Positions 1-64,000 of a stretch of 64,000 nucleotides of DNA are shown piece after piece. A program made the position numbers and the translations under genes. The notes below the pieces were generated by a model that was not told the origin of the DNA, ran no database searches, and worked only from the letters and a program-made list of their open reading frames with translations. Origin of the DNA: Caballeronia concitans (GTDB lineage: Bacteria > Pseudomonadota > Gammaproteobacteria > Burkholderiales > Burkholderiaceae); NCBI RefSeq assembly GCF_001544615.1, contig NZ_FCNV02000005.1, positions 225,803-289,802 of the forward strand, read 5' to 3'. Each line of letters starts with the position of its first letter. Position 1 is the stretch's first letter.

Positions 1-23
1 AGGGCGAGTTGAATCGAATGCAT
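1..23 (-). CDS. pit: Pit-family inorganic phosphate transporter, 5' tip only
   Basis: Only the first seven codons lie inside the window, reading leftwards from an ATG at 23 (M-H-S-I-Q-L-A). That opening is the one I know from Burkholderia low-affinity phosphate transporters of the PiT family, and the gene just upstream (129-755) is their usual DUF47 partner. PiT proteins are inner-membrane phosphate symporters. The 105 bp between the two genes holds no convincing Shine-Dalgarno sequence or hairpin, so the pair is probably co-transcribed. The call rests on context plus a few residues and needs the flanking sequence to confirm. Confidence 0.55.
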
Positions 24-128
24 CAGTTGGTGTTGTTTTGACCGGGCTTGAAGTGCGGCCCCGTCTGTGTCGTCAGCACCCGCCGCGCGCGATCCAATGC
101 TGCGCGAGCGCGGGCTCGGGCGGCATGA

Positions 129-755
129 TCAGGCGTTTTCCAGCACGATGCCTTCGATGATGTTGGCGACGTCCTCGCACTTGTCGGTGATCGTCTCGAG
201 AAGCTCGTAGATCGCCTTGAGCTTGATGAGCGTCTTCACGTCGTCTTCCTCGCGGAACAGCTTCGACATGGCCGAGCGCAAGACGCGGTCCGCGTCCGAC
301 TCCAGACGGTCGATTTCCTCGCAAATCTTGAGGATTTCGCTCGCGCGCTTCATGTCTTCGAGCAGGCTGACGGCGTTCTGCACGCGCAGGCACGTGGCCG
401 TGCAGATGTGCGCAAGCTGGCTCGCCTCGGACGTCACGGCGCGCACGTCGTACAGCGAAATGGCCGTGGCGACGTCCTCCATCAGATCGAGGATGTCGTC
501 CATCGTGGTGATCAGCTTGTGGATTTCGTCGCGATCGAGCGGCGTGATGAAAGTCTTGTGCAGCAGATCGATGGTTTCGTGCGTGAGCTTGTCAGCGCGC
601 TTTTCGTTGGCCTGCACGTTCTGCTTGTGGACCTCGGCTTCGTGGAGGTTGTCTATCAGCAGTTCGAGTTCCCGGCTTGCATCGACCATGCATTTCGCAT
701 GCGCGTTGAAGATCTCGAAAAATTTGCCCTCGGTGGGCATGAAACGACCGAACAT
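129..755 (-). CDS. PhoU-like DUF47 protein, accessory to Pit phosphate transporter
   Basis: A 208-residue all-helical protein of the DUF47/PhoU-domain family, usually encoded beside pit and thought to modulate low-affinity phosphate uptake from the cytoplasm. The sequence is rich in regularly spaced acidic and leucine positions, including two related helical halves with D-x-x-x-D/E patterns (DDILDLMEDVATAISLYD and DRLESDADRV) of the type that binds metal clusters in PhoU-like proteins. The frame is open for 33 more codons upstream, but I chose the ATG at 755: it gives the conserved opening MFGRFMPTEGKFFEIF, the normal length, and a GGGA ribosome-binding sequence just upstream. It lies directly upstream of the pit start. 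Confidence 0.9.
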   Translation of the reverse strand: MFGRFMPTEGKFFEIFNAHAKCMVDASRELELLIDNLHEAEVHKQNVQANEKRADKLTHETIDLLHKTFITPLDRDEIHKLITTMDDILDLMEDVATAISLYDVRAVTSEASQLAHICTATCLRVQNAVSLLEDMKRASEILKICEEIDRLESDADRVLRSAMSKLFREEDDVKTLIKLKAIYELLETITDKCEDVANIIEGIVLENA

Positions 756-890
756 GAAATTCCCGCTAAATGGGTCAATGAGGCTGTCATCAAACTGACG
801 TATTGTACCTGCGTGCCGAACCCCGCGCACCGCGCCATCCAGACGCGTGAACACGAGTGTCGCAACGATATGACAGTTTGAGCGCGGCGC

Positions 891-2279
891 TTATTCGCCG
901 CCGTAGAAGCTTTGGACGCCCGCGAAGTTGTCGAACTTCGTGTACTGCCCGTGGAAGGTGAGGCGCACCGGACCGATCGGGCCGTTACGCTGCTTGCCGA
1001 TGATGATTTCCGCCGTTCCTTTGTCCGGGCTGTCGGGGTTGTAGACTTCGTCGCGATAGATGAAGAGGATCACGTCCGCGTCCTGTTCGATAGCGCCGGA
1101 TTCGCGCAGGTCCGACATGATCGGGCGCTTGTTCGGGCGCTGTTCGAGACCGCGATTCAGCTGAGACAGCGCGATCACCGGCACGTCCAGTTCCTTTGCG
1201 AGACTCTTGAGCGAGCGCGAAATCTCGGAGATTTCGGTGGCGCGGTTCTCGCCGCCGCCCGAGCCGGACATCAACTGCAGATAGTCGACGATGATGAGCC
1301 CGAGCTTGCCGCACTGCCGCGACAAGCGCCGGGCGCGCGAACGCAGTTCCATCGGATTCAGACCACCGGTTTCGTCGATGAAAAGCTGCGCCTCGCTCAT
1401 TTTCTGCACGGCGTGCGTGAGCTTCGGCCAATCTTCGTCGGTCAGGCGGCCCGTGCGCATGCGATGCTGATCCAGCCGTCCGACCGAACCGAGCATACGC
1501 ATGGTCAACTGCGTGCCCGGCATTTCCATCGAGAACACGGCGACCGGCAACCCGTACTCCACCGCGACGTATTCGCCGATGTTCATTGAGAAAGCGGTTT
1601 TACCCATCGACGGCCGCCCCGCCACGATGATCAGCTCGCCGCCGTGCATGCCCGATGTCATGCGGTCGAGATCGACGAAACCGGTCGGCGTGCCGGTCAC
1701 GTCGCTCGGATTGGCGGTGTGGTAAAGCGTGTCGATGCGCTCGACCACCTGCGTCAGCAGCGGCCCGATTTCGAGGAAGCCCTGCGTGCCGCGCGCCCCG
1801 TCTTCCGCGATGGAAAACACGCGCGACTCCGCCTCGTCCAGAATCTGGCGCACTTCCTTGCCTTGCGGATTGAACGCGTCGGCGGAAATTTCATCGGCGA
1901 CGGACACGAGGCGGCGCAACACCGCGCGGTCGCGCACGATTTCGGCATAACGGCGGATGTTCGCCGCGCTCGGCGTGTTCTGCGCCAGCGCGTTCAGGTA
2001 CGCGAGCCCGCCCACTTCCTCGGCCTTGCCGGCCATGTTGAGGGCTTCGTAGACGGTGATCACGTCGGCCGGGCGCGTCGCCGCGATCAGCTTGCCGATG
2101 TGCTCGTAAATGATGCGATGGTCGTAGCGATAGAAGTCGCTCTGCGCCATCACGTCGGCGATGCGGTCCCACGCCGCGTTGTCCAGCAGGAGACCGCCGA
2201 TCACCGATTGCTCGGCTTCGATCGAGTGCGGCGGGACCTTCAGCGCGTCGAGTTGCGGATCTTTGGACGGTGCGTTCAT
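891..2279 (-). CDS. dnaB: Replicative DNA helicase DnaB
   Basis: Hexameric 5'-3' helicase that unwinds DNA at the replication fork and binds primase through its N-terminal domain. The 462 residues fit the family. The N-terminal helical domain spans about 15-120, followed by a linker and a RecA-like core with Walker A GRPSMGKT at 221-228, Walker B LIIVDYLQLM around 328-337, and the downstream ALSQLNRGLEQR segment typical of DnaB. There is no sign of an intein. The gene follows rplI, as in many beta-proteobacteria, but a strong terminator separates the two, and a near-consensus promoter sits immediately against the start codon (see the promoter entry). No Shine-Dalgarno sequence is visible, consistent with a leaderless transcript. 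Confidence 0.97.
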   Translation of the reverse strand: MNAPSKDPQLDALKVPPHSIEAEQSVIGGLLLDNAAWDRIADVMAQSDFYRYDHRIIYEHIGKLIAATRPADVITVYEALNMAGKAEEVGGLAYLNALAQNTPSAANIRRYAEIVRDRAVLRRLVSVADEISADAFNPQGKEVRQILDEAESRVFSIAEDGARGTQGFLEIGPLLTQVVERIDTLYHTANPSDVTGTPTGFVDLDRMTSGMHGGELIIVAGRPSMGKTAFSMNIGEYVAVEYGLPVAVFSMEMPGTQLTMRMLGSVGRLDQHRMRTGRLTDEDWPKLTHAVQKMSEAQLFIDETGGLNPMELRSRARRLSRQCGKLGLIIVDYLQLMSGSGGGENRATEISEISRSLKSLAKELDVPVIALSQLNRGLEQRPNKRPIMSDLRESGAIEQDADVILFIYRDEVYNPDSPDKGTAEIIIGKQRNGPIGPVRLTFHGQYTKFDNFAGVQSFYGGE

Positions 2280-2287
2280 GGGGTGGA

Positions 2288-2316
2288 ATTATCGATGAAT
2301 GGCGCGGCGTGGACAA
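2288..2316 (-). promoter_or_regulatory. Putative dnaB promoter, start codon at the transcription start
   Basis: On the minus strand TTGTCC (2316-2311) and GATAAT (2293-2288) are separated by exactly 17 bp. The expected transcription start is near 2281, and the dnaB ATG begins at 2279, so the mRNA would have essentially no leader. The -35 box directly abuts the T-run of the rplI terminator. Confidence 0.6.
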
Positions 2317-2349
2317 TAAAAAAGGCAGGAACCGATGGAGGTTCCTGCC
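2315..2349 (-). terminator. Intrinsic terminator after rplI
   Basis: A perfect 10-bp stem (GGCAGGAACC at 2324-2333, GGTTCCTGCC at 2340-2349) with a 6-nt loop. On the minus strand it is followed by TTTTTTATT, a classic rho-independent terminator for the rpsF-priB-rpsR-rplI operon. It isolates dnaB transcription. Confidence 0.9.
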
Positions 2350-2389
2350 CTTCTTTTCCTGCTCGCGAGGCACGAGGCCTCGCTGTGAC

Positions 2390-2845
2390 TTACGCGTGCT
2401 CGCCGAGCACCGACACGGTCACGTCGACGAGGACGTCCGTGTGCAGCGCCACTTGAACCGGATGGTCGCCGACCATCTTCAGCGGGCCTTGCGGCAGGCG
2501 CACTTGTGCCTTTTCAACTTCAGCGAAGCCTTGCGACTTCAGCGCTTCAGCGATGTCCGCGTTCGTGACCGAACCGAACAGACGGCCGTCCACGCCAGCC
2601 TTCTGCGAGATCTGAACCGTGAAGCCGTTCAGCTTTTCGCCTTGCTTTTGCGCAGCGGTCAGCTTTTCTGCGGCGACCTTTTCGAGTTCGGCGCGGCGAA
2701 CTTCGAATTCGGCGATTGCGTCCTTGGTCGCGCGGCGAGCCTTCTTGCCGGGGATCAGGAAGTTGCGTGCGTAGCCGTCCTTGACCTTGACGATGTCGCC
2801 GAGGTTACCCAGATTGACGACCTTTTCCAAAAGAATGATTTGCAT
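2390..2845 (-). CDS. rplI: 50S ribosomal protein L9
   Basis: A 151-residue large-subunit protein that binds 23S rRNA near the L1 stalk and helps maintain reading frame. The conserved N-terminal domain with the motif [20 protein letters not shown] occupies about residues 10-29, followed by the long lysine/alanine/glutamate-rich connecting helix and a C-terminal domain to residue 151. It is the last gene of the rpsF-priB-rpsR-rplI operon, 30 bp after rpsR, and is followed by a strong intrinsic terminator. The AAGGACAAG sequence upstream provides a ribosome-binding site. Confidence 0.97.
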
Positions 2846-2875
2846 TTTTGGCTTGTCCTTAGTGCGTCGTCTGAA

Positions 2876-3151
2876 TTAGGCCTTGTGCAGGTCGGTGTAC
2901 GGCAGGAGCGCGAGGAAACGCGCGCGCTTGATTGCCGTGTCGAGCTGGCGCTGATAGTGCGCCTTCGTGCCAGTCAGACGAGCCGGCGTGATCTTGCCGT
3001 TTTCGCCGATGAAGTCCTTCAGCGTTTCCGTGTCCTTGTAGTCGATGTACTCGACACCGGCTGCCGTGAAACGGCAGAACTTCTTGCGCTTGAAGAGCGG
3101 GTTTTGTTGCTGACGACGCTTGTCGAATTTCTTACCAGTCGGGCGGGGCAT
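2876..3151 (-). CDS. rpsR: 30S ribosomal protein S18
   Basis: A 91-residue basic protein of the small-subunit platform that pairs with S6. The family signatures KKFCRF (about residues 23-28), the D-Y-K-D-x-E-x-L-x-x-F-I segment and the terminal part [18 protein letters not shown] are all visible. It starts 2 bp after the priB stop, so translation of the two is probably coupled. Its partner S6 is encoded two genes upstream in the same operon. Confidence 0.97.
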
Positions 3152-3153
3152 GT

Positions 3154-3453
3154 TCAGTCCTTTCCAATGTCCTGCAATTCTGTGATGTGAAACACCAGGG
3201 TTCGCGCGTTACGGCTTCGTTTCGCCAGAAAGCCGGTGAAGCGTGTTTCGACGCCCATCGGACAGCTTTCCAGCTTGCCGCTCGCCTCTCCGGCCGCGAC
3301 CGCCTGCAGGGTCAGTTCGATCTTGCGGACGATGCCCGCTTCGACGACTTCCGCGGCGTGTTGCAATGTGCAGCTTGCGATCGGGATGCCGGCGGGCGTG
3401 TACCGCACCGGTTCGCGTTCCACGACGCTTGCTGTCAGTTGCAGCCGGTTCAC
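3154..3453 (-). CDS. priB: Primosomal replication protein N (PriB)
   Basis: A 99-residue single OB-fold protein, related to SSB, that binds single-stranded DNA and helps PriA/DnaT reload DnaB at stalled forks. The opening [21 protein letters not shown] and the central segment [12 protein letters not shown] are typical of beta-proteobacterial PriB. It lies between rpsF and rpsR, as in E. coli, 34 bp after rpsF and 2 bp before rpsR. Its operon is followed directly by dnaB, so fork-restart and helicase genes are adjacent. Confidence 0.93.
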
Positions 3454-3487
3454 TTAAACCTTGGTGGCTGTGACGAATGAATTCGCC

Positions 3488-3859
3488 TTAAGCCTGCGCT
3501 TCGGTCGGCTGAGCAGCCGCCTTCTTGGCTTCTTCGCGCTGCACTTCCTTCATCATCGGCGACGGGCCGGTTTCGGCCTTCTTCATCTTGACGATCAGAT
3601 GGCGCAGAACGGCGTCGTTGAACTTGAACGCGTGTTCCAGTTCTTCGAGCGTCGCCTGGTCGCACTCGATGTTCATGCAGACGTAGTGAGCCTTCGCGAG
3701 TTTCTCGATCATGTAGGCCAGTTGGCGGCGGCCCCAGTCCTCGATGCGGTGGATCTGGCCACCGTGCGACGTGATCGTGGTCTTGTAGCGCTCGATCATG
3801 GCGGGCACTTGCTCGCTCTGATCGGGGTGCACGATAAAGACGATTTCGTAATGACGCAT
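3488..3859 (-). CDS. rpsF: 30S ribosomal protein S6
   Basis: A 123-residue small-subunit protein with a ferredoxin-like fold that binds S18. The typical opening [18 protein letters not shown], the [17 protein letters not shown] segment (about 36-51) and an alanine/glutamate-rich C-terminal tail are present. The frame is open upstream, but the ATG at 3859 gives the conserved N-terminus and is preceded by AAGGAG. It is the first gene of the operon, with a near-consensus promoter at 3934-3962. Confidence 0.97.
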
Positions 3860-3933
3860 ATTCACTCCTTGTGCTGACTTATGGATAGAAGCCGCCCGGG
3901 CGTCGGACCGGTGCGGCAAGTGAGAAGCCGAAG

Positions 3934-3962
3934 ATTATAGCTTTTTGTCTGCGCTCGTGCAA
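3934..3962 (-). promoter_or_regulatory. Promoter of the rpsF-priB-rpsR-rplI operon
   Basis: On the minus strand TTGCAC (3962-3957) and TATAAT (3939-3934) are separated by 17 bp, about 75 bp upstream of the rpsF start. This is a near-perfect sigma-70 promoter, as expected for a ribosomal protein operon. Confidence 0.85.
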
Positions 3963-3990
3963 ATTGAATTTCGAGCGCGTTTTCAAGCAG

Positions 3991-4953
3991 TTAGCGGACG
4001 TGCGCGGCGGCTGCGGGCGCTCCCGCCGACTCGCCCGGCAGCGTGAGCCGGCGGCTCCAGTAGCCCGGCTGCGAGTAAATTTCCTTCAGATAATCAATGA
4101 AGTAGCGAACGCGCGCCGGAATATAGCGCTGCTGCGGGTAGACGGCGAGGATGTCGTAGGCCGGCAGTTCGAATTCGTCGAGCACGGTTTCCAGCTCACC
4201 CGCTTCCAGTTGCCGCTGGATTTCCCACGTCGATCGCCAGCCGAGCCCCAGCCCTTCCGATACCCAGCGATGCAGCAATTCGCCGTCGTTGCAGTCGAGG
4301 TTGCCGGTGACGCGCACGGTCGCCAGCTTGCCGTTGCGCTGGAAATACCAGCCGCGGTTCTGGCCGCCCTGTAGGTTAAACGCGAGACAGTTGTGATTCG
4401 GCAGGTCGTCGAGCGTCTTCGGCTTGCCGTGCTTTTTGAAATACGCGGGCGTGCCGCAGACCACGCGCCGGTTGCCCGCGAGCTTCACCGCGACGAAATT
4501 CGGATCCACCGCCCCGCCGATACGAATCGACAGATCATAACCCTCGCGCACCAGATCGACGACGCGATCGGTCAGATTGAACGACATCTGCAATTCCGGC
4601 TTGTCGGCGACGAACGCGGGCGCGTGGGGCGCGACGTGCATGCGCCCGAACGCCGCCGGCGCCGACACGATCAGATGCCCGCCCACCGCGCGACGCCCCG
4701 CCGCAAGCTCGTTCTCCGCCTGATCCCACTCCGCGAGCAGGTTCTTGCAGCGATCGAGAAACGCCGCGCCCTCTTCGCTCACGACGAGCCGCCGTGTCGA
4801 GCGATACATCAGCTTGACGCCGAGCCGCTTTTCGAGCGCATCAATGCGCCGTCCGAGGATCACCGGCGATACGCCCTCTTCCAGTGCCGCTGCCGCGAGA
4901 CTGCCGGCTTCGGCCACGCGCACGAAAGTCTCGATCTGCTTGAAGCGGTCCAT
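3991..4953 (-). CDS. LysR-type regulator divergent from the glyoxylate genes
   Basis: A 320-residue LysR-type transcriptional regulator: an N-terminal winged helix-turn-helix (about residues 1-60, with AGSLAAAALEEGVSPVILGR as the recognition region) and a LysR substrate-binding domain (about 90-295). The start at 4953 gives the family opening MDRFKQIETFVRVAEAG; GGAG lies upstream. It is transcribed away from gcl across a 169-bp gap, the usual arrangement for a local regulator, so it probably controls gcl-hyi-glxR and perhaps itself. The inducer (glyoxylate, allantoin or tartronate semialdehyde) is not readable from sequence. Confidence 0.9.
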   Translation of the reverse strand: MDRFKQIETFVRVAEAGSLAAAALEEGVSPVILGRRIDALEKRLGVKLMYRSTRRLVVSEEGAAFLDRCKNLLAEWDQAENELAAGRRAVGGHLIVSAPAAFGRMHVAPHAPAFVADKPELQMSFNLTDRVVDLVREGYDLSIRIGGAVDPNFVAVKLAGNRRVVCGTPAYFKKHGKPKTLDDLPNHNCLAFNLQGGQNRGWYFQRNGKLATVRVTGNLDCNDGELLHRWVSEGLGLGWRSTWEIQRQLEAGELETVLDEFELPAYDILAVYPQQRYIPARVRYFIDYLKEIYSQPGYWSRRLTLPGESAGAPAAAAHVR

Positions 4954-5122
4954 GTCCGTGTCTCCGTTGTAAGCCGCGCAGCATCTCAATTCGATACTTT
5001 TAGTTTGGGAAAAAGCGACTCGCGATGATCTTATCAAACCTTTTTCACGATCCTAAAGTGCAACGGAACCCTGCTTCGATGCAGACAGCATTCACGGATT
5101 GAGACACACGAAGGAGACATTC

Positions 5123-6898
<1,776 letters not shown>

Positions 6899-6936
6899 AC
6901 CACGCACTTCCACTGACCGACCATCAGGACCAACAC

Positions 6937-7737
6937 ATGCCGAAATTTGCCGCGAATCTGACGATGCTGTTCAACGAAGTCCCGTTCCTCGACCGCTTCG
7001 CCGCGGCCGCGAATGCGGGCTTCAAGGCGGTCGAGTTCCTGTTTCCCTACGCGTTCTCGATCGGCGACATCAAGACGCGCCTGAAGGACAACGATCTGCA
7101 AATCGTCCTGCATAACCTGCCCGCCGGGAACTGGGATGCGGGCGAGCGCGGCATCGCGTGCCTGCCCGATCGCGTCGCCGAGTTTCGTGAAGGCGTGGCC
7201 CGCGCGATCGAATACGCGAAGGCGCTGAACGTGCCGCAACTGAACTGCCTCGTCGGCATTCCGACGGCGGGCGTATCGGCGGATCAGGCGCGCGCGACGA
7301 TCATCGAGAACCTGCGCTTCGCCGCCGATGCGCTGAAGAAAGAAGGCATCAAGCTGCTCGTCGAGCCGTGCAACAGCTACGACATTCCGGGCTTCGCGCT
7401 GAACCGTTCGGGCGAAGGACTGGATGTCATTCGCGCGGTCGGATCGGACAATCTGTTCTTGCAGTACGACATCTATCACATGCAGCGAATGGAAGGCGAA
7501 CTCGCCGCGACCATCAAGAAGAACCTGCCGTCGATTGCGCATATTCAGCTTGCCGACAACCCCGGACGCAATGAGCCGGGCACGGGCGAAATCAACTACC
7601 CGTTCCTGTTCGAACTGCTCGATTCGATCGGCTATGAAGGATGGATCGGCTGCGAATACAAGCCGCTCAACGGCACCGAAGCGGGCCTCGGCTGGCTTCA
7701 GTCGATCGGCGGCGTCAAGCAACGCGCAACCGCCTAA
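6937..7737 (+). CDS. hyi: Hydroxypyruvate isomerase
   Basis: A 266-residue TIM-barrel protein of the xylose isomerase/AP-endonuclease-2 superfamily that interconverts hydroxypyruvate and tartronate semialdehyde. The opening MPKFAANLTMLFNEVPFLDR and the late metal/substrate-site segment GWIGCEYKPLNGTEAGLGWL are characteristic. It starts 38 bp after gcl and ends 27 bp before glxR, in one operon. The same fold is used by other sugar isomerases, but position between gcl and glxR fixes the role. Confidence 0.95.
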   Translation: MPKFAANLTMLFNEVPFLDRFAAAANAGFKAVEFLFPYAFSIGDIKTRLKDNDLQIVLHNLPAGNWDAGERGIACLPDRVAEFREGVARAIEYAKALNVPQLNCLVGIPTAGVSADQARATIIENLRFAADALKKEGIKLLVEPCNSYDIPGFALNRSGEGLDVIRAVGSDNLFLQYDIYHMQRMEGELAATIKKNLPSIAHIQLADNPGRNEPGTGEINYPFLFELLDSIGYEGWIGCEYKPLNGTEAGLGWLQSIGGVKQRATA

Positions 7738-7764
7738 ACCAGACACACAGGAGGAGCTAGAAGT

Positions 7765-8670
7765 ATGGCAACGATCGGTTTCATCGGACTCGGCATCATG
7801 GGCGCGCACATGGCGCGCAATCTCATCAAGGGCGGCCACTCGCTCGTCGTGAACGGCAAGTTTCCGGTACCCGACGACATCCGCGCGCAAACGAAGGTCG
7901 TCGCCGATTCGACGGCCGTTGCGCAAGCAAGCGAGATCATCATCACGATGGTGCCCGACACGCCGGATGTCGCGAACGTGCTGTTCGCCGATGACGGCGT
8001 CGCCAAAGGTCTGACGAGCGGCAAGCTCGTGATCGACATGAGCTCGATCAATCCGCTCGATACGCAGGAGTTCGCGAAGAAGATCAACGCGCTCGGCTGC
8101 GATTACCTCGACGCACCCGTGTCCGGCGGCGAAGTCGGCGCACGCGAAGCCACGCTGACGATCATGGTCGGCGGCCCGCAGAAGTCGTTCGACATCGCGA
8201 AGCCGCTCTTCGATTTGATGGGCAAGAACATCTCGCTCATCGGCGACAACGGCGCGGGTCAGACGACCAAGGTCGCCAATCAGATCATCGTTGCGCTGAA
8301 CATCGAAGCGGTCGCGGAAGCGCTGCTGTTCGCGTCGCGCTCGGGCGCCGATCCGGAACGCGTGCGCAAGGCGCTGATGGGCGGCTTCGCGGCATCGCGC
8401 ATTCTCGAACTGCACGGCGAGCGCATGACGAAGCGCACGTTCAATCCGGGCTTCAGGATCGAGCTGCATCAAAAGGATTTGAATCTCGCACTCGACGGCG
8501 CCCGCAAGATGGGCCTCGCCCTGCCCCACACGGCAAGCGCGCAGCAGTTGTTCAGCGTGTGCGCGGCGAACGGCGGCAAGGCGTGGGATCACTCGGCGCT
8601 CGTGCGCGCGCTCGAAATCATGTCGAACTTCCAGGTGGCGGAAGAGCCGCAGCAAGCCAAGGCTGCATGA
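7765..8670 (+). CDS. glxR: Tartronate semialdehyde reductase (2-hydroxy-3-oxopropionate reductase)
   Basis: A 301-residue beta-hydroxyacid dehydrogenase that reduces tartronate semialdehyde to D-glycerate with NAD(P)H. The N-terminal Rossmann motif GLGIMGAHMARNL is at about 9-20, the substrate-binding motif APVSGG at 117-122, and the catalytic lysine at about 169 in GAGQTTKVANQ. AGGAGG lies before the ATG. It is the third gene of gcl-hyi-glxR; the operon turns two glyoxylates into one glycerate that can enter glycolysis after phosphorylation. No glycerate kinase gene is present in the window. Confidence 0.96.
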   Translation: MATIGFIGLGIMGAHMARNLIKGGHSLVVNGKFPVPDDIRAQTKVVADSTAVAQASEIIITMVPDTPDVANVLFADDGVAKGLTSGKLVIDMSSINPLDTQEFAKKINALGCDYLDAPVSGGEVGAREATLTIMVGGPQKSFDIAKPLFDLMGKNISLIGDNGAGQTTKVANQIIVALNIEAVAEALLFASRSGADPERVRKALMGGFAASRILELHGERMTKRTFNPGFRIELHQKDLNLALDGARKMGLALPHTASAQQLFSVCAANGGKAWDHSALVRALEIMSNFQVAEEPQQAKAA

Positions 8671-8974
8671 GGCTTCGCACCTGAACCGTGGGGCGTCCCG
8701 CGTATGGGCACGCGGGACAAATGCCGCTCTGGGCTGAGGGCGGCAAGTGGGGTCCGAGAGCGGCATCCGGCGGCGCGCCGGGTAAGCCTTGGTCGGTCAG
8801 ACGGTTTGCCGTCGGGTGTCCGCGTCGGATTGCTGCGAGTGATGCTTCATCGATGCCGTGCGCGCCGCGCGGCACATTCCCTTGTCGAAACTCAGAACTA
8901 TCTGGTGGCGAGCGCGCCTAATGTGCCTAGACTCCGCAAGCGGCACCACCCTAGTTGATTCAAGGAGCTGAACA
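8671..8974. other. Intergenic region after glxR
   Basis: About 300 bp without a supported gene. It contains a perfect 9-bp inverted repeat (8695-8718, listed separately) and a weaker GC-rich hairpin just after it. The AAGGAG ribosome-binding site of the next gene is at its right end. Confidence 0.5.
8695..8718 (+). terminator. Hairpin after the gcl operon, possible terminator without T-run
   Basis: GTCCCGCGT (8695-8703) and ACGCGGGAC (8710-8718) form a perfect 9-bp stem with a 6-nt loop, 25 bp after the glxR stop. No uridine run follows, so it may be a 3'-stabilising or rho-assisted end rather than a full intrinsic terminator. Confidence 0.45.
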
Positions 8975-9469
8975 ATGGGAATCCTCAGTTTCATCAAGGA
9001 AGCAGGCGAAAAACTGTTCGGCGCAACCACGCCGTCCGCTCAGGCCGCGCCGGCGAGCGCGCCCGTCGATGTCGCCGCGCTCAATCAGAAAGCCGGCGAA
9101 GCCATCGCCACGTATATCCGCTCGCAAGGGCTCAATGCCGACAATCTCCAGGTCAAGTACGATGGCGCCTCGCATACCGTCACCGTGTCGGGGCAGGCGC
9201 CCGATCAGGCCACCAAGGAGAAGATCCTCGTCGCGGCGGGCAACGTGCAGCATGTCGATAAGGTCGACGATCAGTTGACCGTGCCCAATGCCGCGCCTGA
9301 ATCGCAGTATCACACGGTCGCGTCGGGCGACAATCTGTGGAAGATCGCGGAGAAGTACTACGGCAACGGCGCGAAGAACGAGCTGATTTTCGAAGCCAAC
9401 AAGCCGATGCTGAAGAGCCCGGACAAGATCTATCCGGGTCAGGTGCTGCGCATTCCGCCGGCAAACTGA
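8975..9469 (+). CDS. kbp: BON and LysM domain protein (potassium-binding Kbp/YgaU-like)
   Basis: A 164-residue protein with an N-terminal region starting MGILSFIKEAGEKLFG, a BON domain (about residues 30-100) and a C-terminal LysM domain (about 111-163, with YHTVASGDNLWKIAEKYYG and YPGQVLRIP). This order matches E. coli YgaU/Kbp, a small potassium-binding stress protein; LysM domains otherwise bind peptidoglycan. There is no clear signal peptide. It is monocistronic: AAGGAG precedes the start and a strong terminator follows. Confidence 0.88.
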   Translation: MGILSFIKEAGEKLFGATTPSAQAAPASAPVDVAALNQKAGEAIATYIRSQGLNADNLQVKYDGASHTVTVSGQAPDQATKEKILVAAGNVQHVDKVDDQLTVPNAAPESQYHTVASGDNLWKIAEKYYGNGAKNELIFEANKPMLKSPDKIYPGQVLRIPPAN

Positions 9470-9497
9470 TTGCTATTGCTCACGCCGCTTGTGGATG

Positions 9498-9529
9498 AAA
9501 AAAGCGCGAACTTCGGTTCGCGCTTTTTT
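9498..9529. terminator. Bidirectional terminator with cUUCGg tetraloop
   Basis: A 14-bp stem, AAAAAAGCGCGAAC with its exact complement, closed by a UUCG tetraloop on a C-G pair, with six T on either side. It lies between the kbp-like gene (+) and the asparaginase gene (-), which converge, and can serve both. Confidence 0.92.
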
Positions 9530-9562
9530 GTTTCTAGTGGGATGGCGTGCCGGGCGCTGCTC

Positions 9563-10564
9563 TCAGTACATATCGAACACCCGCTGCACGCCGCGCGCAT
9601 CATTCACGCCCGCCGCTAGCGCCAGCATCAGCAGCACGCGCGCCTTGTACGGATTCAGCGTGCCCGCGCTGACGCTGCCGAGTGCATCATCGGATGCGGC
9701 GCCGTTTCGCATCACATGGCCCGACCCCACGCGCGACGCACGCACCACCGCGACGCCCGCCTTCACCGCGTCGACGAGCGCTTGCGTGATGCTCGCGTGC
9801 ACCGAACCGTTGCCCGTTCCCGCCACCACGATGCCCTTCACGCCGGCTGCCACAAGCGCATCGACCGCCACGCGCGACGCGCCCGCGTAGCTCGCGACGA
9901 TCTCGACCATCGGCCATTCATCGACGATCGCGAACTCGCTTGCGAGCGTATGCGGCTTCGTGACCGCGCGCTGAAACTCCACGCGGCCGTCCTGCACGAA
10001 ACCGAGCGCGCCGGTTTCGGGCGAGCGGAACGCATCGACGGCGTAGGTGCTCGTCTTCGTCACATCGCGCGCGGTATGAATCTGATTGTTGAACGCGACG
10101 AGCACGCCCTGCCCCTTCGCACGCTCGCATGCCGCGACCGTGACTGCGTTGAGCAGATTGAGCGGTCCATCGGCGGAAAGCGCGCTCGATGGACGCATCG
10201 CGGCCGTCAGCACGACGGGCTTCGCGGTCTTCACCGTCAGATGCAACATGTACGCCGTTTCTTCGAGCGTATCCGTGCCATGTGTCACGACGATGCCGCT
10301 TATGTCGCCCTGCGCGGCGAGTTCGTCGATGCGCTTCGCGAGCGTCGTCCAGAGCGCGTGGCTCATGTCCTTGCTGTCGATGCTCGCGATCTGCTCCGCA
10401 TGAATGCGCGCGACGTTGCCGAGCGCAGGCACGGCGTCGAGCAGATCGTTCACGCCGACGACGCCCGCCTTGTAGCCCGCCGTCGATGCTGCATCGCCTG
10501 CGCGTCCGGCGATGGTGCCGCCCGTTGCGAGGACGGCGATGAGAGGTAGAGAGTCGGTTTTCAT
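9563..10564 (-). CDS. L-asparaginase
   Basis: A 333-residue enzyme that hydrolyses L-asparagine to aspartate and ammonia. Both catalytic signatures are intact: TGGTIAG at 14-20 with the first nucleophile threonine, and HGTDTLEE at 95-102 with the second threonine and aspartate. The conserved lysine region follows (TARDVTKTSTYAVDAF). No signal peptide is visible, so the enzyme is predicted to be cytoplasmic even though the motifs resemble type II enzymes. It stands alone between two other transcription units. Confidence 0.94.
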   Translation of the reverse strand: MKTDSLPLIAVLATGGTIAGRAGDAASTAGYKAGVVGVNDLLDAVPALGNVARIHAEQIASIDSKDMSHALWTTLAKRIDELAAQGDISGIVVTHGTDTLEETAYMLHLTVKTAKPVVLTAAMRPSSALSADGPLNLLNAVTVAACERAKGQGVLVAFNNQIHTARDVTKTSTYAVDAFRSPETGALGFVQDGRVEFQRAVTKPHTLASEFAIVDEWPMVEIVASYAGASRVAVDALVAAGVKGIVVAGTGNGSVHASITQALVDAVKAGVAVVRASRVGSGHVMRNGAASDDALGSVSAGTLNPYKARVLLMLALAAGVNDARGVQRVFDMY

Positions 10565-10593
10565 GCCGGCGATTGTAAATCAGCCGGCAGCGT

Positions 10594-11520
10594 TCACGCC
10601 GTCTCGCGCAGTTGCGCGGCGATCTGCGTTTCGTCGAGTTGCGGCGCGAACATTTCGATCAGACGGTACGCATACGCGCGCAAGAACGCGCCTCTGCGCA
10701 GGCCGACGCGCGTCGTGCTGGCTTCGAACAGATGCTGCGTATCGAGCGCGACGAGTTCGGTGTCGCGCTTCGCGTCATACGCCATCGCAGCGACGATGCC
10801 GATGCCCATGCCCAGTTCCACATACGTCTTGATGACGTCCGCGTCGATCGCGGTCAGCACGATATCGGGCATCGCGCCGGCGCTCGCGAACGCCTGGTCG
10901 ACGTGCGAACGGCCGGTGAAGTCATTGTCGTAAGTGACGATCGGATATTCCGCGATCTGCTCCAACGTGATGTTCTCGCGTCCGACGAGCGGATGATCCT
11001 TCGGCACGACCACCGTGTGATGCCACGAATAGCACGGAAACGTGACGATGTCCGGATAACGGTCGAGCGCTTCGGTGGATATGCCGATATCCGCTTCGCC
11101 GTTGATGATCATCTGCGCGATCTGCTGCGGGCTGCCCTGCCGAAGCGCAAGATGCACTTTCGGAAATACTTCGGTGAACTGACGGATCACTTTCGGCAGC
11201 GCATAGCGAGCCTGCGTATGCGTCGTCGCGACGACGAGGTGCCCGTTGTCCTGATCCGCGAACTGACGCGCCACGCGCCGCAGGTTCTCGGCATCGAGCA
11301 ACATGCGCTCGATCAGTTGATGCACCTGCTTGCCCGGCTCGGTCAGTCCCGTCAGACGCTTGCCGCGTCGAATGAAGATATCGACGCCGAGTTCGTCTTC
11401 GAGGTCCTTGATCTGTTTGGATACGCCGGATTGCGACGTATAGAGCACGTTGGCGACTTCCGTCAGATTCATGTTCTGACGCACCGCCTCGCGCACGAAG
11501 CGCAGTTGCTGGAAGTTCAT
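10594..11520 (-). CDS. cysB: CysB-type LysR regulator of sulfur assimilation
   Basis: A 308-residue LysR-type activator. The opening MNFQQLRFVREAVRQNMNLTEVA and the helix-turn-helix segment LYTSQSGVSKQIKDLEDELG are those of CysB/Cbl proteins, which sense O-acetylserine, sulfate or adenosine phosphosulfate and activate sulfate uptake. The substrate-binding domain runs from about 90 to 300 (TTHTQARYALP is the CysB-like ligand region). It lies 41 bp downstream of cysA, so it is probably the last gene of sbp-cysTWA-cysB. CysB and Cbl cannot be separated by eye. Confidence 0.92.
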   Translation of the reverse strand: MNFQQLRFVREAVRQNMNLTEVANVLYTSQSGVSKQIKDLEDELGVDIFIRRGKRLTGLTEPGKQVHQLIERMLLDAENLRRVARQFADQDNGHLVVATTHTQARYALPKVIRQFTEVFPKVHLALRQGSPQQIAQMIINGEADIGISTEALDRYPDIVTFPCYSWHHTVVVPKDHPLVGRENITLEQIAEYPIVTYDNDFTGRSHVDQAFASAGAMPDIVLTAIDADVIKTYVELGMGIGIVAAMAYDAKRDTELVALDTQHLFEASTTRVGLRRGAFLRAYAYRLIEMFAPQLDETQIAAQLRETA

Positions 11521-11561
11521 TTTCTGCCTCTCTTGTCTGCTGTCGTTTTTCTATGCCGGCG

Positions 11562-12632
11562 TCATTGCGCCGGAAACACACGCAGCGCGCGCGGCACGGC
11601 GCGCACGCCATCGCCGATATCGAGCTTCAGCGCGCGCCATGTTTCGCGGTCCAGTTCGGCTTCGAGCACGCCGCCCGCATCGCCTTCGAGCTCGACGCGC
11701 ACCGAGCCGCCCAGCGTCACCACGCGCCGCACGCCGACCACGATGCCATCGGGATGTGCGACGCCTTCCGCATCGTCGGCGCGATAGAGCGCGAGATCGT
11801 GCGGACGCACATAAGCGAGCGCGCGGCCGCTGAAATGCGCCTGCGCCGTGATGGCTTTCGCGGCGCCATCGGCGACGAAGCCGTTCGCATCGACGTTGCC
11901 TTGCAGACGGTTGGCCGCGCCGAGAAATTCATAGACGAACGATGTCTGCGGATGATCGTACACATCTTGCGGACTTCCCACCTGCTCCACGCGTCCATGA
12001 TTCATCACGACGATGCGGTCCGCCACTTCGAGCGCCTCTTCCTGATCGTGCGTGACGAAGAGCGTGGAGATATGCAGATCGTCGTGCAGACGGCGCAGCC
12101 AGCTACGCAGTTCCTTGCGCACCTTGGCATCGAGCGCGCCGAACGGTTCGTCGAGCAGCAGCACTTTCGGTTCGACGGCGAGCGCACGCGCGAGCGCGAT
12201 ACGCTGCCGCTGCCCGCCCGACAGCTCCGACGGAAAGCGCTGCGCGAGCCAGTCGAGCTGCACGAGCTTGAGCAGCTCATGCACCTTCTCGCGGATCGCC
12301 GCTTCGCTCGGACGCTCGCGGCGCGGCTTCACGCGCAGCCCGAACGCGACGTTCTCGAACACCGTCATGTGCCTGAAGAGTGCGTAATGCTGGAACACGA
12401 AGCCCACTTGCCGGTCGCGCGCGCCGACGTTCGCCACGTCCTCGCCATTCAACACGACCTGGCCTGCATCGGCATGTTCGAGGCCCGCGATCACGCGCAG
12501 GAGCGTGGTCTTGCCGCATCCCGACGGCCCGAGCAGCGCGACGAGTTCGCCTGCGGGAAAGTCGAGCGTGACGTTGTCGAGCGCGGTGAAATCGCCAAAG
12601 CGCTTCTGCAAATTGCGAACGATGATGCTCAT
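11562..12632 (-). CDS. cysA: Sulfate/thiosulfate ABC importer, ATP-binding protein
   Basis: The 356-residue ATPase of the sulfate importer. Walker A GPSGCGKT is at 35-42, the Q-loop near 81, signature LSGGQ at 137-141, Walker B LLLDEP at 158-163, and a C-terminal TOBE-like regulatory region follows from about 240. The frame is open far upstream, overlapping cysW, but the ATG at 12632 gives the conserved start [15 protein letters not shown]. It follows cysW by 20 bp. A typical importer consists of Sbp, CysT, CysW and two CysA, all encoded here. Confidence 0.96.
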
Positions 12633-12652
12633 GATGATGTGATCCTTAGCCT

Positions 12653-13561
12653 TTAGTGCTGTGCGCTTTTCTTTGCATCGTCGAGCGATTGCGACATGCG
12701 CCGCTCCGCGATGAGCTTCAGCCCGAGCGTGACGAGCGCGAGCAACGCGAGCAGCGACGCCACCGCGAACGCGGCCGAGAAGTTGTATTCGTTGTAGAGG
12801 ATTTCGACGTGCAGCGGCATCGTGTCGGTCTGGCCGCGAATATGGCCCGACACCACCGATACCGCGCCGAATTCGCCCATCGCCCGCGCATTGCAGAGAA
12901 TCACGCCGTAGAGCAGGCCCCACTTCACGTTCGGCAGCGTCACGCGGCGAAAGATCTGCCAGCCGGATGCGCCGAGCACGTGCGCGGCCTCTTCCTCGTC
13001 GTTGCCTTGCGCCTGCATCAGCGGAATCAGTTCGCGCGCGACGAACGGGAACGTGACGAAGATCGTCGCGAGCACGATGCCCGGCACCGCGAAGATGATC
13101 TGCACGTCGTGCGCGGCGAGCCACGGACCGAACCAGCCTTGCGCGCCGAACATCAGCACGTAGATGAGGCCGGAGATGACGGGCGATACCGAGAACGGCA
13201 AGTCGATGAGCGTCGTCAGCAGCGCCTTGCCGCGAAAGTCGAACTTCGCGATCGCCCACGACGCCGCCAGCCCGAACACGAGATTCAGCGGCACCGCGAT
13301 GGCCGCGGTCATCAGCGTGAGCTTGATGGCGGACCACGCGTCCGGGTCTTTCAGCGACTCGAAGTAGTAATCGATGCCCTTCGCGAACGCCTGCGCGAAT
13401 ACCGCGACGAGCGGCACGACGAGAAAGAGCGCGAGAAACACGAGCGCGATAGCCGTGAGCAGCCAGCGTATCGCGCGCGGCTCGGTCACGGGATTGAGCG
13501 TGTGGACATCGCGCTGCGCGGCGGTGTTCATCGCGATGCTGCGGCTATCGGGCGTGCTCAT
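12653..13561 (-). CDS. cysW: Sulfate ABC importer permease CysW
   Basis: A 302-residue inner-membrane permease with six predicted membrane helices, the first at about 35-60. The cytoplasmic EAA-loop appears as [23 protein letters not shown] (spanning about 190-213), where CysA docks. The start at 13561 overlaps the cysT stop by ATGA, so the two permease genes are translationally coupled. A second in-frame ATG lies 10 codons later. Confidence 0.95.
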
Positions 13562-14442
13562 GCCTGACCTCCCTGCACATGCAGCGTCGAGGCCGGCGGC
13601 GCCACCGTCCTGCTCGTGCGCCTTTGCAGGAACCATTGCAGCGTGTTGATGAAGAGCAGCATCACGAACGACACGCACAGCATCACGACGGCAAGCGCCG
13701 TCGCGCCGGCATAGTCGTACTGTTCGAGCTTCGTGATGATGAGCAGCGACGTGATCTCGGACTTCATCGGCACGTTGCCCGCAATGAAGATGACCGACCC
13801 GTATTCGCCGAGCGCACGCGCGAACGCGAGCGCGAAGCCCGTCAGCAGCGCGGGGAACAGCGACGGCAGCACGACGCGGCGAAACGTCAGCCAGCGCGTC
13901 GCGCCGAGGCATGCGGCGGCCTCTTCCTGCTCGCGCTCGAACTCTTCGAGCACGGGCTGCACCGTGCGCACGACGAACGGCAAGCCGATGAACGTCAGCG
14001 CGACCAGCACGCCGAGCGGCGTGAACGCCACCTTGATGCCGAGCGGCGCGAGAAATTGCCCGATCCAGCCGTTGCCCGCGTAGACGGCGGCGAGCGAAAT
14101 GCCCGCGACGGAAGTGGGCAGCGCGAACGGCAGATCGACGATTGCATCGACCAGACGTTTGAACGGGAACGTGTAGCGCACGAGCACCCACGCGACGAGA
14201 AAGCCGAACACGGCATTGATGAGCGCACCGCCGAGCGCCGCGAAAAACGTCAGCCGATACGACGCCAACACGCGCGGCGACGTGACCGCGCGCACGAATT
14301 GCGCCCAGTCGAGCGTCGCAGTCTTGGCGAAAGTGGCCGCGAGCGGTATCAGCACGATGAGGCTGAGATACGCGAGCGTGATGCCGAGCGTCAGGCCGAA
14401 GCCCGGCAGCGCGCTCGGCTTGCGCAGGTTGAAAGTGGTCAT
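13558..14442 (-). CDS. cysT: Sulfate ABC importer permease CysT (CysU)
   Basis: A 294-residue permease partner of CysW. The N-terminus [20 protein letters not shown] is the conserved opening of this subunit. Six membrane helices and an EAA-loop around [20 protein letters not shown] are visible. An alternative ATG at 14511 adds 23 poorly conserved residues; neither start has a strong Shine-Dalgarno sequence, and I prefer 14442 on family conservation. It is encoded between sbp (154 bp upstream) and cysW (4-bp overlap). Confidence 0.93.
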
Positions 14443-14596
14443 GCTCGGGTCATCCTGTTCCAGTGCGCCGGGGTGGGCGCTCGTTGCTGCATGTGCTGAT
14501 AGCGGCGTCATGGCGCGCCGCTTGTCGGTTTGCCGGTCCGGCCCGATGCTCCATCATCGGACCGTCCGGCTTCTGCTTGCTGCGTTTCTGCTGCCG

Positions 14597-15643
14597 TTAT
14601 TGCGGTTGATAGATCGAATCGAACACGCCGCCGTCCGCGAAATGCGTCTTTTGCGCTTTCGTCCAGCCGCCGAACGTATCGTCGATGGTGTACAGCTTCA
14701 GCTTCGGAAACTGCTTCGTCAGCTCGGCCGGAACCTTGTCCGAACGCGGACGATAGAAATTGCGCGCGGCGATCTGCTGGCCTTCGTCGCTATAGAGGTA
14801 CTTCAGATACGCCTCGGCGAGCTTGCGCGTGCCGTGTTTGTCGACGACCTTGTCCACCACCGCGACGGGCGGCTCCGCGAGAATGCTCGCCGACGGCACG
14901 ACGATCTCGAACTTCTCGGGGCCAAACTCCTTCAGCGACAGAAACGCTTCGTTTTCCCACGCGATCAGCACGTCGCCCTGCCCGCGCTGCACGAAGCTCG
15001 TCGTCGCGCCGCGCGCGCCGGAATCGAGCACGCCGGCGTTCTTGTAGAGCTTGGAAACGAAGTCCTTGGCCGTCTGTTCGTTGCCGCCCGGCTTGTGCTG
15101 CGCATACGCCCACGCGGCGAGGTAGTTCCAGCGCGCGCCGCCCGAGGTCTTCGGATTCGGCGTGACGATGGACACGCCCGGCTTCGCCAGATCGTCCCAG
15201 TCCTTGATGTGCTTCGGGTTGCCCTTGCGCACGAGAAACACGATCGTCGATGTGTACGGCGATGCGTTGTCCGGCAGGCGCTTTTGCCAGTCGCTATTGA
15301 CGAGGCCCTTGCCTGCGATCGCATCGATGTCGTACGCGAGCGCGAGCGTCACGACGTCGGCTTGCAGGCCGTCGAGGACGGCGCGCGCCTGGCCGCCCGA
15401 GCCGCCGTGCGACTGTTTGAACGTGACGGTTTCGCCGGTCTCCGCTTTCCACTTCTTCGCGAACGCCTGGTTGAAGTCCTGATAAAGCTCGCGAGTCGGG
15501 TCGTAGGAGACGTTCAAAAACGACGTCTGCGCGTGCGCCTGAACGCTCATGCCCACCGTCGCGCCGATACCCGCCGCTGCTAGCGCGACCGCGGTCAGCA
15601 GTTTCTTCGTGGCGGTCCCCAATCCCGCTTTCTTGCTTTGCAT
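14597..15643 (-). CDS. sbp: Periplasmic sulfate-binding protein
   Basis: A 348-residue periplasmic receptor that hands sulfate to CysTWA. The signal peptide is clear, with a basic start, hydrophobic stretch and AHA cleavage site near residue 38. The mature protein opens [19 protein letters not shown], and the ligand-site segments [13 protein letters not shown] and [19 protein letters not shown] match Sbp. It is first in the sbp-cysTWA-cysB operon and has an A/T-rich upstream region suited to CysB control. Confidence 0.95.
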
Positions 15644-15706
15644 TCCCCGTTCTCCGTCTTATCCAATTGACGGAATCAGTCTATCGGCGCCGCTATATGA
15701 TTAGAA

Positions 15707-15735
15707 ATAATCGTTTTTCATCTTTTTATACGCAA
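15707..15735 (-). promoter_or_regulatory. Putative sbp promoter in an A/T-rich CysB-type region
   Basis: Minus-strand TTGCGT (15735-15730) and GATTAT (15712-15707) are 17 bp apart, about 70 bp upstream of sbp. The surrounding 45 bp are unusually A/T-rich for this genome, as at CysB-activated promoters. The exact CysB site is not resolved by eye. Confidence 0.45.
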
Positions 15736-15824
15736 AGCTGCTAACGAAGCCGACGGGGTCGTCTGCGTGCGGCGACGGACGCCCGCAACACGAACTTAAA
15801 GTAATGCTTGAAAAGCGCGAAATA

Positions 15825-15840
15825 CTGTATAAAAATACAG
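15825..15840 (+). promoter_or_regulatory. LexA (SOS) box 1 of lexA
   Basis: CTGTATAAAAATACAG, a perfect match to the CTGT-N8-ACAG consensus with CTGTAT/ATACAG arms, 40 bp upstream of the lexA start. A possible -35 element TTGAAA lies at 15808-15813, so LexA bound here would block RNA polymerase (autoregulation). Confidence 0.9.
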
Positions 15841-15844
15841 GCAT

Positions 15845-15860
15845 CTGTTCATCCATACAG
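15845..15860 (+). promoter_or_regulatory. LexA (SOS) box 2 of lexA
   Basis: CTGTTCATCCATACAG, a second CTGT-N8-ACAG box exactly 20 bp after the first, about two helical turns. This mirrors the paired boxes of E. coli lexA and suggests cooperative autorepression. Confidence 0.8.
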
Positions 15861-15879
15861 CGCAGCAGGGGCCAAGCCA

Positions 15880-16548
15880 GTGACTAGAACCTCAAAACTT
15901 ACCGCGCGGCAACAGCAGGTTTTCGAACTGCTCCAGCGTGCGATCGAGCGCACCGGCTTTCCGCCCACGCGCGCCGAGATCGCCGCCGAGCTTGGCTTCA
16001 GCTCCGCCAATTCGGCCGAAGAACATCTGCGGGCGCTGGCGCGCAAGGGCGTGATCGAACTGGCGGCGGGGTCGTCGCGCGGTATTCGGCTGATCGGCGA
16101 CATCGCCCGGTCGGAAGAACTTCCGCATCAGTTCACGCTGCCGCATCCGAGCATCATGCAGTTGTCGTTGCCGCTCGTCGGCCGCGTGGCTGCGGGTAGT
16201 CCTATCCTCGCGCAAGAGCACATCTCGCAGCACTACGCGTGCGATCCGGCGCTCTTCTCGAGCAAGCCCGATTACTTGCTGAAAGTGCGCGGGCTTTCCA
16301 TGCGAGACGCCGGCATTCTCGACGGCGACCTGCTCGCGGTACAAAAGCGCACGGAGGCGAAGGATGGTCAGATCGTGGTTGCGCGTCTGGGCGACGACGT
16401 TACCGTGAAGCGCTGGAAGCGCCATGCCGACGGCGTCGAACTGATCGCCGAGAACCCGGATTACGAGAACATCTTCGTGCGCCCAGGCAGCGGTGAATTC
16501 GCGCTCGAAGGCATCGCGGTCGGTCTCATCCGCTCGGGCGAGTTCTAG
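15880..16548 (+). CDS. lexA: LexA repressor of the SOS response
   Basis: A 222-residue repressor that cleaves itself when RecA filaments form. The winged helix-turn-helix covers about 1-65 ([13 protein letters not shown] with the recognition helix [12 protein letters not shown]), the scissile Ala-Gly bond is at 105-106 in RVAAGSP, and the catalytic dyad is Ser140 in RGLSMRD and Lys177 in DVTVKRW. I place the start at a GTG at 15880, preceded by AGGGG, because it gives the standard LexA N-terminus; the longer frame would begin upstream of both SOS boxes. Confidence 0.96.
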
Positions 16549-16659
16549 CGCCTCTCTTCTCTCACGCCACGCACGGCGCGGCGCGTTTCACCCACATCAA
16601 AGCATGACGGCAGCCGGTCGCGGCTCGCCGCAGTGCGTCCTATCGTCTGGAGAGTCATC

Positions 16660-16998
16660 ATGGAACGTCGTTTCGCCCGTTTGTTGCCCTTCCGCCAGTT
16701 TGGCCGCCTGCGTCATCTGCGTGCGTTGATTTCCTGCGGCGTCGCGGCTCGACCGCATGTCGAAGCTGCACCCGATCTCTTCGATGAAATGCCTGCGCTG
16801 CCGTCGCGCCAGCCCGCGTTTGCGCGCGTATCCCTGGCGCACAATGTTCACGCCGAAGCGGCACAGCGCGCCCCGGTGCGGGTGTATCGCAGCGAATCGC
16901 GGGTCATCATGGTGGGCAAGATCAGCGAAGTGTCGCGCATGATCGACCGCTGCATCGACGAAGAACGCGCGGGCGTTGCCGGCGGCATTCTGGCGTGA
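16660..16998 (+). CDS. Small hypothetical protein downstream of lexA
   Basis: A 112-residue protein of unknown function. It has a basic N-terminus (MERRFARLLPFRQFGRLRHLR), a middle with no obvious domain, and an ordered C-terminal part (VRVYRSESRVIMVGKISEVSRMIDRCIDEER) that looks like a short beta-strand followed by an amphipathic helix. There is no membrane segment or signal peptide. The ATG at 16660 follows GGAGAG, better than the upstream ATG at 16633. It lies 111 bp after lexA, and I see no SOS box of its own, so it may ride on the lexA transcript. Confidence 0.6.
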   Translation: MERRFARLLPFRQFGRLRHLRALISCGVAARPHVEAAPDLFDEMPALPSRQPAFARVSLAHNVHAEAAQRAPVRVYRSESRVIMVGKISEVSRMIDRCIDEERAGVAGGILA

Positions 16999-17085
16999 GC
17001 GTCGCTAAAGGCGAAGCCGGGAATCAATCGCGCGTCGGCATGGTCAATCTGAAGTCGATTCACGTTTGAGAGGCCTGGCTTCCGC

Positions 17086-17673
17086 ATGTCCCGCACTACG
17101 CGCTTTGTCGTCGTCACGCTCGCTGTCGTGCTGATCGGCGCGGCGCTGGGCTTCCTGTATGCGTCGCCGTATATCGCGCTGGATCGCGTGAAGCGTGCCG
17201 CCGACGCCCGCGATGCGCAGACGGTCAACGAATACGTCGATTTCCCCGCGCTGCGCAGCAGTCTCAAGGAGCAGGTCGCCGCGCTGCTCACGCGCCGCGT
17301 CGATATGCAGAAGAGCGGAAATCCACTTGCGATCATCGGAGCGATGATCGGCGCGGCGCTCGTCGGACCGCTCGTGGATTCCTATGCGACACCGGATGGC
17401 GTCGCCGCCATTCTGAACGGCATTCCGCCACGCGGCCTTCCCGGGGAACGCCCGCCGTCCGTGCCGGCAGGGGCCGCCGCGTCCGGTGCGGCGACACAGG
17501 CACCGCAGCCGCCGCAGCCGCCGCAGCCGCCGCAGACGACCGCCGGATATCGCGGCATCAACACCTTCGTCGTGACCTATCAGCACGGCGCCGGCGATGC
17601 CCGCTATTCCGCCATTTTTCACCGCAGCGGTCTGGTGTCGTGGAAGCTCGTCGCCGTCGATCTCAACGGCTGA
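17086..17673 (+). CDS. DUF2939-like membrane-anchored protein with Pro-Gln repeat
   Basis: A 195-residue protein with one N-terminal membrane anchor (about residues 7-27) and a globular domain after it. The opening after the anchor, SPYIALDRVKRAADARDAQTV, and the segment VDFPALRSSLKEQV are characteristic of DUF2939, whose function is unknown. Residues about 140-152 form a low-complexity (P-P-Q)n spacer encoded by a 9-bp tandem repeat (17503-17535). It is probably anchored to the inner membrane with its domain in the periplasm. Confidence 0.75.
   Translation: MSRTTRFVVVTLAVVLIGAALGFLYASPYIALDRVKRAADARDAQTVNEYVDFPALRSSLKEQVAALLTRRVDMQKSGNPLAIIGAMIGAALVGPLVDSYATPDGVAAILNGIPPRGLPGERPPSVPAGAAASGAATQAPQPPQPPQPPQTTAGYRGINTFVVTYQHGAGDARYSAIFHRSGLVSWKLVAVDLNG
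17503..17535 (+). repeat. 9-bp tandem repeat coding for Pro-Gln-Pro
   Basis: The unit CCGCAGCCG is present 3.7 times without mismatch inside the DUF2939-like gene. It keeps the reading frame, so unit gain or loss would change linker length only. Confidence 0.85.
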
Positions 17674-17689
17674 CGCGCCTCCAGCCCGC

Positions 17690-18199
17690 TCACGCGCCCG
17701 CTTCGGCCTTTACCGGCTTGGCGGCATACGCGGCGGCGTCTTCCGCTTCGGCGGATTCGCCCGCCTGACAGACCGCCACCAGAATGCTGCACGACACGCG
17801 ATCCAGGAGCGGCGTGTTGCCCGCGCCCATCCACCAGCGCGCGAGGCCGCTGCGGCATCGATGCCCCACCACGACCAGATCCACCTTCAGCTGGTCGGCG
17901 AGCGCCGCGATTTCGTCGATCGGATGCCCGAACGCGAAATGCCCCTGCGCCTGCAGGCCGCGCTCGCGCAACCACTCGACGCCCTCCTGCAGAATGTCGC
18001 GCGCCGCATCCTCGAACCGTCCGCAGGCCACATCCGTCAGCAATCCGGCGCTTTGCGCGATGCTCGACCGCATGTCCACCACGGCGAGCACGTGCGTTTC
18101 CGCGTTGAGATCGAGCGCGAGGTTCGCGCCCTGGCGCAGCGCCTTGCGGCCTTCTCTGGAGCCGTCATAGCAAAGCAGAATCTTTCTATAGCTTGTCAT
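17690..18199 (-). CDS. Universal stress protein (UspA family)
   Basis: A 169-residue cytoplasmic protein with a Usp Rossmann-like fold. The start YRKILLCYDGSREGRKAL contains the family strand and the conserved Asp near residue 11. The ATP-binding type motif appears as VVVGHRCRSGLARWWMG followed by TPLLDRVSCSILVAV (about 110-145). A C-terminal Ala/Glu-rich tail of about 25 residues extends beyond the usual length. Two adjacent ATGs (18202 and 18199) follow AGGGAGG; I chose the second for spacing. It converges with the DUF2939-like gene. Confidence 0.88.
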   Translation of the reverse strand: MTSYRKILLCYDGSREGRKALRQGANLALDLNAETHVLAVVDMRSSIAQSAGLLTDVACGRFEDAARDILQEGVEWLRERGLQAQGHFAFGHPIDEIAALADQLKVDLVVVGHRCRSGLARWWMGAGNTPLLDRVSCSILVAVCQAGESAEAEDAAAYAAKPVKAEAGA

Positions 18200-18493
18200 C
18201 ATGCCTCCCTGCCGCATCCCCATGACCGCGGCGCAACTTGATGATCCTGTGCCGCGACGGACGTCGCAACGATGGAAAACGCTAATCCTTGGCAACGAGA
18301 GCACGCAGTAGCTTTCACCGTGCCAGATACCGCAGCGGCCCGGCGCACAAGGCTCCGCGTGATTCGCCCGAATCACGCGTGCGCTCGCCGGCACTCGTTT
18401 GACTCGCTCGCGCCGCATGCCGTTGCACGCAAAGCGCCGCGCTGGTGCATTGGATTACACTAGCCCGCTGGATTCCCCTTCCAGGCTTCATGC

Positions 18494-19432
18494 ATGGCAA
18501 CCCTCGCATCCGAAGATCGCGTCGCGCCCGCGATCGAATTCAGCGAAGTCAGAAAGCACTACGGCGCGAGAAACGTCGTCGACGGACTCTCGTTCGACGT
18601 GCGTCCGGGCGAATGCTTCGGACTGCTCGGGCCGAACGGCGCGGGCAAGACGACGACGCTCAAGATGCTGCTCGGCATCACGTCGCCGGATAGCGGGACG
18701 ATCCGGCTCGTCGGAGAGCCGGTGCCATCGCGCGCGCGCTTTGCCCGGCAGCGCGTGGGCGTCGTGCCCCAGTTCGACAACCTCGATCCCGACTTCACCG
18801 TGCGCGAAAATCTTCTTGTCTTCGGCCGCTATTTCGGCCTGACGGGCGCGCGCATGGAGGCGCTGGTGCCGTCGCTGCTGGAGTTCGCGCGGCTCGAAAA
18901 CAAGGCCGATGCGCGTGTCGGCGAGTTGTCGGGCGGCATGAAGCGGCGGCTGACGCTGGCGCGCGCGCTCGTCAACGACCCCGACGTGCTCGTGATGGAC
19001 GAGCCCACCACCGGCCTCGATCCGCAAGCGCGGCATCTCATCTGGGAGCGCTTACGATCATTGCTTGCGCGCGGCAAGACCATTCTGCTGACGACGCATT
19101 TCATGGAAGAAGCCGAGCGCCTGTGCGACCGTCTGTGCGTGATCGAGGAAGGACGCAAGATCGCGGAGGGCCGGCCGCACGATCTGATCGCGTCGGTGAT
19201 CGGCTCGGATGTCATCGAGATTTACGGACCGGACACGCGCGCGCTCGCGGCCGAGCTTGCGCCGCTCGTGGAGCGGATCGAAGTGAGCGGCGAGACGCTT
19301 TTTTGCTACGTCGACGATCCGCAGCCGGTGCATGCGCGCGTGAAGGGACGCGCGGACGTGCGCTATCTGCATCGTCCGGCGAATCTCGAAGACGTGTTTC
19401 TGCGCCTGACCGGGCGCGAGATGGTGGATTAA
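18494..19432 (+). CDS. nodI: NodI-like ABC exporter ATP-binding protein
   Basis: A 312-residue ABC-2 type ATPase. Walker A GPNGAGKT at 46-53, Q-loop near 93, signature LSGGMKR at 145-151, Walker B VLVMDEP at 165-171, and the H-loop in [16 protein letters not shown] are intact. Sequence style and pairing with the next gene match NodI, first known for exporting lipochitooligosaccharide signals, but NodI/NodJ homologues are widespread in Burkholderiales without nod genes. No nodABC is present here, so the substrate is unknown. Confidence 0.85.
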
Positions 19433-19437
19433 AAACG

Positions 19438-20283
19438 ATGGATACTTTCGACCAATCGGGCGTCCAGGCAAACAAGCCGCGCGCTAAGGCGGACAACCTC
19501 ACGCCGCTTTCCAGCGCCCTGCCCGCCAACGCCACGCACTGGATGTCGGTATGGCGGCGCAATTACCTCGTGTGGAAGAAGCTCGCGGTCGCGTCGATGA
19601 TCGGCAATCTCGCCGATCCGATGATCTACCTTTTCGGCCTCGGGCTCGGTCTCGGGCTGATGGTCGGCCATGTCGACGGTGTCTCGTATATCGCGTTTCT
19701 CGCGGCGGGCACGGTGGCGTCGAGCGTGATGATGTCCGCGAGCTTCGAGGCGATGTACTCCGGCTTTTCGCGCATGCAGGTGCAGCGCACGTGGGAAGCG
19801 ATCATGCACACGCCGCTCACGCTCGGCGATATCGTGCTGGGCGAAATCGTGTGGGCCGCGAGCAAGTCGGTGCTCTCGGGCGCGGCGATCATGCTGGTCG
19901 CGGGCGCGCTCGGCTATGCGAGTTTTCCGTCGATGCTGCTCGCGCTGCCGGTCATCGTGCTGACGGGACTGGCGTTCGCGAGCACGGCGATGATCGTCAC
20001 CGCCATCGCGCCGAGCTACGACTTCTTCATGTTCTATCAGACGCTCGCGCTCACGCCGATGCTCCTGCTCTCCGGCGTGTTCTTCCCGGTGACGCAGCTT
20101 CCCGCGCTCGCGTTGCACGCGACGCAGGCGCTGCCGCTCTTTCACGCGGTCGAGCTGATTCGTCCGGCGATGCTCGGGCGCGCGCCCGATGGCATTGCGC
20201 TGCATCTGGGCGTGCTGATCGCCTATACGGTGCTGCCGTTTTTCGCGTGCGCGTGGCTTTTCAGGCGTCGCATCATGAAATGA
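19438..20283 (+). CDS. nodJ: NodJ-like ABC-2 exporter permease
   Basis: A 281-residue inner-membrane permease with about six membrane helices, starting after a 35-residue cytoplasmic N-terminus. The segment [23 protein letters not shown] is typical of NodJ. ABC-2 features include the P-G-like [25 protein letters not shown] loop before the last helices. It starts 5 bp after nodI, so the two form one exporter, and it is followed by a bidirectional hairpin. Confidence 0.85.
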
Positions 20284-20285
20284 AA

Positions 20286-20311
20286 AACGGCGATGGACCT
20301 CCATCGCCGTT
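20286..20311. terminator. Bidirectional hairpin between nodJ and the 6PGDH gene
   Basis: AACGGCGATGG (20286-20296) pairs with CCATCGCCGTT (20301-20311), an 11-bp stem with a 4-nt loop. It lies between convergent genes, 2 bp after the nodJ stop; the flanking T-runs are short. Confidence 0.7.
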
Positions 20312-20330
20312 CGTCTTGAAACACACGCGC

Positions 20331-21311
20331 TTACTTCACCGGAAACTCCTTGTGGCCGCCAAAGCCGAAGCGCATGGCGGACAACATCCGCTCGGGGAAC
20401 ATGTCGGCGTCGCGCGAGCGGAAGCGCGTGTAAAGCGCCGCCGATAGCACTTGCGCCGGCACCGCTTCCTCGATGGCCGCTTCGATCGTCCAGCGCCCTT
20501 CGCCGCTGTCGGCCACCTCCGTCGAGAATCGTTCGAGGCCCGCGTCGCTCGCCAGCGCGCCCGCCGTCAGGTCTAGCAGCCACGACGACACGACGCTGCC
20601 CCGCCGCCACACTTCCGCGATATCCGCGAGATCGAGCGTATAGCGCTCGTTCTCCGGCAGTTCCGCCGACTCCTTGTGCCTGAGGATGTGAAAGCCTTCC
20701 GCATAGGCCTGCATCAGCCCATATTCGATGCCGTTGTGCACCATCTTCACGAAGTGCCCCGAGCCGACCGCGCCGCAATGCATGTAGCCGTTCTCGACGC
20801 GCGGATCGCGTCCTGCGCGGCCCGGCGTTTCGGGGATGTCGCCGCGTCCGGGCGCGAGCGTCGCCAGAATCGGATCGAGCCGGCGCACGACGGCTTCGTC
20901 GCCGCCGATCATCATGCAATAGCCGCGTTCCAGTCCCCAGATGCCGCCCGACGTGCCGACATCGACGTAATGCACGCCCAGCTCGCGAAACCGCGCGGCG
21001 CGGCGGATATCGTCTTTGTAGAAGCTGTTGCCGCCGTCGATCACCACGTCGTCCGCCTGCAGGATTTCGTGAAGGTCGTTCAACGTGTCCTCGGTGATCT
21101 TGCCGGCGGGCAGCATCAGCCAGATCACGCGCGGCCCGGCGAGCTTCGAAACGAGATCGCCCAAATTCTGCGATCCGGTCGCGCCTTCGGCCGCAAGGGC
21201 GTCGGTCGCCTGCGGGTTGTGATCGTAGACGACGCAATCGTGCCCGCCTCGCATCAGGCGCCGGCCGATGTTGCCGCCCATGCGCCCCAGTCCAACGATG
21301 CCGATCTGCAT
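20331..21311 (-). CDS. gnd: 6-phosphogluconate dehydrogenase (decarboxylating), short GndA type
   Basis: A 326-residue enzyme converting 6-phosphogluconate to ribulose 5-phosphate and CO2. The Rossmann motif [18 protein letters not shown] is at 7-24, the substrate motif [14 protein letters not shown] around 117-130, and the catalytic lysine in [14 protein letters not shown]. The length of about 330 marks the short form, often NAD-dependent, rather than the 470-residue NADP enzyme. It starts 7 bp after tkt, so two pentose phosphate enzymes are co-transcribed. Confidence 0.93.
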
Positions 21312-21318
21312 GGTGTGC

Positions 21319-23412
21319 TCACTCCTTGCCGTTGGCCTTGACGCGCTCGATCTGCTTCTTCGCGGCTTCGTAGACGCCTTCCAGCGTGAAGCCGAACTTG
21401 GTCTTCAGCGCCTTGAGCGGAGCCGACGCGCCGAAGGTGTGCATCACGATCTGCGCGCCGAGACGGCCGGTGTAGCGGTCCCAGCCGAGCGTCGCGGCCT
21501 GCTCGACGGCCACGCGCGCGTGGACGCCGGTCGGCAGCACCGATTCCTTGTACGCCTCGTCCTGCTGCTCGAAGATGTCCCACGACGGCATCGACACCAC
21601 GCGCGCCGCGATGCCCTCGCTCTTCAGCTTCTCGTACGCGTCGACGCACAGCGACACTTCGCTGCCCGTCGCGAGCAGCAGCACTTCGGGCTTCTTGCCG
21701 TCGGGAGCGTCCGCGAGCACGTACGCGCCGCGCCGCACGCCTTCCGCCGACGCGTACTTCGTGCGGTCGAACGTCGGCAGCGGCTGGCGCGTCACGACGA
21801 TGCACGACGGCTCCTTCGAATGCGACAGCGCCACGCGCCACGCTTCGCTCACTTCGTTGGCATCGGCGGGGCGCAGCGTCGTCAGGCCGGGGACCCCGCG
21901 CAGCGACGCGAGCTGCTCGATCGGCTGATGCGTCGGGCCGTCTTCGCCGACGCCGATCGAATCGTGCGTGAACACGTAGATCACCGGCACTTCCATGATG
22001 GCCGAGAGGCGGATCGGCGGCTTCATGTAGTCGCTGAAAATCAGGAACGTCGATGCAAACGGCCGCAAGCCCGACAGCGCGAGGCCGTTCGCAATCGCGC
22101 CCATGCCGTGCTCGCGGATGCCGAAGTGCAGATTGCGCCCGCCGTAGTTGTCGTGCTCGAAGCTGCCCGCGCCTTCGAACTTGAGGTTCGTTTTCGTCGA
22201 TGGCGCGAGGTCCGCCGCGCCGCCGAGCATCCACGGAATGCGCTGCGCGATCGCGTTCAGCACCTTGCCCGACGATTCGCGCGTCGCGATGCCCTTTGCG
22301 TCCGCGTCGAAGGTCGGGATATCCGCGTCCCAGCCCTCGGGCAGCTTGTTCTCGAGCATCAGCCACGCTTCTTTCGCGAGTTCGGGATTGGCTTTTTCGT
22401 AGGCGTCGAAACGCTGCTTCCACTCCGCGTGCGCCGCCTTGCCGCGCGCGCCCATGCCGTCGGCGAAATGCTGCATCACGCCATCGGGAACGAGAAACTG
22501 CGCGTCTTCCGGCCAGCCGTAGAACTTCTTCGCGAGCTTGATTTCCGCGTCGCCGAGCGGCTCCCCATGCGCGCTCGCCGTGTCCTGCTTGTTCGGCGCG
22601 CCCCAGCCGATGATGCTCTTCACCACGATCAGCGTCGGCCGGTCGGTCGTGGCCTTCGCTTCGTTGATCGCGGCTTCGAGCGCGGCGGCGTCGTTGGCGT
22701 CGTCGACATGCAGCGTGTTCCAGTTGTAGCCGCGAAAGCGCGATTCGACGTCGTCGCTGTACGCGAGATCCGTGTGGCCTTCGATCGTCACGCGGTTGCT
22801 GTCGTAGATCCAGATGAGATTCGACAGCTTCAGATGCCCCGCCATCGACGCCGCTTCGTGCGAAATGCCTTCCATCATGTCGCCGTCGCCGCAGAGCGCG
22901 TACACGCGGTAATCGAAGAGCGCCGCGTCCGGCTTGTTGAAGTGCGCTTCCTTCCAGCGCGCGGCCATCGCCATGCCGACGCTGTTGCCGAGACCTTGCC
23001 CGAGCGGACCGGTCGTGGTTTCGACGCCCGTGGTCATGCGAAATTCGGGGTGGCCGGGCGTCTTGCTGTCGAGCTGGCGGAACTGCTTGATGTCGTCGAT
23101 CGACACGGCCGGCTGTCCCGTCGGCTTGCCGTCCTCGTCGACTTCCTTCACGCCCGCGAGATGCAGCAGCGAATACAGCAGCATCGACGCATGCCCGACC
23201 GACAATACGAAGCGGTCTCGATTGGGCCACAGCGGCGCGTCCGGATCGTAGCGAAGATGGTTCTGCCAGAGATGAAACGCGACGGGCGCGAGCGCCATCG
23301 GCGTGCCGGGGTGGCCGGAGTTGGCCTTCTGCACGGCGTCCATCGAAAGCGTGCGGATCGTGTCGATCGTCAGGCGATCCAGATCTTGGGATTGCGGCGT
23401 TGCTTGAGACAT
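21319..23412 (-). CDS. tkt: Transketolase
   Basis: A 697-residue thiamine-diphosphate enzyme that transfers two-carbon units between sugar phosphates. The start at 23412 follows AAAGGAG and gives the conserved opening [27 protein letters not shown]. The ThDP/Mg motif [14 protein letters not shown] is visible near 155, and the transketolase motif [18 protein letters not shown] in the second half. It is first in a two-gene operon with the 6-phosphogluconate dehydrogenase gene. Confidence 0.97.
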
Positions 23413-23714
23413 GAGCGACGACTCCTTTTGCGAAGAGCGCGCTGTGGCGAGAGGCGCCGCAGCGGGCAACCAGGACCATCGAGCAAGTGCGGTGCCTTAC
23501 ACGCCTTTCGGCGGCATCGCACGCGAGTCAGACGGAAAGCGCGCGGCGAGACGCAGCGGCTTTCGGATGCGGCAGGTCACAACGAAACGGCGCGCGCGAT
23601 GTTTGCGCGTCCGGTAATACCGCCGGGCGATGTCGTCGCGACGCATCGCCCGGCAACCCTTCCATGCTGACACATTCGCGGTCCGATTACTCGAACCGCG
23701 CCACGCCAGCCGAT
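23413..23714. other. Intergenic region upstream of tkt
   Basis: About 300 bp between the aldo/keto reductase stop and the tkt start. It must hold the tkt promoter, which I could not assign with confidence. It contains the long interrupted palindrome at 23622-23654. Confidence 0.5.
23622..23654. repeat. 33-bp near-perfect palindrome
   Basis: GCCGGGCGATG (23622-23632) and CATCGCCCGGC (23644-23654) flank a centre that is itself palindromic (CGTCGCGACG, 23634-23643). The result is one 16-bp stem with a single bulged T. It lies about 60 bp downstream of the aldo/keto reductase stop and could end that transcript, or act on tkt. Confidence 0.7.
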
Positions 23715-24767
23715 TTACGGCGCGGGATTCGGCTGACGCTCGTGCAGGGCTTCGATTTCCGCGAGGATTTCATCAGACAGTTTGATGTCCACGCTCGCGA
23801 TATTCTCCTGCAACTGCGCCATCGACGTCGCGCCGATCAGCGTGCTCGTCGTGAACGGCCGCGTGTTGACGAACGCGAGCGCGAGTTGCGTCGGCGTGAG
23901 GCCGTGGCGCTTCGCGAGTTCGACGTAGGACGACGTCGCGGCGATCGCCTGCGGCTTGCTGTAGCGCTGGAATCGCTCGAACAGCGTGATGCGCGCGCCC
24001 GCCGGACGTGCGCCGCCTTCGTACTTGCCCGAGAGCCAGCCGAACGCGAGCGGCGAATACGCGAGCAGCCCCACGCCTTCCTTGTGCGTGAATTCGGACA
24101 GCCCGGTTTCGAACGTGCGATTCACGAGGCTATACGGATTCTGGATGCTGACGATGCGCGGCAGCCCCGCTTTCTCGGCCGCGCGCAGGAATTGCGCGAC
24201 GCCCCACGGCGTTTCGTTCGACACGCCCACGTAGCGGATCTTCCCCGCCTTCACGAGGTCGCCGAGCGCGGCGAGCGTTTCCTCGATCGGCACCGTGTAT
24301 TCGTCGTCGATATACGGATACGCCGGGCGGCCGAACGTCATCGTGCTGCGGTCGGGCCAGTGCAGTTGATATAGATCGACGTAATCCGTTTGCAGGCGCT
24401 TCAGACTGCTGTCGATCGCTTCGTTGATGTTCTTGCGGTCGAACTGATTGCCCGCGCCGCGAATGTGACGCGGATTGTGCGGCTGACGCGCGGGCCCGGC
24501 GATCTTCGTCGCGAGCACGATATCGCCGCGCTTGCCCGCGTTCTTCGCGAGCCACGTGCCGATGTATTCTTCCGTGCGGCCCTGCGTTTCGGGGCGCGGC
24601 GGGACCGGGTACATTTCGGCGGCATCGATCAGATTGACACCTTGCGCGAGCGCGTAGTCGATCTGTTCGTGCGCTTCGCTCTCGGTGTTCTGCTCGCCCC
24701 AGGTCATGGTGCCGAGCCCGATCAGACTCACGTCGACGCCCGAATCGCCCAGTTTCCGATACTTCAT
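23715..24767 (-). CDS. tas: Tas-like aldo/keto reductase
   Basis: A 350-residue NADPH-dependent oxidoreductase with a TIM-barrel fold. The catalytic tetrad segments are visible: D in NLIDAAEMYPVPP with the adjacent Tyr, Lys in VLATKIAGP, and His in VDLYQLHWPDRST. Length and residue pattern (LGTMTWGEQNTE, PPRPETQGRTEEYIG, RKNINEAIDSSLKRLQTDY) match E. coli Tas closely. The physiological substrate is unknown. The start at 24767 gives MKYRKLGDSGVDVSLIGLG. Confidence 0.92.
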   Translation of the reverse strand: MKYRKLGDSGVDVSLIGLGTMTWGEQNTESEAHEQIDYALAQGVNLIDAAEMYPVPPRPETQGRTEEYIGTWLAKNAGKRGDIVLATKIAGPARQPHNPRHIRGAGNQFDRKNINEAIDSSLKRLQTDYVDLYQLHWPDRSTMTFGRPAYPYIDDEYTVPIEETLAALGDLVKAGKIRYVGVSNETPWGVAQFLRAAEKAGLPRIVSIQNPYSLVNRTFETGLSEFTHKEGVGLLAYSPLAFGWLSGKYEGGARPAGARITLFERFQRYSKPQAIAATSSYVELAKRHGLTPTQLALAFVNTRPFTTSTLIGATSMAQLQENIASVDIKLSDEILAEIEALHERQPNPAP

Positions 24768-24978
24768 CGCTTGGTTCCTTGTATTGACGCCTTCTGGCGA
24801 ACTGTCCACGGCAGACATTGCCGACCAACCGCAGAAACTACCATAGGCGTGCAAGGTCTGCTCCCGTGGATAGAATGGCGTGCCTCGCCTTACGCTTTCG
24901 CTTCGACGCGCCACGCAGCAACGGCTGCCAGGCTTTCGGATACCTTGACGCACTCACGCGTCTCACGCGACCAGACCG

Positions 24979-26427
24979 ATGTCTTCATCTACTGCTTCCA
25001 GCGAACCCGAGCGCGCGAAACGCGGTTCCTCGATCATCGTCATGCTCGTCGCCGCGACGTTCTTCATGGAGAACCTCGACGGCACCATCATCGCGACCGC
25101 GCTGCCTCAAATGGCGCGCTCGTTCGGCGTGCATCCGGCCGACATGAGCCTCGGCATCACGGCGTATCTGCTCACGCTCGCGGTGTTCATCCCGATCAGC
25201 GGATGGGCCGCCGACCGCTTCGGCCTGCGCACCGTGTTCGGCAGCGCGATCGCCGTGTTCACGGCGGCGTCCGTGCTGTGCGCGACGACATCCACGTTGC
25301 CCGCGTTCGCGGCGGCGCGCGTGCTGCAAGGCATCGGCGGCGCGATGATGGTGCCGGTCGGACGCCTCGCCGTGCTGCGCGCGACGCCGAAGGACGGCCT
25401 GATGCGCGCGATCGCCATCATCACGTGGCCGGGACTCGTCGCGCCGGTCATCGGGCCGCCGCTCGGCGGATTCATCACGACATATTCGTCCTGGCGATGG
25501 ATCTTCTATTTGAACGTGCCGCTCGGTCTCATCGGCTTGTTGCTGACGCTGCGTTATGTGGACAACGTGCGCGAGGACGCGAAACGCCGCTTCGATTTCG
25601 CCGGCTTCGTGCTGTGCGGCGTCGCGTGCGTGACACTGCTCTACGCGATGGAACTCGTCGGCCGCAACGACGCGCCGTGGCCGCTCGTGGGCGGGCTCGT
25701 CGCAGTGGGCGTGGCCGCGGGCGTCGCATCCTGGCGGCATCTGCGGCGCGCGGCGCAACCGGTCGTCGATCTGTCCGCGCTCAAGGTGAAGACCTTCGCC
25801 GTCGCGATGGGCGGCGGTTCGCTCTTTCGAATCGCGATCAGCGCGGCGCCGTTCCTGCTGCCGCTCATGTTTCAGGTGGGCTTCGGCATGAACGCGTTCG
25901 ATTCGGGCCTGCTCACGCTTGCCGTGTTCGCGGGCAATCTGTCGATGAAAGTCGTGACCACGCCCGTCATGCGGCGATTCGGATTCCGGCCGGTGCTGAT
26001 CGTCAACGGCGTGATCGCGGCGCTTTCCCTGGCCGCGATGAGCCTGCTCGCGCCATCGACGCCGAAGCTCGTGATCGTCGCCGTGCTGTTCGCGAGCGGC
26101 CTCTCGCGCTCGCTGCAGTTCACGGCGCTCAACACGCTCAGTTTCGCCGATGTCCCGAAGGCGCAGATGAGCGGCGCGTCGGCGCTCTCGAGCACGCTCT
26201 TTCAGATGACGATGGGCGTCGGCGTCGCGATCGGCGCGATTGCGCTGCGTATCGGCGAATGGCTGCATGGCCACGACGCGCATTCGATCGCGCCGGAGGA
26301 TTTCGGCGTCGCGTTTCTGATCGTCGGATTCGTGGGGCTGGTCGGCGTGATCGATCTGGTCGGGCTGCCGAAGGACGCGGGCGCGCTGGTGTCAGGGCAT
26401 CGCAAGGAAAGGGATTCGCGGACCTAA
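24979..26427 (+). CDS. MFS drug efflux protein, DHA2 (EmrB/QacA-like) family
   Basis: A 482-residue inner-membrane proton antiporter with about 14 membrane helices. The DHA2 signature near the first helix, MENLDGTIIATALPQMARSF, is present, as are motif A (GWAADRFGLR, about 75-84) and the motif C-like PVIGPPLGGF near helix 5. Such proteins export hydrophobic drugs or dyes. No adaptor (EmrA-like) or outer-membrane gene is adjacent, so it probably works alone. It is divergent from tas. Confidence 0.9.
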   Translation: MSSSTASSEPERAKRGSSIIVMLVAATFFMENLDGTIIATALPQMARSFGVHPADMSLGITAYLLTLAVFIPISGWAADRFGLRTVFGSAIAVFTAASVLCATTSTLPAFAAARVLQGIGGAMMVPVGRLAVLRATPKDGLMRAIAIITWPGLVAPVIGPPLGGFITTYSSWRWIFYLNVPLGLIGLLLTLRYVDNVREDAKRRFDFAGFVLCGVACVTLLYAMELVGRNDAPWPLVGGLVAVGVAAGVASWRHLRRAAQPVVDLSALKVKTFAVAMGGGSLFRIAISAAPFLLPLMFQVGFGMNAFDSGLLTLAVFAGNLSMKVVTTPVMRRFGFRPVLIVNGVIAALSLAAMSLLAPSTPKLVIVAVLFASGLSRSLQFTALNTLSFADVPKAQMSGASALSSTLFQMTMGVGVAIGAIALRIGEWLHGHDAHSIAPEDFGVAFLIVGFVGLVGVIDLVGLPKDAGALVSGHRKERDSRT

Positions 26428-26458
26428 ACCTTGCGCGTTTCGTGCCGTAAGACACGGT

Positions 26459-26656
26459 ATGAACATGCAAAGTCTGGAATCGATCGCCGCGATGAGCGAA
26501 GCGGTCGCCGCCATCCGCCACGCGCGCGGCCTTCAAAATCCGAACGATCTGCCCGCCGGCACGCCCGAATGGAAAGCCGCGAGCGATGCCTTCGCCGACG
26601 ACTTCCTGCGCGCGCTCGCAGGCGAGCCGAGCGTGCGAGCGTGGTGGTCGTTTTGA
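26459..26656 (+). CDS. Small hypothetical protein (65 aa)
   Basis: A 65-residue acidic protein, mostly helical by composition, with no signal peptide or membrane segment. It begins MNMQSLESIAAMSEAVAAIRHARG and ends with an unusual aromatic tail (RAWWSF). It starts 31 bp after the MFS gene and converges with the next gene 6 bp beyond its stop. I do not recognise the family. Confidence 0.55.
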   Translation: MNMQSLESIAAMSEAVAAIRHARGLQNPNDLPAGTPEWKAASDAFADDFLRALAGEPSVRAWWSF

Positions 26657-26662
26657 CGCGCG

Positions 26663-27037
26663 CTAGCGCCTGAGCCAGTCGAGCCATCCCAGCGCGATCG
26701 CCGCGTTGATGATGACGCCCGCCGTTGCGGCGAGCGCCGCGATCATCGTCCAGAACGCCGAGCGGCGCGATGCCTGCGCGGAATCGCGGGCCAATTGCGC
26801 CGCGTCGTTCGCCGACGACACCGACGCGAACATCGCCCGGAACTGTTCGTCCTGCCGCGCGGCGTCCTTCGTGCGCAGCCATGCGCGCTTGGACGCGGCT
26901 TCGGGATCGGCGGAATCGGCTTCGGGGGTTTCCTCCAGATCCGCGCGGATCGATGCTTCGCCCGCGGCTTCGTAGCGGCGAAAGCGGGCTTCCCGTGCGG
27001 CGCGCCGGTCGGGCTCGTTATTGTCGTTGTCGGTCAT
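26663..27037 (-). CDS. Hypothetical tail-anchored membrane protein (124 aa)
   Basis: A 124-residue protein with a highly charged N-terminal half (rich in Arg, Asp, Glu, Ala), a polar helix around 65-88, and a single C-terminal membrane segment (FWTMIAALAATAGVIINAAI, about residues 95-115) followed by a short basic tail. This suggests a tail-anchored inner-membrane protein with a cytoplasmic domain. No known domain is recognised. It is the last of a run of four short minus-strand genes from 28105. Confidence 0.65.
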   Translation of the reverse strand: MTDNDNNEPDRRAAREARFRRYEAAGEASIRADLEETPEADSADPEAASKRAWLRTKDAARQDEQFRAMFASVSSANDAAQLARDSAQASRRSAFWTMIAALAATAGVIINAAIALGWLDWLRR

Positions 27038-27121
27038 CGTCGTGGATGCGCGTTGCGCGCATGACGCTCCACGCGCGGCGCGAAGCCGTGCGCGAGCATT
27101 CAGCCGGAGTCGGAAAGGACG

Positions 27122-27331
27122 TCAGCGGTCGTTCGACATCGCCTTGAGGCGGTCGTTGCCGGCGTCGCGGGCGGCATCGGCGGTGGCGAAGTTTTCTTCC
27201 GAGACCATCGCGCGCTTGACTTCCTGCGCCGCGAAATCGACGAGCGTGAGGACCCACACGAAGCCGCCCGCCTGTTCCGCCGTCTGCACGAACGCGCGCA
27301 GCTTGCCTTCATTCGACGATGCCATCTTCAT
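27122..27331 (-). CDS. Small hypothetical protein (69 aa)
   Basis: A 69-residue soluble protein opening MKMASSNEGKLRAFVQTAEQ. The two halves look like a small alpha/beta unit: WVLTLVDFAAQEVKRAMVSEE followed by an Ala-rich helix ending KAMSNDR. A second ATG two codons later gives MASSNEGK. It lies 46 bp after the preceding short gene on the same strand. Function unknown. Confidence 0.6.
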   Translation of the reverse strand: MKMASSNEGKLRAFVQTAEQAGGFVWVLTLVDFAAQEVKRAMVSEENFATADAARDAGNDRLKAMSNDR

Positions 27332-27377
27332 CTCCCAGTTCGTGATGTCCTTCGAAGCCGGCGACGCGTCCGGACGC

Positions 27378-27767
27378 TCAAGCCTCGAAGTCGAGCCCGC
27401 CGAACAGCACCGACGGCTCCGCCTGCGAGCGCGTGACGAAATCCACGTCGCGCGCGCCTTCCCACGCGGCGAACTTCGCGGCGAGCGAATCCAGATAACG
27501 CTGAAAGCGCGCCTCTCCGTCGGGGCGTAACAGGCGCACGATTTCGTCGTCGTCCCAGGTAAGGAACACGTTCAGATCGAACGGATATTGACGCGCCCGC
27601 TCGCCGTTGTCATGCGGCGGCGCAGTGATGTGCAGCCGCGTGGGCGCGCACGGATGTTCGTTCGGCACGATGTCGATACGCAACCCGCGACCGATCTGCC
27701 GCGTGACGCTCTCGGCGATGCGCGGCACGAATTCGGTTTCGAACCTGAGCGCCTGTTCCCGATTCAA
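27378..27767 (-). CDS. Hypothetical protein with TTG start (129 aa)
   Basis: A 129-residue soluble protein with no recognised domain. I place the start at TTG 27767, giving M-NREQALRFETEFVPRIAES: GGAG lies 8 nt upstream, the nearby ATG is out of frame, and the longer in-frame extension runs through the neighbouring gene. The sequence has an N-terminal helix, a strand RIDIVPNEH, then helices to FVTRSQAEPSVLFGG. It starts 35 bp after the 100-residue gene before it. Confidence 0.6.
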   Translation of the reverse strand: MNREQALRFETEFVPRIAESVTRQIGRGLRIDIVPNEHPCAPTRLHITAPPHDNGERARQYPFDLNVFLTWDDDEIVRLLRPDGEARFQRYLDSLAAKFAAWEGARDVDFVTRSQAEPSVLFGGLDFEA

Positions 27768-27802
27768 TGCATTTTCTCCACAGCTCGCCCAAGCCGTGCC
27801 GG

Positions 27803-28105
27803 TCAGACGGGCGGCAAATCCTCGAGCGATTTTTCGATTTGCCCGTCCTGCACGCGCGCCTCGATGCCGACGTGGCCGTTCGCGTAAGGCAAGGCGCTGA
27901 CTTTGGGTCCGAGAAACGTTCGTCCGCCGAGGGTGAAGAGCGTGCGGACTTCCTTGCCGCTCTTGATGGTGTCCACGACTTGCCGGACGTCCACGATGCT
28001 GGTGGGAGCCGCCCATTCGTTCCTGGCGGAATCGAAACTGCCCCAGCGCACGTTGGTCACGCGGTCGTTGACCCAGCGCACGCCGTCGATCGCCAAAGTA
28101 GCCAT
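27803..28105 (-). CDS. Hypothetical beta-rich protein (100 aa)
   Basis: A 100-residue protein opening MATLAIDGVRWVNDRVTNVRWG and composed of alternating short strands and turns, including VRTLFTLGGRTFLGPKVSAL. There is no signal peptide. The ATG at 28105 follows GGAGG at good spacing, so it is chosen over the longer frame. It heads the run of four short minus-strand genes 28105-26663. Function unknown. Confidence 0.65.
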   Translation of the reverse strand: MATLAIDGVRWVNDRVTNVRWGSFDSARNEWAAPTSIVDVRQVVDTIKSGKEVRTLFTLGGRTFLGPKVSALPYANGHVGIEARVQDGQIEKSLEDLPPV

Positions 28106-28497
28106 AGCTGCCTCCATGGTCGTCGTTATGGGGAGAATGATCAATGTAGCACGGTGAGGAGAGTGCCTGCGAGAGGCGCGCCGGAAAGTGGAAAGCACGA
28201 ATCTCGAATGGATTCTCGGTCCTGCTCTTGCCCGGTTATGGGGCGCCGACGAAAGCAAAGCTGGAAACCCGTTGTAAAAGGGAATGCTGTGACACGACTG
28301 TCGCCCCGAATAAGTCGCCCGGCCACTCGGCACCGAGCGCGCCACCGCTTGCGAATGCGTGCTCGCACGGCAGCGAGTGACACCGCAAAAAAATGCTCGA
28401 AAGGACTAGGCAACTGGAAAGCCAGTTCGTATAATCTCGCTTCTCGATCGGCAGGCAATTTCGCTGAAGCGAGAAAGCAGTAATTCTGTTGTTCAGT
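28106..28497. other. Intergenic region left of tRNA-His
   Basis: About 390 bp with no supported gene. It must contain the promoter of the minus-strand small-gene run at its left end and, at its right end, the tRNA-His promoter with TATAAT at 28430-28435. I see no other structured element. Confidence 0.5.
28407..28435 (+). promoter_or_regulatory. Promoter of tRNA-His
   Basis: A perfect -10 TATAAT at 28430-28435, 63 bp upstream of the tRNA. The -35 region (TAGGCA, 28407-28412, 17-bp spacing) is weak. Confidence 0.55.
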
Positions 28498-28574
28498 GGT
28501 GGCTGTAGCTCAGTTGGTAGAGTCCAGGATTGTGATTCCTGTCGTCGTGGGTTCGAGTCCCATCAGCCACCCCA
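28498..28574 (+). tRNA. tRNA-His (anticodon GTG)
   Basis: A complete cloverleaf: acceptor GTGGCTG (28499-28505) with CAGCCAC (28564-28570), anticodon GTG at 28532-28534 in the stem CAGGA/TCCTG, T-loop GTTCGAGTCC, and encoded CCA at 28572-28574. A G at position -1 opposite C73, the identity element of tRNA-His, is encoded at 28498. Confidence 0.97.
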
Positions 28575-28581
28575 GAAATTC

Positions 28582-28618
28582 AAGCAAAAAGCCCAGTCTT
28601 CGACTGGGCTTTTTGCTT
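28582..28618 (+). terminator. Intrinsic terminator after tRNA-His
   Basis: A 17-bp perfect stem around a 3-nt loop (core AGCCCAGTC/GACTGGGCT) with A-run and T-run, starting 8 bp after the tRNA. Confidence 0.92.
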
Positions 28619-28695
28619 TCGCGAAGCTGCGGGGCACTCTGGTATGGCGCTCAGTCACAAGCGGACGGCGCGCCGATACAGATTCCCCGCGCCGT

Positions 28696-29700
28696 TCAAG
28701 CCTCGACCGCCTCCACGCCATCGCGCAAATGACTGCGCGCCTCGTCGAAGATGCCGAGATCGCCCTTCGCGAGCCGCTTGCTATCGGATAGCACCCGCCG
28801 CCATCCCCGCGCACCCGCGACACCGCGATACAGCCCCAGCGCATGCCGCGTCACCGCACCGAGATACGTGCCGCGCGCGACTTCCGCCCGCGCATACTCG
28901 ATCAATTCCGCCTCGATTGCCTCGCGCGTCGGAACCGGCGTGGTCGCGCCATAGAAGCGCGTATCGACGCCCGCCAGCACGTAAGGATTGTGGTACGCCT
29001 CGCGCCCGAGCATCACGCCATCGACGTGCTTCAGGTGCTCTTCCACTTCATCGAGCGTCTTGATGCCGCCGTTGATCGAGATTTCCAGATGCGGAAAATC
29101 GCGCTTGAGCTGATACGCGTATTCGTACTTGAGCGGCGGAATCTCGCGATTTTCCTTGGGGCTCAGACCCTTCAGGATGGCGTTGCGCGCGTGGACGATG
29201 AACACCTCGCATCCGGCGTCCGCGACCGTGCCGACGAAATCGCGCACGAACGCATAGTCTTCGACCGCGTCGACGCCGATGCGATGCTTGACCGTCACCG
29301 GAATCGACACTGCGTCGCGCATGGCCTTCACGCAGTCCGCGACGAGCTTCGGTTCCTTCATCAAACATGCGCCGAATGCGCCGCGCTGCACGCGCTCGGA
29401 CGGGCATCCGCAATTCAGGTTGATTTCGTCGTAGCCCCACTGCTCGCCGAGCTTCGCGCTCTTCGCCAGGTCCTCGGGTTCGCTGCCGCCGAGTTGCAGC
29501 GCGACCGGCGCTTCGTCGGGCGTGAACGCGAGATGCCGCGCGACGTCGCCGTAAAGCAGCGCGCCCGTCGTCACCATTTCGGTGTACAGCCACGCATTGC
29601 GCGACACCAGCCGATGCAGCGAACGACAATGGCGATCCGTCCAGTCCATCATCGGGGCGACGGACACGCGGCGGGGGCTGATCTTGGGCACGGCTGACAT
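28696..29700 (-). CDS. dusA: tRNA-dihydrouridine synthase A
   Basis: A 334-residue FMN enzyme that reduces uridines 20/20a in tRNA D-loops. The signature APMMDWTDRHCR is at 15-26, the catalytic Cys99 in NCGCPSERVQRG with GACLMKEP after it, and the FMN-site ISINGGIKT later in the barrel. The conserved start MSAVPKISPRRVSVAPM corresponds to the ATG at 29700; the long open extension upstream is Arg-rich shadow sequence. It is encoded next to tRNA-His on the opposite strand. Confidence 0.95.
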   Translation of the reverse strand: MSAVPKISPRRVSVAPMMDWTDRHCRSLHRLVSRNAWLYTEMVTTGALLYGDVARHLAFTPDEAPVALQLGGSEPEDLAKSAKLGEQWGYDEINLNCGCPSERVQRGAFGACLMKEPKLVADCVKAMRDAVSIPVTVKHRIGVDAVEDYAFVRDFVGTVADAGCEVFIVHARNAILKGLSPKENREIPPLKYEYAYQLKRDFPHLEISINGGIKTLDEVEEHLKHVDGVMLGREAYHNPYVLAGVDTRFYGATTPVPTREAIEAELIEYARAEVARGTYLGAVTRHALGLYRGVAGARGWRRVLSDSKRLAKGDLGIFDEARSHLRDGVEAVEA

Positions 29701-29861
29701 GGTTTTGAGCGGATTTGGCGGACGGCGACGAATCGGCCATTTTACCGCAGCGGCGCGAAACGGTCGGCGGGCGCATCCCTTGCGGGGATGAGCGAATCTT
29801 CGATGCCAACGCTTGTCAGACTTAGGTCGCCGAGCATCGACGGTGTCCGAGGAGACTGACC

Positions 29862-30113
29862 ATGACGAAACGACTGATCGCGGCAAGCGCCCTCTTCTGC
29901 GCCGCCTTCGCCGTGCATGCGCAAGGCACGCAGGCCGCGCGCCCGGACGATAACGCATCGATGGTCAAGCCGCCCGGCGCGCCCGGTTCGCCCGCCGCGA
30001 GCGCGACGCGTCCGCACAATCCAGACAACATGCCGGTCAAGCGCCCGAATCCGCCGCCGAACAGCGACCGCATGCTGCACAACAGTCCCGCGAGCGACGC
30101 CATCGCGAAGTAA
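29862..30113 (+). CDS. Small secreted Pro-rich protein (83 aa)
   Basis: An 83-residue precursor with a clear signal peptide (MTKRLIAASALFCAAFAVHAQ, cleavage after AHA-like VHA near residue 20). The mature part of about 60 residues is rich in Pro, Asn and Ala with no predicted domain, so it is probably disordered in the periplasm. GAGGAG precedes the ATG. Function unknown. Confidence 0.7.
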   Translation: MTKRLIAASALFCAAFAVHAQGTQAARPDDNASMVKPPGAPGSPAASATRPHNPDNMPVKRPNPPPNSDRMLHNSPASDAIAK

Positions 30114-30208
30114 GTGCAACGGCACCGGCTGGCCCGCGCGCGCCCCTATAATGGCGCTCGTCACGATAACCGAGCGAGCCGCGGTCTCGCCCGCACGCGG
30201 TCCAGCCA

Positions 30209-30634
30209 ATGCAAAAACTTATTCTGCCGTTAGTTTCCGGATTTCTCGCCGCACTGTTCTTTCGTGAATCGACGTACGCGCTTCTGCACGCAGCCGGCCT
30301 GATCGATACGGCCGGCTTCTCCACCGCGCCGTTCCTGCCGATCGGCATCCCCGAATTCATCGCCAATGCGCTATGGAGCGCCGTCATCGCCATTCTGATG
30401 GCCTGGCTGCTGCGCGTCGCGCCCGAGAACCGCGCACCGTGGATCGGCGCGCTCGTGTTCGGCGGCATCGTGCTGACGGCGGTGAGCGCGTTCGTGATCG
30501 ATCCGGCTCGCGGCATCTGGCCGGCCGGCAACATGCTGCCGCGCCTCGCGCCGAACTTCATCGCGAACGGCATCTGGGGCTGGGGCGCGCTCGTCTTCAT
30601 GCGCGCGTTCATGGCGCGCGGCGAAGCACGCTAA
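30209..30634 (+). CDS. Hypothetical inner-membrane protein (141 aa)
   Basis: A 141-residue hydrophobic protein with about four membrane helices (roughly 5-25, 50-70, 78-98, 115-133). Between them lie short loops such as TAGFSTAPFLPIGIPEF. It has no recognised domain and ends with a basic/acidic tail (MARGEAR). It lies 95 bp after the secreted small protein gene; co-transcription is possible. Function unknown. Confidence 0.75.
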   Translation: MQKLILPLVSGFLAALFFRESTYALLHAAGLIDTAGFSTAPFLPIGIPEFIANALWSAVIAILMAWLLRVAPENRAPWIGALVFGGIVLTAVSAFVIDPARGIWPAGNMLPRLAPNFIANGIWGWGALVFMRAFMARGEAR

Positions 30635-30670
30635 CGCATCGAATACGCGGGCGCCTGCCCGCGCCGTGCG

Positions 30671-31783
30671 TCAATCTTTCAGCAGCCGCAGCGGATGCGT
30701 CGCCGGCGTCCACGCGCTGTCGAACATCCGCTCGACCTCGTTCGGCTCGACATCTTCCGCCCGCGCGATTCTCCAGGCCGGCTGATTGTCCTTGTCGACG
30801 ATACGCGCCCGGATGCCCTCCGCCACGTCGCCGCGCTCGAACGCCGAACGCGTGAGATCGAGATCGCGGCGCAGCGTTTCGGCCATCGTCGAGAAGCGCG
30901 CGCGGTCCACTTGCTGAAGCGAAACATCGACGGAAAGCGGCGAGCGTTCGCGCAACTCCGCCGCCGTAGCCCGCGCCCACTCGTTGCCGGACGCGTCCGC
31001 TTCGCGTTCGAGCGAAGCCAGGATCGCCGCGCCGTTGCCCGCCGCGAAATGCTTGTCGATGAGCGTGCGCGCTTCGGCGAGCGCGCTGGCGTCGGGAATC
31101 GGCGAGACCTTGTACTTCGTCGTTTCGTTTTCGACGAAGCGCATGATGTCCACGCCATCCAGAAAGCGCTGATGCCGCAGCGATTCGATCAGCCCGGGCA
31201 GCGCGCCGTCGTCGAGATAGGCGTCGGCCATGCGGGCGTAAAGCGCATCGGCGGCGCCCATGCTCGCGCCCGTCGCCGCCAGATAACGGCCGATCGCGCC
31301 CGGCGCGCGCGCCAGGAACCAGCTCACGCCGACATCCGGAAAGAGCCCGATGCGCGTCTCCGGCATTGCCATCTTCGTGGACTGCGTGACGATGCGCAGG
31401 CCGCCCGTATGATGCGCGCCTTGCGATATGCCCATGCCGCCGCCCATCACGACGCCGTTCACCACCGCGACGTACGGCTTCGGGAACGTGAAGATGGCGT
31501 GATTGAGCTTGTATTCGTCGATGAAGAATGCGTCGATGGCGTCGCGGTCGCCCGCCTTCGCCGCGTCGTATAGAAAGCGAATGTCGCCGCCCGCGCAGAA
31601 CGCGCGTACGTGCGGGCTGTAGATCACGACGGCGCGGATCGCCTGGTCGTGACGCCATGCCCGCAACGCTTCGCTGATCGCGCGCAGCATCGGCGGCGTC
31701 AGCGCGTTGAGCGCCTTCGGACGATCGAGCGCAATGAAGCCGATGCCGTTGGCGGTGTCGATACGGATGTCTTCAGTGGTCAT
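30671..31783 (-). CDS. 3-hydroxyisobutyryl-CoA hydrolase / enoyl-CoA hydratase family protein
   Basis: A 370-residue crotonase-fold enzyme. The oxyanion-hole segment FCAGGDIRFLYDAA, the second-strand GVVMGGGMGIS and the catalytic segment MPETRIGLFPDVGVSWFLAR are present; the Glu and Asp there and the length of about 370 (longer than the 260 of simple hydratases) favour 3-hydroxyisobutyryl-CoA hydrolase of valine catabolism. The start at 31783 gives MTTEDIRIDTANGIGFIAL. It is encoded downstream of a TetR gene (28 bp) on the same strand. Confidence 0.85.
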   Translation of the reverse strand: MTTEDIRIDTANGIGFIALDRPKALNALTPPMLRAISEALRAWRHDQAIRAVVIYSPHVRAFCAGGDIRFLYDAAKAGDRDAIDAFFIDEYKLNHAIFTFPKPYVAVVNGVVMGGGMGISQGAHHTGGLRIVTQSTKMAMPETRIGLFPDVGVSWFLARAPGAIGRYLAATGASMGAADALYARMADAYLDDGALPGLIESLRHQRFLDGVDIMRFVENETTKYKVSPIPDASALAEARTLIDKHFAAGNGAAILASLEREADASGNEWARATAAELRERSPLSVDVSLQQVDRARFSTMAETLRRDLDLTRSAFERGDVAEGIRARIVDKDNQPAWRIARAEDVEPNEVERMFDSAWTPATHPLRLLKD

Positions 31784-31811
31784 CGTGTTGAGAGTCGGAA
31801 CGTTCTGTCGG

Positions 31812-32405
31812 TCAATCACCTGAGCCAGCGGCGAGCCACGCATCGAGCGACAACTCGACGAGCGCCGCTACCGGCGCGCCCGGCGGCGCCGCGCCGCTCA
31901 GTTCGAGCGCGACGATGCCGTGCAAGTTCGCCCATAACGCCTGCGCGCACGCAGCCGGGTCGGCAGCGTGCAACGCGGCGAACGTATCGGCGAACACCGA
32001 AAGCAAGCTTGCGTCATCGCGGCCGCCCGTTGCATCGACTGTCTCCATGAACATTAGCCGATACATCTCCGGCTCGCCGAGGCCGAACGCCACATACGCA
32101 CGGCCCAGCGCTTTCAGGCGCGCGGCGGCATCCGCGATACGCGCGTGCGGCACGAAAGCCGCGCGCAGTTGCGCATGCCCTTCTTCGCGCAACGCTCGCG
32201 CAATTTCTCCGCGGCTTCTGAAATGAAGATAGAGCGCCGCGGGCGAGTAGTCGATCGCGTCGGCCAGCTTGCGCATGGAAAGCGACGCGATGCCCTCGTT
32301 CCTCACGATGCCACGCGAGACTTCGAGTATGCGCTCACGCAACGCGTCGCGCTGCTGCTTCGTATGCAGGCGCAATCGGCGTGTCCGCTCTTCATCGAGA
32401 CCCAT
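31812..32405 (-). CDS. TetR-family transcriptional regulator
   Basis: A 197-residue regulator with an N-terminal TetR helix-turn-helix (about residues 15-60, IASLSMRKLADAIDYSPAALYLHF) and a C-terminal ligand domain that fits the TetR_C-33-like group. The start at 32405 is supported by a promoter whose expected start point is 32406; the upstream ATG at 32414 lies within the -10 box. It is likely to regulate the acyl-CoA gene just downstream and itself. The inducer, perhaps an acyl-CoA, is inferred from context only. Confidence 0.88.
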   Translation of the reverse strand: MGLDEERTRRLRLHTKQQRDALRERILEVSRGIVRNEGIASLSMRKLADAIDYSPAALYLHFRSRGEIARALREEGHAQLRAAFVPHARIADAAARLKALGRAYVAFGLGEPEMYRLMFMETVDATGGRDDASLLSVFADTFAALHAADPAACAQALWANLHGIVALELSGAAPPGAPVAALVELSLDAWLAAGSGD

Positions 32406-32412
32406 GCGAGGC

Positions 32413-32441
32413 ATTGTCGGCACCGCCACTTTGCAAGTCAA
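32413..32441 (-). promoter_or_regulatory. TetR-gene promoter, probably leaderless transcript
   Basis: Minus-strand TTGACT (32441-32436) and GACAAT (32418-32413) with 17-bp spacing. The predicted start at about 32406 is adjacent to the ATG at 32405. Confidence 0.6.
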
Positions 32442-32484
32442 TTTTGAAACCGGGCGGCGGCGATGCCGCGATCAGCGACGCCGC

Positions 32485-32673
32485 TCAGACGATCATCGAT
32501 CCGTCGTCATCCCTGCGCGAGGCCGGGCCCGCGTGATAGAGCGGCTCGTCCGAGTCGCCCAGCACGACCGAAGCAAACAGGATGCAGAAGCCAAGAATCA
32601 GGACGCCGACGGCCGCCCAGATGAGCCAAAGTGCGTTGGACTCGACGAGCGAGTGAAGAAAGGATTGAAGCAT
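32485..32673 (-). CDS. Small single-span membrane protein (62 aa)
   Basis: A 62-residue protein with one membrane helix at about residues 15-40 (LWLIWAAVGVLILGFCILFASVVLG) and a short soluble tail (DSDEPLYHAGPASRRDDDGSMIV). The ATG at 32673 is preceded by GGGG; the longer frame adds a poorly supported extension. Function unknown. Confidence 0.65.
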   Translation of the reverse strand: MLQSFLHSLVESNALWLIWAAVGVLILGFCILFASVVLGDSDEPLYHAGPASRRDDDGSMIV

Positions 32674-32896
32674 ACGACCCCGCGCGATTTTTATAATGGA
32701 TTGCTCTCTGCAGCCTTTCGGCGGGAGCAAGTTATATGCCGAGCGAATCGCATCGCGTGCGGCAGAATGTGACGATGTTACTCCGAGGCGCGGGCGGGCG
32801 AAAGGACATCATTCACAGGCGCGCGTGATTCGCATGCCTGCGTTGAAGGACTTACATCGCTTGCTTGTAAGACGGATAAACGAAGAGCCGCCCGTC

Positions 32897-33184
32897 TCAT
32901 TCGACGGTGACGCGCCCCGGCGGAAAGTGCCCGCTTTTCAGAAGCACGGGCATGCCGTTCGTGACTTGCAGATGCTCTCGCGCAACCGCTTCGATGCGCC
33001 CGCGCCCTGCATCGAACGCGTCGATCCAGCCGGCGCTGTCGTAGGTTTGCGCGCCGAAGTGGTCTTCGAGCGCCTCGACGGAAATGGCGCACGGCACGCG
33101 CCGGCCATCGACGAGCGCGGCGAATTCGATCGTCAGGTTGGAATCGCGATAATCCGGCGCGTCGGGAAGAAAACGAATATCCAT
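32897..33184 (-). CDS. DUF1488-like protein (95 aa)
   Basis: A 95-residue soluble protein. The pattern DIRFLPDAPDYRDSNLTIEFAALVDGRR, VPCAISVEALEDHFGA and a later LLKSGHFPPG fits DUF1488, a small family of unknown function found in many proteobacteria. The start could also be the ATG at 33205, seven codons upstream; I prefer 33184 because it gives the family opening. Confidence 0.7.
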   Translation of the reverse strand: MDIRFLPDAPDYRDSNLTIEFAALVDGRRVPCAISVEALEDHFGAQTYDSAGWIDAFDAGRGRIEAVAREHLQVTNGMPVLLKSGHFPPGRVTVE

Positions 33185-33309
33185 GATTGTCTCGTTGCTC
33201 GGCATCTTTCTCGCTCGATGACCTGCGAAAAAAGGCTCGTGAGCGTACGCACGAACCGATCCGGGCGACCATGGTACTCGTGCATGCGCCGCCGGGTCCA
33301 GCGCGCGCG

Positions 33310-33666
33310 TCACGCGTCGAGCACGTCTTCTTCCACGTCCACGACGAGCAGCGAGCTTGCGCGCGGATCGGCGTAATTGAAATCGAGGTAGCGGCTCAAC
33401 TCACGCACACGCTGGCAGACGCGTTCGCGTGCATCGTTCGACAGGTTCGGATAGTCCCGCAACACGCGGGCGTCGAACCGGTAATGCACGCCCCAGGCAA
33501 TATTGCCCGCATGATTCGCCACGCCGCCCGTGCGCCAGCTCACGAAGAGCGCGGGCGTCGGGTCGCCGCCGATCTCGGCGATGTCCGCGCCGCTCGGAAA
33601 GAGATCGACGAGACAGTTCGCAATGTCGTAAAGCACGGCGTGGCGCAGATGGATGGCTCGCATCAT
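33310..33666 (-). CDS. Hypothetical protein (118 aa)
   Basis: A 118-residue soluble protein with no recognised domain, opening MMRAIHLRHAVLYDIANCLVDLFP. It is predicted mixed alpha/beta; the C-terminus is strongly acidic (VVDVEEDVLDA). Its start overlaps the stop of the 90-residue gene before it (ATGA at 33663-33666), so the two are translationally coupled. Confidence 0.6.
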   Translation of the reverse strand: MMRAIHLRHAVLYDIANCLVDLFPSGADIAEIGGDPTPALFVSWRTGGVANHAGNIAWGVHYRFDARVLRDYPNLSNDARERVCQRVRELSRYLDFNYADPRASSLLVVDVEEDVLDA

Positions 33667-33935
33667 GTCGATTGCAGCAATCGGTCGATGTAATCGCGCG
33701 CCGCCTGCTCGACGTGTGCGAGCGCTTCTTCCTCGGTGGCGAAGCGTCGGGCGGGGCCGAGGTCGACGAGCGCCTCGAAGTGGCGCGCGTTGTCCGGTCC
33801 GTCCTGCCCGAGGCTCACCGAACCGACATAGATGCCCGCACCGGGCTGATCGCCTTCGGCCTCGTGCGTCTGAACGAGCCGCGCCGATGCGCTGATGTAA
33901 TAGCCTCGATACGGTCCCGTGACTCTTTCCGCCAT
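33663..33935 (-). CDS. Hypothetical protein (90 aa)
   Basis: A 90-residue soluble protein opening MAERVTGPYRGYYISASARLV, with a beta-rich first half and a C-terminal helix (FATEEEALAHVEQAARDYIDRLL). This layout resembles small CBS- or DUF-like stress proteins but no family is named with confidence. AGGAGG precedes the ATG at 33935. It overlaps the next gene by 4 bp. Confidence 0.65.
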   Translation of the reverse strand: MAERVTGPYRGYYISASARLVQTHEAEGDQPGAGIYVGSVSLGQDGPDNARHFEALVDLGPARRFATEEEALAHVEQAARDYIDRLLQST

Positions 33936-34202
33936 TTGTTCTTGCCTCCTTTGCGTTGGGTCATGTCGTGCGTGACTGCCGCGCGAATGCAATTCAAACC
34001 GATTTCGAATCGATTAAGGCGTTCGATTCGGCAAATAGTTCATCGCTTAAGGATGCCTTCAGTTCATGCACGGCTTCTCGCAAGGGCCGCGCCCGCGCCC
34101 TGTTTGCGGCGTATGGGACAATGCGCATCTCAAAAATGCGTGGCGACGACCTGCTTTCGTTTCGCTGTCGTCGCATCGCAAGTCAGAAATCACGAGGTAA
34201 AG

Positions 34203-34568
34203 ATGAAGCAATCCGATCGGCGCACGCGCCGACTCTTCGCCCTATTGAACGCATTCCGCGGCACGCGCGCGGTCGTGGTGGGCGCGGCTGCGGTGGTGGT
34301 GTCGGGACTTGGCGCGTGCGCATCGTCGAACGATGCATCGCTCATCAACCTGCCCGATGGACAGACCGGATACGCGGTGAACTGCAGCGGCGCCGACGCC
34401 GGATCGAGCTGGGCGAGCTGCTACGTGCTCGCCGGCAAAGCGTGCGGCGCGACGGGCTACGACATCGTGTCGAAGGACAACGAGGAAGGCGGCCCCACGG
34501 GCGGCGGCATCAGCAACGTGATATCGGCGAACGTGAAGAATCGCTCGATGATCATTCGCTGCAAATAA
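34203..34568 (+). CDS. Putative lipoprotein (121 aa)
   Basis: A 121-residue precursor with a basic start, a hydrophobic stretch (VVVGAAAVVVSGLGAC, ending near residue 39) and a lipobox-like L-G-A-C; the first mature residue would be Cys39. The mature part contains three further cysteines and a Gly-rich stretch and ends KNRSMIIRCK. Function unknown; predicted outer- or inner-membrane anchored in the periplasm. Confidence 0.7.
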   Translation: MKQSDRRTRRLFALLNAFRGTRAVVVGAAAVVVSGLGACASSNDASLINLPDGQTGYAVNCSGADAGSSWASCYVLAGKACGATGYDIVSKDNEEGGPTGGGISNVISANVKNRSMIIRCK

Positions 34569-34607
34569 GCGACGCTTGCTCAACAAGCGAGGCGTCGCTC
34601 GAGTGGA

Positions 34608-35105
34608 TCAGTGACGGTCGAGCGCGAGCGCGGCGAAGCTCTGGCCGAGGACCGCGCACAGCGCTTCGACGACCATTTCGTGATCGCTGCGCTGCGGCAG
34701 TCCCGACACCGCGACCGACCCGATGACGCCTGCATTCGCGACGCGAATCGGGAACGCCCCGCCGTGTGCGGCGTACTGGGCGGGATCCAGACCGAACTTG
34801 TCGGCGAGCGTCGCGCCCGACTGTTGCAGCGTCAGGCCGACGCCATACGAGCTGCGGCGAAAGTGCTCCACCGTCTTCGACTTGCGTTCGGCCCAGCGGG
34901 CGTTGTCGGGCGTGGCGCCGTCGAGCGCGGCGAAGAAGAGCCGCTGCCCGAATGTGCGAACGTCGATCGCGACGGCGGCGCTGCGTGCCAGCGCCATTTC
35001 GCGCAATTGCGACCCGAGTTGCCATGCGTGTTCGGCGTGGAACTGCGGGAACACGAGTGTGTTTTCCTGATGCGCGATAGCCTGAAGGTCGTGCGGGATG
35101 TCCAT
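34608..35105 (-). CDS. UPF0303 family protein (heme-degrading GlcG-like fold)
   Basis: A 165-residue protein of the UPF0303/YBR137W family, related to the DUF336 (GlcG/HbpS) fold. The segments [48 protein letters not shown] and [23 protein letters not shown] are typical. The biochemical role of the family is unsettled. The start at 35105 gives [14 protein letters not shown]. It converges with the lipoprotein gene. Confidence 0.85.
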
Positions 35106-35212
35106 CGGGGGCGGCTCCGTTTGCGTGGCTTGGAATCGGTTGAAGGCGATGGGGGATTTTGACACGGGCGGGAAGCACTGTGGCCGATCCGTTATTTCGA
35201 TAGGATCGCTAA

Positions 35213-35247
35213 CTGTTTTTCAGCGCCTTTACGGCGCGGAAAAACAG
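35213..35247. repeat. Second hairpin downstream of tRNA-fMet
   Basis: CTGTTTTTC (35213-35221) with GAAAAACAG (35239-35247) and inner GCGCC/GGCGC, separated by one A-G mismatch and a 5-nt loop. It follows directly after the primary terminator hairpin in the tRNA direction. Confidence 0.65.
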
Positions 35248-35280
35248 AAAGGGGTTACAGGCAAGAACCTGTAACCCCTT
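35240..35280 (-). terminator. Terminator of tRNA-fMet
   Basis: A 13-bp perfect stem AAGGGGTTACAGG/CCTGTAACCCCTT (35249-35280) with a 6-nt loop. On the minus strand it is followed by TTTCTGTTTTTC. Confidence 0.88.
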
Positions 35281-35287
35281 GAATGCT

Positions 35288-35364
<77 letters not shown>

Positions 35365-35379
35365 TCCGTCGAAGAAAAG

Positions 35380-35408
35380 ATTATAGGACATCGGGCAGAC
35401 ATGCGCAA
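35380..35408 (-). promoter_or_regulatory. Promoter of tRNA-fMet
   Basis: Minus-strand TTGCGC (35408-35403) and TATAAT (35385-35380) with 17-bp spacing, 15 bp upstream of the tRNA. Confidence 0.85.
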
Positions 35409-35554
35409 CGATTAGTTGAATGTTTCTGCATGAGCCAGAGCAACGTACTGCGTCGGATAGTCTCGCTCGCTAATGCGCTCCATCGCGAAAGCGCTATAGG
35501 GCGCGTGGCATAATCGCCGGGACCAGCAATCATCATCGGCATCAAGAGCGCGGC

Positions 35555-35935
35555 ATGCAGCGTTTGCAGCGGGGAATCATGAGTAGAGTCGGCGGGATCG
35601 TCGCCCTGTGCGCGATGCTCATGCTCTCGCTCGCGCCCGCCGCGTCGCAATGGCTGAACGCCAAGCGCGTCGATGCCCCGCTCGCTTCGGTATGCGCATC
35701 GGGCATCGAGCGGACCGCGCTTTCATCGCATGCCGATGACCACGCCTTGGGCCATCTCGCGGCCTGCGGTTATTGCGACCTCCTCGCGCACGCGCCCACG
35801 CCGCCCATCTTCCCACTGGCGTTCGCGTCGATACACAGGCAGCGCGCATCGTTCAGTGCGACCGATGCCGCCAGCGCGGTGCATCGGCTCCGCTTCGACG
35901 ACGCGCAACCGCGCGCGCCACCCGCCCTCGCCTGA
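35555..35935 (+). CDS. DUF2946-family protein, copper-associated
   Basis: A 126-residue protein with a hydrophobic N-terminal segment (VGGIVALCAMLMLSLAPAASQWL, about 12-34) and the DUF2946 motif HLAACGYCDLLAHAP with its C-x-x-C pair near 71-74. DUF2946 genes commonly sit beside copC, copD or TonB copper receptors. Here copC follows 98 bp downstream and a PCuAC chaperone after that. The role is inferred to be copper handling in the periplasm or membrane. A second ATG at residue 9 (GIMSRVGG) is possible. Confidence 0.78.
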   Translation: MQRLQRGIMSRVGGIVALCAMLMLSLAPAASQWLNAKRVDAPLASVCASGIERTALSSHADDHALGHLAACGYCDLLAHAPTPPIFPLAFASIHRQRASFSATDAASAVHRLRFDDAQPRAPPALA

Positions 35936-35992
35936 CCCGCTTCCCATTCCGCACGCCGATACGTCGCATCGAACGACGTGGAAGCGCCGCGT

Positions 35993-36020
35993 CATCACGC
36001 ATCACGCATCACGCATCACG
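35993..36020 (+). repeat. (CATCACG)4 heptanucleotide tract before copC
   Basis: Four exact tandem copies of CATCACG, ending immediately before the AAAGGA ribosome-binding site and 13 bp before the copC start codon. Units are not a multiple of three and lie outside coding sequence. Confidence 0.95.
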
Positions 36021-36033
36021 AAAGGACACCACC

Positions 36034-36396
36034 ATGACGTTCAAATCCGCATTGCGCGGCGCGCTCGCGCTCGGGCTCATCGCGTCCGCGCAACTTGCGT
36101 TCGCTCACGCACTGCCCAAAGTGCAGCAGCCCGGCCCCGGCGCGACGGTCAGCGCGCCGCACGAAGCGTCGATCGTATTCGGCGAAGCGCTCGAACCCAC
36201 CTTCAGCTCGATGCTCGTCACCGACGCTCACGGCACGCAGGTCAACACCGCAAAATCCGTCGTCGATACGAACGACAAGAAGCACATGAGCGTCGCGTTG
36301 GGCACGCTTGCGCCGGGCGTCTATAAAGTGCAGTGGACGGCGGTTGCCGCCGACGGCCATCGCACGCAAGGTCACTACAACTTCACGGTCAAGTGA
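36034..36396 (+). CDS. copC: CopC-domain periplasmic copper-binding protein
   Basis: A 120-residue precursor with a signal peptide cleaved after AFA (residue 24), leaving an N-terminal histidine ([15 protein letters not shown]), the copper ligand of CopC. The single cupredoxin-like domain continues to the C-terminal [15 protein letters not shown], which contributes further His ligands. CopC binds copper in the periplasm and may pass it on to CopD; no copD is present in the window. AAAGGA lies upstream. It is followed by a PCuAC chaperone gene after 7 bp. Confidence 0.93.
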
Positions 36397-36403
36397 GGCC
36401 GCA

Positions 36404-36853
36404 ATGAAAAAAACCGCTGTACTCGCAGGCGCGCTCGCGTGCGCGTCTGCCCTGCCGTTCGTCTCCGCCGCTCATGCGGCCACGCTCGAAGCGCGCGATT
36501 GCTGGGTTCGCGCGATGCCGCCGAATCTGCCGTCGTCGGGCTACTTCGTGGTCGCCAACAACGGCGACAAGCCCGCGACGCTCACCGCCGCCGACACGCC
36601 CGCCTTCAACATGGCGATGATGCACAAGTCGGAAAACAAGGGCGGCACGGCGACGATGTCCGCCGTCGATAATGTCGATGTCCCCGCGCACGGCACGCTC
36701 GCCTTCGCGCCGAAGGGCTATCACCTGATGCTCGAGGGGCCGGGTGAGTCCGTGAAGGTCGGCGCGACGATTCCGCTCACGCTCACCTTCGCCGACAAGA
36801 GCACGGTCAAGGTGGATTGCGCAGTAAAGTCGGCGGCGACGCTCGGCAAGTAA
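36404..36853 (+). CDS. PCuAC periplasmic copper chaperone
   Basis: A 149-residue precursor with a signal peptide (cleavage near AHA, residue 25). The mature protein has the PCu(A)C ligand pattern: MMHKSE near 72 followed by a methionine about 10 residues on, and GYHLML about 25 residues later (H-x-M). These proteins deliver Cu(I) to cytochrome oxidase. It is the third gene of the DUF2946-copC-PCuAC operon, which ends at a strong terminator. Confidence 0.92.
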
Positions 36854-36869
36854 CTCGCCATCAAGCAAG

Positions 36870-36906
36870 GCGCGCCGGGGTCGAGAGACGCCCGGCGCGC
36901 TTTTTT
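36870..36906 (+). terminator. Terminator of the copper operon
   Basis: GCGCGCCGGG (36870-36879) and CCCGGCGCGC (36891-36900), a 10-bp stem with an 11-nt loop, followed by TTTTTT. Confidence 0.93.
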
Positions 36907-36930
36907 CATGCGCTCGATGCTTCGGTCACG

Positions 36931-39492
36931 TCACGGCTTGTTGAACATGTCCATGATCTGGCGGCGCTCATCGTTGGTCACTTGCGGCACCGGCGGCGCC
37001 TGCATGCCCGCCGGTCCGACGCCGCCTGTCGTGGTCGAATCGCCTGCCATCGGATTGCTGTTGTCGAGGCCGATGCTCGCGACAAAGCCCGCGCCCGGCG
37101 TATGGTCGGCGAAGAACAGCTCGCCGTCGACAGTCGTGATGCCATCGGGCATCGGCATCTGCTGTTGCGGGATGCCGCGCAACGCGCGTCCCATGTACTC
37201 GACCCAGATCGGCAACGCGAGCTGCGCGCCGAACTCCTTGCTGCCGAGCGACTTCGGCTGGTCGTAACCCATCCACGCAACCGCGACGAGCTGGCGCTGA
37301 TAGCCGGCGAACCAGCCGTCCTTCGCGTCGTTGGTCGTGCCGGTCTTGCCCTGCAGGTCGTTGCGCTTGAGCACGTTGGTGCCCGCGCCGGTGCCCGACG
37401 TCGCCACCGTATGCAGCAGACTGTTCATTACATACGCGTTGCGCGGATCGAGCGTCTGCGGCGCGTTGCTGCCCGCCGTGAGCGGATCGGCGCGCGAAAT
37501 GACGGTGCCGCGCGCATCGGCGACCTGCGCGATCAGATACGGATTGATGCGATAGCCGCCGTTCGCGAATACCGAATACGCGCCGCTCAGCTGCAGCGGC
37601 GTGACGAGCCCGGCGCCGAGCGCGAGCGGCAAATACGGCGGCGTCTTGTCCTTGTCGAAGCCGAACTTCTGCGTCACGAAGTCCTGCGCGTAGTTCGTGC
37701 CGATGTACGACAGAATGCGGATCGACACCAGATTCTTCGACTTCTGCAGGCCGGTGCGCATCGACATCGGGCCGTCGGGCTGATCGTCGTCCTTTGGCTC
37801 CCACGGCTCGCCGCCCGCCGGCGCGGGGAAGTACAGCGGCGCATCGTTGATGATCGTCGCCGGTCCGAGGCCCTTGTCGAGCGACGCCGAATAGATGAAC
37901 GGCTTGAAGCTCGATCCCGGCTGACGCCAGGCTTGCGTCACGTGATTGAACTTGTTCTTGTTGAAGTCGAAGCCGCCGATGAGCGCGCGAATCGCGCCGT
38001 CCTGCGGCGTCATCGAGACGAGCGCGCCTTCCACTTGCGGCAGTTGCGTGATCTGCCAGTTGTTCTTCGCGTCCTTCGTCAGGCGGACGATGGAACCCGG
38101 CTTGATCGCGAGCGCCTTCGACGCGTTGCTGCGCAGCGCCGCCGCGACGAAGCGCAAGGCGTCGCCGGAAATGGCCGCGCTCTCGCCGCCGACGAACTGC
38201 GCCGTCACCTGCTTCGGCGTCACGGATGTCACCACGGCCGCGACGAGATCGCCGTTGTCGGGATGATCGACGAGCGCGTCTTCGATGGCTTCGGCGCGGT
38301 CATCGGATGCCGAGGGCAGATCGATATGCCCCTCCGGCCCGCGATACCCGTGGCGGCGCTCATAGTCCATCACGCCCTTGCGCACGGCGCGGTAGGCGGC
38401 GTCCTGATCGGCGGAATCGATCGTCGTCGTGACGGTGAGGCCGCGCGTATAGGTCTCTTCCTTGTACTGCGCGTACATCATCTGCCGGACCATTTCCGCG
38501 ACGTATTCGGCATGCACGCCGTACTCCGTTCCCGACGACTTCGTGTAAATCTCCTCGGCGATGGCCTGATCGTACTGATCGCGCGTGATGAAGTTGAGGT
38601 CCATCATGCGCTTCAGGATGTACTGCTGACGCACCTTCGCGCGCTTCGGATTCACCACCGGGTTATACGCCGACGGCGCTTTCGGCAGGCCCGCGAGCAT
38701 CGCGGCTTCGGCGAGCGTGATGTCCTTCAGGTCCTTGCCGAAGTACACGCGCGCCGCGGCGGAAAAGCCGTACGCGCGCTCGCCCAGATAAATCTGGTTC
38801 ATGTACAACTCGAGAATCTGGTCCTTGGTCAGCGCGCGCTCGATCTTGTATGCGAGCAGCATTTCGTAGATCTTGCGCGTGTAAGTCTTTTCGCTTGAGA
38901 GGAAGAAGTTGCGCGCGACCTGCATGGTGATCGTGCTTGCGCCCTGCGATGCGCCGCCGTGCATCAAATCGGTCACGCCCGCGCGCAGAATGCCGACGAA
39001 ATCGACGCCGCCGTGATCGTAAAAGCGGTAGTCCTCGATCGCGAGCACCGCTTTCTTCATCTGGTCGGGAATGTCCTGAAAGCGCACGAGACTGCGGCGT
39101 TCTTCGCCGAATTCGCCGATCAGCACGTGATCGGCCGTGTAGACGCGCAGCGGCACCTTCGGCCGATAATCGATGAGCGCGTTCAGCGACGGCAGATTCG
39201 GCTCCATCACGACGAGCGCGTAGCCGACGATCAGCGCGCCGACCACGGCGGCGATCGCGGCGAGGCTCGCGAACCACAGCGCGATGCGCCCGAACACCGA
39301 GCGTCCGCCGCCTCCGCCACGGCCATTGCGTCCGGCGCGATTATTCCGATCGTTGCGGTCATTGCCGCCGTTTCCGCCGTTGCGGCCGCCGCCGTCGCGG
39401 TTTCCGCCCGAATCGTTGCGTGAGTCGTTCCAGCGTGGCTCGCGATCGTATCGCGATGAATTCGAAGAGTCGGGACGTTTGATAATAGGCAT
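36931..39492 (-). CDS. mrcA: Penicillin-binding protein 1A, class A
   Basis: An 853-residue bifunctional peptidoglycan synthase. A cytoplasmic N-terminus of about 65 residues, extremely rich in Asn, Gly, Asp and Arg, precedes one membrane helix (about 67-95). The GT51 transglycosylase domain carries the catalytic Glu in AIEDYRFYDHGG (about 152). The transpeptidase domain has S527-S-F-K530, SKN at 585-587 and KTGT at 716-719. Its promoter lies about 140 bp upstream. It converges with the copper operon at a shared terminator region. Confidence 0.95.
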   Translation of the reverse strand: MPIIKRPDSSNSSRYDREPRWNDSRNDSGGNRDGGGRNGGNGGNDRNDRNNRAGRNGRGGGGGRSVFGRIALWFASLAAIAAVVGALIVGYALVVMEPNLPSLNALIDYRPKVPLRVYTADHVLIGEFGEERRSLVRFQDIPDQMKKAVLAIEDYRFYDHGGVDFVGILRAGVTDLMHGGASQGASTITMQVARNFFLSSEKTYTRKIYEMLLAYKIERALTKDQILELYMNQIYLGERAYGFSAAARVYFGKDLKDITLAEAAMLAGLPKAPSAYNPVVNPKRAKVRQQYILKRMMDLNFITRDQYDQAIAEEIYTKSSGTEYGVHAEYVAEMVRQMMYAQYKEETYTRGLTVTTTIDSADQDAAYRAVRKGVMDYERRHGYRGPEGHIDLPSASDDRAEAIEDALVDHPDNGDLVAAVVTSVTPKQVTAQFVGGESAAISGDALRFVAAALRSNASKALAIKPGSIVRLTKDAKNNWQITQLPQVEGALVSMTPQDGAIRALIGGFDFNKNKFNHVTQAWRQPGSSFKPFIYSASLDKGLGPATIINDAPLYFPAPAGGEPWEPKDDDQPDGPMSMRTGLQKSKNLVSIRILSYIGTNYAQDFVTQKFGFDKDKTPPYLPLALGAGLVTPLQLSGAYSVFANGGYRINPYLIAQVADARGTVISRADPLTAGSNAPQTLDPRNAYVMNSLLHTVATSGTGAGTNVLKRNDLQGKTGTTNDAKDGWFAGYQRQLVAVAWMGYDQPKSLGSKEFGAQLALPIWVEYMGRALRGIPQQQMPMPDGITTVDGELFFADHTPGAGFVASIGLDNSNPMAGDSTTTGGVGPAGMQAPPVPQVTNDERRQIMDMFNKP

Positions 39493-40017
39493 GACTGGGA
39501 TGGTTCAGCGCGCCTGAAAGCGCGCAGTGCGTCGCTTAACCGATGCGCGGACCGAAGCGTGAATGCGAACGCGGCAAAGACGAGACGAAGCGGATAAGCG
39601 GACCGGCTTCGACCGAGGGTAACAGCGCATTTTAAAGAATTCGGAAACGCCGCTGCCAAACGTGGCGGATTTTTTTGTAAGTAAGTGCCGCCGCGCGCCC
39701 CGGGCGGGCCGCTCGGGGAAAACGTGCGGTTACCCACAGAAAGTGTTGAGAGCCTTGTGGACAACCCTATGAGAAAATAGCCAACTCCTTGATCGCACAT
39801 GTTTTTCGTATCGAGCGCACGGACTGTCCACGCAGCCGTAACATGCATGGGAATACGCGGTGGCGAGCGCGCACAGCGGTCCCGCGAACCGATATGATGG
39901 ATGCACGTTTTGCCTGCCGTTTTGCTTCGCACGACCGCCGTAAAGCAGTGACGCCGTTTCGATAATCAGGACCGCGCTTGCGTTGTTTGCAATCGCCTTA
40001 CTGTCTGCGAGCCGCTC
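39493..40017. other. Long intergenic region between mrcA and the RHH-like gene
   Basis: About 525 bp without a supported gene. Contents: the mrcA promoter (39631-39659); a T-run at 39672-39678; and two divergently oriented DnaA-box-like sites, TTACCCACA at 39730-39738 and TTGTGGACAA at 39755-39764. The right half must hold the promoter of the plus-strand gene at 40018. No structured RNA was recognised. Confidence 0.5.
39631..39659 (-). promoter_or_regulatory. Putative mrcA promoter
   Basis: Minus-strand TTGGCA (39659-39654) and TTTAAA (39636-39631), 17-bp spacing; an alternative -10 TAAAAT overlaps. Confidence 0.55.
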
Positions 40018-40416
40018 ATGACGACCAAGCCTACAGAACGTATCGTTGTATTCGTGACTCCCGCGCAGAAGCTCGCCATCAGCAGGACCGCGGACGAACT
40101 CGGCATCAGCGTGAGTGAGCTGATGCGCCGCGCGGTGCTCAACTTCAACGCGACGAGCGAGCAGATCAAGGTCGCGGGCATCGTCGATCGTTTGCGCGCG
40201 CCCAAGACGCCCGATCCGCTCGATGTCGCCCTGCGAAGCGTCGCTGCCAAGGCCGCGGCCCGCGAAGCGCGCGACGCCGCCAACGCCGGCAAGCGCGCGG
40301 TGCGAACGCCGACCGTATCGACCGTTGTCGAGCCCGTTCATCCCGTCGATGCCGAAGACGCCGAGCGCGCCGGCGAAGACACCTCACTGACCGGAGACGA
40401 ACGCACTGGCCGCTGA
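40018..40416 (+). CDS. Ribbon-helix-helix-like DNA-binding protein
   Basis: A 132-residue protein. Residues 7-43 (TERIVVFVTPAQKLAISRTA then DELGISVSELMRRAVLNF) have the pattern of MetJ/Arc/CopG and relaxosome NikA-type ribbon-helix-helix proteins: one strand followed by two helices. The C-terminal 75 residues are Ala/Arg/Glu-rich and probably disordered. No toxin, relaxase or plasmid genes are nearby, so it is more likely a chromosomal regulator than an antitoxin. A terminator follows directly. Confidence 0.7.
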   Translation: MTTKPTERIVVFVTPAQKLAISRTADELGISVSELMRRAVLNFNATSEQIKVAGIVDRLRAPKTPDPLDVALRSVAAKAAAREARDAANAGKRAVRTPTVSTVVEPVHPVDAEDAERAGEDTSLTGDERTGR

Positions 40417-40419
40417 AAA

Positions 40420-40442
40420 CCGCGCGTTTCGGCGCGGCTTTT
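40420..40442 (+). terminator. Terminator after the RHH-like gene
   Basis: CCGCGC (40420-40425) and GCGCGG (40432-40437), a 6-nt loop, then CTTTT. A-rich upstream arm. Confidence 0.7.
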
Positions 40443-40476
40443 CGTTCGCGGCAGGCGGTCATGCGCCGTTACACTC

Positions 40477-40503
40477 CTTAACGTTGCTTAAGTCCAAGTT
40501 AAG
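40477..40503 (+). promoter_or_regulatory. Three phased TTAA elements upstream of the PspA gene
   Basis: CTTAAC (40477-40482), CTTAAG (40487-40492) and GTTAAG (40498-40503) are spaced 10 and 11 bp apart, placing them on one DNA face. The outer two are inverted repeats. A possible -10 TAATAG follows at 40517. They look like an operator for a dimeric or oligomeric regulator. Confidence 0.5.
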
Positions 40504-40668
40504 TCGCGTCGTGCTCTAATAGACGGGGTAAACCCGCGCACGAATGTGACCCGCATAAGGCTTGCAATACCGCTCGATGCGCCTCACATTCGACGCGCGC
40601 ATCCACGCATCACGCATACACGCGCTCGTACGCGTCACGCACGCAGCGGTTTCATCAAGGAGAAATAC

Positions 40669-41349
40669 ATGTCGCTTTTCGATTCCATCTCGCGCACGGT
40701 CAAAGGCCTGTTGAACGATGCCGCCGACACGATGCAGGACCCTTCGCGCGACGCGCGCCAGATCGTGCGCGAACTCGACGACAGCATCGGCAAGGCCGAG
40801 AACTCGCTGATCGAAATCGAGGCGCAGGTCGCCACGCAGCAAAGCAAGCGCGACGCCGCCGCCGACAAGGCGAAGAAGTACGAAGACGGCGCGAAACGCG
40901 CGCTGCAGTCCGGCGACGAAGCCCTTGCCCGCGAAGCGCTCGCGGCGCAAGCGAACGCCGAAACGGAGCGCGACGCGCTCGCGGCCGAACTGCTGACCCT
41001 CGTGCCTTCGGTCGATCACTTGAAGCAGCAGATCGCCGACATGCGCCAGCGCCGCAACGACCTCAATGCGCGCTCGAACATCCTTCAGGCGAAGCAGCAA
41101 ATCGCGCAGGCGAAGGACACGGCGGCGACGGCGCTCGGCGGCATCGGCGGAAAGAATCTGTCCGAGGACTTCCAGAAGCTCGAAGACAAGGTGCAGCTCG
41201 CCAACGCCCGCTCGGACGCGCGCCTGAATTCCGCCGATCAGACGTCGGGCAAGGCGCTCGACGACAAGCTGGCGGCGCTCAATCGCGGTCCGTCGGTGGA
41301 AGACCGGCTCGAAGCGTTGAAGAAGCAGTTGAACACGCCCGCGCAGTAA
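40669..41349 (+). CDS. PspA/IM30 family protein
   Basis: A 226-residue, almost wholly helical coiled-coil protein of the PspA/Vipp1 (ESCRT-III-like) family, which binds stressed inner membranes. The opening SLFDSISRTVKGLLNDAADTM is an amphipathic helix of the kind that inserts into membranes, and long heptad stretches follow to about residue 190. It is shorter and more divergent than E. coli PspA, and no pspBC or pspF is present. AAGGAG precedes the ATG. It lies upstream of a TPR/membrane protein gene (126 bp gap). Confidence 0.88.
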   Translation: MSLFDSISRTVKGLLNDAADTMQDPSRDARQIVRELDDSIGKAENSLIEIEAQVATQQSKRDAAADKAKKYEDGAKRALQSGDEALAREALAAQANAETERDALAAELLTLVPSVDHLKQQIADMRQRRNDLNARSNILQAKQQIAQAKDTAATALGGIGGKNLSEDFQKLEDKVQLANARSDARLNSADQTSGKALDDKLAALNRGPSVEDRLEALKKQLNTPAQ

Positions 41350-41475
41350 TGGGGCGATGACCGGCGCGGCGGGTATCCGTCTTGCGTCGGTCCGGTAATC
41401 GATGAACCGCATGGGACCGGATCAGACCGTTCCGGTCCACAAAGGAGACGGGCGTTTATCGCGTCCGGCCCGCTC

Positions 41476-42723
41476 ATGAAAAAAACTCTGACGGCTCTTG
41501 CCTTATCGATGTCGATCGCGCTGTCCGTCGCATCGCCGCTCGCGTTCGCGGTGCCGACGGCGCAGCAGGTCGAGCAATCGATGGCGCAGGGCAACTGGCG
41601 GCAAGCCGACGCGCAGTTGAACGAAGTGCTCGAAGCGCATCCGAAGAACGCGCACGCGCATTATCTTTACGCGCAGGTGCTGGATCGCGAAGGCCGCTAC
41701 AGCGACGCCCTTTCGCACTTGCAGCAAGCCAAATCGATCGATCCGTCGCTCAGCTTCACGGACCCGACGCGGTTCGCATCGACCGAAGCGCGCATCCGGA
41801 ACGACGCGAGTCGCGCCAGCACAACCGTGAATCCGTCGACGAATCCGTCGATGAACCGCAGTTCGAATGGCTCCGTCGCGCAGAATCCGTTCAATCAGGG
41901 ACAGGTGGCCGAGCCGCGATCGCATGGTCCGTCGATGGGCATGTGGATCGGACTCGCGGTGCTGATCGCGGCGATCGCGCTCGTGCTGCGCTGGGGCCTA
42001 AGGCGCGCCCGCGCTCGTGACGATGGCCGCGCCGACGACGATCGCCGTGCGCAGATGAAGCGCGCGACCGAGTTGCTGAACGACATCCGCACGCTCAAGC
42101 TCGATGTGAAGCTGTCCACCGCGCCCGGTCACGACGCGCTGCTGCGCGATGTCGAAGGCACGGAAACGCAGCTGCGCGAGATGGTCGAGGCGTTGTCGAA
42201 TTCGAAGAATCCGGTGCCGCCGTACGCGATCGAAGATCTCGAGAATCAGGTCGAAAGCCTCAAGGCGCGCGCCGAAGGCCGGCCCGATCCCAATGCAGCG
42301 ACCGCGGCGCAGCCCGGCATGCAGGGTCAATCGCCGTACGCGCAGGAAGCCGAGCGTTTCGGGCGCAATTCGCAACAGCCGTATCCGCAGCAAGCGCCTT
42401 ATCCGCAACAAGGGCAACAGCCGCCCGTCATCATTCAGCAAGGCGGCGGCGGGTTTGGCGGCGGAATGGGCGGACTGCTGACCGGCGTGCTGCTGGGCGA
42501 AGCGCTTTCGCACGGACGCGATCGCGTGATCGAGCGCGAAGTGCCTGTCGAGCGTCGGAATGACGACGGCGGCGTCGGCGGTTTCGACTTCGGCAAGGAC
42601 GGCTTGGGCGACAATGGCGGCGGCGGTGGCGGCCTCGATTTCGGCAGCGGCTCGAACGACTGGAACGACAACGGCGGCGGCGTCGACCTCGGCAGCAACG
42701 ACGACAACTGGCGCGATTCCTGA
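41476..42723 (+). CDS. TPR membrane protein with glycine-rich C-terminus, PspA partner
   Basis: A 415-residue protein. It has a signal peptide (1-25), TPR-like repeats (about 28-95, GNWRQADAQLNEVLEAHPKN and GRYSDALSHLQQAKSIDP), a Ser/Asn/Pro-rich spacer with the NPSTNPSMN repeat, a membrane helix (about 155-172), a helical cytoplasmic segment, a Gln/Pro-rich region, and a terminal segment of Gly-rich and Asp-rich repeats (GGVGGFDFG, GGGGGGLDFG). The region GGMGGLLTGVLLGEALSHG resembles the tail of other PspA-linked proteins. Function unknown; a strong terminator follows. Confidence 0.75.
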   Translation: MKKTLTALALSMSIALSVASPLAFAVPTAQQVEQSMAQGNWRQADAQLNEVLEAHPKNAHAHYLYAQVLDREGRYSDALSHLQQAKSIDPSLSFTDPTRFASTEARIRNDASRASTTVNPSTNPSMNRSSNGSVAQNPFNQGQVAEPRSHGPSMGMWIGLAVLIAAIALVLRWGLRRARARDDGRADDDRRAQMKRATELLNDIRTLKLDVKLSTAPGHDALLRDVEGTETQLREMVEALSNSKNPVPPYAIEDLENQVESLKARAEGRPDPNAATAAQPGMQGQSPYAQEAERFGRNSQQPYPQQAPYPQQGQQPPVIIQQGGGGFGGGMGGLLTGVLLGEALSHGRDRVIEREVPVERRNDDGGVGGFDFGKDGLGDNGGGGGGLDFGSGSNDWNDNGGGVDLGSNDDNWRDS

Positions 42724-42766
42724 TCGGGAAAGCGTCGCCTCATCAGGCATCAAGTATCAAGGCTCG

Positions 42767-42790
42767 AGCCCCGCTTTCGCGGGGCTTTTT
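42767..42790 (+). terminator. Terminator after the PspA/TPR pair
   Basis: GCCCCGC (42768-42774), TTTC loop, GCGGGGC (42779-42785), then TTTTT, with an extra A-T pair at the base. Confidence 0.92.
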
Positions 42791-42816
42791 ACATGCGTGC
42801 GCGATCCGTCAGCGCG

Positions 42817-42936
42817 TCAGCCTCCGCCGAGCAGCTTCAACAGCGCCCAGAGGAACTTGAAGAAGCCGACGATGAACGCCCAGATGCGCTCCAACTGATC
42901 CCAGTTCGCCGTGCTGAGCAACGTCCGGACGATCAT
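42817..42936 (-). CDS. Candidate 39-residue hydrophobic protein
   Basis: A 39-codon frame starting at the ATG at 42936: MIVRTLLSTANWDQLERIW then a hydrophobic segment (AFIVGFFKFLWALLKLLGGG). It lies in a gap otherwise empty, on the strand of glgX but after the glgX terminator. The amphipathic start and aromatic-rich membrane segment look selected, but the Shine-Dalgarno sequence is weak and the frame is too short to judge by length. In-frame TTG starts further upstream are possible. Confidence 0.4.
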   Translation of the reverse strand: MIVRTLLSTANWDQLERIWAFIVGFFKFLWALLKLLGGG

Positions 42937-42962
42937 GCGGCTGTGCTTCGAAAAGACATCGT

Positions 42963-42990
42963 GAAAAAACAAGGGCGGCTTTCGCCGCCC
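42963..42990 (-). terminator. Terminator after glgX
   Basis: On the minus strand GGGCGGC, GAAA tetraloop, GCCGCCC, then TTGTTTTTTC: a strong rho-independent terminator 52 bp after the glgX stop. Confidence 0.92.
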
Positions 42991-43041
42991 TGCTGCGATT
43001 GCAAAGATCGCATGATAACAACCTGCCGACAGCGAGCCGCG

Positions 43042-45252
43042 TCAGCCGCCCGCTTTCCCATCGTCCTGCGCGGGCGGGACCTCATCCGTCAGCGCGTCTT
43101 CCAGCCCTTCGATGATCCGCTGCGTCGCGCCGCGCGCCTGAAGCGCGAAGAGCAGCAGCGAGCGGCCCGTCACCTGGTAGACATCGCCGCTATCGAACTG
43201 CGGCAGCTCCTCGCGAATGGGCGCGTTCGTATCGATCAGACAGCTCCACTGATCCGGCCCGGGAATATCCGGCAACGTGAAATCGACGACATCGTGATAC
43301 GCGTTCATGATCAAGAGCAGCGTCGCGTCCGATGCGGGCTTGCGGATGCCCGTCGCCTGCGCGCGGCCATCGATGACCAGCCCGAAGCAATGCATGCCCG
43401 GATCGTCCCACTGTTCCGGCGTGAGCGTGTCCCCGCTCGGACTCAGCCACTTCACATCGGCGACATCCATGTCCTCGCGATATTCACCGGTCAGGAAACG
43501 CTGACGCCGCAGCACCGGCAGCGTGTGGCGCAGCGTCGTCAGCTTGCGCACGAAGTCGGTCAGCGCGCGGCCGTCGTCGTCGATGTCCCAGTTGACCCAA
43601 CTGATCTCGTTGTCCTGACAATATGCGTTGTTGTTGCCCTCCTGCGTGCGGCCGAATTCGTCGCCCGCGAGAATCATCGGCGTGCCTTGCGAGAACAGCA
43701 GCGTCGCGAGCATGTTGCGCTTCTGGCGCTCGCGCAGCGTGCGGATTTCCGGATCGTCGGTGGGGCCTTCGACGCCGCAGTTCCACGACTTGTTGTCCGA
43801 ATGGCCGTCCTTGTTGTCTTCGCCGTTCGCCTCGTTGTGCTTGTCGTTGTAGGAGACGAGATCGTTCAGCGTGAAGCCGTCGTGCGCGGTGATGAAGTTC
43901 ACGCTCGCCCACGGACGACGCCCGCGCTTGTTGAACTTGTCGCCCGATGCGGTGATGCGTTTCGCGAGATCCGCCGCCTCGCCCTCGTCGCCCTTCCAGA
44001 ACCCGCGCACGGTATCGCGATAGCGGTCGTTCCACTCGGCCCAGCCCGGCGGGAAGCCGCCGACCTGATAGCCGCCGGGGCCGCAATCCCACGGCTCCGC
44101 GATGAGCTTGACGCTCGAGAGAATCGGGTCTTGCCGGCAACTGTCGAGAAAGCCGCCGCCTTCGTCGAAGCCGTACGGTTCGCGGCCGAGAATCGTCGCG
44201 AGATCGAAACGGAAGCCGTCGACGTTCATCTCCGTCACCCAGTAGCGCAGGCTGTCGGTGACCATTTGCAAGACGCGCGGATGCGAGAGATTCAGCGTGT
44301 TGCCGGTACCGGTATCGTTGATGTAGTAACGCGCCTGCTCCGGCATCAGCCGATAGTACGACGCGTTGTCGATGCCGCGGAACGAGAGCGTCGGCCCGCG
44401 CTCGTTGCCTTCAGCAGTGTGGTTGTAGACCACGTCGAGGATCACTTCGAGGCCGGCTTCGTGCAGGCGGTCGACCATCTCCTTGAACTCGGCGACCACG
44501 CCGGCGCCGCGCGCGAAGAAGCGCGGATCGGCCGCGAAGAAACCGATCGTGTTGTAGCCCCAGTAGTTCGTGAGGCCCTTGTCGAGCAGATAGCTGTCGT
44601 TGACGAACGCGTGGATCGGCAACAGCTCGACGGAGGTGACGCCAAGGCTCTTGATGTAATCGACCACTTCCTTCTGCCCGAGCCCCTCGAACGTGCCGCG
44701 CATGTGCTCCGGAATCGCCGGATGCCGCTTCGTGTAGCCGCGCACGTGCGTTTCGTAGAAGATCGTGTGCTCCCAGGGCACGCGCACGCGCGTGGCGTGG
44801 GTCCACGTGAAGCTCTGATCGACGACCTGGCATTTCTGCATGAACGGCGCGCTGTCGCGTTCGTCGAAGGTGAGATCGTCGCCTTCCGCGTTGAGCGTGT
44901 AGCCGAATACGGCCGGGTCCCACTTCAGTTCGCCGACGTGCGCCTTCGCGTACGGATCAAGCAGCAGCTTGTTCGGATTGAAGCGATGGCCGGCTTCCGG
45001 CTCATACGGCCCATGCACGCGATAGCCGTACACGGCGCCCGGCGCGAGGCCATTCACATAGACGTGCCACACTTCGTCGGTGTATTCAGGGAGTTCGATG
45101 CGCTGCAGTTCCTTCTCGCCCTTGTCGTCGAAGAGACAGAGTTCGACCTTGGTCGCGTTCGCGGAGAACAGGGCGAAGTTCACGCCCTTCCCGTCCCACG
45201 TCGCGCCGAGCGGAAACGGGGAGCCTTCGGCAATGCGATATTCGTTCGGCAT
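43042..45252 (-). CDS. glgX: Glycogen debranching enzyme GlgX
   Basis: A 736-residue GH13 isoamylase-type enzyme that cleaves alpha-1,6 branches of glycogen limit dextrins. The N-terminal CBM48-like domain (about 10-120) is followed by the TIM barrel with catalytic Asp350 in DGFRFDLA, general acid Glu386 in KLIAEPWD and transition-state Asp458 in ITAHDGFT. Length agrees with GlgX. Unusually for the gene, no other glg genes adjoin it here; it stands alone, divergent from a DUF2252 gene and followed by its own terminator. Confidence 0.95.
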   Translation of the reverse strand: MPNEYRIAEGSPFPLGATWDGKGVNFALFSANATKVELCLFDDKGEKELQRIELPEYTDEVWHVYVNGLAPGAVYGYRVHGPYEPEAGHRFNPNKLLLDPYAKAHVGELKWDPAVFGYTLNAEGDDLTFDERDSAPFMQKCQVVDQSFTWTHATRVRVPWEHTIFYETHVRGYTKRHPAIPEHMRGTFEGLGQKEVVDYIKSLGVTSVELLPIHAFVNDSYLLDKGLTNYWGYNTIGFFAADPRFFARGAGVVAEFKEMVDRLHEAGLEVILDVVYNHTAEGNERGPTLSFRGIDNASYYRLMPEQARYYINDTGTGNTLNLSHPRVLQMVTDSLRYWVTEMNVDGFRFDLATILGREPYGFDEGGGFLDSCRQDPILSSVKLIAEPWDCGPGGYQVGGFPPGWAEWNDRYRDTVRGFWKGDEGEAADLAKRITASGDKFNKRGRRPWASVNFITAHDGFTLNDLVSYNDKHNEANGEDNKDGHSDNKSWNCGVEGPTDDPEIRTLRERQKRNMLATLLFSQGTPMILAGDEFGRTQEGNNNAYCQDNEISWVNWDIDDDGRALTDFVRKLTTLRHTLPVLRRQRFLTGEYREDMDVADVKWLSPSGDTLTPEQWDDPGMHCFGLVIDGRAQATGIRKPASDATLLLIMNAYHDVVDFTLPDIPGPDQWSCLIDTNAPIREELPQFDSGDVYQVTGRSLLLFALQARGATQRIIEGLEDALTDEVPPAQDDGKAGG

Positions 45253-45332
45253 GAATGATGTTTCGATAGAAGATGACGCGTGCGGCGTCGGGAAAGAAGG
45301 TGTGCCGCATGGCAGGGCATAATCGGATCGCG

Positions 45333-45347
45333 GCTGATCGGATCAGC
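45333..45347. repeat. 15-bp palindrome between glgX and the DUF2252 gene
   Basis: GCTGATC-G-GATCAGC, perfect around a central G, in the divergent promoter region. It could be an operator site. Confidence 0.5.
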
Positions 45348-45479
45348 TTGAAGCAAAGCGCATACCCGGTGCGTCGTTCGGGCGCCATCCGCCGTCTCTG
45401 GCGCGATAGATGCTGCACTGCTGCAAATCGTGCTTTACATCGTGCCTGAAATCGTTCCGCTCGCCGAAGGAGAACACGC

Positions 45480-46859
45480 TTGTCCTCGCGCCCTACCTCC
45501 ATCTCGACGACGTCCACCGGTACGGCTGAGCAAAGCCGTGCGACCGGCCGTTCGCTTCGCGACGCCATTCCGTTCGAAGCGCACGGCGCGTGGCAGCCGG
45601 AACCCGACCGGCCCGATCCCGTCGAGCGCGTGCTCGCCGGCAACGCGGGCCGCCAGGAGCGCCTGTTGCCGCTGCGGATGGCGCGCATGGCCGAATCGCC
45701 GTTCGCCTTTCTGCGCGGGTCCGCGACCGTCATGGCGTGGGATCTCGCGAGGTCGCCGTCGATCGGGCACAACGTGATCATCGACGGCGACGCGCACATC
45801 AACAATTTCGGGCTTTTTCGCACGCCGCGTCAGGACGTCGTGTTCGATCTGAACGATTTCGACGAAACCCTTGTCGGTCCGTGGGAATGGGACCTGAAGC
45901 GCCTGACCGCGAGCATCAACGTCGCGGCGCGCGAAAACGGCGTCGACGTCCAGGGCCGCGAGCGCGCGGTGCGTTCCGCGTGCGCGGCGTATCGCACGAC
46001 GATGGAAAAGCTGTGGCGCGTCAGCCCCTACGATCTCTGGAACATGCGCTCATACGCGAGCGCGCTCCACGTCGATGCGCCCACGGAACTCACCGACGAC
46101 GAGAAAGCCACGATTCAGAAGACCGTCGAGCGCGCGATGAAACGCTCGCACGCGACCATGCTCGCGAAAGTCGCGGAGCCGGTGGGCAAGAGCTGGCGCT
46201 TCATCGTCGATCCGCCGATTCTCACGAAGCTCGACGCCGCCGAGAAGAATCACGTCTCCGACGGCATCAAGGCGTATCTGCAGACCATCGCGGGCGAGTG
46301 GCGCATGATGCTCGAACGCTACGATGTCGTGGATGTCGCGCATCGCGTCGTCGGCGTGGGCAGCGTCGGCACGCGCGCGTATCTCGTGCTGATGCTCGGC
46401 CGCGCGCTCGGCGATCCGCTGTTCATCCAGGTGAAGGAAGGCATCGTGCCTGCCGCCGCGCCGTTCGTGCCGCCGCTCGAGGAGCCGTATCGGCATCAGG
46501 GAAGGCGCGTCGTGCACGGACAACGGCTGATGCAAAGCTCGTCCGACGCCCTGCTCGGCTGGACCACCATTGCCGGACGCGATTTCTACGTGCGCCAGAT
46601 GAAGCAGATTCGCGGCTCCATTCCGGTCGATTGGCTGCACGGCGCAACCTTCGATTTCTACGCGTGGTGCCTCGGGTTGCTGCTCGCCCGCGCGCACGCC
46701 CGCACCGGCGACGCCGCGCTCATCGCCGGCTATTGCGGCAACTCGGACAAGCTCGACGCCGCCTACGCGATGTGGGCCGAACGCTACGGCGCGCAGACGG
46801 TGGCCGATCACGCGGCGTTTTGCGCGGCGATCAGCGTAGGCCGCGTGAAAGCCGCCTGA
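45480..46859 (+). CDS. DUF2252 family protein (kinase-like fold)
   Basis: A 459-residue protein of the DUF2252 family. The conserved segments are visible: GDAHINNFG (about 102-110), FDLNDFDETLVGPWEWDLKRL (about 122-142), and the C-terminal VDWLHGATFDFYAWCLGLLLARAHARTGD. These resemble HxN/DxD motifs of protein-kinase-like or aminoglycoside-kinase-like folds, but the biochemical role is unknown. The start is a TTG at 45480, supported by AAGGAG 8 nt upstream; no ATG lies nearby in frame. Confidence 0.85.
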   Translation: MSSRPTSISTTSTGTAEQSRATGRSLRDAIPFEAHGAWQPEPDRPDPVERVLAGNAGRQERLLPLRMARMAESPFAFLRGSATVMAWDLARSPSIGHNVIIDGDAHINNFGLFRTPRQDVVFDLNDFDETLVGPWEWDLKRLTASINVAARENGVDVQGRERAVRSACAAYRTTMEKLWRVSPYDLWNMRSYASALHVDAPTELTDDEKATIQKTVERAMKRSHATMLAKVAEPVGKSWRFIVDPPILTKLDAAEKNHVSDGIKAYLQTIAGEWRMMLERYDVVDVAHRVVGVGSVGTRAYLVLMLGRALGDPLFIQVKEGIVPAAAPFVPPLEEPYRHQGRRVVHGQRLMQSSSDALLGWTTIAGRDFYVRQMKQIRGSIPVDWLHGATFDFYAWCLGLLLARAHARTGDAALIAGYCGNSDKLDAAYAMWAERYGAQTVADHAAFCAAISVGRVKAA

Positions 46860-47048
46860 TCGCAAAGCCGTCGGATTGCATGTGAACCGGCACGGAACCG
46901 GCACGAATTCGACGATTCGCAGTTCAATTGACTATCATGGCGATGTCGCGCCCGACCGTTCGCATCGATGGCATCGCCGTTGCTGCCGCGCGTCGCCGGT
47001 GCGTTGCTCGAGGGAAATCGTTCGGACTTTAAAAGGAGGAAGCCGCGC

Positions 47049-47492
47049 ATGAGCATGATGCAGGAATTCAAGAACTTCGCCCTCAAGGGCAACGTCATGG
47101 ACCTCGCGGTCGGGGTGATCATCGGCGGCGCGTTCTCGACGATCGTGAACTCCGTCGTCAAGGACCTGATCATGCCGGTGGTCGGTCTCGCGACGGGCGG
47201 CCTCGACTTCTCGAATCTCTTCGTCCGCCTCGGTCACATACCGCCGACGTTCAAAGGCAATCCCGATTCCTACAAGGACCTGCAAACCGCGGGCGTCGCG
47301 GTGTTCGGCTACGGCTCGTTCATCACCGTGCTGATCAACTTCATCATCCTCGCGTTCATCATTTTTCTGATGGTCAAGTTCATCAACAATCTGCGCAAGC
47401 CGCACGAAGAAGCACCGAACGCGCCGACGCCGGAAGACGTGCTGCTGCTGCGCGAAATCCGCGATGAACTGAAGAAAACGCCGCGCGTCTAG
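47049..47492 (+). CDS. mscL: Large-conductance mechanosensitive channel
   Basis: A 147-residue homopentameric channel that releases osmolytes on hypo-osmotic shock. The N-terminal amphipathic segment [21 protein letters not shown] is followed by membrane helix 1 (about 15-45, with the gate region [21 protein letters not shown]), a periplasmic loop, helix 2 (about 90-115) and a cytoplasmic helix ([13 protein letters not shown]). AAGGAGG precedes the ATG at 47049. The gene is monocistronic. Confidence 0.96.
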
Positions 47493-47544
47493 ACGGATAT
47501 TCCCGCGCCATCCTGCTTCGAGCAGGCCGACTCGCTTCCCCCAT

Positions 47545-47573
47545 GCGGCGCGTGCATGAAAGGCACGCGCCGC
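47545..47573. terminator. Hairpin after mscL
   Basis: GCGGCGCGTGC (47545-47555) and GCACGCGCCGC (47563-47573), an 11-bp perfect stem with a 7-nt loop, 53 bp after the mscL stop. The nearest T-run is 20 bp further on. Confidence 0.6.
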
Positions 47574-47775
47574 TTCGTTCGCACGACCGCTTTTTTCTTC
47601 GCGGAGGCTATTCGCACGGCTAGTAGCAGGACTATTATTGAGATAGAAGTCAGATAGACATCCAGGGGAATGCCGAGGGGATACCAGCGGGCCGCCAAGG
47701 TCATCGGCACGATTCGTGCGCCTCACGTGCGTATCGGCAACCAGCCGGTCGAACGTCCGGACGGCCCGATTCACC

Positions 47776-47804
47776 GTGACCTGATCACATCGATGCGCTA
47801 TAAA
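47776..47804 (+). promoter_or_regulatory. Putative promoter of the 47841 gene
   Basis: GTGACC (47776-47781) and TATAAA (47799-47804), 17-bp spacing; a start near 47811 leaves a 30-nt leader before the ATG at 47841. Confidence 0.5.
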
Positions 47805-47840
47805 AGATCGACGTGCGGCACGCAAGACGGGAGTGGCCGC

Positions 47841-48332
47841 ATGAGGACGCTGCGTTTCTTGCAATTCTTTTTCAGGCGAATTTTTATGTCCTTCCCGAAA
47901 AAGCGTGGACGCGTGAAGGCTGATGGCGACGAATCGTTTCTCGCCGTGCTGCGGCATTTCAAGCCGTTTGGCCAGCTCGATACCAAGATTGCACGCGCTC
48001 GCGCGCAGGATGAACCGGTGCTCTACGCACACGTGCTGCCGGGACTCGATGTCCTCTTGTGCAGCGTGCGCGGCGCGCAACCGCCCTATCCGGCCATCGA
48101 CGAGTTGCACAGGCGATGCGTCGAATCCATCACGAATGCACTGGAGCAGCCGCTCGACGGACTGGAGAACGGCGGCTACTGGTACGAAGCGAACGGGTTC
48201 GGCTTCCTCGTGTTCGCGAGCCGCGCCCGCACGCAGATTCTGAGCGAGTTCGGTGCGACCGCATCGACGCGCGCGCGTCGCGGCACGCGCCGTCAGGATG
48301 CGGGCGATGCGGCCTCGCGCCCGCTGCGTTGA
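47841..48332 (+). CDS. Hypothetical protein (163 aa)
   Basis: A 163-residue protein opening MRTLRFLQFFFRRIFMSFPKKRG, basic and hydrophobic at the N-terminus but without a typical signal peptide, then an ordered middle (FLAVLRHFKPFGQLDTKIA, LYAHVLPGLDVLLCSVRG, WYEANGFGFLVFASRARTQIL). The C-terminus is Arg/Ala-rich and probably disordered. I chose 47841 because a promoter and GGGAG fit it; an in-frame ATG at 47886 is the alternative. Function unknown. Confidence 0.6.
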   Translation: MRTLRFLQFFFRRIFMSFPKKRGRVKADGDESFLAVLRHFKPFGQLDTKIARARAQDEPVLYAHVLPGLDVLLCSVRGAQPPYPAIDELHRRCVESITNALEQPLDGLENGGYWYEANGFGFLVFASRARTQILSEFGATASTRARRGTRRQDAGDAASRPLR

Positions 48333-48481
48333 TTACCGGTCGAATCGATTTCCCTGTCGTTCGTCGCCGATGCCCCTCGTGAATCCGGGCGCGGCAGCGG
48401 CGCGTCCGAGCGGTCCGGATGTCTCGGCGTGGCGCATGTCTTGCTGCGGTGCGGCTTCGGACACATCACAAGGAGAACATC

Positions 48482-48691
48482 ATGTCGGAACACGTGTATA
48501 AGCAGATCGAACTCACCGGATCGTCCACCCAGTCGAGCGACGACGCGGTGCGCGTCGCGCTGGCGAAGGCATCGAAGACGCTGCGCAACATGCACTGGTT
48601 CGAAGTGACGGAAACGCGCGGACACATCGAGAACGGCCAGATTCTGCACTGGCAGGTGACGATCAAGGTCGGCTTGCGCATCGAGGACTGA
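48482..48691 (+). CDS. Dodecin (flavin-binding)
   Basis: A 69-residue protein that forms a hollow dodecamer storing flavin dimers. The family pattern is clear: YKQIELTGSS near the start, then an amphipathic helix (DDAVRVALAKASKTLRNM), HWFEVTETRGHIENG and a last strand WQVTIKVGLRIE. The conserved tryptophan that stacks on flavin is present (MHWFEV). AAGGAG precedes the ATG; a strong terminator follows. Confidence 0.93.
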   Translation: MSEHVYKQIELTGSSTQSSDDAVRVALAKASKTLRNMHWFEVTETRGHIENGQILHWQVTIKVGLRIED

Positions 48692-48724
48692 ACGCGCGCG
48701 CCTTTCGCCGTTCGACGCTGCAAA

Positions 48725-48753
48725 AAAAACCGCGCCTCGAAAGCGCGGTTTTT
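48725..48753. terminator. Bidirectional terminator between dodecin and the BMP gene
   Basis: AAAAACCGCGC (48725-48735), loop CTCGAAA, GCGCGGTTTTT (48743-48753); A- and T-runs on both sides. Confidence 0.9.
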
Positions 48754-48778
48754 CATTGCGACGATGCAGCCGAACGCC

Positions 48779-49864
48779 TCACTTCGGCAGCGAGCCGTCC
48801 ACGCCTTCCACGTACCAGTTGATGCGCTGCAGTTCCGGATCCGTCAGCGTCTTGCCGGCCGGCACCTTTTCCGCGCCCGACTGATCCTTGATCGGACCCG
48901 TGAACACATCGCGCTTGCCGCTATGCAGTTCCTCGCGCTGGGCGGCGACGGCCTGCATCGCCTTCGCGGGAATCACGCCGCTGTTCAGGTCTTCCAGGTC
49001 CACCGCCTTCTGCGGAATGCCGAGCCACACCGGATCGTTCTTCCACTTGCCGTCCATGACCTTCTGGATCACGTCGTTGTAGTACACGCCCCAGTGCGCG
49101 ACGACCGAGCCCAGATGCGCGTTGGGACCGAACTTCTTCATGTTCGAATCCCAGCCGAACGCATAGACGTGCTTTTCGTTCGCGGTGTTGAGCGTCGCGT
49201 TCGAGTCGGTGTTCTGCAGCAGCACGTCCGCACCCTGCCCGATCAGCGTTTCAGCTGCCTGCTTTTCCTTGCCCGGATCGAACCAGCTGTTGATCCAGAT
49301 GACCTTCGTGTGGATCTTCGGATTCACCGAACGCGCGCCCAGCGTGTACGCGTTGATGTTGCGCACCACTTCCGGAATCGGCACCGACGCCACGAAGCCG
49401 AGCGTGTTCGTCTTCGTCACGTAGCCGGCGGCGACGCCCGCGAGATAGGCGCCCTGATACATGCGCACGTCGTACGTGCCGAAGTTCTTCGCTTTCTTGA
49501 AGCCCGTTGCCGACAGGAACACCGTGTCGGGGAAGTCCTTCGCGACCTTCAGCGCGAAGTCCTGATAGCCGAAGCTCGTCGCGAAGATGATCATGTTGCC
49601 CTTGTTCGCGAGATCGCGGAACACGCGTTCCGAGTCCGCGGATTCCGGCACGTTCTCCACGCGCGTGATCTTGATCTTGCTGCCGTACTTCGCTTCGGCT
49701 TCCTTCGATCCGGCGTCGTGCGCGAAAGTCCAGCCCGCATCGCCCGGATTGCCGAGATAAACGAACGCGACGCCCGGCGCGTCCGCGGCTTGAACGCTTG
49801 CGGCGGCGAGCGTCGCCGACAGTGCGACCGTGGCCGCGATCGCCTTCAGCCCTGCTTTATTCAT
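48779..49864 (-). CDS. BMP-family nucleoside/purine ABC binding protein
   Basis: A 361-residue periplasmic binding protein of the BMP (PnrA/Med) family, which captures nucleosides or nucleobases for import. The signal peptide ends near VQA (residue 26). Family segments include GVAFVYLGNPGDAGWTFAHD, RVFRDLANKGNMIIFATSFGY and YQGAYLAGVAAGYVTKTN; the aromatic/acidic pocket residues VYAFGWDSNMKKFGP follow. Its cognate ATPase and permeases are encoded upstream (53689-50068), separated by a 203-bp gap with a 28-bp palindrome. Context suggests purine or ureide substrates. Confidence 0.92.
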   Translation of the reverse strand: MNKAGLKAIAATVALSATLAAASVQAADAPGVAFVYLGNPGDAGWTFAHDAGSKEAEAKYGSKIKITRVENVPESADSERVFRDLANKGNMIIFATSFGYQDFALKVAKDFPDTVFLSATGFKKAKNFGTYDVRMYQGAYLAGVAAGYVTKTNTLGFVASVPIPEVVRNINAYTLGARSVNPKIHTKVIWINSWFDPGKEKQAAETLIGQGADVLLQNTDSNATLNTANEKHVYAFGWDSNMKKFGPNAHLGSVVAHWGVYYNDVIQKVMDGKWKNDPVWLGIPQKAVDLEDLNSGVIPAKAMQAVAAQREELHSGKRDVFTGPIKDQSGAEKVPAGKTLTDPELQRINWYVEGVDGSLPK

Positions 49865-50021
49865 TGCGTGATTCTCCTTTTGGATGTTGTATGCAAAACG
49901 GAAAGCGGTTCGCCTGAAGTTTCATCGGCCAAAAAAGCCGGCGTAACCCGGGCGCGCGCGGTGCGGCAAGACAGCAACAGACGCGTCGTTGATCGTATCG
50001 CGCGGCATTTTGAATGCGGCA

Positions 50022-50049
50022 CTTTGCATGCAACGCGTTGCATGCAAAG
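50022..50049. repeat. 28-bp perfect palindrome between permease and BMP genes
   Basis: The 14-bp arm CTTTGCATGCAACG (50022-50035) is followed at once by its exact reverse complement (50036-50049). It lies 18 bp downstream of the permease stop. A second, imperfect hairpin (50002-50020, GCGGCATT/AATGCGGC with one mismatch) follows it in the direction of transcription. Confidence 0.95.
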
Positions 50050-50067
50050 AACCAGGACCCGCGTGCA

Positions 50068-50997
50068 TCAGCTCGCGGCGAAAAACGGCTTGCCGAGCGA
50101 CGCCGGCGCGTTCAGCTTGATCGTGTTCGGATTGCGCGAGATCAGCACCAGCACGACGATGGTCGCGAGATACGGCAGCATCGCGAGAAACTGCGTCGGC
50201 ACCGGCACGCCGATGGCCTGCGCGTAGAACTGCAGCGCCATCACCGCGCCGAAGAGCAGCGCGCCGATCAGGAGCCGGCCCGGACGCCAAGTCGCGAACA
50301 CGACGAGCGCAAGCGCGATCCACCCGCGCCCCGAGGTCAGCTGTTCCTGCCACACGTGCAGATAGACGATCGAGTAGTAGCCGCCCGCGATGCCCGCCAT
50401 CGCGCCGCCGAAGAGCGTCGCACCGTAGCGCACGCCGACCACCGGAAAGCCGACCGAATGCGCGACCGCCGGCGATTCGCCGACCGAGCGCAGCACGAGC
50501 CCGGCGCGCGTCTTGTACAGGAACCAGCCGATCAGCGCGAACATCGCGAATGCGAGATAGCCTAACAGCGTCAACGAGAAGATCGCCGGGCCGAGCACCG
50601 GAATGCTGGAAAGACCGGGAATCGGCATCACGTCGATGCTCGCGCGCACCGCCGCCGACGTGTACGGCTTGCCGACATATGCCGAAAAGCCGATGCCGAA
50701 GATCGTGAGCGAGAGGCCCGTCGCGACCTGATTCGCAAGCATCGTGATGGTGAGAAAGCCGAAGAGCAGCGCCATCGCGAGTCCGGCGAACACCGACGCG
50801 ACGATGCCGAGCCACGGGCTGCCGGTGATCGCGGTGACCGCGTAACCGGTGACCGCGCCCATCAGCATCATGCCTTCGACGCCGAGATTGAGCACGCCCG
50901 ACTTTTCGGCGACGAGTTCGCCCGCGCCCGCGAACATCAGCGGAATGGCCGCGACGACCGCGCTCGATGCGAGATTGCTGGCTTGATTGATGTCCAT
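50068..50997 (-). CDS. Nucleoside/purine ABC importer permease 2
   Basis: A 309-residue permease of the BPD_transp_2 (branched-chain/ribose) class with about 8-10 membrane helices. The N-terminal segments SAVVAAIPLMFAGAGELVAEKSGVLNLGVEGMM and VAGLSLTIFGIGFSAYVG are those of the second BMP-transporter permease. It starts 11 bp after permease 1. The C-terminus ends at IKLNAPASLGKPFFAAS. Confidence 0.93.
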   Translation of the reverse strand: MDINQASNLASSAVVAAIPLMFAGAGELVAEKSGVLNLGVEGMMLMGAVTGYAVTAITGSPWLGIVASVFAGLAMALLFGFLTITMLANQVATGLSLTIFGIGFSAYVGKPYTSAAVRASIDVMPIPGLSSIPVLGPAIFSLTLLGYLAFAMFALIGWFLYKTRAGLVLRSVGESPAVAHSVGFPVVGVRYGATLFGGAMAGIAGGYYSIVYLHVWQEQLTSGRGWIALALVVFATWRPGRLLIGALLFGAVMALQFYAQAIGVPVPTQFLAMLPYLATIVVLVLISRNPNTIKLNAPASLGKPFFAAS

Positions 50998-51008
50998 CTG
51001 TGTCTCTC

Positions 51009-52115
51009 TTAAGCGGCGTGATGCGCCGGCGTGCGACGCCTGATGCGGTAATTGACGAAAAGATCGCAGCCGAGCAGACAGAACAGCAGCAAACCCTGAA
51101 ACACGCCCGCGAGCGCCTGAGGCAATTGCAGCGACGTTTGCACCGCTTCGCCGCCGAGATACAGGAGCGCCATCAAGAGACTCGCGAGCACGATGCCGAC
51201 CGGATGCAGCCGCCCGACGAACACGACGATGATCGCCGTGAAGCCGTAGCCCGGCGACCAGCTCGCCTGAAGCTGTCCGATGGGACCGGCCACTTCGCCC
51301 ATGCCGGCAAGCCCCGCGAGACCGCCCGAAAGGAGCAGCGACGTCCAGATCGTTTTTTTGTCGGAGAAGCCCGCGTAGCGCGCGGCCAGCGGCGCCAGCC
51401 CGCCGACGTTCATCCGGAAGCCCGCGAAACTCTTGCGCATGAAAAGCCACACGAGCGGCACCGCGATCGCCGTCAGAAACACCGACGCGTTGATGCGCGT
51501 GCCCTTGAGCCAAGTCCAGTGCCAGTCGCCGTAGAGACGCGGGAACAGCGCATCGTCGACGAACATCGCGGAAATCGGGAAGTTCATGCCCTCCGGATCG
51601 CGCCACGGGCCGCTCACCAGATAGATGAGCAACTGCGTCGCGACGTAGGTGAGCATGAGGCTCGTGAGAATCTCGTTCGTGTTGAAGCGGCTCTTGAGCA
51701 GCGCGGGGATCGCGGCCCACGCCATGCCGCCCGCGACGCCGCCCGCCATCATCAGCGGCAGCGTCCACCAGCCGGAGGCGTCGCCCGCATGAATGGCGAT
51801 GCCGCCCGCGACGATGCCGCCGAGCAACATCTGCCCTTCCGCGCCGATGTTCCACACGTTCGCGCGATAGCCGACCGCGAGCCCGAGCCCGATGAGGCAC
51901 AGCGGCGAGGCTTTCAGCACCAGTTCCGACCAGCCGTTGATATTCGAGAGCGGCTCGATGAAGAACGCGTGCATCGCGCGCAGCGGGTCCTGGCCGACAA
52001 TGCTGAAAATCAGGAAGCCGATCACGAGCGTCGCGACAGCGGCGACGACCGGCACGGCGAGCTGCATGACGCGCGACGGCGTCGGGCGCGCTTCGAGTCG
52101 ATAGGGAAAGATCAT
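51009..52115 (-). CDS. Nucleoside/purine ABC importer permease 1
   Basis: A 368-residue permease partner, BPD_transp_2 class, with about 10 membrane helices. Characteristic segments: LRAMHAFFIEPLSNINGWSELVLKASPLCLIGLG and NVWNIGAEGQMLLGG, then NEILTSLMLTYVA. The start at 52115 overlaps the ATPase stop by ATGA, so translation is coupled. Confidence 0.93.
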   Translation of the reverse strand: MIFPYRLEARPTPSRVMQLAVPVVAAVATLVIGFLIFSIVGQDPLRAMHAFFIEPLSNINGWSELVLKASPLCLIGLGLAVGYRANVWNIGAEGQMLLGGIVAGGIAIHAGDASGWWTLPLMMAGGVAGGMAWAAIPALLKSRFNTNEILTSLMLTYVATQLLIYLVSGPWRDPEGMNFPISAMFVDDALFPRLYGDWHWTWLKGTRINASVFLTAIAVPLVWLFMRKSFAGFRMNVGGLAPLAARYAGFSDKKTIWTSLLLSGGLAGLAGMGEVAGPIGQLQASWSPGYGFTAIIVVFVGRLHPVGIVLASLLMALLYLGGEAVQTSLQLPQALAGVFQGLLLFCLLGCDLFVNYRIRRRTPAHHAA

Positions 52116-53689
52116 GCTTTGTGGCTCAAGGAGTCGAGTTCGGCGGCGGACGTGCGTTTGCCGTCGAAGAGGCCCGCCATGAAGAGGCCGATTTCCTCGG
52201 CGTTGGTCTCGCCCGTCGCGCGCACCGGCGAGAGCTTGCCTCGCGCGAGCACGGCGAGGCGGTCGCAGATGTCGAAGAGTTCTTCCAGTTCCTCGGAAAT
52301 CACAAGAATGGCGACGCCGCGCGCCGCGAGATCGAGCAGTTGCTGGCGGATGAAACCCGCCGCGCCGACATCGACGCCCCAGGTCGGCTGCGCGACCACG
52401 AGCACCTTCGGCGCCTGCAATATCTCGCGTCCGACGATGAACTTCTGCAGGTTGCCGCCCGAGAGACTTTGCGCGAGCGCGCCGCTGCCGCCGCAACGCA
52501 CGTCGAAGGCTTCGATGCAGCGGTCGGCGAACGCTTTCATCGCGCCGGACCGGATCCAGCCGCCCTGCACCAGCTTCTGCCGATGCGCGGTGAGCAAACC
52601 GTTGTCGGCAAGCGACATCGCCGGGACCGCGCCGCGTCCGAGCCGCTCTTCGGGCACGAATGCGAAGCCGAGGCGCCGCCGTGCGCCTGCCGTTAGACGC
52701 GCGGCGGGCGTGCCGCAGATGGAGACGGCATCGGGCGCGGCCTGACGATCGCGGATTTCGCCGGACAGCGCCGCGAGCAGTTCCGCCTGGCCGTTGCCCG
52801 ACACGCCCGCGATGCCGAAGATTTCGCCCGCGCGCACGCCGAATGACACGTTTTCCAGCGACGTGCCGAACGGATCGGGACTCGCCACGGAAAGATCCTT
52901 CACCGCGAGCAGCACGTCGCCGGGCGTATGCGCGCGCCGCGTGTAGTCCGGCAGGCTGTGGCCGACCATCAGCTGCGCGAGCGACGCGTGCGTTTCCTTG
53001 CGCGGATCGACGTTGCCGGTCACGCGGCCACCCCGCATCACGGTGGCGTTCTCGCAAAGCGACTGGATTTCGTCGAGCTTGTGGCTGATATAGAGAATGC
53101 TGCAGCCTTCCGCCGCGAGCCGGCGCAAGACCTTGAAGAGCTTCTGAACCGCTTGCGGCGTCAGCACCGAAGTCGGTTCGTCCATGATGAGCAGACGCGG
53201 ATTCTGCAGCAGGCATCGCACGATCTCGACGCGCTGCCGCTCGCCCACCGTCAGGCTGTGAACGTGCCGCTGCGGATCGACATCGAGGCCATAGTCCGCC
53301 GATACCTCGCGAATGCGCTTGGACAGCGCCTTCATGTCGAATTTATCGTCGAGCGCGAGTGCGATGTTTTCAGCGACCGTCAGCGTCTCGAACAGCGAGA
53401 AATGCTGAAACACCATGCCGATGCCGAGCTTGCGGGCCGCCGCCGGACTGCCGATCTCGACGGCCTCGCCCTGCCAGCGGATCTCGCCTTCATCCGGCCG
53501 CACGGCGCCGTAGATGATCTTCATCAGCGTGGATTTGCCCGCGCCGTTTTCGCCGAGCACGGCGTGAATCTCGCCCGGCATCACGACGAGGTTCACTCCG
53601 TCGTTGGCCTTGACGGACGGATACTGCTTGCTGATGCCGGACAACGCCAGGCGCGGTGGCGTTGTCGAGTTCGAAATGGCGTCGCTCAT
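52112..53689 (-). CDS. Nucleoside/purine ABC importer ATPase (two nucleotide-binding domains)
   Basis: A 525-residue ATPase with two fused ABC domains, as in ribose and BMP-type importers. The first domain has Walker A GENGAGKS at 46-53 and Walker B LLIMDEPTSVL; its signature is degenerate (LTVGERQRVEI). The second domain carries LSGGNLQKFIVGREI and a degenerate Walker B (VLVVAQPTWGVD). This asymmetry is normal for the class. It is first of the ATPase-permease-permease genes and has a hairpin just upstream of its start. No Shine-Dalgarno is visible. Confidence 0.94.
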   Translation of the reverse strand: MSDAISNSTTPPRLALSGISKQYPSVKANDGVNLVVMPGEIHAVLGENGAGKSTLMKIIYGAVRPDEGEIRWQGEAVEIGSPAAARKLGIGMVFQHFSLFETLTVAENIALALDDKFDMKALSKRIREVSADYGLDVDPQRHVHSLTVGERQRVEIVRCLLQNPRLLIMDEPTSVLTPQAVQKLFKVLRRLAAEGCSILYISHKLDEIQSLCENATVMRGGRVTGNVDPRKETHASLAQLMVGHSLPDYTRRAHTPGDVLLAVKDLSVASPDPFGTSLENVSFGVRAGEIFGIAGVSGNGQAELLAALSGEIRDRQAAPDAVSICGTPAARLTAGARRRLGFAFVPEERLGRGAVPAMSLADNGLLTAHRQKLVQGGWIRSGAMKAFADRCIEAFDVRCGGSGALAQSLSGGNLQKFIVGREILQAPKVLVVAQPTWGVDVGAAGFIRQQLLDLAARGVAILVISEELEELFDICDRLAVLARGKLSPVRATGETNAEEIGLFMAGLFDGKRTSAAELDSLSHKA

Positions 53690-53705
53690 TGAGCTCAGAG
53701 ATTAC

Positions 53706-53729
53706 GTCCGGCCACCGAGCAGGCCGGAC
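53706..53729 (-). promoter_or_regulatory. Leader hairpin upstream of the ABC ATPase
   Basis: GTCCGGCC (53706-53713) and GGCCGGAC (53722-53729), an 8-bp GC stem with an 8-nt loop, 16 nt before the ATPase start codon. It would be in the 5' leader and could affect initiation. Confidence 0.5.
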
Positions 53730-53878
53730 TGGGAAAAGTTACCGCGACAGCGAACGACACCCGAGCGTCGCGCATATTCATGCCGCGGGCAGAATTTACA
53801 GAATTCGCGCCCTCAAGTCGATAACTCAAAATTGACTGTCGCTTCTCGCACAGCGCCTGTTTGCGGGTTAGCCACACC

Positions 53879-53907
53879 TTGACGCAATTCTTGTGTCATA
53901 TTAAAAA
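53879..53907 (+). promoter_or_regulatory. Putative promoter of the purine-region LysR gene
   Basis: TTGACG (53879-53884) and TAAAAA (53902-53907), 17-bp spacing. An inverted repeat CATAT-N8-ATATG overlaps the -10 region, suitable for autoregulation. Confidence 0.55.
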
Positions 53908-53958
53908 TGATATGTAGTCACCCCGCATCGATCAGCCAGAACATATAGTGGAGATAAC

Positions 53959-54891
53959 ATGAGTCAGCAACGCGAGGCGATCGATACGTACTTATTGCGC
54001 GTCTTGCATACCCTGCTGATGGAGCGCAGCGTCACGCGCGCGGCCGTCAAGCTCAATCAGTCCCAACCCGCCATCAGCGCCGCGCTGCGCCGCCTTCGCG
54101 ACATCACCGGCGACCCGCTCCTCGTGCGCGGCAAGTCCGGCATGGTGCCGACCGAATACGGCCTGCGCCTGCTCGAACCGACGCAGAACGCCTTGCGCGA
54201 AATCGAGCGCATCAAGGTCCAGCAACATAACTTCGATCCGTCGACGTCCGTGCGGTGCTATCGCATCGGCTGTCCCGACTATCTCAACGTGCTCTTCGTG
54301 CCGACCGTCGTCGAGCGGTTTCGTCAGGCCGCGCCGAACGCCACGCTCGAGTTTCATTCGCTCGGGCCCGCATTCGACTACGAACTCGCGCTCGAAGACG
54401 GCAAGCTCGATATCGTCGTCGGCAACTGGCCGGAGCCGCCCGAGCAACTGCATCTGTCGAATCTCTTCGTCGACAAGATCGTCTGCCTCGTGAGCAACAC
54501 GCATCCGTTCGCCAAGCGCGGCGGGCTCACGCTCGATCAATATCTCAATGCGCCGCATCTCGCGCCGACGCCCTATTCCGTTGGACAGCGCGGAGCAATC
54601 GACGTGCACCTCGCGCGCGAGCGTCTGAAGCGCCATGTCGTCGTCACGCTGCCGTACTTCAATCTTGCGCCTTACGTGCTGATCAAGTCCGATCTCGTGT
54701 TCACGACCACGCGCCTCTTCGCCGATCATTACGCGCGGTTCCTGCCGCTCGCGGTCGTGCCCGCGCCGCTCGATTTTCCGCCGATGCAGTATTACCAGCT
54801 GTGGCACGAGCGCTGCCATTACTCCGACGAAGTCCGCTGGCTGCGCGGGCTCGTCGCCGAAGCGACGCGCTCGCTGATCGACCAGCCCTGA
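53959..54891 (+). CDS. LysR-type regulator of the purine importer/deaminase region
   Basis: A 310-residue LysR-type regulator. The N-terminal helix-turn-helix occupies about 10-65 (SVTRAAVKLNQSQPAISAALRRL); the effector domain runs from about 95 to 305. The gene is divergent from the importer ATPase (270-bp gap) and convergent with the deaminase gene (12 bp between stops), so control of purine uptake and deamination is likely. The effector (perhaps urate, xanthine or guanine) is inference. Confidence 0.88.
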   Translation: MSQQREAIDTYLLRVLHTLLMERSVTRAAVKLNQSQPAISAALRRLRDITGDPLLVRGKSGMVPTEYGLRLLEPTQNALREIERIKVQQHNFDPSTSVRCYRIGCPDYLNVLFVPTVVERFRQAAPNATLEFHSLGPAFDYELALEDGKLDIVVGNWPEPPEQLHLSNLFVDKIVCLVSNTHPFAKRGGLTLDQYLNAPHLAPTPYSVGQRGAIDVHLARERLKRHVVVTLPYFNLAPYVLIKSDLVFTTTRLFADHYARFLPLAVVPAPLDFPPMQYYQLWHERCHYSDEVRWLRGLVAEATRSLIDQP

Positions 54892-54903
54892 CGTTTCGCC
54901 GTG

Positions 54904-56262
54904 CTATCGCGCGCGGTCCGCGAGATCGCGCGCGAGCGTGTTGTGCCGCTCGACGACCGCGCGCACATCCACCGTCGTCAACCGCCCTTCCTTCACGACC
55001 AATTTTCCATCGATCACGCTCGTCGCCACTTGCGACGGCGCGCAGAACACGAGCGCCGCGACGGGGTCGTGCAACGCGCCCGCGAACGCCGGCTGCGACA
55101 GGTCGAACGACACGAAGTCCGCCGCCATGCCGGGCGCGAGCGCGCCGATGTCATCGCGGTTGAGTACTTTCGCGCCGCCGAGCGTCGCGATTTCGAGGGC
55201 TTCGCGCGCCGTCATCGCCTCGGGACCGAAGCCGACGCGCTGCAGCAGCAACGCCTGCCGCACTTCCGCGACCATCTGCGCGCCATCGTTGGACGCCGAG
55301 CCGTCCACGCCCAGGCCCACCGGCACGCCCGCATCGCGCATGGCACGGATCGGCGCAATGCCCGACGCGAGCCGCATGTTCGAGCACGGACAATGCGCAA
55401 CGCCCGTCCCCGTGCGCGCGAACAGCGCGATGCCCGGCTCGTCGAGCTGCACACAGTGCGCGTGCCACACATCGCGGCCGACCCAGCCGAGGTCTTCCGC
55501 GTACTCGGCGGGCGTCATGCCGAACTTCTCGCGGCTATACGCGACATCGTTCACGTTCTCGGCCAGATGCGTGTGCAGCGACACGCCGTATTCGCGCGCG
55601 AGCGCCGCGCTGTCGCGCATCAGTTCGCGGCTCACCGAGAACGGCGAGCACGGCGCGACGACCACGCGCAACATCGCGTAGCGGCCTTCGTCGTGATAGG
55701 TCTCGATGAGGCGCTGCGAGTCCTTCAGGATCGCGTCTTCCTTTTCGACGACCGAATCCGGCGGCAGACCGCCATCCTTCTGGCCGACGCTCATGCTGCC
55801 GCGCGCCGCGTGAAAGCGCATGCCGATCTCGCGCGCCGCCGCGATGCTGTCGTCGAGCCGGCTGCCGTTCGGATAGATATACAGGTGATCGCTCGACGTC
55901 GTGCAGCCCGAGAGCAGCAGCTCGGCCATCGCGGTCGTCGTCGAGACGTGGATCATTTCGGGCGTGAGATGCGCCCAGATCCTGTAGAGATTCGTGAGCC
56001 AGCCGAACAGCTCGGCGTTCTGCGCGGCGGGAATCGCGCGCGTCAGGCTCTGATACATGTGGTGATGCGTGTTGACGAGGCCCGGAATCACGAGATGCCC
56101 GCGCATGTCGAGCACGTCGTCGGCGGTTTGGGGCAGTTCGCTCGTCGGGCTGACCGCGACGATGCGGTTGTCTTCGATGAACAGCCCGCCATCGGCGATT
56201 TCGCGGCGTTGCGCGTCCATCGTGACGAGCATGCGGGCGTTCTTGACTAGCAGTGTGGACAT
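54904..56262 (-). CDS. 8-oxoguanine deaminase / guanine deaminase-type amidohydrolase
   Basis: A 452-residue zinc amidohydrolase of the AtzF/TrzN/cytosine-deaminase superfamily. The metal motif is PGLVNTHHHMYQSLTRA (about 60-76), further ligands lie in SLHTHLAE (H-x-H) and HAHCVQLDE, and the catalytic Asp in GLGVDGSASND. The pattern HHHMYQSLTR with SSDHLYIYPNG fits 8-oxoguanine deaminases, which make urate from 8-oxoguanine; classical guanine deaminase activity is an alternative. Either fits a purine region that next encodes urate oxidation. Confidence 0.85.
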   Translation of the reverse strand: MSTLLVKNARMLVTMDAQRREIADGGLFIEDNRIVAVSPTSELPQTADDVLDMRGHLVIPGLVNTHHHMYQSLTRAIPAAQNAELFGWLTNLYRIWAHLTPEMIHVSTTTAMAELLLSGCTTSSDHLYIYPNGSRLDDSIAAAREIGMRFHAARGSMSVGQKDGGLPPDSVVEKEDAILKDSQRLIETYHDEGRYAMLRVVVAPCSPFSVSRELMRDSAALAREYGVSLHTHLAENVNDVAYSREKFGMTPAEYAEDLGWVGRDVWHAHCVQLDEPGIALFARTGTGVAHCPCSNMRLASGIAPIRAMRDAGVPVGLGVDGSASNDGAQMVAEVRQALLLQRVGFGPEAMTAREALEIATLGGAKVLNRDDIGALAPGMAADFVSFDLSQPAFAGALHDPVAALVFCAPSQVATSVIDGKLVVKEGRLTTVDVRAVVERHNTLARDLADRAR

Positions 56263-56699
56263 CGTTTCTCCGTCGACGGTTCGGTGAATGGCATGAGAAC
56301 CCCGGTTACCCAGCGTCGATCGCCGTCTTCGGGACGCGGCATGGTTGCCGCACTGGCACTGTCCGCAGCCAAAAACATCGCCGCAATCAGCCGGGCATCA
56401 TAGTCGTCTTCACGCCCTCGATATATGCGCGAATTTTGGCGCGGGTAGCATCGCCGGAAAAGAGGCCGCTTGCGCCGCGACGATCAGGGTACGCCCTCAT
56501 GCGCCCGGCATTATCTTTCTTATCGCGGGCGCACGGCGCGTCGCAAATTTCTAAAATGCTGTACACGGCGCGCATCTGAAACGCCGACGGGTATGTAGCC
56601 ACTGACGTGGAGCCTCGATCCGCCGCCGCCGCACACTCCCCCGTGCGGATTTCGGATCGATGCGCGAGCCGGACATCGCACAACACAAGGAACATGCGA
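56263..56699. other. Intergenic region between the deaminase and uraH
   Basis: About 437 bp without a supported gene, between divergent transcription units. Possible promoter-like elements exist in both directions (for example TTGCGA near 56541 on the minus strand with A/T-rich GATAAT downstream, and TAAAAT near 56551 on the plus strand), but none reaches consensus. No hairpin or repeat stands out. Confidence 0.45.
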
Positions 56700-57053
56700 A
56701 TGGGCAAGCTCACCACCCACGTCCTCGACACCGCGCACGGCCGCCCCGGCGCGAACATCAAAGTCGAGCTGTTCGCGCTCACCGGCGACACCCGGCGCGC
56801 GATCAAGACCACCCTCACCAACGACGACGGCCGTTGCGATTCCCCGCTGCTCGAAGGCGCGGAACTCGGAACCGGCGAGTACGAACTCGTCTTCCACGCG
56901 GGCGATTATTTCGCCGCGCTCGGCGTGAAGGTGCCCGAGCCGCGCTTCGTGGATCGCGTGGTCTTGCGCTTCGGCATCGCGGACGCGGCGTCGCACTATC
57001 ACGTGCCGCTGCTCGTCTCGCCGTGGGCGTACAGCACGTATCGCGGCAGCTGA
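56700..57053 (+). CDS. uraH: 5-hydroxyisourate hydrolase (transthyretin-like)
   Basis: A 117-residue enzyme of the transthyretin fold that hydrolyses 5-hydroxyisourate to OHCU, the second step of urate breakdown. The N-terminal motif LTTHVLDTAHGRPGANI with the catalytic His, the middle R-x-K region and the C-terminal signature YSTYRGS are all present. The ATG at 56700 is chosen because upstream residues are not conserved. It is followed 68 bp later by the urate oxidase gene puuD. Confidence 0.96.
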   Translation: MGKLTTHVLDTAHGRPGANIKVELFALTGDTRRAIKTTLTNDDGRCDSPLLEGAELGTGEYELVFHAGDYFAALGVKVPEPRFVDRVVLRFGIADAASHYHVPLLVSPWAYSTYRGS

Positions 57054-57121
57054 ATCGCGAACACGCATACACACATACATCAGCACAACGTGCGCATAAC
57101 GAATCGGTAGTGGAGGAGTAC

Positions 57122-58315
57122 ATGGAAGGCTTTATCACCGACTGGCTCAATCTGGCCTTGCGCTGTCTGCACGTGATCGTGGCGATCGCGTGGATCGGCG
57201 AATCGTTTTACTTCGTCGCGCTCGACAACAGCCTGAAACCGCCGCAGGACCCGAACGCGCGCCGACGCGGCGTGTTCGGCGACTTCTGGCACGTGCACGG
57301 CGGCGGGTTCTATCACATGCAGAAGTATTCGGTCGCGCCGCAGGACATGCCCGAGAACCTGCACTGGTCGTTCTGGCCGTCGTACACCACGTGGATGTCC
57401 GGTTTCGGCCTCTTCCTCGTGCTGTATCTGCTCTCGCCGAGCACGTATCTCATCGACAAGAACGTGCTCGACATGGGGCCGGTCGTGGCCGTGGCATCGG
57501 CGATCGGCTTTCTGCTGGCGGGCTGGATCGTGTATGACTCGCTGTGCCGCCTGCTCGGCACCAAGGACAAGCTGCTCGGCATTTGCGTCGGCATTTACGT
57601 GCTGATCGCGGCGTTCGTCGCGTGTCACGTGTTCTCGGGCCGCGCGGCGTATCTGATCACCGGTGCGATGCTCGCGACGATCATGTCGGCCAACGTGTTC
57701 TTCGTCATCATTCCGGGGCAGCGCAAGATGGTCGCGTCGATGCTCAAGGGCGAAACGCCGAACGCCATCTACGGCAAGCGCGGCAAGCAGCGCTCCGTGC
57801 ACAACACGTACTTCACGCTGCCCGTCGTCTTCGCGATGCTCTCGAACCACTACGCGATGACCTACACGCACAAGTACAACTGGGTGATCCTCGTGCTGAT
57901 CATGCTGGCCGGCGCGCTGATTCGCCAGTTCTTCGTGATGCGGCATCGCGGGCAAGTGCTGTGGTACATGCCCGTCGCGGGTCTCGTGCTCGTGCTCGGC
58001 GCATTTGCGTGGACGATGCCCGCGCCGAGCGTGCCGGTCGCGCAGGCCGCCGGCGCGCCGACGCTCAAGGTCGCCGATATCCAGCCGATCATCCAGCAGC
58101 GTTGCGCGACGTGCCACTCGGCGCATCCGTCGATGATGGGCAGCGCGCCCGCCGGCGTCGTGCTCGATACACCCGCCGAGATCAAGCAGAACGCGCAGCG
58201 TCTACATCAGCAGGCGGTCACGCTGAAGGCGATGCCGCTCGGCAATGTCACGCAGATGACGGACGCGGAGCGTCAGAAGATCGCCGCGTGGTTCGATGGA
58301 GGCGCGGTGCAGTAA
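57122..58315 (+). CDS. puuD: Membrane-bound urate hydroxylase PuuD
   Basis: A 397-residue inner-membrane urate oxidase that starts urate breakdown without hydrogen peroxide, passing electrons to the respiratory chain. About eight membrane helices (first at 10-30) form the DUF989 domain with conserved His and Trp residues (FWHVHGGGFYHMQKY). A C-terminal periplasmic cytochrome c domain carries the heme site CATCH at 328-332. GGAGG lies before the ATG at 57122. It ends at a bidirectional hairpin. Confidence 0.93.
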   Translation: MEGFITDWLNLALRCLHVIVAIAWIGESFYFVALDNSLKPPQDPNARRRGVFGDFWHVHGGGFYHMQKYSVAPQDMPENLHWSFWPSYTTWMSGFGLFLVLYLLSPSTYLIDKNVLDMGPVVAVASAIGFLLAGWIVYDSLCRLLGTKDKLLGICVGIYVLIAAFVACHVFSGRAAYLITGAMLATIMSANVFFVIIPGQRKMVASMLKGETPNAIYGKRGKQRSVHNTYFTLPVVFAMLSNHYAMTYTHKYNWVILVLIMLAGALIRQFFVMRHRGQVLWYMPVAGLVLVLGAFAWTMPAPSVPVAQAAGAPTLKVADIQPIIQQRCATCHSAHPSMMGSAPAGVVLDTPAEIKQNAQRLHQQAVTLKAMPLGNVTQMTDAERQKIAAWFDGGAVQ

Positions 58316-58333
58316 GGCTTCGCGCTCAAGCGA

Positions 58334-58368
58334 AATGGCCCGACCGGTTTCAAGCCGGTCGGGCCATT
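58334..58368. terminator. Bidirectional terminator between puuD and ltaE
   Basis: AATGGCCCGACCGG (58334-58347) and CCGGTCGGGCCATT (58355-58368), a 14-bp perfect stem with a 7-nt loop between convergent genes. No long T-run. Confidence 0.75.
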
Positions 58369-58373
58369 CGCGT

Positions 58374-59393
58374 TTAGTGGGCCGCGAAGTACGCCTTCAC
58401 GGCATCGATGACGGTATCGATATCCTCGGGCAACACATCGCGATGCGTGACGAATCGCGATGCATACAGCATCTGCGTAAGGATGCCGCGCTCTTTCAGC
58501 CACGCTTCGAGCCGCTCGCAGTGCGCCTGCGGAATCTGCGCGAAGACCATGTTGGTCGCCTGCGATTGGATCGAGATGCCGTCGATCCGCGCGAGCCCCG
58601 CGGCGAGACGCGCGGCGTTGTCGTGATCCTGCGCGAGTCCATCGACATGATGATCCAGCGCATACAGACACGCCGCCGCGAGCAGGCCGGCTTGCCGCAT
58701 GCCGCCGCCGAGCACCTTGCGCCAGCGCGCCGCGACGTCGATGAGCGCGCGGCTCCCGACCAGCACCGATCCCACCGGCGCGCCCAGTCCCTTCGAGAAG
58801 CAGATGGACACCGTATCGAACGGCGCGCACAGCTCGCTCACCGGACGGTCCGACGCGACGGCCGCATTGAACACGCGCGCGCCGTCGAGATGCGTCGAGA
58901 GTCCGAGATCGCGCGCGAGCTTCGTCGCTTCCGTCACGTACGAAGCCGGCAGCACCTTCCCGCCGATGGTGTTCTCCAGCGCGAGCAGCTTCGAGCGCGC
59001 GAAGTGATTGTCGATCGGCTTGATGGCCGCCGCGATCTTCTCGAGCGGCAGCGAGCCGTCGGGCGCGTTTTCGATCGGCTGCGGCTGGATGCTGCCGAGC
59101 ACGGCCGCGCCGCCGCCCTCGTATTTGTACGTGTGCGCCGCCTGCCCGACGATGTATTCGTCGCCGCGCGCACAGTGCGCCATCAGCGCGGCGAGATTGC
59201 TTTGCGTGCCGCTCGGGAAGAACAGGCCCGCTTCCTTGCCGGTGCGTTCGGCAAGCGTGGACTGAAGCCGGATGACGGTCGGATCGTCGCCCCAGACGTC
59301 GTCGCCGACTTCGGCTGCGGACATGGCCGCGAGCATGGCCTGGCTCGGGCGGGTGACGGTATCGCTGCGTAGATCGATCATGCGTGCGGGCAT
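58374..59393 (-). CDS. ltaE: Low-specificity L-threonine aldolase
   Basis: A 339-residue PLP enzyme that cleaves L-threonine or L-allo-threonine to glycine and acetaldehyde. The start gives MIDLRSDTVTRPSQAM; the cofactor lysine is K201 in SICFSKGLGAPVGS; the conserved SGTQSNLAAL and HLDGARVFNAAV segments are intact. It sits between the two halves of the purine region and is oriented with the ureide operon, but a strong terminator separates it. Glycine production may be linked to purine turnover only indirectly. Confidence 0.95.
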   Translation of the reverse strand: MPARMIDLRSDTVTRPSQAMLAAMSAAEVGDDVWGDDPTVIRLQSTLAERTGKEAGLFFPSGTQSNLAALMAHCARGDEYIVGQAAHTYKYEGGGAAVLGSIQPQPIENAPDGSLPLEKIAAAIKPIDNHFARSKLLALENTIGGKVLPASYVTEATKLARDLGLSTHLDGARVFNAAVASDRPVSELCAPFDTVSICFSKGLGAPVGSVLVGSRALIDVAARWRKVLGGGMRQAGLLAAACLYALDHHVDGLAQDHDNAARLAAGLARIDGISIQSQATNMVFAQIPQAHCERLEAWLKERGILTQMLYASRFVTHRDVLPEDIDTVIDAVKAYFAAH

Positions 59394-59453
59394 CGTGGAA
59401 TCGCTCGTCGGAAAGGAACCGTCTATGGTAGCCGTTTCGCGCGCCGCAAAGAA

Positions 59454-59482
59454 AAAGACCGGCGCTATTCGCGCCGGTCTTT
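59454..59482 (-). terminator. Terminator after allA
   Basis: AAAGACCGGCGC (59454-59465), loop TATTC, GCGCCGGTCTTT (59471-59482). On the minus strand the stem is followed by TTTTTCTTT, so it ends the puuE-uraD-alc-allA transcript. Confidence 0.92.
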
Positions 59483-59506
59483 CGGGTCAGCCTTGAGGAA
59501 GAGCCG

Positions 59507-60010
59507 CTATCGCAACGCGTCTTCCGTGAGCCATACCGATTCTCTCAGGTCCTGCTCGTTGAGGTTGTGCCCCTCTCCTCCGCGATCGACGACGATGAAA
59601 TCGCTCACCTTGCCGAGCGCGAGCAACGGATGATGCCAGACGCCCTTCGCATAATTGACGCCTTGCCAGCCGCGCGTGACGAACGCGCGGATCTTCGATT
59701 CGTCGAGATCGCCCGCCGGCGCGACCACGACGAGATACGGCCGGTCATCGAGCGGCACGAACGCCTGGCTGCCGAGCGGATGCCGCTCCATCATCTTGCA
59801 TTCGAACGGCAGCGTGCGCGGCTGCCCGCGAAACAGATTGACGATCGCGCGGCCGCCTTCGTCGGTCACGTCCACGTTGCAGAGATCGTGGAAGCGGATC
59901 GTCGTGCCGAGATTGATCGGAATCTGCTTCGCGCCTTCCAGTTCGATCACGTCGCCGAAAGGCTCGAACGCAGCGCGCGTCAGCGGTTCGATGGCCAGCT
60001 TCTTCATCAT
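59507..60010 (-). CDS. allA: Ureidoglycolate lyase
   Basis: A 167-residue cupin-like enzyme that splits ureidoglycolate into glyoxylate and urea. Family segments are visible: [16 protein letters not shown], then [27 protein letters not shown] with the metal-site residues, and [13 protein letters not shown]. The ATG at 60010 overlaps the alc stop by ATGA, so both are translated together. It is the last step before glyoxylate enters gcl-hyi-glxR. Confidence 0.95.
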
Positions 60011-61017
60011 GCGAGCGTTCCGAAAAGACGCAGGCGCGACACGCCGCCGTCCGGGTAAATATTGAAGCGCACGTGCGTCACCGGCCCGAGCGCCGCCAGT
60101 TCCGATTCGAAGAAATGCTGCTTGTCCATCTGCAGCTTCTGCTCGCCGAGCAGCACCGGCCAGAACATGGCCTGCGTGACGAGCGAGCTGTCCGTGCCGC
60201 CCGTGACATACGCGGCCTGCAGCGAGCAGCGGTCGGGGAAATTGCCCTTGAAGTGCGCGGTATCCACTTCGACCTTCTTGATGATGCCCGGCTGCGCCAG
60301 CGCGACGATACACCAGTCGTTGCCCGGTTCGCGGCGACGGCGCGTTTCCCAGCCATCGCCCATGTTGACGCCGCGGCCCGGCATCAGAAGCGTCGAGGCG
60401 AGCCCGAAGTGCTGGTTGTTCGTGCCGACCATGTACGCGCCGTTTTCCATCGCGCCGAGATCGACGAGCTGGTTACGGTCCGCGTTGCGCCAGTCGAGCT
60501 GCGGCTGGCCGTACACACGCAGACGCGCGATGCCGCCGTCCGGATAGATGTTCACGCGCAGGTGCGTGAACGGCTGTTCCGCGCTGACATCGAGATAGTG
60601 GTGGCTATTGCCCTGCAGCGTCATCGACGGCACGATTTCGGTCCATTGCGTGGACTGGTTCGGCGAGCCATCGGCGACATGCGCGCCTTCGATCGACGCC
60701 GCCGGCGGGAAATTGCCCGTGAAGTGGCTCGTGTCGAGATCGATGCCCTTGATCACGCCCGGCCGCGCCAGCTTGACGACGCACCAGTCGTAGCCCGTCG
60801 TGCGCTTGCGGCGCGTTTCCCAGCCGTCCATCCACTTGCCGTGATCGTCGAATTTGCCGGGGATGAACACGGCCGGCTCGGGGTTCAGCATGCGTTCCTT
60901 CGGCGCGAAGAAATCGTCGCTCGCCTCGAGCGCCTGCGCGCCGAGACGCGGGTCCGCGAGATTCACATAACGGCGCGTGAAGTCGGGCGCGTTGGGATCG
61001 AGTGTCGGAATTGCCAT
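60007..61017 (-). CDS. alc: Allantoicase
   Basis: A 336-residue enzyme that hydrolyses allantoate to ureidoglycolate and urea. Two internally repeated jelly-roll halves are evident: [42 protein letters not shown] in the first and [42 protein letters not shown] in the second, each followed by RVNIYPDGG or RFNIYPDGG. The start gives [22 protein letters not shown]. It is preceded by uraD with a 31-bp gap. Confidence 0.96.
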
Positions 61018-61048
61018 TGTCTTCGTCCTTGTTAAACGGGTGAAAGGA

Positions 61049-61570
61049 TCATGCCGCGATGAGGTCGTCCAACCTGAAGCGGGCGATCCGGTAAATCTGA
61101 TCGAGGCTCGTGCGAAGCTCTTCGGCGCGGTCGTGATTCACGCGCTTTTCGAAGTTCGCGATGATGCCGTGACGGTCATAGCCGCGCACGGCGAGAATGA
61201 ACGGAAAGCCGAATTTCTCGCGATACCGCGCGTTCAGCGATTGCAGCTTGTCGAACTCTTCCTGCGTGCAGAGGTCGAGGCCGGCGCCGCTCTGCTCGCG
61301 CGTCGATTCGGCCGTCAGTTCGCCGCGCACCGCCGCCTTGCCCGCGAGTTCCGGGTGCGCGTTGATGAGCGCGAGCTGCTTTTCGTCGCCGGCTGTTTCG
61401 ACCGCTTTCGACATCGCCGCATGCAGCGCGTCGATGCTCGCGAACGGGCGCTGCTTCGCCGCGATTTCCGCGACCCACGGCGAGTGTTCGAAGATGCCCG
61501 CGAGCACGGTCACGAAGGCATCGGCGGGCATGGCGTTGAGTTGATCGAGTGTGGTTTGCATCGCTTTCAT
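61049..61570 (-). CDS. uraD: OHCU decarboxylase (2-oxo-4-hydroxy-4-carboxy-5-ureidoimidazoline)
   Basis: A 173-residue helical enzyme that decarboxylates OHCU to (S)-allantoin, the third step after urate oxidation. The catalytic His is at 72 in [11 protein letters not shown], and the substrate segments [15 protein letters not shown] and later [18 protein letters not shown]-type residues are present. Its start overlaps the puuE stop by ATGA. It lies between puuE and alc. Confidence 0.95.
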
Positions 61571-62538
61571 GCCGCCGTCCCGTTGTTGGTTTCGCGCTTG
61601 GTTTCACTCTTCGTCTGATACGGATGATGCTCGCGCCAGTGCCGCGCGATATCCACGCGCCGCGTCACCCAGACGCGATCATGCTTCTCGATGTGATCGA
61701 GGAACCTCTGCAGTCCGCGGAAGCGCCCCGGACGCCCGAGCAGCCGGCAATGCATGCCGATGGAAAGCATCTTCGGCGCTTCGTCGCCTTCTTCGTAGAG
61801 CACGTCGAAGGCATCGCGCAGATAAGTGAAGAAGTGATCGCCCGTGTTGAAGCCCTGCGGCGTGGCGAAGCGCATGTCGTTGGTATCGAGCGTGTACGGC
61901 ACGATCAGTTGCGGCGTGGTCTTGCCGCCCGTCACTTCGACGTCCATCCAGAACGGGAGGTCGTCGCCGTAATAATCGGAGTCGTAGAGAAAGCCGCCGT
62001 ATTCCGCCACCAGCCGATGCGTGTTCGGGCTGTCGCGCCCGGTGTACCAGCCGAGCGGCCGCACACCGGTGACGCGCTCGATGGCTTCCATGCCGAGCCG
62101 CATGTGCTCCGCTTCGCGCTCGGGCGACATGTCCTGATAGTGAATCCACCGATAGCCGTGGCACGCAATCTCGTGCCCCAGTTCGACGAACGCCTTCGAG
62201 AGTTCCGGATGCCGTTCCATCGCCATGCCGACGCCGAACACCGTGAGCGGCAAGCCGCGCTTCTCGAACTCGCGCAGGATGCGCCACACGCCCGCGCGCG
62301 ATCCGTATTCGTAGATCGATTCCATGCTCATGTGACGCGACGGATACGCCGCCGCGCCGACGATCTCGGACAGAAACTGCTCGGAGCCGGGATCGCCGTG
62401 CAGCACGCAGTTTTCGCCGCCTTCTTCGTAATTGAGCACGAATTGCACGGCGACGCGCGCGCGTCCCGGCCAGTTCGCCTGCACGGGGTGGCGGCCGTAG
62501 CCGATCAGGTCGCGCGGATAGTTCGGATCGAAAGACAT
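61567..62538 (-). CDS. puuE: Allantoinase PuuE (polysaccharide deacetylase-type)
   Basis: A 323-residue allantoinase of the NodB/polysaccharide-deacetylase fold, unrelated to AllB-type allantoinase; it opens allantoin to allantoate. The opening DPNYPRDLIGYGRHPVQANWPG, the motif VQFVLNYEEGGENCVLHGD and ELGHEIACHGYRWIHYQ are typical. The start at 62538 follows GGAT-like sequence; the longer frame is shadow of the racemase gene. First of puuE-uraD-alc-allA. Confidence 0.95.
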   Translation of the reverse strand: MSFDPNYPRDLIGYGRHPVQANWPGRARVAVQFVLNYEEGGENCVLHGDPGSEQFLSEIVGAAAYPSRHMSMESIYEYGSRAGVWRILREFEKRGLPLTVFGVGMAMERHPELSKAFVELGHEIACHGYRWIHYQDMSPEREAEHMRLGMEAIERVTGVRPLGWYTGRDSPNTHRLVAEYGGFLYDSDYYGDDLPFWMDVEVTGGKTTPQLIVPYTLDTNDMRFATPQGFNTGDHFFTYLRDAFDVLYEEGDEAPKMLSIGMHCRLLGRPGRFRGLQRFLDHIEKHDRVWVTRRVDIARHWREHHPYQTKSETKRETNNGTAA

Positions 62539-62636
62539 GGCTGGGTCAGGAGCTGGGCGTTGAAGATCGGATTGTCGACGATTCAGTGTAGCGAAAACGC
62601 TTCGGCGCGCCCATACAGCGGCGCAGATATCCGCGA

Positions 62637-63371
62637 TCAGCGCGGGCTGAAATCGACGAGCACGCCGTCGTAGCGTTTGGCGAGCGGCCGCGCGAAATCG
62701 CCCCGTTTCGCCGTGTGCAGCTTCAGCGCGACGAGCGCCTCCGCCCACTTGACCGCCGCCGTCACGCCTTCGACGACCGGCGCGCCGATCGCGTCCTCCA
62801 CTTCGCGGCAGAACTCCGCCATGCCCGCGCAGCCGAGCACGATGGCGTCCGATCCGTCTTCGTCGAGCGCGCGCCGGCACTCGTCGATGATCGTTTCCCG
62901 CGCCGCCGATCCCGGTTCGTCGAGTTCGAGCACGGCGACATCCGTCGCACGCACGTTCTTGCAGAAGCGCGACATGCCGTAGCGCTCCGCGAGATGCCAC
63001 GCCATGCCGCACGTGCGCTCGAGCGTCGTCACGACGGAAAAGCCCGGCGCGATGACGCTCGCCGCATGCATCGCCGCTTCCGCGATGCCGATCACCGGGC
63101 CGCGCGCCAGTTCGCGGGCTGCGTACAGCGCGGGATCGCCGAAGCACGCGATCACGTAGGCATCGACGCCCTGCCGCTCGCCCGCTTCCACCTCGGCGAG
63201 CAGACCGAGCGACGCGAGCGCTTCGTCGTAATAGCCTTCGATGGACGGCGGACCCATCGGCGGGCTGACCGCGATGATCTCGGTGCCCGGCGCGGCGACG
63301 TCGCGGGCGCAGCGAGCCATCGAATCGGTCATGCGCTGCGTCGTGTTCGGATTGATGAGTTTGATGCGCAT
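62637..63371 (-). CDS. Allantoin/hydantoin racemase (Asp/Glu racemase family)
   Basis: A 244-residue racemase with two catalytic cysteines, C76 in YVIACFGDPALY and C181 in IVLGCAGMAEF. The opening MRIKLINPNTTQRMTDSM is that of HpxA-like allantoin racemases and hydantoin racemases. Beside puuE, uraD and an NCS1 permease, allantoin is the likely substrate. The start at 63371 follows AAAGGAG. It ends 98 bp before puuE. Confidence 0.88.
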   Translation of the reverse strand: MRIKLINPNTTQRMTDSMARCARDVAAPGTEIIAVSPPMGPPSIEGYYDEALASLGLLAEVEAGERQGVDAYVIACFGDPALYAARELARGPVIGIAEAAMHAASVIAPGFSVVTTLERTCGMAWHLAERYGMSRFCKNVRATDVAVLELDEPGSAARETIIDECRRALDEDGSDAIVLGCAGMAEFCREVEDAIGAPVVEGVTAAVKWAEALVALKLHTAKRGDFARPLAKRYDGVLVDFSPR

Positions 63372-63463
63372 TGCTGTCTCCTTTCTTCCTGCCATCCGCC
63401 GCGGCGCTTCGTCGAGCGTCCTGTCGGCGGTTCTGTGTATCGTCTCTCAGGTTCTCTTCGCGC

Positions 63464-63922
63464 TCAGACGGCGCGCTTGCGGTCCGCCAGCATCCAGTAG
63501 AACAACGCGCCCAGTCCCGCGCCGATGAACCACGAGAAGTTCGCGGAGGCTTCGAGCGACGGCAGCATCACGCAGAGAATCGCGATCACGGCGGCGGGCA
63601 GGAGCGCCATCACCGCACGACGATTCACGCCCTTCGTGTACCAATACTTGCCAGTTTCCGACGTGGTGTAGAGATCGTCCACCGCGAGCGTGCCGCGCTT
63701 GACCAGATAGAAGTCAATGATCAGGACACCATACAATGGTCCGATGAAGCTGCCGAGAATATCGAGCGTGTAGTGAATCACGGCCGGGTTGTTGAACAGG
63801 TTCCACGGCGTGATGAAAATCGATGCGGTCGCGGCCAGCATGCCGCCCATGCGCCAGCTGATGAGACGCGGCGCGACGTTCGAGAAGTCGAAAGCCGGCG
63901 ACACGAAGTTGGCCACGATATT
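63464..63922 (-). pseudogene. NCS1-family allantoin/hydantoin/purine permease, 3' fragment interrupted by an IS
   Basis: The C-terminal 150 or so residues of an NCS1 (nucleobase-cation-symport-1) permease, normally about 490 residues. They open NIVANFVSPAFDFSNVAPR, a core conserved segment, and continue through the last membrane helices to ADRKRAV. Directly upstream the frame changes at about 63,923 to sequence unlike NCS1 (LNPP and earlier residues), where an IS30-like end begins. The permease is therefore probably split and inactive unless an internal start rescues it. It belongs with the ureide gene cluster. Confidence 0.8.
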
Positions 63923-63923
63923 G

Positions 63924-64000
63924 GGCGGATTCAAACGGTCGTCGCAACACTGGATTGTTGAACAGATTTCAGGTACTCGTCTAGGGCTTCCGCAGGTGTC
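63924..64000 (-). mobile_element. IS30-like insertion sequence, right end
   Basis: Bases 63924-63949 match, at 19 of 26 positions by my recollection, the terminal inverted repeat of E. coli IS30, including the blocks GATTCAA, GGTC and CGCAACA. Inward of it lies the transposase C-terminus. The rest of the element is beyond the window. Confidence 0.72.
63931..64000 (-). CDS. IS30-family transposase, C-terminal end (partial)
   Basis: The last 22 codons read T-P-A-E-A-L-D-E-Y-L-K-S-V-Q-Q-S-S-V-A-T-T-V, ending at TGA 63933-63931 inside the inverted repeat. The TPAEAL motif is typical of the IS30 DDE transposase C-terminus. The frame differs from the permease frame and is the only one open to the window edge with a plausible coding composition. 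The N-terminus and catalytic residues lie outside. Confidence 0.68.
   Translation of the reverse strand, partial: TPAEALDEYLKSVQQSSVATTV

Follow-up and report, generated by a model that had tools for sequence, protein, structure and literature searches.

IS30-family elements generate target duplications of 2-3 bp on insertion. Transposition by way of circles is attributed to the family in the part of the source drawn on here (PMC3299598). For the NCS1 permease Mhp1, the section of the work used here describes a hydrogen bond between Asn318 and the ligand, and a significant loss of uptake when this residue is exchanged for Ala (PMC4195764). For PLUTO, a homologue from plants, the section of the study cited here reports weak or no effect of changes at Asn 426 and 430 (PMC3951388), and on the basis of that section we equated these residues with the Mhp1 Asn pair by their spacing. 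Our literature search found no work treating Mhp1 Asn318 together with Asn314 and none linking an NCS1 permease, allantoin and hydantoin with Burkholderia.

The DNA analyzed here, a stretch of 64,000 nucleotides from Caballeronia concitans (the window), corresponds to C26:225803-289802. Contig C26 is 289,802 bp long and the last base of the window is therefore the last base of the contig, in a draft assembly of 6.17 Mb in 47 contigs. At this end of the window, a simple insertion of an IS30-family element has almost certainly split the NCS1 permease gene that heads a Caballeronia ureide run, with duplication of CAA. The following features make up the junction:

63464..63923, minus strand: C-terminal part of the NCS1 permease, about 150 codons plus stop (PF02133 positions 299-440, E 5.8e-28)
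63921..63923, minus strand: target-site duplication CAA (second copy at L028 9921-9923, contig C11)
63924..64000, minus strand: right end of the IS30-type element, 77 bp, where the contig stops (94.8% identity over 77/77 bp to the Lep1P3 element end)
63924..63950, no strand assigned: 27-bp terminal inverted repeat (a single base differs from the left end on C11)
63931..63999, minus strand: last 22 codons plus stop of the IS30-type transposase (TPAEALDEYLKSVQQSSVATTV; matches related element ends)

ORF reading and Pfam trace the permease frame leftward to the stop at 63464, with a family match up to 63923, and the encoded part shares 94% identity with residues 349-498 of the 500-amino acid permease that is intact in genome G012. 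The 23 in-frame residues above 63923 (DTCGSPRR...) gave no alignment with the G012 permease, and the frame is open there. Both the reach of the frame to 63464 and its loss of family likeness upstream of 63,923, as given in the original prediction, are thus confirmed by Pfam and by this alignment. The terminal repeat GGCGGATTCAAACGGTCGTCGCAACAC begins at 63924, directly adjoining that position, and after the IS the window side reads CAATATCGTGG. In a frame other than that of the permease, positions 63999-63931 encode TPAEALDEYLKSVQQSSVATTV followed by a stop, the element end of Caballeronia sp. Lep1P3 encoding TPAEALDEYLESVQQSSVATTG followed by a stop; the transposase C-terminus had been predicted in just such a different frame.

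The other half of the gene is located at the end of contig C11, which carries permease codons 1-350, then ...GGCATCAA and then the opposite IS end for 77 bp. This N-terminal half is 96% identical to the G012 permease and covers PF02133 positions 5-298. The family model is consequently covered in two abutting parts, 5-298 (179.2 bits) and 299-440 (98.3 bits), against a cut-off of 23.5, which places the permease in the family. The original prediction had proposed looking beyond the junction for an N-terminal permease half, a second inverted repeat and a target duplication. All three are present: the halves are complementary (Pfam 298/299), the repeat at the C11 end differs by one mismatch with 26 of 27 bases common to the two IS ends, and the same 3 bp, CAA, stand on both sides. 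Together, the two halves, the two IS ends and the CAA duplication support the predicted splitting of the permease by an IS30-like element. A full-length relative used as query returned five matches in the assembly, namely the two halves and three paralogues, and no intact copy of this permease.

Comparison with the best 80 named relatives, out of 435, reveals the empty site. In 79 of the 80, the two flanks, taken at 300 bp each and compared by BLAST, share an overlap of precisely 3 bp, L070 giving no end-to-end alignment; CAA was hence duplicated and the site otherwise shows neither gain nor loss. The proposed check against related strains gave a permease that is uninterrupted, defined as a single stop-free match from residue <=45 to >=485, in 77 of the 80. 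The exceptions are L053, which ends at a contig edge, and two orthologues that look broken: that of L070 (Candidatus Burkholderia humilis), matched in four pieces, and that of L087 (Candidatus Paraburkholderia calva), matched in two pieces and containing a stop. We take both of these organisms to be leaf-nodule symbionts. Within the same best 80, the closest named relatives of the permease part belong to C. grimmiae R27 and Caballeronia sp. GAFFF1 (94% identity each). In each of five relatives for which 12 kb were compared, a single contig carries the C11 and C26 sides next to each other; in C. grimmiae R27 the matches run over 1-6002 and, in two pieces, 6000-12453.

A chimera or misassembly, in which IS sequence has been falsely joined to an intact permease, would suit a window that ends at a contig end in a 47-contig draft where the IS body was not found. 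Two contigs that bear complementary parts of the permease, opposite ends of the IS and an identical 3-bp duplication, with no intact copy found in the assembly, speak against it and leave it extremely improbable. A contig-end artefact was considered as well and is ruled out by both junctions, the complementary halves and the 3-bp duplication. The CAA on both sides and the joint flanks in five relatives over 12 kb also bear on recombination between IS copies, which would have left the halves at different copies and no longer neighbors. The genome contains three further ends of the element, on C9, C3 and C18, which make such homologous recombination possible, but given these two observations we consider it very unlikely. 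A later inversion or exchange between IS copies is possible.

The manner in which the contig ends points to a repeat. A pattern of the terminal repeat with <=2 mismatches hit 7 sites in 6.17 Mb and the reversed control hit 0. Five contigs (C26, C11, C18, C9 and C3) end 72 or 77 bp inside the element, which identifies the contig end as one of the kind caused by repeats, and the break at the end of C26 presumably results from the assembler halting at a multi-copy repeat. Stops at 72 and 77 bp would fit short-read assembly with words of 77 bases; a word of that length leaves unexplained that C26 runs five bases beyond C9 and C3. Searching the assembly for the IS body by DNA, using the C20 copy as query, gave 7 matches, of which one was a 28-bp end-like match on C8 and the others were ends or C20 itself. 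By protein, a Pandoraea transposase query gave 5 matches, corresponding to C20 (89%) and to pieces on C8 and C10 (40-54%). Because the body was not found in the assembly, we infer one simple copy joining C26 and C11 from the duplication and the frame. An element carried by only part of the population, or serving as a reversible switch of uptake, would be in keeping with a consensus assembly that displays a single allele and with the circles described for the IS30 family in the part of the source cited above (PMC3299598). The assembly yielded no contig with the empty site, and this alternative appears highly improbable compared with a simple, fixed insertion.

The simple insertion involves an element of a wider group. 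The closest complete relative found is 1453 bp long, resides on plasmid p2 of Caballeronia sp. Lep1P3 and has ends of the same type. This copy is itself probably inactive because its transposase frame contains a stop at codon 139, while the L130 and L133 copies possess a single open frame of 470 and 472 codons, respectively. A relative in Pandoraea oxalativorans encodes a 449-amino acid transposase scoring 244.1 bits against NF033563 (transpos_IS30, cut-off 80). The 22 transposase codons in the window have counterparts at the ends of both the Lep1P3 and the Pandoraea element; it is the Pandoraea transposase that passes the family profile. The 27-bp terminal inverted repeats with one mismatch are of the IS30/IS1655 type, bearing out the likeness to an IS30 inverted repeat noted in the original prediction, and the short target duplication, here CAA, is as in IS30. 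Seven copies have both end regions (this site, L046/L129, L130, L131, L132, L133 and L048). The repeat pattern did not locate the left end of L131; a 3-bp direct repeat flanks all six copies readable at both ends (CAA, CTG, GTG, TTG, CAA and CTA). With the Lep1P3 element as query, 31 of 58 genomes yielded a match at E <=0.001, a count that includes short end matches and other IS30 elements, with <=6 candidates per genome scored. Among the matches listed, at least five genomes (G062, G010, G059, G073 and G045) span 1448-1453 of the 1453 bp.

Other sites of the element were also observed. A 300-bp IS3-type transposase stretch, 100% identical on C18, C9 and C3, is adjoined by the element at one same base, through the left end on C18 (L029 9924) and the right end on C9 (L030 9929) and C3 (L031 5710), so that the element occurs in opposite orientations at one target, TATTG. 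TATTG/CAATA is found next to the element end at the permease (L028 9923), at the IS3-type site and at L132, L133 and L143, and is absent at others such as L129, L130 and L048; its recurrence suggests a target preference of the element group. A truncated copy with the same flank (GGTCGCAA) is present on C20 (L032 6291-7000) and on plasmid p2 of Caballeronia sp. Sq4a (NZ_CP084254.1, L047 3002-3711; source Anasa tristis), with 99.6% identity over 711 bp. C20 may be plasmid-derived, wholly or partly, because it has the truncated copy and flank in common with the Sq4a plasmid.

Neither part of the permease contains a stop or frameshift. We compared both parts with 20 relatives, L053 having been dropped from the 21 nearest loci for a gene cut by the contig end. 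Over the last 300 codons of the N-terminal part, the median dN/dS against these relatives is 0.050 (relatives' medians 0.034-0.070). Over the first 147 codons of the C-terminal part it is 0.156 (relatives 0.084-0.168), above 18 of the 20 relatives yet in their range. Of the 388 columns in which all 20 relatives agree, the sequence here departs in one; leave-one-out values for the relatives are 0-4 (N-terminal part) and 0-2 (C-terminal part). Over 77 bp the left IS end on C11 is identical to that of C18, as is, over 72 bp, the right end in the window to those of C9 and C3. Intact frames, dN/dS values within the relatives' spread and IS ends identical between copies support a recent, though undated, insertion, in line with the recent-looking event and otherwise undecayed remnant of the original prediction.

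Ordinary transposition would have carried the element into the permease gene, with 3 bp (CAA) duplicated on insertion and the cut falling in an asparagine codon. This codon aligns with Asn314 of Mhp1, counted on the Mhp1 chain, four residues ahead of Asn318, a region that we take to be helix TM8. The alignment of the intact relative with the hydantoin permease Mhp1 (2JLN/4D1A) has an E value of 1.6e-24 over residues 36-464 of the relative, with the N..AN motif aligned. Since the Asn changes in PLUTO have weak or no effect in the section of that study cited above, what counts would be the loss of everything downstream and not the residue hit. When the N-terminal frame is read into the C20 IS copy as a stand-in, a stop follows after 27 residues, and after 12 when it is read into the Lep1P3 copy. 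As the N-terminal part ends at codon 350, without the Asn318 equivalent and all beyond, we infer from the sequence that the split permease is non-functional and gives no working product.

The intact relative matches the allantoin permease model NF008476 over nearly its whole length at 275.1 bits, below the cut-off of 620, and scores 244.8 bits against the allantoin permease equivalog NF047713 (cut-off 800). An NCS1 paralogue of 492 amino acids (49% identity), encoded near 77 kb of C26 next to the gene for a LysR-type regulator, is also below the allantoin-permease cut-offs. Against the NCS1 subfamily TIGR00800, with a cut-off of 353.1 bits, the intact relative reaches 280.2 and the paralogue 311.5. 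Because both proteins lie below all these cut-offs, no substrate is named for the split permease. Of the proposed loss of allantoin or purine uptake, the split permease stands, while allantoin or purine as its substrate is not supported by these scores. The proposed back-up is an importer inside the window:

48779..53689, minus strand: BMP/PnrA-type ABC importer (Bmp PF02608 at 48779-49864; BPD_transp_2 in ORF 50068-51900; two ABC_tran in 52112-53689)

ORF 49922-50815 had no Pfam match at 1e-6, so that Pfam recognises one permease of this importer, besides its binding protein and ATPase. The importer, suggested as back-up at 48.8-53.7 kb, may take over uptake, but it need not be the one to do so since the genome also holds NCS1 paralogues. 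Two of these, on C12, are more distant (30 and 31% identity), and the 49% identical paralogue is a possible alternative back-up. Transport, if any, is predicted to pass to the NCS1 paralogue or to the BMP importer.

The permease is the first gene of a same-strand run for ureide (allantoin) breakdown, which continues in the window as follows:

62637..63371, minus strand: Asp/Glu/hydantoin racemase family gene, adjacent to the permease on its downstream side (PF01177, E 1.2e-57 for ORF 62637-63395)
61567..62538, minus strand: allantoinase PuuE (TIGR03212, 531.4 bits, cut-off 424.6, in ORF 61567-63147; start read from sequence)
61049..61570, minus strand: OHCU decarboxylase, UraD (PF09349, E 1.4e-54)
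60007..61017, minus strand: allantoicase (PF03561, E 1.5e-103)

A urate oxidase gene lies near this cluster. On C11, a gene 316 bp upstream of the permease on the same strand has matches, below cut-offs, to GntR-type regulators. For a promoter between the permease and racemase genes, a consensus scan of 59300-64000 yielded 0 promoter-like sites against 0.8 expected; of its 6 terminator-like sites, against 3.4 expected, none is on the minus strand above 60932. The direction of the transposase is that of the ureide genes behind the insertion, which are predicted either to be expressed less through polarity or to be transcribed from the co-directional IS. Since the IS lies inside the first gene of the run and is co-directional with the genes behind it, the insertion could uncouple the racemase, allantoinase, UraD and allantoicase genes from the promoter ahead of the permease, giving IS-driven or constitutive expression with uptake shifted to the paralogous permease; we regard this reading as rather unlikely.

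The event is a routine IS insertion and a clear but ordinary gene inactivation. With the cluster-borne NCS1 permease split in the assembly, it would be a mistake to annotate a functional permease on the basis of one contig or the other. The locus also represents a natural knock-out for testing which transporter serves the Caballeronia ureide pathway.

Among known systems, Mhp1 belongs to the same NCS1 family; the gene here is interrupted, and no substrate is assigned to its product. The element encoding WP_084010166.1 on pPO70-2 of Pandoraea oxalativorans (L048) has a left repeat equal to the C11 end and a right repeat one base off the C11 end, and its transposase shares 89% identity over residues 1-204 with the truncated C20 copy, although it occupies another site in another host. 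For ISLxc3, an IS30-family element of Leifsonia xyli, the part of the source used here gives a length of 1511 bp, compared with 1453 bp for the Lep1P3 element, and NTG duplications at two copies, compared with CTG, GTG and TTG/CAA in the element group described here (PMC2516522). The CTA of the Pandoraea copy falls outside this NTG/CAN pattern, and the element at the permease takes part in the comparison through its ends. As given in the same part of that source, the 3' repeat of ISLxc3, GGCGGATTCTAGTGGTCGTTGCAACA, is close to the repeat found here (PMC2516522).
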